Below are positions 1-42,429 of a DNA stretch of 42,429 bases, one piece after another. Source of the stretch: Clostridia bacterium (GTDB lineage Bacteria > Bacillota > Clostridia > Christensenellales > Aristaeellaceae); contig JAKSQH010000010.1 of NCBI GenBank assembly GCA_024404245.1, positions 1 to 42,429 on the forward strand, given 5' to 3'. The position numbers and the translations under genes were made by a program. The notes beneath the pieces are model-generated. The model saw only the letters and a list, made by a program, of their open reading frames with translations. It was not told where the DNA came from and made no database searches. Each line of letters opens with the position of its first letter. Position 1 is the stretch's first letter.

Positions 1-148
1 TGTTCACTGTTTCCTGATGCGTTCGATAACAGCTTTGCTGATGCCTGTCAATCGGACTTCGCTCTGGCTGCTCTCGACATACGGTTGTTCACCTCGTTTG
101 CTTTACTGACAATACCATCATATCAAAAACATACGAGAATACAGTTCC
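1..148. other. Window edge, no supported gene
   Basis: I see no gene with a start codon and ribosome binding site in this stretch. A short open frame on the minus strand (about 4-102) could be the last codons of a gene, but a stop codon precedes it and it has no start, so it is not called. The region ends at the hairpin terminator of the neighbouring aminotransferase gene. Confidence 0.4.
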
Positions 149-187
149 GTAACAAAAAAAGGAGCAGCCGCTCCTTTTTTTTGTTAC
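149..187. terminator. Rho-independent terminator, bidirectional
   Basis: The stem GGAGC/GCTCC (161-165 and 170-174) with loop AGCC is flanked by a run of seven A on the left and eight T on the right, and by an outer GTAAC/GTTAC pair. It can end transcription on both strands. On the minus strand it lies directly after the stop codon of the PatB-type aminotransferase, whose operon it closes. Confidence 0.88.
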
Positions 188-189
188 CG

Positions 190-1356
190 TCAGCCTTCCA
201 GCGCCGTTTTCAGCCGCTGCAGGCCTTCCTCCAGTGTGCTCCGCGGGCAGGCGAAGTTGAGACGCATGAAGCCGTCTCCGCCCTTGCCGAAGAAATCCCC
301 GCCGGTCATCACAAGGCCGGCCTTTTCACACCTGCCGGCAATCTCCTCACAGCTGCCGGTATACGCGGTGCAGTCCAACCAGGCAAGATACGTCGCTTCA
401 AGCGGTGAAACCTTTACCCGCGGCAGTTCCCTGCCGATCCATTCCGTCAGGTACCGCCGGTTTTCATCCAGATAGGCAATCAGCCCGTCCAGCCAGGCGT
501 CCCCGTCCGTATAGGCGGCGCGGGTCGCTTCCAGCGCGAAGATATTGCCGCTGGTCACGCCCGCCTCCTCCAGCGCGCGGGTATACTTTTCGCGGATTCC
601 GTCATCCGGGCACAGCGCGGATGCCTGCTGCAGCCCCGCCAGGTTGAAGGTCTTGCTGGCAGCGCACAGGGACAGCACACGGTCCTCACGCAGCGCGAGC
701 GCCGGTGTGAACGCGCCCTTATCATACACAAAATCGGCATGGATCTCATCACTGACAAGGTACGCGTCATACCTGTCCAGCAGCGCCAGCAGCGCTGTCA
801 GCTCCTCACGGGTCCAGCAGCGGCCGACCGGGTTATGCGGATTGCACAGCATGATCAGCTTTCCGCCGTCCTTCAGCGCGCTTTCCACACCGGCAAGATC
901 CATGAAATATCTGTTCATTTCATCTTTCACCAGCGGAACATCCATCAGCCGGCGGCCGGTCGCCTCCACGGAGAAGCGGAACGGCCCGTATACGGGTGAC
1001 AGGATGATCACGCCGTCACCGGGTACCGTCAGCGCGCGGATCGCGGTTTTCAGGCCGGTTACCACACACGGCAGCATCACGATCTTCCCCGGATCGACCG
1101 TCAGACCGTGACGCCTTTTCCAGAAAGCCGCGACAGCTTCAAAATCATCCGGGCAGATCTCGGTATAGCAGTATGTCGGATGCGCGGCGCGCTTCAGAAT
1201 CGCCTCGGCACACGCCGGCGGACTCGGAAAATCCATATCCGCCACCCACATCGGCAGCACATCAGTGCCGTGCTCACGGCGGCATGTGTCCCATTTTTCA
1301 CTGCGGGTACCCATACGTTCCAGACCGCGGTCAAAATATGTCCGGTCAAAAATCAT
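190..1356 (-). CDS. patB: PatB/MalY-type PLP-dependent C-S lyase or aminotransferase
   Basis: This is a 388-residue fold-type I PLP enzyme of the MalY/PatB group, which cleaves cystathionine or cysteine conjugates to a thiol, pyruvate and ammonia. The N-terminus matches the group (FDRTYFDRGLERMGTRSEKWD), followed by LPMWVADMDFPSPP near residue 35, the CNPHNPVGR motif, the VSDEIHADF motif and the PLP-lysine motif ASKTFNLAGL. Length is normal for the family. The ATG is preceded by GGAGG at a spacing of about 10. It lies 15 nt after the aldo/keto reductase gene and is probably co-transcribed with it. Substrate is inferred from family only; an aminotransferase role is possible. Confidence 0.85.
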   Translation of the reverse strand: MIFDRTYFDRGLERMGTRSEKWDTCRREHGTDVLPMWVADMDFPSPPACAEAILKRAAHPTYCYTEICPDDFEAVAAFWKRRHGLTVDPGKIVMLPCVVTGLKTAIRALTVPGDGVIILSPVYGPFRFSVEATGRRLMDVPLVKDEMNRYFMDLAGVESALKDGGKLIMLCNPHNPVGRCWTREELTALLALLDRYDAYLVSDEIHADFVYDKGAFTPALALREDRVLSLCAASKTFNLAGLQQASALCPDDGIREKYTRALEEAGVTSGNIFALEATRAAYTDGDAWLDGLIAYLDENRRYLTEWIGRELPRVKVSPLEATYLAWLDCTAYTGSCEEIAGRCEKAGLVMTGGDFFGKGGDGFMRLNFACPRSTLEEGLQRLKTALEG

Positions 1357-1371
1357 TTTCTTATTCCTCCG

Positions 1372-2511
1372 TCAGCCGTTGATTTCCTTCCAGGCGACCT
1401 TCAGGTTCTCAATAATATTCAGATGCTGCGGGCAGGCCGCCTCACAGGCACCGCATTCCAGGCACAGGTCCGGCGTCTGCAGTTTCTCCGGGTTGGTGAT
1501 CATCTTGTAGGTCCAGTCTTCCTTCGGGTTGCCGCCATAAAGCGAATGGTTGTTCCAGATGCTGAACACACCGGGTATGGCGACATTGTTCGGGCAGGGC
1601 ATGCAGTAGCGGCAGCCTGTGCAGCCGATCTTGGTCCGGTCAATATACGCCTGGCGGACATTGGCCATCAGTTTCAGCTCATCCTCAGTCATGATGCCGG
1701 CTTCCACCGTGTCAAAGATCCGCAGGTTTTCCTCCACCTGTTCCGGTTCGTTGCAGCCGCTGAGCACGGTCGCCACTTCGGGATGGTTGCACAGCCAGCG
1801 GAAAGCCCACTCCACAGCGGTCCGCTTCACGGGGAAAGCGTCATACAGCGCCTGCACGTTATCCGGCGCGTTAGCCAGCCGGCCGCCGAGCAGACCTTCC
1901 ATGATCACAACCGGAATCCCGAGCCGGCCCGCCAGCTCAAGCCCCTTTGTGCCGGCCTGATTGTTCACATCCATGAAATTATACTGGATCTGAACCATAT
2001 CCCAGTCATAATCGTTGATAATATACTCAAAATCCTCATAGGAGCCGTGGAAGGAGAAGCATTTGAAACGGATCTTTCCGGCCTGCTTCAGTTCCTCAAA
2101 ATATTCCGGCGCGCCGATTTCCTTGAAATGCTCCCAGCCTTTGCGGTCAATACCGTGCATCAGATAGAAATCAATATGGTCCGTCTGCAGCTTGCCAAGC
2201 TCCTCCTCAAACAGCGCTTCCATGCTCGCGCGGTCATGCACGGCGTGACCGGGCATCTTGGTCGCGATGGTGACCTTCTCACGGTATCCGTCCCGCAGGG
2301 CCTTACCGAGCACGATCTCGGAGGTCTTGTTCAGATATACGTACGCCGTATCCAGATAGGTCACACCGCCGTCGATCGCCTGACGGATCAGGCGGATCGC
2401 CTTTTCCTCATCAATGGAAGCGTCACCGGACGCCTGTCCGTTGAAACGCATGCAGCCCAGGCCGAACGCCGAGCCGGTGATACCGAGTTTGCCGAATGGA
2501 CGGTATTTCAT
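1372..2511 (-). CDS. Aldo/keto reductase with C-terminal 4Fe-4S clusters
   Basis: This 379-residue cytoplasmic oxidoreductase has an aldo/keto reductase barrel (about 1-270) fused to a ferredoxin-like tail. The N-terminus MKYRPFGKLGITGSAFGLG is typical. Barrel residues include DTAYVY (Asp and Tyr), the Lys of IATKMPG and the His of LMHGID. The tail holds two cysteine groups, CTGCRYCMPCP and CLECGACEAACP, able to bind two 4Fe-4S clusters. This subfamily is common in strict anaerobes, and its substrates are mostly unknown. The ATG follows a GGAGG at spacing 9 and a good promoter lies just upstream. It is first in a two-gene unit with the PatB-type gene. Confidence 0.9.
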   Translation of the reverse strand: MKYRPFGKLGITGSAFGLGCMRFNGQASGDASIDEEKAIRLIRQAIDGGVTYLDTAYVYLNKTSEIVLGKALRDGYREKVTIATKMPGHAVHDRASMEALFEEELGKLQTDHIDFYLMHGIDRKGWEHFKEIGAPEYFEELKQAGKIRFKCFSFHGSYEDFEYIINDYDWDMVQIQYNFMDVNNQAGTKGLELAGRLGIPVVIMEGLLGGRLANAPDNVQALYDAFPVKRTAVEWAFRWLCNHPEVATVLSGCNEPEQVEENLRIFDTVEAGIMTEDELKLMANVRQAYIDRTKIGCTGCRYCMPCPNNVAIPGVFSIWNNHSLYGGNPKEDWTYKMITNPEKLQTPDLCLECGACEAACPQHLNIIENLKVAWKEING

Positions 2512-2544
2512 GTATACGACCTCCGTTTACTTTTCTTTTGCTTT

Positions 2545-2573
2545 ACTATATCAGAAATAAGAGATAGGGACAA
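2545..2573 (-). promoter_or_regulatory. Sigma-A promoter of the aldo/keto reductase-patB unit
   Basis: On the minus strand TTGTCC (2573-2568) and an extended -10 TGA-TATAGT (TATAGT at 2550-2545) are separated by exactly 17 nt. The predicted transcript starts near 2538 and has a leader of roughly 27 nt before the ATG at 2511. The -10 differs from consensus at one base and the -35 at two. Confidence 0.7.
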
Positions 2574-2631
2574 CCGGAAAAACAACAGTGTTATGTCACA
2601 ATCGCGCGGAATGTAGGGAAGGGGTAAGGGG

Positions 2632-2670
2632 TTTCGGCCTGCGGGCCGACCAAAGGGCTTTGCGATCGCC
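2632..2670. repeat. Dispersed palindromic repeat, copy R1
   Basis: The core reads TTTCGGCCTGCGGGCCGACC then AAAGGGCTTTGCGATCGCC. GGCCTGCGGGCC is a near-perfect palindrome and is followed by CCAAAGGGCTTTG, which can also pair with itself. The same core recurs at 9689 and 42280, with a weaker relative at 11685. In this copy GGGGCTTTGCGATCCCC (2700-2716) repeats the second half, so R1 is a composite. A minus-strand reading frame across it (2508-2789) has no family resemblance, runs through the neighbouring promoter and is not called as a gene. Confidence 0.8.
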
Positions 2671-2723
2671 CTTTGGAAACCTTCGCATGTCCCCACTCTT
2701 GGGGCTTTGCGATCCCCCGCAAG

Positions 2724-2763
2724 CTCATTCACGAAATTTCCGCCACCGGCGGTCGTGAATGAG
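2724..2763. repeat. Large inverted repeat next to repeat R1
   Basis: CTCATTCACGA (2724-2734) and TCGTGAATGAG (2753-2763) form a perfect 11-bp stem. Inside it CCGCC (2740-2744) and GGCGG (2748-2752) form a second stem with a 3-nt loop. No T-run follows on either strand, so this is not a typical terminator. It lies between the fhs terminator and repeat R1 and is probably part of the same repeat-derived insertion. Confidence 0.7.
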
Positions 2764-2785
2764 ATTTCCCGCTCGCACTGAAGAA

Positions 2786-2826
2786 GCAAAAAGCACAGGC
2801 CCTTTTGTTACAGAGCCTGTGCTTCG
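2786..2826 (-). terminator. Terminator of the pur-fhs operon
   Basis: On the minus strand AAGCACAGGC (2824-2815) pairs with GCCTGTGCTT (2800-2791) around a 14-nt loop, and the stem runs into TTTTT (2792-2788). It lies about 46 nt after the fhs stop codon, as expected for the end of the purine operon transcript. Confidence 0.85.
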
Positions 2827-2871
2827 GAATATACCCGAGCGTTTTCACACGCTGTTTTTCATATGACGCGA

Positions 2872-4557
2872 TTAGAACAGACCGGTGATACGGCCATTCT
2901 CATCCACATCGATCCGCTCAGCCGCGGGGGACTTGGGCAGACCGGGCATGGTCATGATATCGCCGGTGAGCACCACCACGAAGCCGGCGCCGGCGGAAAC
3001 TTTCACATTGCGCACGGTCACCTTGAAGCCTTCGGGCGCGCCGAGCTTCGAAGGATCATCGGAGAAGGAATACTGCGTCTTGGCCACGCAGATGGGCAGC
3101 TTGTCAAAGCCCAGCGCGGTCAGCCGGTCAATCTGCTTCTTCGCGGCGGGCGCGATCACAACGCCGTCACCGCCGTAGATTTTGCGTACAACAGCCTCAA
3201 TTTTCTCCTCAATGGAGCAGTCAAGATCATAGGAGAAAGTGAAGTCTCCCTTTTCCTCCTCACACAGGCGCACAACCTCACGCGCCAGCGCTTCGCCGCC
3301 CTTGCCGCCGTCCGCCCACACAGTGCTCAGCACGGTGTTGACCCCAAGCTCACGGCACTTCGCGATAATGAAATCAATCTCCGCGTCGGTATCGGTGGGG
3401 AAACGGTTCACAGCCACAACACAGGGCAGCTTATATACGTTTTTGATATTGGACACATGGCGCAGCAGGTTCGGCACGCCTTTCTCCAGCGCGGCGAGAT
3501 CCTCGGTCGCCAGCTGCTTCTTATCCAGACCGCCGTGCATCTTGAGCGCGCGCACGGTTGCCACAATCACCACCGCGTCCGGCGTGAGGCCGGCCATACG
3601 GCACTTGATATCCAGGAACTTTTCCGCGCCCAGGTCCGCGCCGAAGCCGGCCTCGGTCACGGTATAGTCGCCCATGCGCAGCGCCATACGGGTCGCCATC
3701 ACGGAGTTGCAGCCGTGGGCGATATTGGCGAAGGGACCGCCGTGCACGAAAGTGGGCGTTCCTTCCAGCGTCTGCACCAGATTCGGCTTGATCGCGTCAC
3801 GCAGCAGCGCGGTCATGGCGCCCACCGCCTTCAGGTCGGCAGCGGTCACGGGCTTGTCATCATAGGTATAGGCCACAATAATCCGGCCGAGGCGCTCCTT
3901 CAGGTCGGTAATGGAGGACGCGAGGCAGAACACAGCCATAATCTCGCTGGCCACGGTGATATCAAACCCGTCCTCACGGGGCATACCGTTGGCTTTTCCG
4001 CCGAGGCCGTCCACCACAAACCGCAGCTGGCGGTCGTTCATATCCACACAGCGCTTCCAGGTGATCCTGCGGGGGTCGATATTCAGCGCGTTGCCCTGCT
4101 GGATATGGTTATCCAGCATGGCGGCCAGCAGGTTGTTCGCCGCGCCGATGGCATGGAAGTCACCGGTGAAGTGCAGGTTGATATCCTCCATGGGCACAAC
4201 CTGCGCGTATCCGCCGCCGGCCGCGCCGCCCTTGACGCCGAACACCGGGCCCAGGGAAGGCTCGCGCAGCGCCACGGTCACATCCTTGCCGATGCGGGAA
4301 AGGCCGTCCGCCAGACCGATGGTGGTCGTTGTCTTGCCCTCACCCGCGGGGGTGGGCGTGATCGCGGTCACCAGCACCAGCTTACCGGGCTTCCGGTCGG
4401 TTTCGGTGATCAGCGCCGGATCAATCTTGGCCTTATAGCGGCCGTACTGCTCAATATACTTTTCATCCACATGCGCCTTGCGGGCGATCTCTGTAACGGG
4501 CTTCATTTCGCACTGCTGCGCGATCTCAATATCGGAAAGATATGCCGCCATTTTCAT
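2872..4557 (-). CDS. fhs: Formate-tetrahydrofolate ligase
   Basis: The 561-residue enzyme makes 10-formyl-THF from formate, THF and ATP. The P-loop [20 protein letters not shown] lies near residue 70, followed by [19 protein letters not shown] and [17 protein letters not shown], all hallmarks of the family. The C-terminus ends in [13 protein letters not shown] and a short tail, as usual. It is last in the purine operon, where it would supply the formyl donor for PurN and PurV. The start is either Met1 (4557) or Met3, both in frame. The strong AGGAGG lies about 30 nt upstream of Met1 with a stable hairpin in between; folding that hairpin would restore normal spacing. Confidence 0.97.
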
Positions 4558-4593
4558 CTTCCGGAGAACCGTGTTCCGTTCTCCGTTCCTCCT
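4558..4593 (-). promoter_or_regulatory. Hairpin between Shine-Dalgarno and start codon of fhs
   Basis: Reading the minus strand, AGGAGG (4593-4588) is followed by AA, then CGGAGAAC-GGAACACG-GTTCTCCG (4585-4562), an 8-bp perfect stem with an 8-nt loop, then GAAG and the ATG at 4557. The linear spacing from AGGAGG to ATG is 30 nt, too long for efficient initiation. With the hairpin folded the effective spacing is 6 nt. The only nearer Shine-Dalgarno-like sequence is the weak GGAAG next to the ATG. Confidence 0.6.
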
Positions 4594-4624
4594 TTTTACT
4601 GTCCGTTCCGTTTCAAGCGCCGGA

Positions 4625-7600
4625 TCAGCCGAAATACTTCACCGCCGCCTCAAACATACGGATATCGTAATCGCCCGGAACGTTTTTGTAAAGACCCGAT
4701 CCGACGCGTTCGCTGTGGCCCATCTTGCCGAACACACGTCCGTCCGGGCTTGTGATGCCCTCAATGGCAAACATGGAATCATTCGGATTGAAACGCACGT
4801 CATCCGTCGCGTTTCCGTCCGCGTCCACATACTGGGTCGCGATCTGCCCGTTCGCCGCCAGCTCACGGATCAGCTTCTCATCCGCCAGGAAGCGGCCTTC
4901 ACCGTGGGAAATCGGCACGTTGTAAATCTCACCGGGTTTTGTGAGGCTGAGCCAGGGGCTCATGTTGCTGGCGACGCGGGTCCGCACAATGCGGCTCTGG
5001 TGGCGCGCGATCGTGTTGAAGGTCAGCGTCGGGCAGTTTTCATCGGTATCAATGATCTTTCCGTACGGAACAAGGCCCAGCTTGATCAGCGCCTGGAAGC
5101 CGTTGCAGATGCCGCACATCAGGCCGTCACGCTTTTCAAGCAGTTCGGTCACGCCTTCCTTCACCGCGGCGTTGCGGAAGAACGCCGTGATGAACTTGCC
5201 GCTGCCGTCCGGCTCATCGCCGCCGGAGAAGCCGCCGGGAATAAAGATCATCTGCGCGCTCTTCAGCGCTTCGGCAAAGCGGTCCACACTGCGGGCAATG
5301 CCGTCGGCGGTCAGGTTGTTCACCACGATGATCTCGGCGTCCGCGCCGGCGTCACGCACGGCCTTGGCGCTGTCATACTCACAGTTTGTTCCCGGGAAAG
5401 CCGGAATCAGAACCTTCGGCTTCGCGACGCGGATCGCGGGAGCAATCCGTTTTTCAGATGTGAAGGTGAAGTTTTCCATTTTGCCGTGTGAACCGGGGAT
5501 ATTGCAGGCGTACACACCTTCCAGCCGGTCCTCCCACAGCTTCAGCAGTTCCGCTTCAGCCAGCTTTTCCGCGCCGAAGGTGAAGCAGCCGTCATCCGTC
5601 ACGGTGCCGACCGGTACGGCTCCGTCCACTTCCTCCGCGGATTCCAGCAGGAAGGAGGCGTAATTGCAGCCGAACAGTTCCTCCGCCGTCATGCCGGCGT
5701 CAAAGGCAAAGCCGAAACCGTTGCCGAAGCACTGCTTCATCACCGCCTCGGCAACACCGCCGCAGCCGGGCGTGTAGCAGGAAACCGCCTTGCCGGAGCG
5801 CAGCAGTGAGGTTACGGTGTCAAAGGTCTTCCGCAGCGCGGCGGTTTCAGGCAGATCATCCGCGCTGTAGGCGGTTTTCAGCAGCCATACCCTGTTGCCG
5901 GCGGCCTTGTATTCGTTGGACACGATATCGCCCGTCTTCTGCGCGGTCACCGCGAAGGAGACCAGCGTGGGCGGCACATCCAGGTCTTCAAAGGAGCCGC
6001 TCATGGAATCCTTGCCGCCGATGGCGCCGATACCGAGCTCCTTCTGGGCTTCAAACGCGCCCAGCAGCGCCGCGAGAGGCTTGCCCCAGCGTTTTCCGTC
6101 ACGGCCGGGCTTTTCGAAGTATTCCTGGAAGGTCAGATATACGTCATTGAAGTCCGCGCCCGTGGCGATCAGCTTGCACACGGATTCCACAACCGCGAGA
6201 TAAGCGCCGTGGTACGGGCTCTTCTCCGTTACAAAGGGATCATAACCCCAGGCCATAAGCGAGCAGTCATCCGTATGCTTCTTCTCCACGGAGATCTTCT
6301 GTACCATGGCCTGAATAGGCGTCAGCTGACGCTTTCCGCCGAAGGGCATCAGCACGGTGCCGGCACCGATGGTGGAGTCAAACCGTTCGGAAAGGCCGCG
6401 CTTCGAGCACATATTGAGATCGGAGGCAATCCGCTTCATGTTATCGGTAAAGGATCCGGATACTTTCCACCTGTAATCCGCGGGTGCCGCGGGCGTTACG
6501 GTGATATGCTTGTCCGCGCCGTTGGAATTCAGGAAATCGCGGCTGATATCCACGATCTTCTTCCCGTTCCAGTTCATCACCAGACGGGGTTCCTCGCGCA
6601 CAACCGCCACGGGGCAGGCCTGCAGGTTCTCCGCGTCCGCCAGCTTCAGGAAGGCATCCGCGTCCTCAGGGGCAACCACCACAGCCATGCGTTCCTGGGA
6701 TTCGGAAATCGCGAGCTCGGTGCCGTCCAGGCCGTCATACTTCTTCGGCACGGCATTCAGGTCAATCTCCAGGCCGTCAGCCAGCTCGCCGATGGCAACA
6801 GAAACGCCGCCCGCGCCGAAGTCATTGCAGCGCTTGATCATGCGGCACGCTTCACCGTTGCGGAAGAGGCGCTGCAGCTTGCGTTCCTCGGGCGCGTTGC
6901 CCTTCTGCACCTCAGCGCCGCAGGTTTCCACGGAATGCGCGTTATGCGCCTTGGAGGAGCCGGTAGCGCCGCCGATGCCGTCACGGCCGGTGCTGCCGCC
7001 CAGCAGAATCACGATATCGCCGGGAGCCGGTACTTCACGCCGTACATTCGCCTGAGGCGCGGCGGCGATCACGGCGCCGATCTCCATACGCTTGGCCGCG
7101 TAGCCGGGATGATAAATCTCATCCACAATGCCGGTGGCAAGGCCGATCTGGTTGCCGTAGGAGGAATATCCGGCGGCCGCGGTGGTCACCAGCTTGCGCT
7201 GGGGCAGCTTGCCGGGAATCGTTTCGGAAACGGGCACGGTCGGATCCGCCGCGCCGGTCACGCGCATCGCGCCGTACACATAGGCACGGCCGGACAGCGG
7301 GTCGCGGATCGCGCCGCCGATACAGGTCGCGGCACCGCCGAACGGCTCAATCTCGGTGGGATGGTTATGCGTTTCGTTTTTGAACAGGAGCAGCCAGGGT
7401 TCCTTCACCCCGTCAACCTCCACGTCCATCTTCACGGTGCAGGCGTTGATCTCCTCGGACTCATCCAGCTTGTCCAGCATGCCGTTCTTCCGCAGATACT
7501 TCACGGCAACGGTGGCAAGGTCCATCAGGCACACAGGCTTCGTACGGCCGAGCTCGCGGCGCACAGCCAGATAATCCTCATACGCCTTCTTCAGCAGCGG

Positions 7601-8314
7601 ATCCTCGAACTCCACGTCATCAATCACCGTCAGGAAGGTGGTATGGCGGCAGTGATCGGACCAGTAGGTATCCAGCATACGGATCTCGGTAATGGTGGGA
7701 TCACGCTGCTCCGAGCGGAAATAGTTCTGGCAGAACGCGATGTCATCCGCGTCCATCGCCAGGCCGTAATCGGCCACGAACTTCTCCAGTTCGGCGCGGG
7801 TCAGGCTGTTGAAGCCGTCCAGCGTGCGCACCGTTGTCGGAATCACATAATCCGTTTTCAGTGTCGCGGGCTTCTCCATGGACGCCTCGCGGGCCTCCAC
7901 GGGGTTGATCACATACTTTTTGACCGTTTCAACATCCTCCGCGGTCAGGGTTCCGTAAAGCGCGTACACCTTCGCGCTGCGGATGAGCGGACGTTCGCCC
8001 TGTGAGATGATCTGGATGCACTGCGCGGCGGAATCGGCGCGCTGATCGAACTGGCCGGGCAGATACTCCACGGCAAACACAACGGCGTTGCCCAGATCAG
8101 CCTCACCGGTCGCGATATCGAGCTGCGGCTCGGAGAACACGGTCCGCACGGCATAATCGAACAGCTCCGGCGAAATATTCTCCGCGTCGTAACGGTTGAG
8201 CAGGCGGACATCGGTCAGTCCGGCAATGCCCAGCAGATTGCGCGCGTCGGCAAGCAGCGCCTTCGCCTCATTGGCCAGTTCCTTTTTCTTTTCCACAAAT
8301 ATACGGTAAACCAT
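4625..8314 (-). CDS. purL: Phosphoribosylformylglycinamidine synthase, single-chain
   Basis: At 1229 residues this is the long PurL type. The synthetase part and the glutaminase are one chain, so no separate purS or purQ is needed. It converts FGAR, glutamine and ATP to FGAM. The substrate-binding motif [10 protein letters not shown] lies near residue 217, followed by [21 protein letters not shown] near 315. The C-terminal class I glutaminase begins at [15 protein letters not shown], has its nucleophile in [11 protein letters not shown] and its His/Glu in SHGEGRF. The start has AGGAAGGTG upstream. It sits between purD and fhs in the operon, with a 44-nt gap to purD. Confidence 0.97.
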
Positions 8315-8358
8315 TTTTCTGCACCTTCCTCACTCTGTACTGCGTCCCGAACGGGATC

Positions 8359-9624
8359 TCATTTGCCCGCCGCCAGCGCCCGGGCACCGATATCACGGCG
8401 GCAGTAACGGTTTTCAAAGGTGATTTTGTCAGCGGCTTCATAAGCGGCGGTCACAGCCTGCTTAAGCGTATCCGCGGTCGCCGTCACGCCGAGCACGCGT
8501 CCGCCGGCTGTAACGAGCTTTCCGTCCTTCAGCGCGGCGCCGGCAACATATACCTGTTTCGCCACATCGGCGGGAACCGTAATCTCATAGCCTTTCCCGT
8601 AGGACACGGGATAACCCGCGGAAGCCAGCACCACGCAGCACGCGTGACCGGCGGAGAAGCGAACCTCCGTGTCCTTCAGCGTGCCGTTTGTCACAGCCTG
8701 CATCACGGTCAGCAGATCGCTTTCCAGCAGCGGCAGCACCACCTGCGTCTCAGGATCACCGAAGCGGCAGTTATACTCGATCACTTTCGGCCCGTCCGGC
8801 GTGATCATCAGGCCGAAGTACAGGCATCCGCGGAACTCGCGGCCTTCCGCCTTCATCGCGCGGACCGTGGGCAGGAAGATCGTGTTCATGCACTGCTCCG
8901 CGATATCCGCGGTGTAATACGGATTCGGCGCAACCGTTCCCATGCCGCCGGTGTTCAGGCCGGTGTCATTATCGCCGGCGCGCTTGTGATCCATGGAGGA
9001 AACCATCGGAACCAGCGTCTCGCCGTCCGTGAAGGACAGCACGGAAACCTCGGGGCCCGTCAGGAACTCCTCGATCACGATATGCTCCCCGCTTTTGCCG
9101 AACTGACGGTCCCGCATCATGGAAACCACGGCGGCTTTCGCCTCGTCCCGGGTCTGCGCGATAATCACGCCCTTGCCCAGAGCCAGGCCGTCCGCCTTGA
9201 TCACGGTGGGAACGGGCGCGGTATCCAGATACGCGAGCGCCGCGTCCATATCATCAAAGGTTTCGTAAGCGGCGGTGGGGATGCCGTATTTACGCATCAG
9301 GTTTTTGGAGAACACCTTGCTGCCCTCGATGATCGCCGCGTTCGCGCGGGGGCCGAAGCACGGAATGCCCTCCGCTTCCAGCGCGTCCACGCAGCCGAGA
9401 ACCAGCGGATCGTCCGGCGCGACAACCGCGTAATCAATCGCGTTCTCCTTCGCGAAGGCGGTAATCCCGGCGATGTCCGTGGCTTTGATATCCACACATT
9501 CCGCGTCGGCAGCGATGCCGCCGTTTCCGGGCAGCGCGTAAATGACCTCCGCGGCGGGATTTTCTTTCAGTTTGCGGATGATGGCGTGTTCACGGCCGCC
9601 TCCGCCGATGACCATCAGTTTCAT
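8359..9624 (-). CDS. purD: Phosphoribosylamine-glycine ligase (GAR synthetase)
   Basis: The 421-residue ATP-grasp enzyme joins phosphoribosylamine to glycine. The N-terminal MVIGGGGREHAII is the family signature. FGPRANAAIIEGSK, the Lys motif KADGLALGKGV, SSMDHKRAGDNDTGLNTGGMG and EYNCRFGDPETQ follow in the expected order, and length is normal. AAGGAGG precedes the ATG at spacing 9. Repeat copy R2 lies in the 112-nt gap between purV and this gene. Confidence 0.97.
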   Translation of the reverse strand: MKLMVIGGGGREHAIIRKLKENPAAEVIYALPGNGGIAADAECVDIKATDIAGITAFAKENAIDYAVVAPDDPLVLGCVDALEAEGIPCFGPRANAAIIEGSKVFSKNLMRKYGIPTAAYETFDDMDAALAYLDTAPVPTVIKADGLALGKGVIIAQTRDEAKAAVVSMMRDRQFGKSGEHIVIEEFLTGPEVSVLSFTDGETLVPMVSSMDHKRAGDNDTGLNTGGMGTVAPNPYYTADIAEQCMNTIFLPTVRAMKAEGREFRGCLYFGLMITPDGPKVIEYNCRFGDPETQVVLPLLESDLLTVMQAVTNGTLKDTEVRFSAGHACCVVLASAGYPVSYGKGYEITVPADVAKQVYVAGAALKDGKLVTAGGRVLGVTATADTLKQAVTAAYEAADKITFENRYCRRDIGARALAAGK

Positions 9625-9688
9625 GGTCGGGACCTCCTTCGCGTTATGTTCTTTACTTTGGGCTATACAGTATTCATCATTGCAAAGG

Positions 9689-9727
9689 TTTCGGCCCGCG
9701 GGCCGACCAAAGGGCTTTGTGATTCCC
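9689..9727. repeat. Dispersed palindromic repeat, copy R2
   Basis: TTTCGGCCCGCGGGCCGACC followed by AAAGGGCTTTGTGATTCCC matches R1 and R3 with few changes. Here the core GGCCCGCGGGCC is a perfect palindrome. It lies inside the purine operon between purV and purD, so it is transcribed and would form a strong RNA hairpin in the intercistronic region. Confidence 0.8.
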
Positions 9728-9736
9728 AGGCAACAA

Positions 9737-10921
9737 TCAATGATGGAACAGGCGCATCTTTGTAAAGGCCATCACCATGCCGTATTTGTCGCAGCATTCG
9801 ATCACGGCGTCATCACGGATGGATCCGCCGGGTTCGGCAATGTACTTCACACCGCTCTTGTAAGCGCGCTCAATATTATCGCTGAAGGGGAAGAACGCGT
9901 CGGAACCCAGCGCCACACCGTCCACGGTGTCCAGACAGGCACGCTGTTCCTCCTTTGTAAAGGGGGCGGGCTGCTCGGTAAAGTACTTCTGCCAGTTGCC
10001 GTCCGCGGTCACATCTTCCTCATTCTGGTTGATATAGCCGTCGATCACGTTGTCGCGGTCGGGGCGCTTGAGATCCGCGCGGAAGGGCAGATTCAGCACC
10101 TTGTCGCTCTGGCGCAGGAACCAGGTATCGGCTTTGCCGCCGGCCAGACGGGTGCAGTGCACACGGCTTTGCTGGCCCGCGCCGACGCCGATGGCCTGTC
10201 CGTCCACGGCGAAGCACACGGAGTTGGACTGGGTGTATTTCAGGGTGATCAGGGAAATGATCAGATCACGCACGGCGGATTCCGGCAGATCCTGATTCTT
10301 TGTCACGATCTCGCTGAGCAGCTCCCGGTCAATACGGAAGTTGTTGCGCCCCTGCTCGAAGGTGATGCCGAAAACCTGCTTGGTCTCCTGCACTTCGGGC
10401 ACGTAATCGGGATCGATCGCTACGATATTGTAGTTGCCGCCGCGCTTCTGCTTCAGAATTTCCAGCGCCTCAGGCTCATAGCCGGGGGCGATGATGCCGT
10501 CGGAAACCTCGCGCTTGACAAGCTTCGCGGTGGTCACATCGCACACATCGCTCAGGGCAACCCAGTCACCGAAGGAGCACATACGGTCCGTGCCGCGGGC
10601 GCGGGCATAGGCGCACGCCAGAGGAGAATCGTCCAGGCCGGGAATGTCATCCACAAAGCAGGCCTTCTTCAGCCTGTCGGAAAGCGGAATGCCGACGGCG
10701 GCGGAAGTGGGGCTCACATGTTTGAAACTGGTCACGGCCGGGAGACCCAGCGCTTCTTTCAGTTCCTTCACCAGCTGCCAGGAATTGAAAGCATCCAGGA
10801 AATTGATATAGCCGGGGCGTCCGCTGAGAATGGTGATCGGCAGGTCGCTGCCGTCCTTCATGTAAATCTTCGCGGGTTTCTGGTTGGGGTTGCAGCCGTA
10901 CTTCAGTTCAAACTCTTTCAT
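9737..10921 (-). CDS. purV: Stand-alone AICAR formyltransferase (PurH C-terminal domain only)
   Basis: The 394-residue protein corresponds only to the transformylase half of bifunctional PurH. It begins directly at ELKYGCNPNQKPA and lacks the roughly 200-residue IMP cyclohydrolase domain. The catalytic Lys-His pair is visible in SFKHVSPTSAAVG (about residues 66-67). Further matches are ARARGTDRMCSFGDWVALSD and GQQSRVHCTRLAGGKAD. It transfers the formyl group of 10-formyl-THF to AICAR to give FAICAR. The missing cyclohydrolase is supplied by the purO gene just upstream, 19 nt away. AAGGGAG precedes the ATG. The symbol purV is used for such single-domain enzymes; some databases use purH. Confidence 0.93.
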   Translation of the reverse strand: MKEFELKYGCNPNQKPAKIYMKDGSDLPITILSGRPGYINFLDAFNSWQLVKELKEALGLPAVTSFKHVSPTSAAVGIPLSDRLKKACFVDDIPGLDDSPLACAYARARGTDRMCSFGDWVALSDVCDVTTAKLVKREVSDGIIAPGYEPEALEILKQKRGGNYNIVAIDPDYVPEVQETKQVFGITFEQGRNNFRIDRELLSEIVTKNQDLPESAVRDLIISLITLKYTQSNSVCFAVDGQAIGVGAGQQSRVHCTRLAGGKADTWFLRQSDKVLNLPFRADLKRPDRDNVIDGYINQNEEDVTADGNWQKYFTEQPAPFTKEEQRACLDTVDGVALGSDAFFPFSDNIERAYKSGVKYIAEPGGSIRDDAVIECCDKYGMVMAFTKMRLFHH

Positions 10922-10940
10922 TGTCCCATTCTCCCTTCAA

Positions 10941-11660
10941 TTACTTGTTCGCGTTCACAATGCGGTCTTCATACGCTCCGGTCGCGAGGTCGGTATAGCG
11001 CACATACAGGCTGATCCGGTTATTCAGATCCAGCGCCTTCCACAGGCGGTCGGTCATCTCATCAATGTCATCGCACATCGCCACGCGCTCGGGCTCACCC
11101 TGGAAGGTGGGAATCGGGCTTCCGTCGCACACATAGGTGTGGATGAAGTGCCCCAGACCGTTCAGCGCGGGATAGCTGAAGGTGTAACGGTTGCACGCGG
11201 TGCCTTCGGCATCGGCGCTTTTGAGAATGCTCATCTGATAGGTGAAGCTGCCGCCGTCAAAGGTCAGCATGCCGCTGATGCGGGGGGTGAAGTTGGGACC
11301 GTCCGGCTCAAACTCACGGCTCTCCAGCGCCCTGTCAAAGGAGGAGCCGAGCTCCAGGCCCCTGTAGACGGTATCGGTCTGATCGCCGTTGGTCACGATA
11401 AGGTTATTGTCGAATTCACGAACCGCGGCATAGATGATCAGGCTGGGATCCTGCACTTTGGAAGCGTCATACGGCTCGGTAAACAGCTCATTGCCCTTTT
11501 TCACAAAAATACGGTTGCGGCTGTTGGCGCTACGGCCCATGATGAAGTACGCGGATACGGCTTTGGTTCCGTCCGGGGTACGGCCGATCACGATGCCGCG
11601 TCCGGGATAGGTGTTACCTTCCAGCAGTTCCTCGGGAGTATTGATCCTGTAAATATCCAT
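10941..11660 (-). CDS. purO: PurO-type IMP cyclohydrolase
   Basis: This 239-residue protein resembles the IMP cyclohydrolase family first described in methanogens, an Ntn-hydrolase-like fold unrelated to the PurH cyclohydrolase domain. Family-like segments are TYPGRGIVIGRTPDG, SAYFIMGRSANSRNR, DPSLIIYAAVREF and ITNGDQTDT-like VTNGDQTDTVY. It would close the ring of FAICAR to give IMP, the last step of the pathway. It lies immediately before purV, which makes the assignment consistent. AAAGGAG precedes the ATG at spacing 9. Both the family resemblance and the complementary position support the call. Confidence 0.88.
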   Translation of the reverse strand: MDIYRINTPEELLEGNTYPGRGIVIGRTPDGTKAVSAYFIMGRSANSRNRIFVKKGNELFTEPYDASKVQDPSLIIYAAVREFDNNLIVTNGDQTDTVYRGLELGSSFDRALESREFEPDGPNFTPRISGMLTFDGGSFTYQMSILKSADAEGTACNRYTFSYPALNGLGHFIHTYVCDGSPIPTFQGEPERVAMCDDIDEMTDRLWKALDLNNRISLYVRYTDLATGAYEDRIVNANK

Positions 11661-11684
11661 GTTCGCTCGCTCCTTTCAGCATTA

Positions 11685-11726
11685 CGGCCCGCGGGCCGGT
11701 CATGGGCTTTCCGCGGCCCTTCGGTT
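11685..11726. repeat. Degenerate copy of the dispersed palindromic repeat (R4)
   Basis: CGGCCCGCGGGCCGGTC with a following GGGCTTT matches the palindromic core of R1-R3 but diverges after it. It lies in the 96-nt gap between purN and purO, inside the operon. Because only the core matches, independent origin as a GC-rich hairpin is possible. Confidence 0.5.
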
Positions 11727-11756
11727 CATTTTGTTCACTGTCAGACGCGGACTCTG

Positions 11757-12377
11757 TCAGTCCGCCGCTTTCCGGATAATCTCCCCGCAGACCTGCTCCA
11801 CGGCGTTCGGCAGCAGAATCCATTCAGCCTGCTCCATCACGCGCTTCTGCAGGATCTCCGGCGTATCCCCCGGCAGGATTTCAACAGCCTTCTGGGCGAT
11901 GATCTCCCCGCCGTCCGGGATCTCATTCACAAAATGCACCGTGGCGCCGGTCACTTTCACGCCGCGCGCCAGCGCTGCCTCATGCACCTTCAGCCCGTAG
12001 AACCCCGCGCCGCAGAAGCTCGGAATCAGACTCGGGTGAATGTTCACGATACGGCGCGGATACCGCGCCGTAAAATCCTCACTGAGGATCGCCAGGAAAC
12101 CGGCCAGCACGATCAGGTCGATCTTCGCGTCATCCAGCGCCTTCAGAATCGCCGCCTCAAACGCCTGCTGCCCTCCGCACGCCTTGCGTGTGAGCGTCAG
12201 CCCCTGTACGCCGGCCGCCTTCGCGCGCTCCAGCGCGTAGGCGCCTTCCCGGTTTGAAATCACCAGCACAACCTCGCCGGATGTAATCACGCCGTTCCCG
12301 CACGCGTCCAGGATCGCCTGCAGGTTCGTGCCTCCGCCGGAAACCAGAACCGCGATCCGCGCTTTCTTCTCAGCCAT
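11757..12377 (-). CDS. purN: Phosphoribosylglycinamide formyltransferase
   Basis: The enzyme (206 residues from this start) transfers formyl from 10-formyl-THF to GAR. IAVLVSGGGTNLQAILDA is the N-terminal signature, and the catalytic region follows as NIHPSLIPSFCGAGFYG (Asn-His) and GATVHFVNEIPDGGEII (His and Asp). I chose ATG at 12377 because GAGGTG lies 5 nt upstream. An in-frame GTG at 12389 overlaps the purM stop by GTGA and would add four residues, so it cannot be excluded. The gene couples tightly to purM. Confidence 0.96.
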   Translation of the reverse strand: MAEKKARIAVLVSGGGTNLQAILDACGNGVITSGEVVLVISNREGAYALERAKAAGVQGLTLTRKACGGQQAFEAAILKALDDAKIDLIVLAGFLAILSEDFTARYPRRIVNIHPSLIPSFCGAGFYGLKVHEAALARGVKVTGATVHFVNEIPDGGEIIAQKAVEILPGDTPEILQKRVMEQAEWILLPNAVEQVCGEIIRKAAD

Positions 12378-12385
12378 GCCGCACC

Positions 12386-13429
12386 TCACACAATCGTGAT
12401 CTTATCGGCGGATTCAACGATTTCACCGATCACATAGGCATCCTCGCCGTTCGCTTTCAGAATCTCAAGCGCCTTGTCCGCCTCGTCCGCGGGAACAACA
12501 ACGCTCATGCCGACACCCATGTTGTAAGTGTTGAACATATCGCGCTCGCTGATATTACCCGTTTTCTGAATCAGCCCGAAGATCGGCGGGGTCTTTACGG
12601 AATCCTTGCGGATCCGCGCGCCGAGCCCGTCCGGAATGCTCCGCGGGATATTCTCGTAGAATCCGCCGCCGGTGATATGGCTGATGCCGCGCACCGCGAC
12701 CTGCTCCAGCAGGGCCAGCACGGGCTTCACATAGATCCGGGTCGGCGCCAGCAGCGCGTCGCCCAGGCTCCTGCCGCCCAGCTCCTCACGCGGGCTCTTC
12801 AGGTCGGCGTTCTCCACGTCAAACACCTTGCGCACAAGCGAGAAACCGTTGGAATGAACACCCGAGGACGGCAGCGCGATGATCACATCGCCGGCCTTCA
12901 TGGTCTTGTTGTCAATGATCTTTGCCTTGTCCACCACACCGGTGCAGTAACCGGCGAGGTCATATTCATCCTCCGGATAGAAACCGGGCATCTCGGCGGT
13001 CTCACCGCCGATCAGCGCCGCTCCGGACTGCACACAGCCGTCGCACACACCCTTCACGATATCCGCGATCCGCTCGGGCACGTTCTTTCCGCAGGCGATA
13101 TAGTCCAGGAAAAACAGGGGCTTCGCGCCGCAGCAGATGATATCGTTGACGCACATCGCCACGCAGTCAATACCCACCGTGTCATGGCGGTCCATCAGAA
13201 AAGCAATCTTCAGCTTGGTGCCGACGCCGTCCGTTCCGCTGACCAGCACAGGCTTCGTGATGCCCTCCAGATCAAGCTCAAACAGGCCGCCGAAGCCGCC
13301 CACATCGGAACAGACGCCGCTTGTCATCGTGCGGGCGATATGGGTCTTCATCAGCTCAACCGCCTTGTAGCCGGCAGTAATATCCACACCGGCCGCCGCG
13401 TAGGCTTCGGATCTCGAATTCGTGTTCAT
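12386..13429 (-). CDS. purM: Phosphoribosylformylglycinamidine cyclo-ligase (AIR synthetase)
   Basis: The 347-residue PurM converts FGAM and ATP to [21 protein letters not shown] is the typical N-terminus, followed by [50 protein letters not shown] and [15 protein letters not shown]. Length is normal. Its ATG lies 4 nt after the purF stop codon and AAAGGAA precedes it, so translational coupling with purF is likely. Position follows the classical purFMN order. Confidence 0.97.
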
Positions 13430-13433
13430 GCGC

Positions 13434-14852
13434 TCATTCCTTTCCGTTCCAGCAATAGGTGCACAGATTGCAGGGATCGATACCGATGGCCTTGATCACC
13501 CCTTCAAGGCTCTGGAAATCCAGTGACGCGAAGTGGAATTTCTCACAGATCGCTTCACGCAGCTTTTTGCCGCGCTCCGTGTTCCCGTCGCTGTATTCCT
13601 CCAGATGATCAAACCCTTCCGGACCTTCCAGCTCCATAATCACGCGCCGGGCGATCAGCTCCATGTCATCCGTGGCGCGTGAGAAATTCAAGTATTTGCA
13701 GCCGTACATGATCGGCGGACAGGCGGAGCGCATATGCACCGACTTCGCGCCGTTTTCATACAGGAACTCAACCGTTTCGCGCAGCTGTGTGCCGCGGACA
13801 ATGGAATCATCCACAAACAGAAGATCTTTTCCGCGGATCAGCTCATTCACCGGTATCTGCTTCATCTTGGCGATCTTGTTCCGGTCCGCCTGGTTGGCCG
13901 GCATAAAGGAGCGGGCCCAGGTCGGCGTATACTTGATGAACGCCCTGGCAAAAGGCCTGCCGCTGCGGTTCGCGTAGCCGATGGCGTGCGGCGTTCCGGA
14001 GTCCGGCACACCGCCCACATAGTCAATGTGCTCCGGCTTCATCGCGTCATTCTCCGCCAGAATCGCGCCGTTGCGGTAGCGCATCGCTTCCACGTTCACA
14101 CCCTCGTAGGTGGAGGTGGGATAGCCGTAATAGCTCCACAGGAAGGCGCATACCTTTTTCTTTTCGCCGGGCGCGTTCAGCCGCTTCATGCCGTCCGGCC
14201 GAAGCTCAACGATCTCGCCGGGGCCGAGCTCGCACACATCCTCATAGCCCGTTTTCTGATAGGCGAAGGATTCAAAGGAGACCGCGTACCCGTCCTCATT
14301 TCTGCCGATCTGCACCGGCAGGCGGCCGACCCGGTCACGCGCGGCGATAATCGCGCCGTCATCCTTCAGAATCAGGATGGACGCGGTACCCTCGATGGAC
14401 TTCTGCGCGAAGCGGATGCCCTCGGTAAAGTCGCTCTTCTGGTTGATCAGCGCCGCCAGCAGTTCCGTGGCGTTGATCGCGCCGCCCGTCATCGCGTCAA
14501 AATGACCGCCGCTGAAGGAAAGATATCTGTCAATCAGCTCATCGGCGTTGTTGATCACACCGGTCATGCACACCGCGTAGGTGCCGAGGCTTGAACGGAT
14601 CAGCAGGGGCTGGGGATCACTGTCTGAAATGCAGCCGATCGCCGAGGTGCCCTTCATCTCCTCAAAGATGTGCTCAAACTTGGTCCGGAACGGCGCGTTC
14701 TCGATATTGTGGATCTTGCGCTGCAGACCGATCTCACGGTCCCACGCCGCCATTCCGCCCCGGCGGGTGCCGAGGTGACTGTGGTAGTCAACGCCGAAGA
14801 ACACATCCAGCATACAGTCCTTCTTCGACGCGATCCCGAAAAAACCGCCCAT
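13434..14852 (-). CDS. purF: Amidophosphoribosyltransferase homologue lacking the N-terminal Cys
   Basis: The 472-residue protein has the PurF layout, a class II glutaminase domain (about 1-225) and a phosphoribosyltransferase domain. The PRPP loop is [19 protein letters not shown]. Four Cys that match the Fe-S ligands of Bacillus PurF are visible (KKVCAF, MYGCKY and CNLC near the C-terminus). The N-terminus reads [13 protein letters not shown], so Gly stands where the catalytic Cys2 of MCGIxG should be. [10 protein letters not shown] and other glutaminase segments remain. Either ammonia is used directly, or a partner supplies it, or the role has shifted. AGAGGG lies 7 nt before the ATG, and no better upstream start exists. 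Confidence 0.88.
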
Positions 14853-14886
14853 GGTGAACCCTCTTTCGTGTTGTTGTATTACCGGA

Positions 14887-15573
14887 TCAGGCGAAGAACA
14901 GCTTCGAAAGAGTCATGGGATCGATATACTGTCCGTCCTTGTAAACGCGCATGTTGCCGGAAGCGATCTCGTCAATCAGCATCACGCCGCCGTCCCTGTC
15001 ATAGCCGAACTCGAACTTGATGTCATACAGCACCAGGCCCTTCTCAGCCAGGTCATCCGCCACAATCTTTGTGATCTGCTGGGTCATGGCCTTGATATCG
15101 TCATACTGCCGCGCGCTCATCACGCCCAGATCAATCAGACCGTCCTTCGTGACCAGCGGATCGCCCTTGGCGTCATTCTTGAAGGTCATTTCAACATAGG
15201 CGGGCAGATCAGCGCCTTCTTCAATGTAATCGCTGTAGCGGCGGTAGAAGCTGCCGACGGCCTTATAGCGGCAGATCACTTCCAGACCCTTTCCGAAGGG
15301 CTTCGCGGGGAGAACTTCCATGGTGGTGGTGCCCAGATCGGCGTTCACATAGTGGGTGCGGATGCCGGCGGCGTTGATCTTCTCAAAGAAGTAAATGCTC
15401 ATGCGCAGGTTGACATCGCCGACGCCGTCAATGGTCAGGCCCACGGAGTTCTCGCCGGGATCGAACACGCCGTCCTTGCCGGTGCAGTCATCCTTGAAGA
15501 GCAGTTCGTAATTGCCGTTGTCAAGCGCGTAGACATTCTTGGTCTTACCGGTGTAAACAAGCTTCTTTTCCAT
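14887..15573 (-). CDS. purC: SAICAR synthetase
   Basis: The 228-residue enzyme joins CAIR to aspartate with [18 protein letters not shown] starts the ATP-binding region, followed by [24 protein letters not shown], the catalytic [10 protein letters not shown] and [16 protein letters not shown] with PMTLSKLFF at the end. Length is slightly short of 235, normal for bacteria. AAGGAG lies 9 nt before the ATG. It is second in the operon, between purE and purF. Confidence 0.97.
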
Positions 15574-15610
15574 GATCTTTCTCTCCTTGTCGTTTATTTC
15601 AGTTCAGGGT

Positions 15611-16099
15611 TCACAGTCTTGACAGGATGTCGCGGTCCTTTTCCAGCACCTTCGCGGCATCCTCCGCGCGCTTCGCGTCCAGCTTCGCGGCGAGGTCAGC
15701 GTCCTCCACCGCGAGAATCTGCACAGAAAGCAAAGCGGCATTGGCGCCTCCGTTCACGGCTACAGTCGCAACGGGAATTCCCGTCGGCATCTGTACCGTG
15801 GATAATAATGCGTCAATGCCGTCCATACATGCACCCATACAGGGGATCCCGATAACCGGGAGCGTAGTGTTCGCCGCGATCGCGCCGGCCAGATGGGCCG
15901 CCATGCCGGCCGCGGCGATGATCGCGCCGAAGCCGTTCGCGCGGGCGTTTATCGCGAAGTCACGCGCCTCGGCAGGCGTGCGGTGCGCCGAATAAACGTG
16001 TACCTCAAACGGCACACCGAATGACTTCAGCATATCCGTCGCCTTTTTCACCACGGGCAGATCGCTGTCACTGCCCATGACAATGCCAACCTTTTTCAT
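15611..16099 (-). CDS. purE: PurE, N5-CAIR mutase or AIR carboxylase
   Basis: The 162-residue PurE has the signatures IVMGSDSDLPVVKKA, VYSAHRTPAEA and PVATVAVNGGANAALLSVQILA. It makes CAIR for PurC. The active-site segment reads MAAHLAGAIAANTTLPVIG where classical class I enzymes have AAHLPG. No purK is present in the window, so whether the substrate is N5-CAIR or AIR plus CO2 is open. It is the first gene of the operon, about 29 nt after the predicted transcription start, with GAAGGA close to the ATG. Confidence 0.95.
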   Translation of the reverse strand: MKKVGIVMGSDSDLPVVKKATDMLKSFGVPFEVHVYSAHRTPAEARDFAINARANGFGAIIAAAGMAAHLAGAIAANTTLPVIGIPCMGACMDGIDALLSTVQMPTGIPVATVAVNGGANAALLSVQILAVEDADLAAKLDAKRAEDAAKVLEKDRDILSRL

Positions 16100-16134
16100 G
16101 ATCCTTCACCGGCTTTCCCGAAAAAATACAGCCC

Positions 16135-16163
16135 ATCTTAGCAACGAATGCGAACGATGTCAA
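16135..16163 (-). promoter_or_regulatory. Sigma-A promoter of the purine operon
   Basis: On the minus strand a perfect TTGACA (16163-16158) and TAAGAT (16140-16135) are separated by exactly 17 nt. Transcription would begin near 16128, leaving a leader of about 29 nt before purE. That leader is too short for a purine riboswitch, so control must act on initiation. Confidence 0.85.
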
Positions 16164-16194
16164 TTGATATTCCGTCTTTTCTCGGTATTATTTA

Positions 16195-16226
16195 GAACAT
16201 TTTTATATCCATTTTTCCGAATGTTC
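16195..16226. promoter_or_regulatory. PurBox-like inverted repeat (PurR operator candidate)
   Basis: GAACATT (16195-16201) and AATGTTC (16220-16226) form a perfect inverted repeat with 18 nt between the arms, just upstream of the -35. On the operon strand one arm reads CACGAACATT, close to the first PurBox of the Bacillus subtilis pur operon. Spacing fits paired PurBoxes bound by a Bacillus-type PurR (PRPP-responsive). The regulator itself is not in the window. Confidence 0.75.
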
Positions 16227-16293
16227 GTGTTTTTGACTAAATGTTGTGGAGCAGCCTCCGCCCCTGCCATACGATCCGCTTATGAACCGATCA

Positions 16294-16338
16294 CAAAAAA
16301 GAACCCCGGCACACATTTCTGAACCGTGTACCGGGGGC
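16294..16338 (-). terminator. Terminator after the glycosyltransferase operon
   Basis: On the minus strand CCCCGGTACAC pairs with GTGTGCCGGGG around a loop, with a single mismatch, and runs into TTCTTTTTT. It follows the stop of the glycosyltransferase gene by about 35 nt and insulates the divergent cluster from the purine operon promoter. Confidence 0.85.
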
Positions 16339-16372
16339 AGCATTGGTCCGGTTGTTTCAGGATTCACCCGCC

Positions 16373-17725
16373 TCAGCGATTTTTAAAAAGATAAACACGC
16401 TCATAATTCCCGCCGTTAAAGCCGACGGCAAGGTCATATCCGTTGCATGCCCCGGAACAGATGAACGCGGCACAGCGGGACAGCATGTAGAGCGCGTAGA
16501 AATAATTCACCGTGCTTTCCGCCACACTGCCTTCATAATCTGCAGCGTTTTCCTTTTCCAGCTCGGCAAGAAGCTTGCGGCCGTCAAGGTCCGCCACGGA
16601 ATGCCGTTCCTGGGCGATCACCTTCACATCATCACCGAACGCCGAACGCATTTCGGCCAGTATATCCCGGTCCTCGGTGGCAAGAAAAATCCCGTCATAT
16701 CCGTAGCTGTCCATCCACTCGCGGATCATGGGAATCATATCCGCCGCGCCCGCCATTTTCCGCGGTCCGTCCTTATGAACCACCACATAGTCGGTCCCGC
16801 GGATCAGAACGCCGAGCAGCCGTTTTTCGCCGATCACGGCGTCGGCATATTCCTTCATATCCGAAAGAAACGCCTCCGAGAGAATGGAAAGATCAAGCTC
16901 AGGCCTGACCCAATCCAGAAACATCGTGGATGAAAGCGTCGACATCTCCGGAAAATAAACCGTGTTGGCGTCTCCGGCGTCAGGCGCCGTGAGGCGCAGA
17001 TTGAAATACTTTTCCAGAAAAGCGGTGCTGAAATGCCCGACGGTTCTCCCCCGCACCACAGGCGTAAGGCCTATGCCGGAAACGGCCTTGCCGAACCGGT
17101 ACAGATTGTTGAGAACGCTTCCGATTCCGGCACCTCCGTCAATCGCGAGCTCGGCGTAGGAATAGCCGGACAGGGAGAGCACGCCCTGCCCCTGCAGAAA
17201 AAAGACATTGTGGAAGGCGCAGACGGGGCCTATCCTGTGAAAGCTTACATCAAAAACAAGATCCGCGGACAGATCCCCGATCACAAGCACATCCCTTTCC
17301 CGCGGAATCTCCGCCCCGGCAAACACCGGAACGCGTTCACCGAAGAACCGGCGGATCCGCTCATCCAGTGAGAAGACCGTAAGGCGCGTGTAGCGCAGCA
17401 TAACCTCCGTCAGCGCCACCGTGTACTCGTTCACGGAGGAGATATAGACCGTTCTGAAAACGCGGAAAAAGTCCAGATACAGGCTGCTTTTCTCCGCAAC
17501 CGAATAAGTACGGTATTCCGGATAGCAGGCCTCATCCTTCCAGCGGTTACGGATGAAATCCGGCCGGTAATCAGCGTTGCGGATGTGCACAAGATCATAG
17601 TCCTCACCCCCGGGCATCAGGACATGAATCCGCTCCGCACCGCACCGGCACGCCTGTGTGAATACATCGGGCCCGTGCCGCAGCACCGGGCATTCAGAAT
17701 GATCCACTTCACTGATCAGGTACAT
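16373..17725 (-). CDS. Fucosyltransferase-like glycosyltransferase
   Basis: The protein (450 residues from this start) resembles the fucosyltransferase-fold families that share an RGTD motif. LGVLIRGTDYV lies at about residue 310, followed by GIFLATEDRDILAEM and a C-terminal AAFICSGACNGYDLA segment, which is the donor-binding pattern of that superfamily. The N-terminal 280 residues are not recognised. No signal peptide is visible. ATG at 17725 is preferred because TAGGAAAGAG precedes it; a TTG at 17749 overlaps the upstream gene. It is third in an operon after the STAS-ligase and kinase, so it may glycosylate the cluster's product or a surface glycan. GDP-fucose use is only a guess. Confidence 0.6.
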   Translation of the reverse strand: MYLISEVDHSECPVLRHGPDVFTQACRCGAERIHVLMPGGEDYDLVHIRNADYRPDFIRNRWKDEACYPEYRTYSVAEKSSLYLDFFRVFRTVYISSVNEYTVALTEVMLRYTRLTVFSLDERIRRFFGERVPVFAGAEIPRERDVLVIGDLSADLVFDVSFHRIGPVCAFHNVFFLQGQGVLSLSGYSYAELAIDGGAGIGSVLNNLYRFGKAVSGIGLTPVVRGRTVGHFSTAFLEKYFNLRLTAPDAGDANTVYFPEMSTLSSTMFLDWVRPELDLSILSEAFLSDMKEYADAVIGEKRLLGVLIRGTDYVVVHKDGPRKMAGAADMIPMIREWMDSYGYDGIFLATEDRDILAEMRSAFGDDVKVIAQERHSVADLDGRKLLAELEKENAADYEGSVAESTVNYFYALYMLSRCAAFICSGACNGYDLAVGFNGGNYERVYLFKNR

Positions 17726-17738
17726 AAACCACTCTTTC

Positions 17739-18650
17739 CTACCAGTCAACGGAACCGGTAATCAAATCAATTTCCGGAAGCAGTTTCCGTTTTGTAACAG
17801 CGACGTTTCCCCTCAGCACCTGTTCCGGGAAGACCCGCCCGTCCGCCGGCGAGAGGCCCTGGCGAAGAACGGCGAAAGCCATGATTCCCTTCCGCACGGA
17901 CTTTTGCTTTTCCGGCGAAAAACCGGAAAAATAAAGGGAGAAAACATCGTCCCACAGCCTGAGCATAATACGCGGGTCAACCGCGAAGAACCGTTCGGCA
18001 TAGGAAGGATTCACAGAAGGAATAATGAAGTGGGTGTTGGCGATCATGGCGAAGTCAAAAACAGGATGGCCGGTGCAGGTGTCCCCGAGGTCCACAAAGC
18101 AGAGTTCCCCGTTTCTCACAAGAATGTTCTTCGGATGATAGTCTCCGTGCAGGAGCGTATCCCTGTCCGGAACGGAGCGGACAAGCCGCTCCATTTTCTT
18201 CAGTTCCTCCGGCGTGTACCATGAGGTTCCGGAAAGCGCTTCGATCTTTGCCAGATAAGTGTCCGCGGCGGAGACGAAATCTCCTGAGCCGGCCTTCGTT
18301 TCATGAAAGCGTCTGAGTTCCCGGATATATTCGGGAAGAACGCGGTCATAGCAGTCTTCCTGTCCGGAAAGCAGCTCCGCCAGACTGCTTCCGTTCACAA
18401 ACTCACTGCGGATACCGATCCGGTCACCGTTCCTTACCATACCGAAAGGCTCCGGTACCCGGATACCGAGCCGCCGGGCGCTTTCCGCCGTGCGGCTTTC
18501 CCGCCGGATCTCGTCAAAAGAGTACTCCGGATTAAAAATCTTGCATACGGTGCCGTCCGGCAGCAGATATACGGTTGATGTGGCGCCGTAGCCGATTTTC
18601 GGGCATCCGTCCGTAACAACGGAAGGAAGGGAATCAATGTCTGTGTGCAT
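17739..18650 (-). CDS. Aminoglycoside-phosphotransferase-like small-molecule kinase
   Basis: The 303-residue protein has a protein-kinase-like fold of the APH group. A glycine-rich IGYGATSTVYLL loop and the Lys of GTVCKIF lie at the N-terminus. The catalytic LLHGDYHPKNILV loop (Asp and Asn) is followed by the metal-binding CFVDLGDTCTGHPVFDFA. It resembles the family first noted as a Fibrobacter paralogue group of putative phosphotransferases; no substrate is known. ATG at 18650 is chosen because AAGGAG lies 8 nt upstream. It overlaps the end of the STAS-ligase gene by 17 nt, so the two are co-translated. A longer frame upstream lies inside that gene and is not used. Confidence 0.85.
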   Translation of the reverse strand: MHTDIDSLPSVVTDGCPKIGYGATSTVYLLPDGTVCKIFNPEYSFDEIRRESRTAESARRLGIRVPEPFGMVRNGDRIGIRSEFVNGSSLAELLSGQEDCYDRVLPEYIRELRRFHETKAGSGDFVSAADTYLAKIEALSGTSWYTPEELKKMERLVRSVPDRDTLLHGDYHPKNILVRNGELCFVDLGDTCTGHPVFDFAMIANTHFIIPSVNPSYAERFFAVDPRIMLRLWDDVFSLYFSGFSPEKQKSVRKGIMAFAVLRQGLSPADGRVFPEQVLRGNVAVTKRKLLPEIDLITGSVDW

Positions 18651-20514
18651 CCGCGGCTCTCCTTTCCGCTTCCGCCGCGATCGCGAGCGAATCCTGTTTT
18701 CCGTTGGAAAGAACGGGGAATTCATCGAAAATGAAGAAATAAGACGGAATCTTAAACGCGGCGATCTTCCCGGAAAGGATTGACTTTGCCGCCTTTTCGT
18801 CAAACTCCGCTCCGGGCTTCAGCACGATGCAGGCGGCAACCTCCTCGCCGTAGAAATCGCTGGGCACCCCGACCACCTTGACATCCGAAATGCCCGGGAG
18901 CGCGCTTACGGCCTGCGCCACATCCAGCGGCATGATGTTCTCGCCGCCGCGGATGATAAGCTCCTTGAGCCTGCCGTCCAGATGAAGATACCCGTCCTCC
19001 CTCAGGAAACCGAGATCGCCCGTATGGAGCCAGCCGTCCGTGTCGATTGACTGACTGTCCAGATCCGCCTTGTAATAGCCGGCCATCAGGTTGTAGCCCT
19101 GAACAAGAATCTCACCGGTCTCGCCGGGAGCGCATTCGTGCCCGTCGGAAACGGAAACGATCTTCATTTCGATATGCTCCATGGGCTTTCCGACGGTATC
19201 GGTGATATGCTCGCCGGTGTCTTCATACTCAGTGATGGTAACAGGCGCCGCCTCGCTCAGCCCGTAGGAGGACAGGAAACGGTTATCGGGAAGCTTTTCC
19301 CGGAAAAGATCGAGCTGCGCTTTGGTGGCGGCGGCACCGGAAAGAATGGTGCACCGCAGGGACGCGATCCTTTCCGGACGGAATTCCGGATTCGTAAGGA
19401 GGGCAAGGAACAGGGTGGGCACCGCGTGGAACACGGTGCACCGGTTCTTCTCAATGGTTTCCATCAGCGTGGACATATGCAGGTCCTTCGGCAGAACCAG
19501 AAGGGCATCTGCAAAGGCTCCGGCAAAAAGCCCGGCGACAAGCCCGAAAACGTGGAAAAGCGGAAGGATGTTGCAGGAGACGGAATCCCCGGTAAGGTTC
19601 TGGCTTCTTTTGCTGATTTCAGCGGCGTTCAGCACATTGTAAGCGGACAGGATAACCCCTTTCGGCTTCCCTGTGGAACCGGAGGTGAACAGCATGAGGC
19701 AGGGGTCATCGGGCTCCACTGTACCGGCAAAGGATTCCAACGGGCACGCAGCGCCTTCCGCCACCCATTGCCCCGCCGGCAAATCCTCAAAGAAGAACAG
19801 GTCTTCAAGCCCGGCGGCACCGGAACGGATCTCATGGAAAAAAGCATCCCTGTCCGGCCTGTAAGGAAGATTGCCGACGCACATGAAAGCGACGTCGCCC
19901 GCGGTGATGTGCGTAATGATCTCGGATGGTTTCAGGTTGAAGTTCATGAGCACGGCAAGGGCTCCGAGTTTCTGAACGGCATAGAGGCACAAAATGAAAT
20001 TCACGGAGTTCAGCCCGGCAATTCCGACATGGCTGCCTTTGCGCACACCCATCCGCCGCAGACGGTGTGCCATCGCGTCGGAACCGAGGTCAATATCCGT
20101 CCAGGTCCAGTCTTTTTCGGAATCGCGCAGAACGGCTCTGTCCCCGCAGGAGGCAGCCTTTTCCCTGATAAAATCCCGTATCGACAGGTGGACGAAATCC
20201 GCGCGATTGCCCTGCTCAACAGGGAGGATCGTATCAAACCCGCTGATTCTGAAAATATCCATGACGCTGTCACTGACGGACACAATCTTCATCCGGTCAT
20301 CCCGGAAGCGTTTCCGCGCGATCAGCAGCTCGCGCAGTCCGGCGGAGGAAATATAAAGGGTGTTTCCGAGATCTATGACAAGCAGCGCGGTGTCATCGGG
20401 AACTGTGCCGAGCACCCTGCGCAGCTCCGGCGCGGTGTTGGTATCCAGGCGGCCGTCAACGGTTACCTTTACGCCGTTATTCGTATTTTCTGAAAAAATC
20501 ACGGTTATGTCCAT
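18634..20514 (-). CDS. STAS domain-acyl-AMP ligase fusion protein
   Basis: The protein has 626 residues. Residues 1-105 form a STAS domain like SpoIIAA/RsbV. It has the pattern VDGRLDTNTAPELR, and YISSAGLRELL holds the serine pair (56-57) that is phosphorylated in anti-sigma antagonists. The rest is an adenylate-forming ligase: FTSGSTGKPKGVIL near 276, SSYGLSEAAPVTI, HTGDLGFLREDGYL, GRLKELIIRGGENI and the C-terminal Lys of LSNGKQDS. No carrier domain is present. The start at 20514 is chosen because the promoter -10 covers the upstream ATG at 20553, although the nearby AAAGG is unusually close to the codon. It heads the left arm of the divergent cluster. Confidence 0.88.
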   Translation of the reverse strand: MDITVIFSENTNNGVKVTVDGRLDTNTAPELRRVLGTVPDDTALLVIDLGNTLYISSAGLRELLIARKRFRDDRMKIVSVSDSVMDIFRISGFDTILPVEQGNRADFVHLSIRDFIREKAASCGDRAVLRDSEKDWTWTDIDLGSDAMAHRLRRMGVRKGSHVGIAGLNSVNFILCLYAVQKLGALAVLMNFNLKPSEIITHITAGDVAFMCVGNLPYRPDRDAFFHEIRSGAAGLEDLFFFEDLPAGQWVAEGAACPLESFAGTVEPDDPCLMLFTSGSTGKPKGVILSAYNVLNAAEISKRSQNLTGDSVSCNILPLFHVFGLVAGLFAGAFADALLVLPKDLHMSTLMETIEKNRCTVFHAVPTLFLALLTNPEFRPERIASLRCTILSGAAATKAQLDLFREKLPDNRFLSSYGLSEAAPVTITEYEDTGEHITDTVGKPMEHIEMKIVSVSDGHECAPGETGEILVQGYNLMAGYYKADLDSQSIDTDGWLHTGDLGFLREDGYLHLDGRLKELIIRGGENIMPLDVAQAVSALPGISDVKVVGVPSDFYGEEVAACIVLKPGAEFDEKAAKSILSGKIAAFKIPSYFFIFDEFPVLSNGKQDSLAIAAEAERRAADAHRH

Positions 20515-20551
20515 CCTTTCAGAAGATAATTGTGTATCTGATGATGGGATC

Positions 20552-20580
20552 ATTATATCAGAGCGGACGAAAATAATGAA
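20552..20580 (-). promoter_or_regulatory. Promoter of the STAS-ligase operon
   Basis: On the minus strand a consensus extended -10, TGATATAAT (TATAAT at 20557-20552), lies 17 nt downstream of a weak -35 TTCATT. Transcription would begin near 20545, about 31 nt before the chosen ATG at 20514. This rules out the in-frame ATG at 20553 as start. Confidence 0.7.
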
Positions 20581-20627
20581 GGATTATGTTTGATGATCAT
20601 TTCAATATTCCATAAAGCGTGGCAATA

Positions 20628-20636
20628 TGATATATT
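20628..20636 (+). promoter_or_regulatory. Possible extended -10 promoter of the NRPS-NAT operon
   Basis: TGATATATT (TATATT at 20631-20636) matches an extended -10 and mirrors the TGATATAAT of the divergent promoter. No convincing -35 is seen at 16-18 nt. If used, it gives a leader of about 140 nt that includes the tandem AGGTGTC repeats. Confidence 0.4.
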
Positions 20637-20656
20637 TCAGATGATGCCCGGCGCAA

Positions 20657-20717
20657 GGGGGTAGAAGGGGTAGAAGGTGTCAGGTGTCAGGTGTCAGGTG
20701 TAAAAGTATAAAGGTGT
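20657..20717. repeat. Tandem short repeats in the NRPS operon leader
   Basis: AGGTGTC occurs three times in perfect tandem and once as AGGTGTA (20675-20702), preceded by two GGGGTAGAAG units and followed by another AGGTGTA. The true ribosome binding site of the first NRPS gene, AGGTGTAAAAAAG before 20783, has the same AGGTGTA word. Such heptamer tracts can change copy number by slippage. Confidence 0.75.
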
Positions 20718-20782
20718 AGGGGGATCGGCCTGGCTTTGCGGGCGTCCGTGAATCTGTACAAAAAAGAACAGGTGTAAAAAAG

Positions 20783-23680
20783 ATGAGATCATACTTTGTG
20801 GATAAACTGGAACAGAACGCTGAAAAATATCCCGAACGTACAGCCGTCACGCTGGACTTCGGGGAAGCGCCGGTCACCTATTCCGAGCTCTGGAACCGGT
20901 CCGGCAGAATATACGGAGCATTAAAGGCGCGCGGAATCGGGCGGGAGGATACCGTTATGCTTTTCCTTCCCCGGCATCCGATGATGATTGTCGCGCTTCT
21001 GGGGGTGCTCCGCGCGGGGGCCGCGGTGACGCTTGCGGAAGACACCTGCCCCGAAGAGCGTCTCGCGTATATGAAAGCGGACTGCGGTGTCCGGTTCGTG
21101 ATTGACCGGGACTTCTATGAAAAGGCGCAGGAGGGACCTTCCCTTTCCGGAAGAGAACCGCTTTATCCGCATGACGCGGGTATGATCTTTTACACCTCCG
21201 GCACCACAGGAAAACCGAAGGGGATCCTGCATGAGTACGGCAAGATCGACATCGGCATCGCCGGAACGGTAACGGATGAGGACGCGGTGGATTTTGACCG
21301 CTGTGACAGATTCGCTTTCGTGCCGCCCTTCAACTTTTCCGCCGTGATGATCCACGGTCTGCCGGAGCTCTACACGGCGAACACACTTTATATCCTGTCC
21401 TATCATGTGTCCAAAAACTTCAAACGCCTCCGTGAGCTTCTGGAAAAGGAAAGAATCACCGGGCTGTTTCTTTCCCCGTCCGTGCTCAGGGTCTACAACG
21501 AAGGCTTTCCGTATGTCCGATCGATCATGACAGGGTCGGAACCGGCCTCCCGTCTGTGTATCCCGGGGCATGAGATCACCGTTCATTACGCCATGACGGA
21601 ATCACTGTACTGCGTTTCCAAATACGTGCTGACACAGGAGAGCACGGACGCGCCGATCGCAACCCGGGATACGGGGAGGAACATCCGCATTCTCGGCGAG
21701 GACGGAACCCCCGTAAAGGACGGGGAAACCGGTGAGATCTGCTTCCCGGACCCCTATTTCCGCGGCTATATCAACATGCCGGAAAAAACGCGCGAAGTAT
21801 TCCGCGACGGACTCTTCCACTCCGGCGATCTCGGATACCGGAGTGAAAACGAAGATATCTTTATCAAGGGGCGCGCGGACGATATGATCAAGATCAACGG
21901 GAACCGGATTGAGCCGGGCGAAATCGAAGCCGCGGCAAGAGAGGTTTCCGGCATCGGAAATGTGGTGGCAAAAGGCTTCGTCAGCGACCGGCGTTCCTAT
22001 GTGGCGCTTTACTACCCGGCAAAAGAGGCGGATGAAACCTGCCTGTTCCGGGATGCCGCGCTGGCAAGGCGCAGGCTTTCGGAAAAGCTGCCTTCCTATA
22101 TGATTCCGTCATATTTCGTACCCATTGAAACCATGCCGCTGAACGCGAACGGAAAGCTGTCCAGAAGCCTGCTGCCGGAACCGGCCGCGGCAACGGAAAC
22201 CGGCGAACCCCGGAGAAAGCCGGCCGACGAAACGGAGGCTCTGCTGTGCCGCGTGATGGCGTCCGTCCTGCCCGGCGCGGAACCGGGCCCGGACGATGAT
22301 TTCTATGAAGCCGGAGGCGATTCTATTTCAGCGATCCGGATGGTCACCGCCTGCTCCGCCGAGGGCTGCGACATCACGGTGGAGGATCTCCTTGAGGCAA
22401 GAACGGCGGCCGCGCTCGCGCGCAGAATATCCGGCAGAAGAACGGCGACACGGGAAGAGACGGCCCTGAGGGAAGACCGGGCAAGAAGAAAGCCGCAGCG
22501 TTTGCTTGCCGGCCAGCGGATCTACTGGCAACTGTTTGAAAAATACCCGGACCATCCGTCCGTCTGCGTACCGGTGTTCGCCATACTGAAAAACGATACT
22601 GACCCTGAACGCTTGAAAAACGCGGTGAATAGGGTCATCGCCCGCCATCCCGCGCTCCTTTCAGGTTTCCGGCGTGAAAAGGACGGAAGTGTGGTACAAT
22701 ATTATGATGAAACGCTGTTTCAACCGGTTACCGTGGAAGAGATGTCCGCCGCGGAGCTGGCGCGCGAGCGCGTAAGCTTTTTCAAACCGGTGAACCTTCT
22801 GAAGGACAGGCTCTACAGCGCGAGAATCATCCGCACACCGGAGAAAAACGTGTTTCTGCTTTCCGTGCACCATATCATGGGAGACGGTGCCTCAAACAGC
22901 ATGCTGCTGCACCAGATCGCCGCGTGCTACCGGGATCCGGAAGCCGTGCTCCCGCCCGACCTTTATTATTCACTGTGTGAAGAGGAGGCGGCCGAATCCG
23001 GCCCCGCGGAAAAAGCCGGTCCGAACCCGGCGGAACGCCTTCCGGAAAAGAGTGCCGCGATGCTGCGCCCGGATCTTCCGGGCCCGGATTCCGGAAGTGA
23101 AACACTCTTCCTTCAAGGCGTGCTTCCCAGATCCCCGAAAGCATCCGCCGCGGTGTTCCTCACCGCGGGCCTCACGGCGACGGCGGAAATCAACGGCTGT
23201 GACAGCGCGCTCATTTACGCGACCTATAACGGCAGGAACAGGCAGGCCAGAAAGGACGCCGCGGGCTGTTTCACAGTCCTGCTTCCCGTGGCGGTAACGA
23301 AGATCCGTGAAAAGAAGGCGGAAGAGCTGATTTCCGAAGTGCGGAAACAGCTGGATCACGGCATGCTGCACGCTGCCGGTTCCCCGGTCACGGAGAGCGG
23401 ACTGCCGCTTGACCGGACAGTGGTTTTCAACTATCAGTACGGAACGATGGACTTCGGGGATTTCAGTAACCTCGCGGAATCCGTTTTCATGCCGCGGCGC
23501 GACCCGAACAGTCCCAACTGCCTTTTCAACATCGGCGTGCTTGACCGCGCGGATGCCGAACGGCTGGATTTCTACTGCAACTACCCGCGGGGAATGTATC
23601 TGCCGGAAACAGTCCGGCGCTTCGGCGAGTGTTTCGTAAAAGCGGCCGGTCTGCTTACAGCGGAAAACCCGGAAGACTGA
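20783..23680 (+). CDS. NRPS module protein 1, order A-PCP-C
   Basis: This 965-residue single-module synthetase has three domains. The adenylation domain (about 1-465) has YTSGTTGKPKG at 137-147, FNFS at 183-186, HSGDLGY near 346, GRADDMIKINGNRIEPGEIE and the catalytic Lys458 of LNANGKLSR. The carrier domain (about 480-550) has FYEAGGDSISAIRM with phosphopantetheine Ser514. The condensation domain (about 572-960) has the catalytic HHIMGDG at 696-702. Where amino-acid-specific A domains have FDxS, Asn184 replaces the Asp that binds the substrate amino group. No thioesterase or reductase is present. AGGTG precedes the ATG. The start of the right arm, it is followed 21 nt later by a paralogue. 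Confidence 0.93.
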   Translation: MRSYFVDKLEQNAEKYPERTAVTLDFGEAPVTYSELWNRSGRIYGALKARGIGREDTVMLFLPRHPMMIVALLGVLRAGAAVTLAEDTCPEERLAYMKADCGVRFVIDRDFYEKAQEGPSLSGREPLYPHDAGMIFYTSGTTGKPKGILHEYGKIDIGIAGTVTDEDAVDFDRCDRFAFVPPFNFSAVMIHGLPELYTANTLYILSYHVSKNFKRLRELLEKERITGLFLSPSVLRVYNEGFPYVRSIMTGSEPASRLCIPGHEITVHYAMTESLYCVSKYVLTQESTDAPIATRDTGRNIRILGEDGTPVKDGETGEICFPDPYFRGYINMPEKTREVFRDGLFHSGDLGYRSENEDIFIKGRADDMIKINGNRIEPGEIEAAAREVSGIGNVVAKGFVSDRRSYVALYYPAKEADETCLFRDAALARRRLSEKLPSYMIPSYFVPIETMPLNANGKLSRSLLPEPAAATETGEPRRKPADETEALLCRVMASVLPGAEPGPDDDFYEAGGDSISAIRMVTACSAEGCDITVEDLLEARTAAALARRISGRRTATREETALREDRARRKPQRLLAGQRIYWQLFEKYPDHPSVCVPVFAILKNDTDPERLKNAVNRVIARHPALLSGFRREKDGSVVQYYDETLFQPVTVEEMSAAELARERVSFFKPVNLLKDRLYSARIIRTPEKNVFLLSVHHIMGDGASNSMLLHQIAACYRDPEAVLPPDLYYSLCEEEAAESGPAEKAGPNPAERLPEKSAAMLRPDLPGPDSGSETLFLQGVLPRSPKASAAVFLTAGLTATAEINGCDSALIYATYNGRNRQARKDAAGCFTVLLPVAVTKIREKKAEELISEVRKQLDHGMLHAAGSPVTESGLPLDRTVVFNYQYGTMDFGDFSNLAESVFMPRRDPNSPNCLFNIGVLDRADAERLDFYCNYPRGMYLPETVRRFGECFVKAAGLLTAENPED

Positions 23681-23701
23681 AAAAAGACACGGAGGAAACA
23701 G

Positions 23702-26608
23702 ATGGACACATATTTTGTTGAAAAGATGAGGCGAAACGCCGAAAAATACCCGGACCGGCTGGCGCTCGCGCTTGACTTTCATGAGGAGCCGGTTACCTGC
23801 GCGGAGCTGTGGGACCGTTCCGGCAGGATTTATGCCGCCCTCAGGGAGAAAGGGCTCGGCCGGGAGGACTTCATTATGCTGCTCCTTCCGAGAAGTCCCC
23901 GGATGTTCATCGCCATGCTCGGCGTGCTTCGCGCCGGAGCCGCCTTCGTTTTCATGGAGGATACCTATCCGGAGGACAGGGTCCGGGCGATCCGTGAAGA
24001 CCTGAATATCCGGCTTGTACTGGACCTTTCCGTGTATGAGGCGGCCATGGCGCTTCCGTCCCTTTCCGGATACGAAAGCACCGACCCGCATGACGCGTGC
24101 TTCTCCTTCAGCACCTCCGGCACCACCGGCAAACCGAAAACCATGATTCATGAATACGGCAAGCTGGATGTATGTCTGGACAGCTGGTACGCGGATGTCC
24201 CGGATCTGCACGAGGAAAGCCCGCGGAACTTCGCCATGATCTTCCCTTTCAACTTCGCCGCGGCCTTTGTTCTGCCGCTGCCGAAGCTGTACGCGGCGGA
24301 CCCGGTCTTCATCATGTCCTACGATACGGTGAAGAACCTCGTCCGGTTTGAGGAATTCCTCACGGCGGAGAATATCGGGGAGATCTATCTCTCCCCCTCC
24401 TTCCTGCGCACATACAAAGGAAGCTATCACAATATCCGGAAAATCATCGCCGCCGGGGAACCCGCCACAGGCGTTTACAAAGAGGGCATTGACATCCATG
24501 CCTACTACGGCATGAGCGAAACCTGCTTCATGGTCTCCTCGTTCCTTCTTGACAAAGCCCATGACCGGGCGATCGTCGGCAAAAACAACTTCGGTCTCAG
24601 GCTTCTGATACTGGATGAAAACGGAAACAGTGTTCAGCAGGGGGAAACCGGAGAGGTATGCTTTGATAATCCTTATTTCCGCGGCTATCTGAACCTTCCG
24701 GAGCTGAATGAGGAAGTGCGGGGTTACGGAATCTTCCATTCCAGGGACCTGGGATATATTGATGAAAACGGAAACCTTGTGATCCGCGGCCGGCTGGATG
24801 ACATGGTGAAGATCAACGGGAACCGTGTAGAGCCGCTGGAAATCGAACTGACGGTCAGAAAAACGCTGGGCATCGAGCACCCGGTGGCGAAAAGCTTTAC
24901 CGCGGAAGGCCGCACCTTCATTGTGCTCTACTGTCTGAAGAGTGAAAAAACACCTGTGCTGGATGACCCGGCGGAAGTGAGACGGATCCTTTCAAAGTGC
25001 CTTCCCGGCTACATGATCCCCACCTACTATATCGCGCTCGACGCGTTCCCGCTCAACGCCAACGGCAAGCTCTCACGGAAAATGCTTCCGGCGCCGGATA
25101 TCCGGGAATACCGCAATGCCTACGTGAAGCCGGAAAACGAAGCGGAGGAAATGTTCTGTAACGCCATGGCGGAAGTGCTCGGCCTTGAAAAGGTCGGAGC
25201 GGATGAGGACTTCTTCCTGATCGGCGGTGACTCACTTACCGCGATCCGCATGATCACCGCCTGTGCCGAGGCGGGCTGCTTCATCACCGTGAACGGGCTT
25301 TATGAATGCCGCACGGCCGGAAACCTTGCCGCGCGGTTCGGGCAGGAAAAGGCAGGAACCCCGGAGGAGCTGCGCCGTGAAAACGAGAACGCGGAAAAAG
25401 AGCCGGCGGATCTCACCGCGGGCCAGCTGTTCCAGCTGGAGATGGCGCTGAATCAGAAAAAGCCGCGCGTTATCACCTATCACGCGGCAATGATTTTCAC
25501 CCTGCAGCCCGGGGTGGACACGGAGCGGCTCCGCGCCGCAGCGGAAAAAGCGCTCAGGAACCATCCGGCGTTCCTTTCCGGGTTCCGGAAGGACGCATCC
25601 GGCAAAGTGTGCCAGTATTATGACGAAAGCCTGTTCACGCCGGTCGGCACCGTTACGATGACGGATGAAGCGTTCGCCGCGGCAAAGCCGGCCCTCGTCA
25701 CGCCGATGGACCCGCTTTCCGGAAGCCTTTACCGCTGCAGCATCATCGTGACGCCGTCACATAACTACTTCTTCTGCGATTTCCATCACCTGATCGCGGA
25801 TGAGATGTCCCTGTCCGTCTTTGTGCGCGAAGTGGCGGACCGCTATCTCGACAGCGGCGCGGAACTGCCGGCGGACCGTCTCTATCTGATTCTCCGGGAT
25901 GAAAAACAGGCCCGTAACGAAGAAACCGCGCGGGCAACCCGCGAACATCTGGCGGCAGTGCGGAAAAAAGAGCACTTCAGCGGAAGAGGCATCCTGAAGC
26001 AGGATCTTCCCGGACCGGAAACAGGCACCGGCGTATTCTATGTGCCTGACGCGTTTCAGAGATCCGACGGCTATTCCGCCCGTCTGTTCCTCACAGCCTG
26101 CGCCATGTCCGTAGCGGAGATGAACGGGGAGGATGCCGCGATGGTCTATTCAAACTATCACGGCAGAGACACTTTCCTGAAGAATGATTCCGTCAACTGC
26201 TATGTCACGCCCGTCCCGGTTATTCTTAACAGCAGGGACGGAAGAAGCCCCGCGGAAATGCTGAATGATGTACGGGAACAGTCCGATTACGGCGCGGCGC
26301 ACTGCAGCTTCCCGTTCATACTGGAAAACAGCGACGTACTGGGAAACACCGTGATGTTCAACTATCGCAACGGCACAATGAACATCGGCCGCTTTTCCGC
26401 GCTCTGCAGCGACGTCTACCTCTGCCCCAAGCCGGCAGGCCAGCCCAACTGCCTTGTGATCGCGGGCATCGTCGGCCGGCACGGCTCCGATGAACTGGGA
26501 TTCTACTGCACTTATCCCGAAGGGCTGTATTCAAAAAACAGGATCCGTGAATTCTACGAATGCTTTGTGAGCGCTGTGAAAAAGCTCACAGGAAAGGACC
26601 GCGTATGA
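23702..26608 (+). CDS. NRPS module protein 2, order A-PCP-C
   Basis: The 968-residue paralogue of protein 1 has the same layout and clearly arose by tandem duplication. Its A domain has STSGTTGKPKT at 137-147, FNFA at 183-186 (again Asn184), and Lys456 in LNANGKLSR. The carrier has FFLIGGDSLTAIRM with Ser511. The condensation motif reads HHLIADE at 695-701, so the usual Gly after the Asp is Glu, and the A-domain TGD-type turn reads HSRDLGY with Arg for Gly. It may be active with altered kinetics, or its C domain may be partly degenerate. GGAGG precedes the ATG. Its stop overlaps the next start as ATGA. Confidence 0.92.
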   Translation: MDTYFVEKMRRNAEKYPDRLALALDFHEEPVTCAELWDRSGRIYAALREKGLGREDFIMLLLPRSPRMFIAMLGVLRAGAAFVFMEDTYPEDRVRAIREDLNIRLVLDLSVYEAAMALPSLSGYESTDPHDACFSFSTSGTTGKPKTMIHEYGKLDVCLDSWYADVPDLHEESPRNFAMIFPFNFAAAFVLPLPKLYAADPVFIMSYDTVKNLVRFEEFLTAENIGEIYLSPSFLRTYKGSYHNIRKIIAAGEPATGVYKEGIDIHAYYGMSETCFMVSSFLLDKAHDRAIVGKNNFGLRLLILDENGNSVQQGETGEVCFDNPYFRGYLNLPELNEEVRGYGIFHSRDLGYIDENGNLVIRGRLDDMVKINGNRVEPLEIELTVRKTLGIEHPVAKSFTAEGRTFIVLYCLKSEKTPVLDDPAEVRRILSKCLPGYMIPTYYIALDAFPLNANGKLSRKMLPAPDIREYRNAYVKPENEAEEMFCNAMAEVLGLEKVGADEDFFLIGGDSLTAIRMITACAEAGCFITVNGLYECRTAGNLAARFGQEKAGTPEELRRENENAEKEPADLTAGQLFQLEMALNQKKPRVITYHAAMIFTLQPGVDTERLRAAAEKALRNHPAFLSGFRKDASGKVCQYYDESLFTPVGTVTMTDEAFAAAKPALVTPMDPLSGSLYRCSIIVTPSHNYFFCDFHHLIADEMSLSVFVREVADRYLDSGAELPADRLYLILRDEKQARNEETARATREHLAAVRKKEHFSGRGILKQDLPGPETGTGVFYVPDAFQRSDGYSARLFLTACAMSVAEMNGEDAAMVYSNYHGRDTFLKNDSVNCYVTPVPVILNSRDGRSPAEMLNDVREQSDYGAAHCSFPFILENSDVLGNTVMFNYRNGTMNIGRFSALCSDVYLCPKPAGQPNCLVIAGIVGRHGSDELGFYCTYPEGLYSKNRIREFYECFVSAVKKLTGKDRV

Positions 26609-28569
26609 AGGGATACTTTGACCGGCTGACAGAGGCGAAGGAAAAATACGGCGACATCGCGGTGGCCTGCGACGGGGATGAAACGGTTTGCTATTCCGGC
26701 CTGCTCTCCGCCGCCATCGGCTACAGAAGCATCCTTGCCGGAATGGGTGTGAAACCCGGAGACAAGGTCACCTTATGCGCCTACAACTCCTGCGCGTGGC
26801 TCAGGGCCTTCTTCGGCATCACCTGTTACGGCGCCGTGGCGGTACTGATGAATTACTCGCTGCCGGAGAATGAGATCAGAACCCTGATGCAGCAGATGGA
26901 CTCCTCCGTTTTCCTTTACGGTAACTTCGGCGGGCTGGAAAAGGACGCGTCCTGCGCGGAACGCATTCAGCCGGATGCCGGAAAGCGGGCGGATATCCGA
27001 ACGTTCTCCTTTGATGAGAAGGAGACATTTGCCCCCGTTACCGCTGCGGAATCCGCGTGCGCGGACCCGGCCTTCGTCGTATTCACCTCCGGCTCAACAG
27101 GCTCCCCGAAGGGCGGGATGCTGTCCCAGAGAAGCAACATCACGGGCGCGGACGCCTATACGGAGGCAATACCCGAAATGAAGGAGGAAAGCCTCTGCAT
27201 GGCGGTGCCGCTGTTCCACATCTTCGGGCTGGGCATTGCCATGGCACATCTCCTGTACGGCGGAAAGCTCCTCCTTCCGGAAAAGTTCTCCTCCGGCATG
27301 ATCAACCGTTTCCTGCGGGAATACACGCCGGACGCGCTCACCGCGGTGATGACGGTCATCGTGCGCGCCATGGAGGACGAGGCGTTCCCCGATGCCGGCT
27401 ACCCGTTCATCAAAAGGATTTACGCGGGCGGGGCGCCGCTGCTTCCCATCCAGCTTATGCGGGTGGAAAAAGGCTTCGGCAACGCCGTGCTGCTGAACAG
27501 CTACGGGCAGACGGAATCCGATACCTGCATCGCGATGACCCGCCCGTCAGACAGCGCGGATGTCAGGGTGCACACCGTCGGCAGACCGTTTCCCCACAGG
27601 GAGGTTGTCATCATGAATCCCGAAGGGGCGGAATGCCCCCGCGGGGAAATCGGAGAGGTCACACTGCGGGATAACGGATTCATCATGCTCGGATACTACG
27701 GCGCCGCCGCGGAAGTGCAGGCGATTGACGCGTCCGGCTTCCTCCACACCGGAGACATCGGTTTCCTGGATGATAACGGTTTCCTGCACCTCGCCGGCAG
27801 AATCAAGGATATCATCATCAAAGGCGGCGAGAACATCATCCCGGCCGAAATCGAAGCCGTGATCAATTCACTGCCCGGCGTACGGGAGGTAAAAGTCTTC
27901 GGCGCGCCGGATGAGCTTTACGGGGAAAACATCCACGCCTGCCTCACCCTCACCCCGGGTACGGAACCGGACGGGGACGCCATCCGCAAGGCACTGACGG
28001 GAAAGATACCGCGTTTCCGGATGCCTGTGAACTTCTTCATTTTTGACGCGTTCCCGCTGAAGGCAAACGGGAAGCTGGACGCCTGCGCGCTTCTGGCAAT
28101 GATGCTGAGACGGCTTGACGCCAGGAAAATCGATGAGGATATCGTGAACGGCATCAAAGTGTTCGCCTTCGAAACCATGCGGCGGCGGAACATTATCGAT
28201 CAGGCGGTGAAAACCGTACCCGCCATCCTGTCCAACCTGGGCTTCAGCGCGGGCAAGATCCGCAGGATCCAGCTCTGCGTGGAGGAACTGCTGGCCGAGC
28301 GGACCGAAGCCGGCTATATCGGCAGCGGAAGCCTGCGCGTCGAGTGCAGACTCTTCCGTGAGTTTGTCCGTCTCGGATACAGTGACGACAACCCGGAGCC
28401 TCCCTTCGCCCGCGTCGGTGAAAGCCCGGAAAAAGCGGCCGGCGCGAAAATCGTGACAAGGCTTGCCGACCGCATCGGCACCGCGGTAACAGACAGCGGC
28501 CGCTGTGAATATAACCTGGATTTCCTTTACGATCTGGAATTCGATGTTGAGGAAAACTACCTGCTATGA
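26605..28569 (+). CDS. Acyl-AMP ligase with C-terminal anti-sigma-kinase-like domain
   Basis: The protein has 654 residues. Residues 1-500 form an adenylate-forming ligase with FTSGSTGSPKGGML near 160, NSYGQTESDTC, HTGDIGFLDDNGFL, GRIKDIIIKGGENI and Lys in LKANGKLDA near 490. Residues 511-640 resemble the GHKL ATPase fold of SpoIIAB/RsbW. A helix leads to IRRIQLCVEELLAER, where the N-box of those kinases lies, and GAKIVTRLADRIGTAV resembles their last helix. The N-box Asn and the DxGxG loop are not conserved (YSDDNPEP instead), so kinase activity is doubtful. Start 26605 overlaps the previous stop as ATGA, with AAAGGA upstream. It is the counterpart of the STAS-ligase across the promoter. Confidence 0.85.
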   Translation: MKGYFDRLTEAKEKYGDIAVACDGDETVCYSGLLSAAIGYRSILAGMGVKPGDKVTLCAYNSCAWLRAFFGITCYGAVAVLMNYSLPENEIRTLMQQMDSSVFLYGNFGGLEKDASCAERIQPDAGKRADIRTFSFDEKETFAPVTAAESACADPAFVVFTSGSTGSPKGGMLSQRSNITGADAYTEAIPEMKEESLCMAVPLFHIFGLGIAMAHLLYGGKLLLPEKFSSGMINRFLREYTPDALTAVMTVIVRAMEDEAFPDAGYPFIKRIYAGGAPLLPIQLMRVEKGFGNAVLLNSYGQTESDTCIAMTRPSDSADVRVHTVGRPFPHREVVIMNPEGAECPRGEIGEVTLRDNGFIMLGYYGAAAEVQAIDASGFLHTGDIGFLDDNGFLHLAGRIKDIIIKGGENIIPAEIEAVINSLPGVREVKVFGAPDELYGENIHACLTLTPGTEPDGDAIRKALTGKIPRFRMPVNFFIFDAFPLKANGKLDACALLAMMLRRLDARKIDEDIVNGIKVFAFETMRRRNIIDQAVKTVPAILSNLGFSAGKIRRIQLCVEELLAERTEAGYIGSGSLRVECRLFREFVRLGYSDDNPEPPFARVGESPEKAAGAKIVTRLADRIGTAVTDSGRCEYNLDFLYDLEFDVEENYLL

Positions 28570-29339
28570 ACGGACATGAACTGATACGGATGTATTTTGA
28601 CCGCCTCGCGATGAAGGTGCCGGACAGGCTCCTCCCGGACGCGGAAACGCTCGCGGCGCTTCACCGGCGGCATGTGCTGCTGATTCCCTATGAGAACACG
28701 GATTACCTGACGGGGCATATTCTGCCGACCGGTTTTGAAACGCAGTTCCATGAGGTGATCATCCGGAAAAGAGGAGGAATGTGCATTGATATGAATCCCC
28801 TTTTCGGCGCGCTGCTGACCGCCATAGGCTACCGGGTGCGATACTTTTCCACGGTGATCTGCGGGAGACGGGCGGAAGACCTGAACTATCACGTGATCCT
28901 GCTTGCTGAGGACCGCGAAGGGGAAACCCGGTGGTGCGATGTCGCCAATCCCTTCACAAGGTTCTTTGACCCTCTTCCCGTCACGGAGAGAACGGAGCTG
29001 ACCGCCTCCGGCAGCAGCTTCCGGTTCGGAAGGGATCCGGCCGGGAAACTGCTGCTGCAGGAAAAGAAAGCCGGGATATGGACGGACTTTCTGCGGATCC
29101 GGGACGCGGACATCACCGAGGAGGACAGGAATGATTCCAAGTTCAGCGCGATGACGGAATATCCGGAAAACGCGGTGTGCCGCAAGGAGGTTTTCTCCCT
29201 TGTGACGCCCGAAGGCCGCCGCACGCTGACCGGAAACCTCTACCGCGAATCAACGGGAAACGGGCTTTATCAGTATGAATGCCCGGATACACTTATGCCA
29301 TGGGCATATGCCCAATTCGGACTGCAAAGCCGAAAATGA
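28566..29339 (+). CDS. Arylamine N-acetyltransferase family protein 1
   Basis: The 257-residue NAT-family protein has a complete Cys-His-Asp triad, with Cys73 in KRGGMCIDMN, His109 in LNYHVILL and Asp125 in WCDVANPF. LIPYENTDYL near 39 is another NAT hallmark. NATs move an acyl group from a thioester to an amine, and relatives such as RifF close amide bonds in natural products. Its ATG overlaps the ligase stop as ATGA. As no thioesterase exists in the cluster, it may release a carrier-bound acyl chain as an amide; this is inference. Confidence 0.88.
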   Translation: MNGHELIRMYFDRLAMKVPDRLLPDAETLAALHRRHVLLIPYENTDYLTGHILPTGFETQFHEVIIRKRGGMCIDMNPLFGALLTAIGYRVRYFSTVICGRRAEDLNYHVILLAEDREGETRWCDVANPFTRFFDPLPVTERTELTASGSSFRFGRDPAGKLLLQEKKAGIWTDFLRIRDADITEEDRNDSKFSAMTEYPENAVCRKEVFSLVTPEGRRTLTGNLYRESTGNGLYQYECPDTLMPWAYAQFGLQSRK

Positions 29340-29349
29340 GGACGGAAAA

Positions 29350-30123
29350 ATGGATGAAGCAAGAGTAAAGCAGTATTTTGAACGCATCGGACTGACAATG
29401 CCGGAAAGCATCACGCCGGATGCCGCGCTGCTGGAAAAGCTCACATTTCACAACATCATCAGCATTCCCTATGAAAACACGCAGTTTCTGACGAAAAAAT
29501 GCGTCTCCTGCAATACGGATGACCTTTTTCAGCGAATCGTGAAAGAGAAAAAAGGCGGAATCTGTCATGATATCGCGGGGCTGTTCGGCTGGTTTCTGAC
29601 TGAGCTGGGCTACGAAGTCATGCCTGTGGGAACCGTATCCTTTTATGAAAAGCTGCGTTCACACATCCATAAAACGCTGATCGTAACGGATCGCGACGGA
29701 ACTCGCTGGCTGACGGAAACAACCTTTTCCACCTTCATGAACTGCAAGAAACCGATCCGCTTCGTACCCGGAATGAAACAGCTGCTGGACGGCGAGGAAT
29801 TCCTCATTGAGGAAAGAGACGGAAAAATGTGCCTGATCGGTCCATCCGAAAGCGCGTCCTTCCGGATGGAATATCCCGGAATCTCGCCGGAAATCGGTAC
29901 AAAAATCAAGGAATACACAATCGCGGGACACGATCCCGCCGGAAAGATCAAAAGAATGATCTCCATCGGCACACCGGAAGGACGCCGGACGCTGTTCGGC
30001 AACTCCTACCGGGAGTATTTCAAGGACAGTATATATTGCTATGACTGCCCGCCGGAGCAGCTTCCCTGGGCATACGCGCAGTTCGGCCTGCCGTATGAGG
30101 AACCCTGTGACGCGGCGGACTGA
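29350..30123 (+). CDS. Arylamine N-acetyltransferase family protein 2
   Basis: The 257-residue paralogue starts at 29350, where GAGG lies just upstream and 10 nt after the previous stop. ISIPYENTQFL, the nucleophile Cys72 in KKGGICHDIAG and His107 in SHIHKTLIV are present. The third triad position reads WLTETTF, so Glu123 stands where Asp is expected. It is closest to the next gene (both share QYFERIGLTMPE-like or RYFERIGLTMPE-like starts). The C-terminal LPWAYAQFGLP also occurs in NAT 1. Activity may be altered. Confidence 0.86.
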   Translation: MDEARVKQYFERIGLTMPESITPDAALLEKLTFHNIISIPYENTQFLTKKCVSCNTDDLFQRIVKEKKGGICHDIAGLFGWFLTELGYEVMPVGTVSFYEKLRSHIHKTLIVTDRDGTRWLTETTFSTFMNCKKPIRFVPGMKQLLDGEEFLIEERDGKMCLIGPSESASFRMEYPGISPEIGTKIKEYTIAGHDPAGKIKRMISIGTPEGRRTLFGNSYREYFKDSIYCYDCPPEQLPWAYAQFGLPYEEPCDAAD

Positions 30124-30151
30124 CAGACATTCGCGCAAAACGGAGGCCGCA

Positions 30152-30940
30152 ATGGATCAGAAACACCTGGAACGGTATTTTGAACGGATCGGACTGACAA
30201 TGCCGGAAAACATCGCCGCGGACGGGGAACTTCTTGAAAAGATCTTCCGCGCGCAGGTCACACATATCCCCTATGAGAATATCGATTATCTGAATCTGAG
30301 AAAAGAACCGGTCACACCGGAGGGACTCTACCGTCAGATTGTGGAAAACGGCCGCGGCGGCGTATGCTATGACCTGAACGCGCTCCTCGCGGATGTGCTT
30401 TGCAGCCTCGGATATGAAGCATATCCCGTGATGGCGGATCACTACCGCACGCATATGGAAAACACGGAATACCGCCATTCCGGGCTGATCGTGAAGGACA
30501 GCGCCGGCAACAGGTGGCTTTCGGACGCGGGAGATTCCTTCTCCGGTTCGCTGAAGCCGCTGCGGCTTCAGGACGGGGTTGTACAGTATCCCGGAAACGA
30601 GGCGTATCAGCTCCGGAAAAGAGAGGACGGCAGCTGGATGCTCTTTGTGCAGCTGAAAGGTGAATGGGTCGCCAACTATGCCTTCCGTGAGGAACCGGCA
30701 TCGCTTGAAACGCTGACATACTTCAAGCTTGTGGCCATGAATCCGGAGATCCCCTTCACGCATGAGGAGCTGTTCCACATCCGCACGGAAAACGGGTACC
30801 GGATTCTGCGCGGCAGGACCTACTGCGAAAAGAACGGCGCGGCGAAAACCGCGCGTACGGTGGAGGACGGCGAACTGGAGGCCGTGTACGCGTCATTCGG
30901 GCTGAAGCATCCCTATACCGTATACGCGCGGAACCCGTAA
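30152..30940 (+). CDS. Arylamine N-acetyltransferase family protein 3
   Basis: The 262-residue paralogue has Cys72 in GRGGVCYDLNA, His109 in EYRHSGLIV and Asp125 in WLSDAGDSF, so its triad is complete. HIPYENIDYL near 38 matches the family. GGAGG lies 6 nt before the ATG, 28 nt after NAT 2. It is the last gene of the right arm. The three NATs share a duplicated origin yet are well diverged, which suggests different acyl or amine partners. Confidence 0.87.
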   Translation: MDQKHLERYFERIGLTMPENIAADGELLEKIFRAQVTHIPYENIDYLNLRKEPVTPEGLYRQIVENGRGGVCYDLNALLADVLCSLGYEAYPVMADHYRTHMENTEYRHSGLIVKDSAGNRWLSDAGDSFSGSLKPLRLQDGVVQYPGNEAYQLRKREDGSWMLFVQLKGEWVANYAFREEPASLETLTYFKLVAMNPEIPFTHEELFHIRTENGYRILRGRTYCEKNGAAKTARTVEDGELEAVYASFGLKHPYTVYARNP

Positions 30941-30964
30941 GCGCCTGAAAAGGCATACGGCCGG

Positions 30965-30992
30965 ACGCGCACGGCATTAAGCGCGCGATTTT
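30965..30992. terminator. Weak hairpin between convergent genes
   Basis: CGCGC (30966-30970) and GCGCG (30981-30985) form a 5-bp stem with a 10-nt loop, followed by GATTTT on the plus strand. It lies in the 53-nt gap between the NAT operon and the convergent regulator gene and could act as a weak terminator. Confidence 0.35.
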
Positions 30993-30993
30993 C

Positions 30994-31920
30994 CTACATA
31001 CCGGCCGAAGCTGAAATATACTCCATCCTGACCCGGATATCCTGATTATAGTTGCCGAACGACTGCCCGAAAACGGTCAACCCGCCGCTGTGCACCGCGT
31101 CCGCCGGTGCGGAGATTCTGAATGTCAGGGCTGTATCCGCCATGATATTCAGATCCTTCAGAGTCACCCCGGAGAGCCGGATTCCGTCAATATAGCTGCC
31201 CGCGTTATCCACGGACAGGAATTTCAGCTGCCCGTACTGATTCCAGTTCTCGTTCCACCACTTCGGCGTATAAATACCCCGGACCTTACCGAAATCTCCC
31301 GGCAGGGTCCAGGTACACACATCGACCCCGTTAATCGAAAAAGTGATATCACTGGGCCAGTCCTCTCGGTATCCGGGGGCCTCACTGCTGATCTCCATGG
31401 AGATCAGCAGTTCTTTCAGCCGCTGATCCGGCTTCAGATAATTCGGCACAATGTATTCCACATATCCGTGACCCATCCAGAGAATCCCGGCGTCAACCCG
31501 CTCCGGGGAAGCAAAATAGCACGGTTCGTCCTCCGTACCGATCAAATGATCCGGCGTGGAAATTCCGCAGGTCGGATACACGGAATACGCGGTATACTGC
31601 CCCACCGCGATCTCAGTTTCATAGCGCCCGATCACATCCGGATTCCGGAGCAGATCGATAAGAATCTGGTGCTCCGCGATGTTGCACAGCCTCAGCGTTC
31701 CGTGCTTTCCCGGAATCGCCGTCACCGTAATCAGCCCACTGTTTTCCAGCTCCCGGATATGCGGCGACAGGGATCCGTTTGTAATTTTCAATTCGGACGC
31801 GATATCCGTCATGCACATCGGACCCCCGGACAGGAGCAGCTCAAGAATACTGACGCGGATCTCCGAGCCGAGACATCTGAAAAGCGGCAACGCCGAACGC
31901 AGTTCATGGAATTGTTTCAT
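30994..31920 (-). CDS. ArsR-type winged-helix regulator with C-terminal sensor domain
   Basis: The 308-residue protein has an N-terminal winged helix (about 1-95). It has EIRVSILELLLSGGPMCMTD, the recognition helix TNGSLSPHIRELENSGLI and a wing at IPGKHGTLRL. The C-terminal 200 residues are rich in predicted strands and aromatic residues and are not recognised; they may sense a sugar. No Cys metal-binding motif of classic ArsR is seen. The start at 31920 is used because a promoter -10 covers the upstream in-frame ATG at 31983. It is divergent from a sugar ABC transporter and is its probable regulator. Confidence 0.78.
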   Translation of the reverse strand: MKQFHELRSALPLFRCLGSEIRVSILELLLSGGPMCMTDIASELKITNGSLSPHIRELENSGLITVTAIPGKHGTLRLCNIAEHQILIDLLRNPDVIGRYETEIAVGQYTAYSVYPTCGISTPDHLIGTEDEPCYFASPERVDAGILWMGHGYVEYIVPNYLKPDQRLKELLISMEISSEAPGYREDWPSDITFSINGVDVCTWTLPGDFGKVRGIYTPKWWNENWNQYGQLKFLSVDNAGSYIDGIRLSGVTLKDLNIMADTALTFRISAPADAVHSGGLTVFGQSFGNYNQDIRVRMEYISASAGM

Positions 31921-31973
31921 AACCGGTATTTCCCTCTTCCTTTTTATTGCGGCATCTTCATCCCGTAAGACAG

Positions 31974-32002
31974 ATTCTACCATAACGCGTGTTCCCCGGC
32001 AA
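31974..32002 (-). promoter_or_regulatory. Promoter of the ArsR-type regulator gene
   Basis: On the minus strand TTGCCG (32002-31997) and TAGAAT (31979-31974) are 17 nt apart. Transcription would begin near 31967, about 47 nt before the chosen ATG. Confidence 0.65.
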
Positions 32003-32046
32003 CGTTTATTTCTGTCTTTTCCAAACTTAATATTCCGCTATATCGG

Positions 32047-32086
32047 TTTAGACGTGCTTTATGGTTTGATTTTTGTCTAATCAAAC
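32047..32086. promoter_or_regulatory. Nested inverted repeats, operator candidate
   Basis: GTTTGAT (32064-32070) and ATCAAAC (32080-32086) form a perfect inverted repeat with a 9-nt spacer. A second pair, TTAGAC (32048-32053) and GTCTAA (32075-32080), interlocks with it. Both lie between the divergent promoters of the regulator and the transporter. They are likely binding sites for the regulator, though no known consensus is matched. Confidence 0.5.
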
Positions 32087-32106
32087 AAATTTCAGCCATT
32101 TGGGGC

Positions 32107-32135
32107 TTGACAGCACGCCCGTGCGAGCATAAAAT
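32107..32135 (+). promoter_or_regulatory. Promoter of the sugar ABC transporter operon
   Basis: A perfect TTGACA (32107-32112) and TAAAAT (32130-32135) are separated by exactly 17 nt. Transcription would begin near 32142, leaving a leader of about 95 nt before the binding-protein gene. No structured riboswitch was recognised in that leader. Confidence 0.88.
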
Positions 32136-32236
32136 GCAGACAGATGAAGCCCGCAATGCTTCGGGCATATCCAAAACAAAGTGGCCGTTTCGGTATGCCG
32201 AAGATTTCGGGACTACAAAAAACAGGAGGAATCATC

Positions 32237-33517
32237 ATGAAAAAGATCGTAGCCCTGCTGCTTGCACTGACTCTGGTCCTGTGCTCCGTCAGCGCGGTGG
32301 TCGCCGAAGCCGCCGAACCTGTGAAGCTGACCTTCTGGACCTTCCAGGATCTGCACATCAACCTTTATCAGGCAATGCTGGACAAATGGAATGCCGACCC
32401 CGCCAGAACTCCCCTGGAAATCGACTTCCAGCCCTATCCCTTCGAAGACATGCACACCATGCTGAACATGGCGATTGACGCCGGCGAAGGTCTGCCGGAT
32501 ATCGTTGATATCGAAATCGGCAAGTTCGCCAACTATCTGGGTGACAACATCGTTCTGGCTCCCATGAACGAATATGTCGAGCCTATTGCCGACCATCTGG
32601 TCATGGCCCGCCTGAACAACTACGCCAAGGACGGCAAATACTACGGCATCGATCATCACATCGGCGCGACTGTGATGTTCTACAATGCCAAGCTGCTGGA
32701 AGACGCGGGTATCGACTACACCGCCATCCAGACCTGGGACGATTTCCATGAGGCCGGAAAAGTCTTCCTGGAGAAGACCGGCAAGCCCATGATCACCTTC
32801 GAAACCACCGACTGCTGGAGCCTGTACCCCATGGTTAACCAGCACGGCGGCGACTGGCTGACCGCTGACAATCAGGTCCGCATGGATGAGGAAGTTGTTA
32901 TCAACACGATGAAGTTCATGCAGGAAATGCTGAATGACGGCACCGCCATCCCCACCCCCGGCGGAATGTCCCACATGGAAGAATACTACGGCTGGATGGA
33001 TCAGGGCGGTTGCGCGGCAATCTGCATGCCCTTCTGGTACCTCGACCGTTTTGTCAACTTCATGCCCGATTTGGCCGGCTGCATGAAGATCGCCCCCATG
33101 CCCACATGGGCTGACGGCGGCCACAAGTCCGCTCAGATGGGCGGCACCGGCACCGCTGTTATCGCTTCCAGCCCCAACGTTGAACTGGCGAAGGAATTCG
33201 TGGCTTATGTCGGCCTGACCGTTGACGGCTGCATCACCACTTGGAAGACCTGCGGTTATGACCCCATCCTGAAGGATGTATACGGCACTCCCGAAATGCA
33301 GGAGACCAACAAGTTCTTCGAATTCTACGGTCAGGATCTGTTCGCTGTGCTGCAGACTGTGCTGGATGACATTCCGGACACCTGCCTGACTGCCTACTAT
33401 CCCGCCGCCACCGACATCGTGAAGAGCCAGATGGCTTATCGCCTGATTGAGCTCAAGGAAGATCCCGAAACGATCGCCAAGGAATGCGCTGAGGAGCTCC
33501 GCGGTCAGATCGAATAA
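32237..33517 (+). CDS. ABC transporter sugar-binding protein
   Basis: The 426-residue extracellular solute-binding protein belongs to the family 1 type. Its signal peptide (MKKIVALLLALTLVLCSVSA to about residue 25) ends with a signal peptidase I-like site AEA-AE. Cys16 lies in LVLC and is not a convincing lipobox. LTFWTFQDLHINLYQ, GLPDIVDIEIGKFANYL, DGKYYGIDHHIGATVMFYN and ELAKEFVAYV are typical. AGGAGG precedes the ATG at spacing 7. It is followed by two permease genes after a strong hairpin. The substrate is not evident from sequence. Confidence 0.92.
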   Translation: MKKIVALLLALTLVLCSVSAVVAEAAEPVKLTFWTFQDLHINLYQAMLDKWNADPARTPLEIDFQPYPFEDMHTMLNMAIDAGEGLPDIVDIEIGKFANYLGDNIVLAPMNEYVEPIADHLVMARLNNYAKDGKYYGIDHHIGATVMFYNAKLLEDAGIDYTAIQTWDDFHEAGKVFLEKTGKPMITFETTDCWSLYPMVNQHGGDWLTADNQVRMDEEVVINTMKFMQEMLNDGTAIPTPGGMSHMEEYYGWMDQGGCAAICMPFWYLDRFVNFMPDLAGCMKIAPMPTWADGGHKSAQMGGTGTAVIASSPNVELAKEFVAYVGLTVDGCITTWKTCGYDPILKDVYGTPEMQETNKFFEFYGQDLFAVLQTVLDDIPDTCLTAYYPAATDIVKSQMAYRLIELKEDPETIAKECAEELRGQIE

Positions 33518-33534
33518 TTACTGACACAAGGTTC

Positions 33535-33566
33535 AGCCGGAGGAGCCCTGCGCTCCTCCGGCTTTT
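33535..33566 (+). terminator. Intercistronic hairpin after the binding-protein gene
   Basis: AGCCGGAGGAGC (33535-33546) and GCTCCTCCGGCT (33552-33563) form a perfect 12-bp stem with loop CCTGC, followed by only three more T. It lies between binding-protein and permease genes of one operon. It probably works as a partial terminator or 3' stabiliser, giving more binding protein than permease. Confidence 0.8.
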
Positions 33567-33631
33567 CCGGTCCTGTTGCACACTCACTCCCGGATATAAC
33601 CGGCTATCCTGACAGAACGGAGTAACGGTAC

Positions 33632-34555
33632 ATGCAGAAAAAGATTACGGCAGGAATCCACCGCAGAAAACTGCACGGCCTCACAGACCCGAGAGTGGTC
33701 CCGTACGTACTGGTAACCCCTTTTCTGATTTTCTTCGCTGTCGTCTATCTGTACCCGCTGATCAGTACGATCATCATGAGCTTTCAGAAGATCAGCAGCG
33801 GCAGAAATACCACCTTTATCGGTTTTAAGAATTACGCCAGACTGAATACCCGTGACTTCTGGATGGCACTCCAGACCACAGGCAGATATGCCGTATGGGA
33901 TGTGATCGTACTGACGATCGTACCGCTTCTTATAGCAACGGTACTTAATTCCGGTCTGGCAAAAGGAACGAATTTCTTCAAATCCCTGTTTTTCATTCCT
34001 TCACTGACTTCGATCATTGTTGCCGGAATCGTGTTTCGTCTGGCTTTCGGCACGCTGGAAACAGCGACCGCGAACCGTGTGCTCACCTTCTTCGGCATGG
34101 AGCCGGTCAAGTGGCTCAGCTACGCGGGTCCCGCGAATTTTGTACTGATCCTGCTGACGCTGTGGCGCTGGAACGGCGTGAATATTGTCTATTACCTTTC
34201 CGGTCTTCAGTCCATTCCAAAAGATCAGTATGAAGCCGCGCAGATCGACGGAGCCAACGCGATCCAGTCCTTCCTGCACGTAACGCTTCCCGGTCTCAAG
34301 CCTGTGCTGATCTATGTGATCACCATCACGGTGCTGGGCGGTTTCTCCATGTTCACGGAGAGCGTAGCCCTGTGGCAGCAGAAGAACGGCGGCGGCGTCG
34401 GCCGGACCATTGTAGGCTATATGTACATGGTTGGTTTTGACCGGAACGATTTCGGCATGGCCTCCGCCATCGGTATCGTGCTGCTGCTCCTGGTTCTGGT
34501 TGTCAACCTGATCCAGCTGATCCTTATGGGATTCTTCAAAAAGGAGGATCAGTGA
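33632..34555 (+). CDS. Sugar ABC transporter permease, MalF/UgpA type
   Basis: The 307-residue membrane protein has about six hydrophobic segments, the first at VPYVLVTPFLIFFAVVYLYP. The EAA loop near the C-terminal third reads YEAAQIDGANAIQSFLHVTLPGL, which contacts the ATPase. It forms the translocation pore with the next gene. It lies 1 nt before that gene, so both are co-translated. No ATPase gene is in the window; a shared MsmK-type ATPase elsewhere is likely. Confidence 0.93.
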   Translation: MQKKITAGIHRRKLHGLTDPRVVPYVLVTPFLIFFAVVYLYPLISTIIMSFQKISSGRNTTFIGFKNYARLNTRDFWMALQTTGRYAVWDVIVLTIVPLLIATVLNSGLAKGTNFFKSLFFIPSLTSIIVAGIVFRLAFGTLETATANRVLTFFGMEPVKWLSYAGPANFVLILLTLWRWNGVNIVYYLSGLQSIPKDQYEAAQIDGANAIQSFLHVTLPGLKPVLIYVITITVLGGFSMFTESVALWQQKNGGGVGRTIVGYMYMVGFDRNDFGMASAIGIVLLLLVLVVNLIQLILMGFFKKEDQ

Positions 34556-34556
34556 T

Positions 34557-35414
34557 ATGGCAAAAAACAGAATTAACGCCCGCAAACGCGGTATGCTGAG
34601 TGTTCTGGCGACCCTGCTGATGATTCTCTTCGCGATCTTTGCCATGATCCCGTTCGCGTTCATGTTCATGAGTTCACTGAAGCCCGGCACAGAAATGATG
34701 CGTTTCGGTCTGACGCTGAAGTATGACCCTGAAGTATCCTCCTTCGCGAACTATGCCGCGCTTAACACCTACAACGACGGCATTTACTGGAGCTGGTACA
34801 GATCCAGCGCCATCATCATGGTGTTGCAAACGGTTCTGGGGCTGTTCTTCAGCTCCATCGTCGGCTACGGGCTTGCAATGTATGAGTTCAAAGGCCGTAA
34901 TCTGATCATGTCCCTGATTCTGATTCTGATGATGCTTCCCTTTGAGATTCTGCTTCTCCCCATGTACCGGATGATGACCGCCGCCAAACTGATCAACAAT
35001 TACATCGGTGTCGTAATCCCTTATCTGGTTCCGCCTTTCATGGTGTTCTTTTTCCGGCAGTACTGTCAGGGCATTCCGCGGGAGCTGCTCGAGGCCGGCC
35101 GTATCGACGGCTGTACCGACTACGGGATCTTCTACCGGATCATGCTCCCCATCCTGATCCCGGCCTTTGGCGCCATGACAATTCTCAGCTGCATGAACAG
35201 CTGGAACAACCTCATGTGGCCCATGATTGTACTGCGGGACAACAAGCTGCATACCATCCCGATCGGTATGGGCTGCACCATCACGCCGTACAAGAGCGCT
35301 TATGATGTGCTGATGCCCGGCGCCGTAATGGCCGTTGTCCCGATCATCGTTATTTACCTTTGCGCTCAGAAAACGTTCATCACCGGTCTCACTTCCGGCA
35401 GCGTAAAGGGATAA
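34557..35414 (+). CDS. Sugar ABC transporter permease, MalG/UgpE type
   Basis: The 285-residue membrane protein starts with a hydrophobic segment LSVLATLLMILFAIFAMIP and FMFMSSLKPGTEM, as in MalG-type permeases. The EAA loop is LLEAGRIDGCTDYGIFYRIMLP. Six membrane segments are expected. GGAGG lies at the end of the previous gene, 6 to 10 nt upstream of its ATG. It ends the operon, with a strong terminator 31 nt later. Confidence 0.93.
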   Translation: MAKNRINARKRGMLSVLATLLMILFAIFAMIPFAFMFMSSLKPGTEMMRFGLTLKYDPEVSSFANYAALNTYNDGIYWSWYRSSAIIMVLQTVLGLFFSSIVGYGLAMYEFKGRNLIMSLILILMMLPFEILLLPMYRMMTAAKLINNYIGVVIPYLVPPFMVFFFRQYCQGIPRELLEAGRIDGCTDYGIFYRIMLPILIPAFGAMTILSCMNSWNNLMWPMIVLRDNKLHTIPIGMGCTITPYKSAYDVLMPGAVMAVVPIIVIYLCAQKTFITGLTSGSVKG

Positions 35415-35445
35415 ACATAAGCATTCTGAAGGCGAAAAAAAAACA

Positions 35446-35486
35446 GCTTTGCTGTCCTGCCCGGCGGGACAGCAAAGCCGTTTTTC
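35446..35486 (+). terminator. Terminator of the sugar ABC operon
   Basis: GCTTTGCTGTCC (35446-35457) and GGACAGCAAAGC (35467-35478) form a perfect 12-bp stem with a 9-nt loop, followed by CGTTTTT and preceded by nine A. It ends the permease transcript. Confidence 0.9.
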
Positions 35487-35530
35487 CGTCTTTATTGATC
35501 ATATTATCAGGAGAAATATCACAAAGCGCA

Positions 35531-35559
35531 TTGCGGCGGACAGCACTTGCAATTATAAT
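35531..35559 (+). promoter_or_regulatory. Promoter of the parvulin-like/surface protein genes
   Basis: TTGCGG (35531-35536) and a consensus TATAAT (35554-35559) are exactly 17 nt apart. Transcription would begin near 35566, about 77 nt before the ATG at 35643. Confidence 0.7.
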
Positions 35560-35642
35560 AAGGTGATTGAATTATCAAGCCGTGCCCGGTTCCGTATGAA
35601 ACAGGGAATACCCATGTAATCAACATTTGGGGAGATCAGGTC

Positions 35643-36977
35643 ATGTTGATGTCGAAATTAAACCGGTTGAAAACAGCCATATTTGTGTTTCTTCTGGCTT
35701 CCACGCTGCTGATCGCTCAGTGCGCGGGCGCGGACGGCTTTGCCGTACGTGTCAATGACAGAACATTTTCCGTGGAAACGGTTCAGAAATACATCAATGA
35801 AACCGCGGCGAACATGCCCCTGACGCTCGGCGACACAGCCCGGAATATCTTTGCCGGCGCGGAAACGGAGTTTCTGGAAGCCGCGGCGGAGCATTTCGTG
35901 ACGGTTGCCATCGTGGAGGACCGGCTGAGCGCGAAAGGGCTGGACAAGCTCACCGATGAGGAGACGGAAACGCTTCAGGATTACGCGCGGCAGACCTATG
36001 ATCAGATCTGGCAGAGCGTTTCGGACGCGCTGAAGGAAGAGTATCCCGGGGAGGAGCTGACCGACCGTGCGGTAACCGAAACCATGGAAAATGCCGGTTA
36101 TTCCATGGACGGCATCTATGAAAAAGCCGTACAGAGCCTGCTTCTGGAGCGGTTCGCGAAAACGTTCTGCACCGGCACGGATGTGACGGACGAGGATGTA
36201 CGCGCGTTCTACCGGACAACCTATACCGAGCCGGACCGGGCGCTGTATGAGCATGATATCGGTCTGTTTGAAAAGCAGGTTCTCCTCGGGGGCGGGGAAA
36301 GCACCTATATGCCGGAAGGCTATTTCTACATCAAATATATCGCGCTGAAGCCTTCCGGGCAGCGCGCCGCGGAAATAGAGCAGGCGGAAAACGCGCTTTC
36401 CGCCGCGCGGGCGGAAGCCGGGGAAGCTGAAAAGGCGCTGACTCTGGCCGCGCTTGAAAACACCGACCTGACCGCGCCGCGCGAGCGTTATCAGGCGGCG
36501 CTGGAAGCCGAAGAGTCGGCGCAGGCCGCGCTGGAAGAACAGCAGCGGCTGGCCGAAGCGGAATACATCCCCATGGCGGAGCTGTTCCGGAGCGCGCTCG
36601 CGGAAGGCGAAACCTTTGAAAGCCTCATCGGAAAACACAGCATTCAGCAAAGCTACGCCGGCCGGGACGAGCCCGGATATCCTTTCCACCCCGATTCCCC
36701 GAACTGGGAGGACGGCGTGCGTGAAAAGATCGCCGCGCTGAAAGCGCGCGGTGACTGCACGGATCCGATATACACAGCCGGTACCGTGTGCGTGTACTGC
36801 CGCATGGATGACATGGCCTGCGGGGAATACGAGCCGGATGAAGCCGTGTGGGCGGAGATGAAAGCCTCGCTGCTTCAGGCGAGGCAGAGTGAAGCCACGG
36901 ATGAGAAGGTCGCCGCCTGGCGCGGTGAATATGAAATTGAGATCGATCTGACCGGGCTTGTTTTCCCGGAAACATAA
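35643..36977 (+). CDS. Secreted parvulin-like peptidyl-prolyl isomerase with coiled-coil insert
   Basis: The 444-residue protein has a signal peptide to about residue 30, with a probable cleavage after AGA. An N-terminal helical part of SurA/PrsA type (about 35-210) carries a FAVRVNDRTFSVETVQKYI start like PrsA-family chaperones. The C-terminal 230-400 resembles a parvulin domain (GYFYIKYIALK, later EGETFESLIGKHSIQ and DPIYTAGTVCVYCRMDD). Between these parts an Ala/Glu-rich coiled coil of about 70 residues (239-309) is inserted. Key active-site residues are not clearly conserved, so chaperone activity may dominate. GGGGAG lies upstream of the ATG. It is likely co-expressed with the giant surface protein that follows 94 nt later. 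Confidence 0.75.
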   Translation: MLMSKLNRLKTAIFVFLLASTLLIAQCAGADGFAVRVNDRTFSVETVQKYINETAANMPLTLGDTARNIFAGAETEFLEAAAEHFVTVAIVEDRLSAKGLDKLTDEETETLQDYARQTYDQIWQSVSDALKEEYPGEELTDRAVTETMENAGYSMDGIYEKAVQSLLLERFAKTFCTGTDVTDEDVRAFYRTTYTEPDRALYEHDIGLFEKQVLLGGGESTYMPEGYFYIKYIALKPSGQRAAEIEQAENALSAARAEAGEAEKALTLAALENTDLTAPRERYQAALEAEESAQAALEEQQRLAEAEYIPMAELFRSALAEGETFESLIGKHSIQQSYAGRDEPGYPFHPDSPNWEDGVREKIAALKARGDCTDPIYTAGTVCVYCRMDDMACGEYEPDEAVWAEMKASLLQARQSEATDEKVAAWRGEYEIEIDLTGLVFPET

Positions 36978-37071
36978 ACCACGGTTTTCGCTTCTACGCA
37001 CGAACGGGCAAATACGCGGTTCCCGTTCATTTTCCCGTCCATGCCGCAGCCGCAGCGGAACGGTGAACGCA

Positions 37072-40000
37072 ATGAAAAAACTGATCAGCCTCATTCTGGT
37101 GATAACCCTGCTCGTCGGCATCCTGCCGCTTGACGCGTTCGCGGCCGAGGATACGTTTACCCTGCCGCAGGAGGAATATGACAGGGCGCTGCGTAAAGCC
37201 GGCATGGAAAACGGCGAATGGCATGAAGGCATGTCCTGGTCCGACTCCATGACCGCGTACCAGAAATACTGCTGGCTGTCCGATTTCAGGGACAGTACGG
37301 TAAAGCCCGCGCGCCGCAGATACAGCATGGCGCTGGAGCAGGCCGACGCGAATCCCGCGCTGAAGACGGAAACGGACGCGTATTCGCTTTCGGGCATCAA
37401 ACCGGTGCTGCATCTGCTGGAGAATAAGCTGAACTATTTCATTTACGATCTCGAAACCGCGGTCAATACAATTTCAAACGCGAAGGTCGTGATCTCCGAT
37501 CCCGATACCTCCGTATCCGAAAAAGCCGCGGCCTACCGGCGGGTGCGCGACGCGTCCGCGCGCATCACAAATCTGAGCAATGAGCTGAAGCAAGGTCCGT
37601 TCCCGGCCGCGTGGCAGAGCCGGGCGGATAACATCAACAAACAGCTGAGCGCTTTCTTCGCCGACGCGGATACCGGCGCGAAGAACAACGGACTTCTTAA
37701 CAGCATGCCCGACACCAATGACGCCTCCTTCGAAATCATCATTCTGGATATGAGTGAGATCGGCATCGAAGTCAGAGACGCTGATTTAAAGCCGATCGCT
37801 GACGCGAAGGTCACCGTTACCGAAGGGGACATCGAAAAAACCGGTTACACCGGAGCCAACGGCGTTGTCATCTTCCCCGCCGGCGCCTTCGAGCTGGACC
37901 GGTACTACCGTATGTACGCCGCGCTCGTGATAGAAAAAAGCGGATACAGAATCTGGGAATCGCAGTCCATCCGGATCACCGCCGGCGAGGGCATCCACAC
38001 GCAGCTGGAAAAGGACAACGGCGAATCCTACGTGCAGTGGGTCACTTTCCGCGGTGTTGACCTGGCCCATGATACGGAGCATGTTTACTACACGCCCGAA
38101 AATGACGCGAACCAGACCTTCAAAGTCGGTGTGCACACCTATCCGGGAAAGCCCTGTACCTTCACGCTGACCTATACGCCCGTCAATTCCTCCTCCCCCA
38201 AGACCGTGACCCGAACCGTGAGCGGCACGGAGGAGGGCGTTACTGTTCTGGACCTGACGGATAAGTGGTGCTCCATACTGGCACCGGAAGAAACCGTAAC
38301 CATGGCGTGCGGCCGCGACGGAGGACCCGTAACCTTCTCCCGCGGAAGCGGCATCACAACATCCGAAGCCGTGGTTGAACTGCCTAAGAAGGAGATCAAA
38401 GGCATTCCGAGCTATATTCCCGGCACCTCCTTTGATATAGATATCCCGCTGGGTCTGCCGGGGCTCAAGAATCTCCGCTTCTCACTGGCGTTTCCGTGGG
38501 AGCTGCTGGGCGTTCCGGCCGTGCATTTCATTGTAACACCGGACGGCGGCTTCACCTTCAGCATCGGCGTCGCCGCCGCGAACAAGTTTATCGACGGCGA
38601 ATCAAAGAACGAATGGAAAACCGTAAACAGCAAAAAGGCCATGGAAAAATGGAACGACTTCACCTCCGGGCGGAAAACCCTGACGGATATCGCCATGGGC
38701 AACACACGGCGTGAAGGCGCGCAGCAGCAGACCGGGAAGCTGCTCAATTCCAAGCTCATGGCCAGCTTCTGCGTCATGCTCAACGGCAGATTCACAAAGA
38801 ATGAACAGGCGCTTCCCCGCGCCGATGACAGCTACAAAGGCAGCCTGGACCTTTTCGTTTCCGGCGCGCTGGACGCGATGATCTCCTTCAGCTCCCCGTT
38901 CATGGTCGGTCCTGTGCCGTGCTATGTCGGCTTCGATCTGAGCCTCGGAATTCAGATAGGCTTTGATTTCCCGTTTACATTCACCACCGCGTCCGCGGGC
39001 ATCGCCAGCATCGACAAATGGCATGATATAAACTTCGGCAAAGAGGATATGGATATCATTATCTCCCCGCGCGCCTCTATCGGCGCGTACGCCGGCGCCG
39101 GGGTGAAGGGGCTCGCCGGCATCTATCTGCGCGGCTACGCGGGCCTGTCAATCAATCTGCATATCCGGCCGATGAACAAATCATCAAAATTCGATCCGGA
39201 AATCACGCTCAACGCGGGGCTGCAGATCGTGGCGGAGTTCCTGTTCTGGTCCGTAAAGGCGACAATCTGGGACAAGAGCTGGCGGTATAAGCTGAACAAC
39301 GCCCCCACGGACGGAATCATGCTGTCCGCCGGCAACAGCCCGACCGGCGGGGATGAGATTCATTATACGGAAGCACAGGTTACCAACCTGACTCAGGTCA
39401 CCGGCGCCACCAATTACCGCGCGGTGCAGCTGGGAGATGACTTCTACGCCTTCTGGATTGAGGATCAGGTGGTGGAAGGTGTTTCACGCCCCTGGCTCAG
39501 CTGCGCGAAGATCCAAAATGTGAACGGCAAGGTCACCTACACGCCGATGGACCTACCGTACCTGTATGTCACGCACAAAACCTCCTCCACAAGCCAGAGA
39601 ACGATCGACGAGCTGGTCAAAGTGGTGGACTTCGATGTAACAACCACCGATGAGCTGACTTACCGCGAGGGCGATTTCGATATGATCACCCTTGCCGTGA
39701 CCTTTGAGAAATACCGGACCGTGAAAGAATTCCCGAACCGGCGGATTGAAATCACCGGCTATACCACGGACTTCTACTGCATCGTTTTCTTCGGAAACGG
39801 CAGCGTGCAGCAGTATTCCACACAGGGCAGCACCTTCGCGGACCAGACAATCGACTCCATGCCCACAGGCACCGTGGTTTCCATCGCCTATGACCATAAA
39901 GAAGGCGAGGAAAGCGGAAAGCAGGGCGGAGAACACGCGGATTACTACTATGAGCTGATGTGCGCGACAACCTTCCAGAGCAATCCCACAAAGGTCTTCG

Positions 40001-42276
40001 GCGGAGAAGCCACCGTATATCTGACGCCCGGCAGGCCCGCGGCAGTCATGCGCGATTACGGCTTCACAGCCGGAAGGACCAACTATTACACCCTCGATTT
40101 CAACACAGCCCGGAATCCCGTTGAAGAGATTGTGCAGGTTTTCCCTGTTGCCCGCGGCGCCGGAAGAGGCAATTACAACCTCGTTTACGCGCTGGCAAGG
40201 ACGCAGGACGCGAACGGAGAAGAGGGCAGCGAAAAAACGGCTTTCCTGGTTTCGGACACAACCGGCAAAAACCGGCAGGTGATCCGGGAGGGCAGCATCG
40301 CTTCATTCCGCTATGTACCGGGATTCGGCAACGGCGCGGGATTCTTCGCGCTGGCGGATTCCCCGGATGACGCGGGCCGCTGCAACCTGCTGCTGATTGA
40401 CTACTCACTCGACAGCGGCGGCCGGCCGGTCTACGCAGCCCCGCGGGACCTCGGCATACGTGTCAGCCCGGCCGGTTACGACCTTGTGAATCTGGGCGCG
40501 TCCCGCGCGCTGTACTATCTGGAAGCTGTTTCCGGGGACGCGGTCAGCTATGAGGACTCCGGATACAATATCCGGGCCATCTATCTGGCAACAGGCAGTG
40601 ACGGCAATCCTTACGCTTCCAGGTCCTTCCATCTGGCGACTTTCCGGAACACGGATGTCAGCCCGGATAACGGTATCTCCTTTATGAAGCTGTATCCGGA
40701 CAGCACGGGCTTCATTCAGGGTTTGCTTACGGAGAAGGTCAAAACGGGTGAAACCGTAATCGAAAAGCTGCCGGACGGAACAACCATAAAATACAAGGAT
40801 TCCAAAACGCAGCAGGTCAAGTATTTCGATTTCCGCCAGACCCTGCAGGCGGAAGTGCTGGACGCGGCACCGGAGCAGACGCTGGTGCAGCCCGGCGATA
40901 CGGTCAATGTGCTTTTCTCGCTGATGAACACCGGCAACATACCCGCCAGCAAAGTTGAGCTGCGCGCGTACGCGAAAAAAGACGGATCCGACGCTGAAAT
41001 CCAGCTGGCCGCGATCACGGTCGACTGTCAGGATCCGCTGGGTTCACAGGTGGTTCAGAGCGGTCTGCCGGATCTGACCGGATATGAAGCGGTAAGCCGG
41101 TATATCGGCGCGACAGACAGCGACATGAGCACGTTCCCCGTTTCCGGAAGCAACGGCACAAACGTGTACGCCACCAATGTACTGATGCCGGATGAAACCC
41201 GGTCCTACCGCGCCGGCTTCAACGTGCCCACGGATTTCTTACCGGGCGATTATCAGATCTATGTCACCTTCAACAGAATGAGCACGCGTGTTATGCTGCA
41301 GGGCGGCCGCCTGGACGCGGTATCCGCCTGGGCGAAAACGCTGACCGACACGGATAAACCGATACTGACCGGCAGCCCCATCGCGCCCACCGGACTGCAT
41401 ACACTGACCATGACAATGGTTAACCCGCCGGCGACAAACAGCGGTACGAATGACCGCCTCGCGTCCGCGGTCTACACGCTGGACAACGTGTCCGGCCCGG
41501 GTACGATTTCACCCGGAAGCAGGCAGATCAGCGCCTTCGCGACCGGTGTGCGCAACGATACAAACGAAATCCCGTTAGGCGATGCCGATCTGGCCGTTGC
41601 GGGACGTCTGTCCCTGGAGGCGGGCGTGGAAACGGTGCATGTCACCATCCGGAACCTCGGCGCGGCGGACGCGAAAAACATCCTGCTTTCCGCCGCTGTG
41701 GACACAGCCGATACCTACCGGAAGAATCTGAACGGCGTGACGCTCAGGTACAACAGGACCGCGTCCTTCGATATTCCGCTTTCCGCGATCACGAACGGAA
41801 GAAACGGGGAGAATCTGATTCTGAAGGTATCCGGCTCTTCAGGCGAAACGAACTTCGATAACAACGAGGCCGTTCTGCCCCTGAATATGGGCTTCCTCAT
41901 CGTTAAGCAGCCGGAAGACGTGTTCACATCCGCCCACGGCAATGCCGAATTCTCGGTCACGGCGCGCGGCGGAAAGCAGCCCTACAGCTATCAGTGGCAG
42001 GTCAGCAAGGGCGGCCAGAGCGGACCGTTCGTCAATATTCAAGGCGCGACGGACCGGACGCTGAAGCTGAGCGACATTCCGGCCGGATTCAACGGATACT
42101 ATTACCGCGCGGTGATCCGCGACGCGGACGGCAGCACGCTGATATCCGCACCCGCGCTGCTGGTGGTGAATAAGTCACCGCTAACCGGAGACAGCGCGAT
42201 GCCGTGGCTGTGGTTCAGTCTCATGCTTACGGCGCTGGCAGCAGCGTCGGTTATGATCCGACGCAGGAGAACGTAA
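37072..42276 (+). CDS. Large multidomain surface protein with SPLTG sorting signal
   Basis: The protein (1734 residues from this start) begins with the signal peptide MKKLISLILVITLLVGILP and cleavage near AFA-AED. A carboxypeptidase-regulatory-like beta domain lies near 224-303 (IEVRDADLKPIADAKVTVTE). The next 900 residues are not recognised. Two CARDB-like domains lie near 1263-1420 and 1503-1603 (VLFSLMNTGNIPASKVELR, VHVTIRNLGAADAKN), and an Ig-like domain near 1609-1699 (GGKQPYSYQWQV). The end has SPLTGDS (1702-1708), a hydrophobic segment and RRRRT, as in sortase substrates. ATG at 37072 is used because the earlier frame has no signal peptide. The ribosome binding site is weak. Function, perhaps adhesion, is unknown. 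Confidence 0.85.
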   Translation: MKKLISLILVITLLVGILPLDAFAAEDTFTLPQEEYDRALRKAGMENGEWHEGMSWSDSMTAYQKYCWLSDFRDSTVKPARRRYSMALEQADANPALKTETDAYSLSGIKPVLHLLENKLNYFIYDLETAVNTISNAKVVISDPDTSVSEKAAAYRRVRDASARITNLSNELKQGPFPAAWQSRADNINKQLSAFFADADTGAKNNGLLNSMPDTNDASFEIIILDMSEIGIEVRDADLKPIADAKVTVTEGDIEKTGYTGANGVVIFPAGAFELDRYYRMYAALVIEKSGYRIWESQSIRITAGEGIHTQLEKDNGESYVQWVTFRGVDLAHDTEHVYYTPENDANQTFKVGVHTYPGKPCTFTLTYTPVNSSSPKTVTRTVSGTEEGVTVLDLTDKWCSILAPEETVTMACGRDGGPVTFSRGSGITTSEAVVELPKKEIKGIPSYIPGTSFDIDIPLGLPGLKNLRFSLAFPWELLGVPAVHFIVTPDGGFTFSIGVAAANKFIDGESKNEWKTVNSKKAMEKWNDFTSGRKTLTDIAMGNTRREGAQQQTGKLLNSKLMASFCVMLNGRFTKNEQALPRADDSYKGSLDLFVSGALDAMISFSSPFMVGPVPCYVGFDLSLGIQIGFDFPFTFTTASAGIASIDKWHDINFGKEDMDIIISPRASIGAYAGAGVKGLAGIYLRGYAGLSINLHIRPMNKSSKFDPEITLNAGLQIVAEFLFWSVKATIWDKSWRYKLNNAPTDGIMLSAGNSPTGGDEIHYTEAQVTNLTQVTGATNYRAVQLGDDFYAFWIEDQVVEGVSRPWLSCAKIQNVNGKVTYTPMDLPYLYVTHKTSSTSQRTIDELVKVVDFDVTTTDELTYREGDFDMITLAVTFEKYRTVKEFPNRRIEITGYTTDFYCIVFFGNGSVQQYSTQGSTFADQTIDSMPTGTVVSIAYDHKEGEESGKQGGEHADYYYELMCATTFQSNPTKVFGGEATVYLTPGRPAAVMRDYGFTAGRTNYYTLDFNTARNPVEEIVQVFPVARGAGRGNYNLVYALARTQDANGEEGSEKTAFLVSDTTGKNRQVIREGSIASFRYVPGFGNGAGFFALADSPDDAGRCNLLLIDYSLDSGGRPVYAAPRDLGIRVSPAGYDLVNLGASRALYYLEAVSGDAVSYEDSGYNIRAIYLATGSDGNPYASRSFHLATFRNTDVSPDNGISFMKLYPDSTGFIQGLLTEKVKTGETVIEKLPDGTTIKYKDSKTQQVKYFDFRQTLQAEVLDAAPEQTLVQPGDTVNVLFSLMNTGNIPASKVELRAYAKKDGSDAEIQLAAITVDCQDPLGSQVVQSGLPDLTGYEAVSRYIGATDSDMSTFPVSGSNGTNVYATNVLMPDETRSYRAGFNVPTDFLPGDYQIYVTFNRMSTRVMLQGGRLDAVSAWAKTLTDTDKPILTGSPIAPTGLHTLTMTMVNPPATNSGTNDRLASAVYTLDNVSGPGTISPGSRQISAFATGVRNDTNEIPLGDADLAVAGRLSLEAGVETVHVTIRNLGAADAKNILLSAAVDTADTYRKNLNGVTLRYNRTASFDIPLSAITNGRNGENLILKVSGSSGETNFDNNEAVLPLNMGFLIVKQPEDVFTSAHGNAEFSVTARGGKQPYSYQWQVSKGGQSGPFVNIQGATDRTLKLSDIPAGFNGYYYRAVIRDADGSTLISAPALLVVNKSPLTGDSAMPWLWFSLMLTALAAASVMIRRRRT

Positions 42277-42279
42277 GGA

Positions 42280-42318
42280 TTTCGGCCTGCGGGCCGACCA
42301 AAGGGCTTTGCGATCCCA
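42280..42318. repeat. Dispersed palindromic repeat, copy R3
   Basis: TTTCGGCCTGCGGGCCGACC followed by AAAGGGCTTTGCGATCCC matches R1 almost base for base over about 35 nt. It starts 4 nt after the stop codon of the surface protein. Confidence 0.8.
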
Positions 42319-42337
42319 CGCAAGGTCAATAGTCACA

Positions 42338-42354
42338 GCTCTACACTGTAGAGC
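42338..42354. terminator. Hairpin after the surface protein gene
   Basis: GCTCTAC (42338-42344) and GTAGAGC (42348-42354) form a perfect 7-bp stem with loop ACT. No T-run follows, so it may be only part of the 3' end structure together with the larger hairpin at 42367. Confidence 0.4.
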
Positions 42355-42366
42355 CTGTACATAAAG

Positions 42367-42414
42367 GGGGCTGTCTCACTAAGTGATCTATTCAGATCAT
42401 TTTGAGACAGCCCC
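42367..42414. repeat. Nested hairpin with GGGGCTGTCTCA ends
   Basis: GGGGCTGTCTCA (42367-42378) and TGAGACAGCCCC (42403-42414) form a perfect 12-bp stem. TGATCT (42384-42389) and AGATCA (42394-42399) form a second stem inside it. It may be a terminator on the plus strand, where GTTTCG follows. The ends also resemble inverted repeats of some insertion sequences, so a tiny non-autonomous element is possible. Confidence 0.6.
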
Positions 42415-42429
42415 GTTTCGATTGCTGTT

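Follow-up and report, generated by a model that had tools for sequence, protein, structure and literature searches.

The locus described here raises the question of why two acyl ligases encoded in one divergent gene cluster carry the two halves of a regulatory pair. The window, which is the whole analysed stretch of 42,429 nucleotides from a Clostridia bacterium, encodes a STAS-ligase on one arm and a ligase-HATPase on the other (Table 1). STAS and HATPase proteins, such as RsbV and RsbW, are a pair normally switching genes on and off. It was considered whether these domains serve as tags that dock the ligases on each other, connect each ligase with a partner-switching circuit of its own, guide substrates to carrier domains or have no present function. 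The two halves are probably parts of a partner-switching circuit that has enzymes as its output.

Table 1. Features of the divergent cluster in the window.
Feature	Position	Strand	Basis or sequence feature
APH-fold / TIGR02172-like kinase	17739..18803	(-)	TTG-started ORF; likelier ATG at 18650
STAS-ligase: N-terminal RsbV/SpoIIAA-like STAS + AMP-forming acyl ligase, 639 aa	18634..20553	(-)	Pfam, motifs
STAS domain, residues 28–113	20215..20472	(-)	PF01740
Ser70 codon, STAS domain	20344–20346	(-)	Alignment with SpoIIAA
NRPS-like A-T-C protein, 965 aa	20783..23680	(+)	HHIMGDG; GGDSI carrier site
NRPS-like A-T-C protein, 968 aa	23702..26608	(+)	HHLIADE, departs from HHxxxDG
Ligase-HATPase: AMP-forming acyl ligase + C-terminal RsbW-like pseudo-HATPase, 654 aa	26605..28569	(+)	Pfam, relatives
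RsbW-like domain, residues 511–654	28135..28566	(+)	N-box VEELLAER, Glu replaces Asn; D-x-G lost
Arylamine N-acetyltransferase (NAT)-like protein 1	28566..29339	(+)	
Arylamine N-acetyltransferase (NAT)-like protein 2	29275..30123	(+)	
Arylamine N-acetyltransferase (NAT)-like protein 3	30041..30940	(+)	

The cluster and its two tagged ligases

The two tagged ligase genes are separated by the two NRPS-like A-T-C genes (20783–26608). The start of the ligase-HATPase gene forms an ATGA overlap with the stop of the preceding NRPS gene, and the ORF of NAT-like protein 1 begins on the final bases of the ligase-HATPase ORF; these overlaps make the arm resemble a single transcription unit. The STAS-ligase gene is directly followed, on its own strand, by the gene of an APH-fold kinase, and similar kinases occur as STAS fusions in other genomes. 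The genome of the window is 65% complete, in 86 contigs, and encodes two SpoIIE-HATPase proteins whose N-box is intact; a STAS gene follows each of them (contigs C20 and C30). As these modules lie outside the window, a kinase and a phosphatase could act on the cluster in trans. A MATE-HATPase protein is also encoded in this genome.

The STAS domain of the STAS-ligase matches PF01740 (E 3.5e-9, 36.8 bits, above the cut-off of 22.6). It is followed by the AMP-binding (residues 130–494) and AMP-binding_C (545–619) Pfam domains, and the ligase motifs FTSGSTGKPKG, YGLSE and NGKQD are found in the product. The solved relatives of the STAS domain at E 0.01 are STAS proteins of the anti-sigma antagonist type, including SpoIIAA (1th8, E 5.1e-6) and RsbV (6m36_B, E 8.5e-5). 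Ser70 aligns with the SpoIIAA position occupied by Ser in 1th8 and by Ala in 1tid, the latter being the phospho-site mutant; Ser is present at this place in all six STAS-ligases available. The original prediction of an N-terminal STAS domain with a phosphorylatable-type SSAGL motif is thus borne out by the Pfam match and the presence of Ser70. Its numbering of the serines as Ser56/Ser57 is corrected here: they are Ser69/Ser70 when counted from the ATG at 20553, and 56/57 are obtained by counting from Met14.

The enzymatic part of the ligase-HATPase comprises AMP-binding (residues 11–365) and AMP-binding_C (415–490) domains and is followed by some 144 residues that form the C-terminal domain. 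In a Pfam search with the whole protein, this domain had no match at E 0.1; searched alone, it matched PF13581 with E 0.0094 and 16.4 bits, under the cut-off of 27.4. The same family was matched by five of the five relatives of the tag that were scanned (E 2e-5 to 1.1e-3, all under the cut-off), and the copy from genome G128 was barely over the cut-off in a genome search (27.5 bits). As the window tag has no Pfam score over the cut-off, its RsbW-like identity rests on these relatives. The best match of an eight-copy tag profile among solved structures was RsbW (6m36, E 0.0027), followed by two others at E 0.13 and 0.76. An hhalign comparison of 15 tag copies with 14 PF13581-type HATPases, which were taken from related genomes and include two tails of MATE fusions, gave a probability of 96.6 and E 5.2e-10, versus 0.08 for an unrelated control profile, an alignment of condensation-like proteins. 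These results agree with the earlier assignment of a C-terminal SpoIIAB/RsbW-like HATPase domain to the second ligase, and sequence comparison does not contradict its GHKL-like nature.

The window tag is among the most divergent copies (24–32% to the 14 others), and its degenerate motifs were compared with those of 61 distinct ligase-HATPase rows, after removal of seven duplicates and of the 79-aa L160. The N-box Asn is missing in all 60 rows with a readable N-box (the exception being L168), with Glu in 59 and Lys in one, as against its retention in 14 of 14 canonical PF13581-type rows. The altered N-box reads E-E-x-x-x-[EK]-R, and its E-E and R are found in 60/60 readable rows. The Asp of the first glycine box is present in 61/61 rows and the D-x-G in 60/61, the window copy being the sole exception; no second glycine box can be made out in the tags. 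The predicted loss of the N-box Asn is therefore a property of the whole family, and the loss of the DxGxG loop, predicted along with it, applies to the D-x-G of the window copy and not to the other rows. Since the altered N-box and the first box are kept across the family, the tag is, as far as alignment can tell, a conserved family-wide pseudo-HATPase rather than a single decaying copy. The family-wide absence of the N-box Asn makes docking likelier than kinase activity as its putative function, as originally proposed.

Ancestry and distribution of the two fusions

By E-value, some untagged ligases of the class are closer to the STAS-ligase (1e-88) than the ligase-HATPase is (2e-78). For this reason, 28 of these matches were included in a new tree, and the sister clade held. 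The resulting main tree contains 54 ligase domains, namely six STAS-ligases, 13 ligase-HATPases, 28 of the best class matches and seven paralogs. All STAS-ligases group in one clade (100/99) and the ligase-HATPases in another (100/100); together they form a joint clade (100/99) apart from the 35 other ligases. A tree with 26 of the 61 ligase-HATPase rows and 19 paralogs agrees (joint clade 99/97). The window ligase-HATPase is a long branch in both trees. According to these phylogenies, the two tagged ligase types are sister lineages.

A search of 150 genomes of the family with the window domain found matches in six genomes, the window genome included, and 7/7 matches lay in ligase frames. Six of 396 genomes of the order were matched and four of them, again including the window genome, hold ligase fusions; the count omits G386 (STAS-APH-HATPase) and G189 (SpoIIE-HATPase), which are not ligase fusions. 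A scan of a contig collection with the tag domain alignment yielded 61 loci, some of which are the same records as the family matches; a scan of the collection with the whole ligase-HATPase as the query found no relative. The ligase and the tag share one ORF in 60/61 loci, L160 being cut by a contig end. The loci include two named strains, Oribacterium sp. KHPX15 (L135) and [Eubacterium] cellulosolvens LD2006 (L163). This recurrence rules out a private fusion or an assembly artefact. The taxa comprise 44 Clostridia, 14 Coriobacteriia, one Erysipelotrichia, one Spirochaetia and one Bacillota without class; such a spread across phyla suggests transfer, though bins can be wrong. A ruminant animal or the rumen is named in 24 of the 61 titles, RUG names (which we take to mean rumen uncultured genomes) occur in 21 more and neither is found in 16; most titles thus point to ruminant-gut MAGs. 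Five genomes besides that of the window were found to encode a STAS-ligase fusion (G128, G149, G766, G830 and G807). The frequency of the fusion, the window genome included, is 2/396 in the order sample and 2/291 in the class sample.

The window genome, G128 and G807 (Oribacterium KHPX15) hold both fusions. G830 encodes a STAS-ligase as well as a HATPase tag, whose ligase portion is lost to a contig end. A STAS-ligase was not found at E 1e-20 in 48 of 50 tested genomes with a ligase-HATPase, which derive from the 52 loci chosen first (L168 and L169 were left out), nor in five more such genomes (G112, G108, G016, G082 and G456); conversely, no ligase-HATPase was found in G149 or G766, both of which have a STAS-ligase. 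These absences rule out obligate pairing. The original prediction had suggested a search for genomes holding both fusions together; homologous clusters commonly hold one fusion without the other, which counts against its interpretation. No significant co-occurrence was seen in the family sample when the window genome was excluded (p 0.066) or in the pooled data (p 0.065), and co-occurrence was dropped as proof of pairing. Among the 396 genomes of the matched order sample, the window genome alone holds both fusions, and no fetched stretch other than the window contains the two in one cluster. The ligase-HATPase cluster of [Eubacterium] cellulosolvens contains a truncated, 81-aa STAS protein 1.15 kb upstream of the ligase-HATPase; in a comparison of 70 STAS proteins, its four best matches after itself are STAS-ligases.

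Gene neighbourhoods and the role of the tags

The most frequent neighbour of the ligase-HATPase is a condensation-like protein, which in 42/61 loci is encoded no more than 6 kb away on the same strand and in 37 directly downstream. Its best solved relatives are NRPS condensation-domain proteins (Txo2, E 7.6e-4; Txo1, E 0.002); the comparison with PapA5 gave E 0.37. SpoIIE genes were found in 9/61 loci (in seven on the same strand within 6 kb) versus 0.94 expected from 33 SpoIIE genes in 26.7 Mb of nine genomes; the p-value of 7e-7 is rough, as the loci were searched with phmmer and the nine genomes with Pfam, and the loci are related. STAS genes occur in 12/61 loci as a raw count (eight near and on the same strand), and kinase-type HATPases, a label that derives from one query sequence, in 3/61. 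In the stretches fetched, many of them on short contigs, 49/61 loci had no STAS gene and 52/61 had no SpoIIE gene.

The most complete arrangement is that of L159 (Coriobacteriaceae), in which genes of an HGSNAT-like protein, ligase-HATPase, HATPase (PF13581, 63.5 bits), STAS and SpoIIE follow each other on one strand with gaps of less than 40 bases. In L161 and L163, a free STAS gene comes directly after the ligase-HATPase and a STAS-APH protein is encoded further down. Six loci (L113, L131, L147, L148, L149 and L160) encode a longer protein with a C-terminal STAS domain, on the other strand in L131, L147 and L149; its front part has a weak methyltransferase match in L160 and no match of any kind in the other five. 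A similar protein in L115 also has a weak methyltransferase match; its STAS part was detected by phmmer only and is without the serine motif. Closest to the window layout is L170, with an A-T-C NRPS, a GNAT protein, a ligase-HATPase and a HATPase-bearing MATE transporter. Among STAS-ligase loci, SpoIIE and HGSNAT-like genes are present in L047, L048 and L175; as L047 and L175 have almost the same sequence, SpoIIE beside three of the five other STAS-ligases amounts to two independent cases. Two condensation-like genes are found in L064, and one lies 5.4 kb upstream in L176, which has no SpoIIE gene on its 15.7 kb contig.

The occurrence of free STAS, kinase-type HATPase and SpoIIE genes in some ligase-HATPase loci is the reason for assigning both halves to an enzyme-output circuit, and the role of the tagged ligases as switch outputs is supported by these neighbours. 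The overall mechanism is best explained by an enzyme-linked partner switch, to which somewhat less than an even chance is given. One ancestral acyl ligase would have given rise to two sister lineages, one acquiring an RsbV-like STAS domain and the other an RsbW-like HATPase domain, and the HATPase-tagged lineage would have lost the kinase N-box. The STAS domain would be the switch, its unphosphorylated form docking on the degenerate HATPase domain that the sister ligase carries. Such docking would unite the two ligases with their pathway partners, which in the window would be two NRPS-like and three NAT-like proteins and elsewhere condensation-fold or membrane acyltransferase-like proteins, and it may affect ligase activity. 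Phosphorylation of Ser70 would undock the STAS domain; for BtrV, phosphorylation is reported to promote binding, as described in PMC8256260. The kinase and the SpoIIE phosphatase would act in trans, possibly from the two SpoIIE-HATPase genes of the same genome.

Mutual docking is the most direct reading of the window because of the sister ancestry, the complementary tags and the location in one cluster, and direct docking of the two window ligases through their tags is plausible. The strongest rival, with an appreciable chance that stays clearly below even, is that the tags are partner-switch elements and each ligase has separate free-standing partners, so that the two ligases do not bind mutually: the STAS-ligase would answer to a HATPase kinase and SpoIIE, and the ligase-HATPase to a free STAS protein. 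This would fit the mostly separate occurrence of the fusions, the free STAS genes beside the ligase-HATPase in L159, L161 and L163 and the SpoIIE genes beside the STAS-ligase in L047, L048 and L175; it is opposed by the sister ancestry, the single divergent cluster of the window and the joint presence of a STAS-ligase and a HATPase tag in G128, G807 and G830. Since partners of both halves (free STAS, SpoIIE, kinase-type HATPase and further STAS-tagged proteins) stand beside the fusions elsewhere, there is better support for a connection with partner switching than for the two ligases docking exclusively on each other. Of the two options first offered for the tags, assembly of the ligases in one complex or a link to regulation, the neighbouring genes thus favour the second over an exclusive docking pair.

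A reading of the tags as leftovers of decayed regulatory genes, with no present function, is unlikely; the lost N-box Asn and the unrecognisable second glycine box would agree with decay, but the invariant E-E and R of the altered N-box, the invariant Asp of the first box and the Ser shared by all STAS-ligases speak against it. Slightly less probable is a STAS domain that docks on a carrier domain and guides acyl-AMP towards the carrier domains of the NRPS-like proteins, with a purely structural HATPase tag: the window cluster has two carrier domains and the STAS domain of YchM reportedly binds acyl carrier protein (a complex attributed to Babu, 2010), but the genes around the other STAS-ligases encode SpoIIE, HGSNAT-like or condensation-like proteins, the neighbours scanned there gave no carrier domain, and the solved relatives of the STAS domain are of the anti-sigma antagonist type.

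The enzyme-linked partner switch could also be part of a wider system. It is tentatively proposed, as a possibility that falls well short of probable, that a phosphorylation-gated enzyme-assembly network exists in ruminant-gut bacteria, in which a SpoIIE-controlled switch directly assembles or disassembles pathway complexes with no intervening sigma factor, and in which RsbV- and RsbW-like tags have spread over acyl ligases, methyltransferase-like proteins, APH-fold kinases and MATE transporters.

Comparison with known partner-switching systems

Partner switching is known mainly as a means of sigma factor control, and there are several non-canonical systems without a known target. The tagged sister ligases offer a concrete case in which to test whether a SpoIIE/STAS/HATPase switch controls metabolism directly and, if docking is true, a natural docking pair for biosynthetic enzymes. 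The presence of the ligase-HATPase in Oribacterium sp. KHPX15 and [Eubacterium] cellulosolvens LD2006 means that further work need not depend on MAGs. The original prediction knew of no characterised biosynthetic system built in this way; in line with this, narrow full-text literature searches found no paper on paired ligase-STAS and ligase-HATPase fusions, which is weak evidence of absence.

The glycosyltransferase all4160 of Anabaena resembles the STAS-ligase in having an N-terminal STAS domain on an enzyme; the enzyme is a different one, and the description in PMC8256260 names no HATPase-tagged partner enzyme in the part that concerns it. SypA and HmpV, presented in the same source as non-canonical STAS switches with a kinase and a phosphatase and an unknown direct target, differ from the window pair in being single-domain STAS proteins with no tagged enzyme. 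MlaB–MlaF is a case of a STAS protein whose binding stabilises a non-sigma target, with the Ser/Thr at the phospho-site place in the interface, according to the relevant part of PMC7367683. The likeness to the window pair consists in a STAS domain with a non-sigma target; the target of MlaB, however, is an ABC ATPase, there is no fusion, and phosphorylation of MlaB in the cell is not shown in that part of the paper.

The closest comparison is with the RsbV–RsbW and SpoIIAA–SpoIIAB pairs of Bacillus. Both domain types and a phospho-site-type serine are shared with them, and a SpoIIE-type phosphatase and a kinase-type HATPase stand beside some relatives of the window fusions. Unlike in these pairs, no sigma factor was found among the 28 window ORFs scanned, the HATPase half is without the N-box Asn, and the two domains are fused to sister acyl ligases. 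If the proposed switch is real, it would have the enzymes themselves as its output, through the complementary halves that the sister ligases carry.

HATPase and STAS domains on other proteins

Among loci fetched from the genome collection (L-numbers; table), a C-terminal HATPase_c_2 domain is carried by MATE-family transporters in all four of the long HATPase frames scanned, the genome of the window among them; a further such transporter, additional to these four, occurs in L170.

A STAS domain precedes a TIGR02172/APH-fold kinase in L049, L051, L060, L161 and L163. The window kinase (17739–18803) is of the same kind, but lacks STAS. In L143, an HD-domain is fused to an APH-fold kinase (2436–3914) adjoining the ligase-HATPase.

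Proteins of about 420–430 aa in L051, L160 and L113 have STAS at the C-terminus; in the L113 protein, a domain scan found no match for the portion ahead of STAS.

Proteins carrying HATPase or STAS domains at collection loci
Feature	Locus	Positions	Remark
MATE-HATPase_c_2	L087	1471–3228	Genome of the window, contig C67
MATE-HATPase_c_2	L088	19–1860	
MATE-HATPase_c_2	L091	48–1790	
MATE-HATPase_c_2	L089	1459–3330	
MATE-HATPase_c_2	L170	7419–9170	Adjoins ligase-HATPase
STAS + TIGR02172/APH-fold kinase	L049	9493–10698	
STAS + TIGR02172/APH-fold kinase	L051	9316–10509	
STAS-APH-HATPase triple fusion	L060	6658–8283	
C-terminal STAS protein	L051	8051–9319	N-terminal methyltransferase match (LCM, barely above cut-off)
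C-terminal STAS protein	L160	2942–4207	Weak N-terminal methyltransferase match
C-terminal STAS protein	L113	1606–2898	

NRPS arm and its surroundings

Purine biosynthesis genes (4625–16099, minus strand) adjoin the ligase/NRPS cluster of the window. The same genome encodes a second NRPS-like gene (contig C20, L236 6723–12623; labelled from phmmer only), convergent to a SpoIIE-HATPase and STAS module.

In an alignment to LgrA, judged by eye, the adenylation domain of window gene 20783–23680 has Ser in place of an Asp that presumably binds the α-amino group of the substrate; because of this replacement, the substrate may be other than an ordinary α-amino acid. The NRPS arm is followed by three tandem arylamine N-acetyltransferase-like genes (28566–30940); such enzymes can serve as amide synthases, as in the case of RifF.
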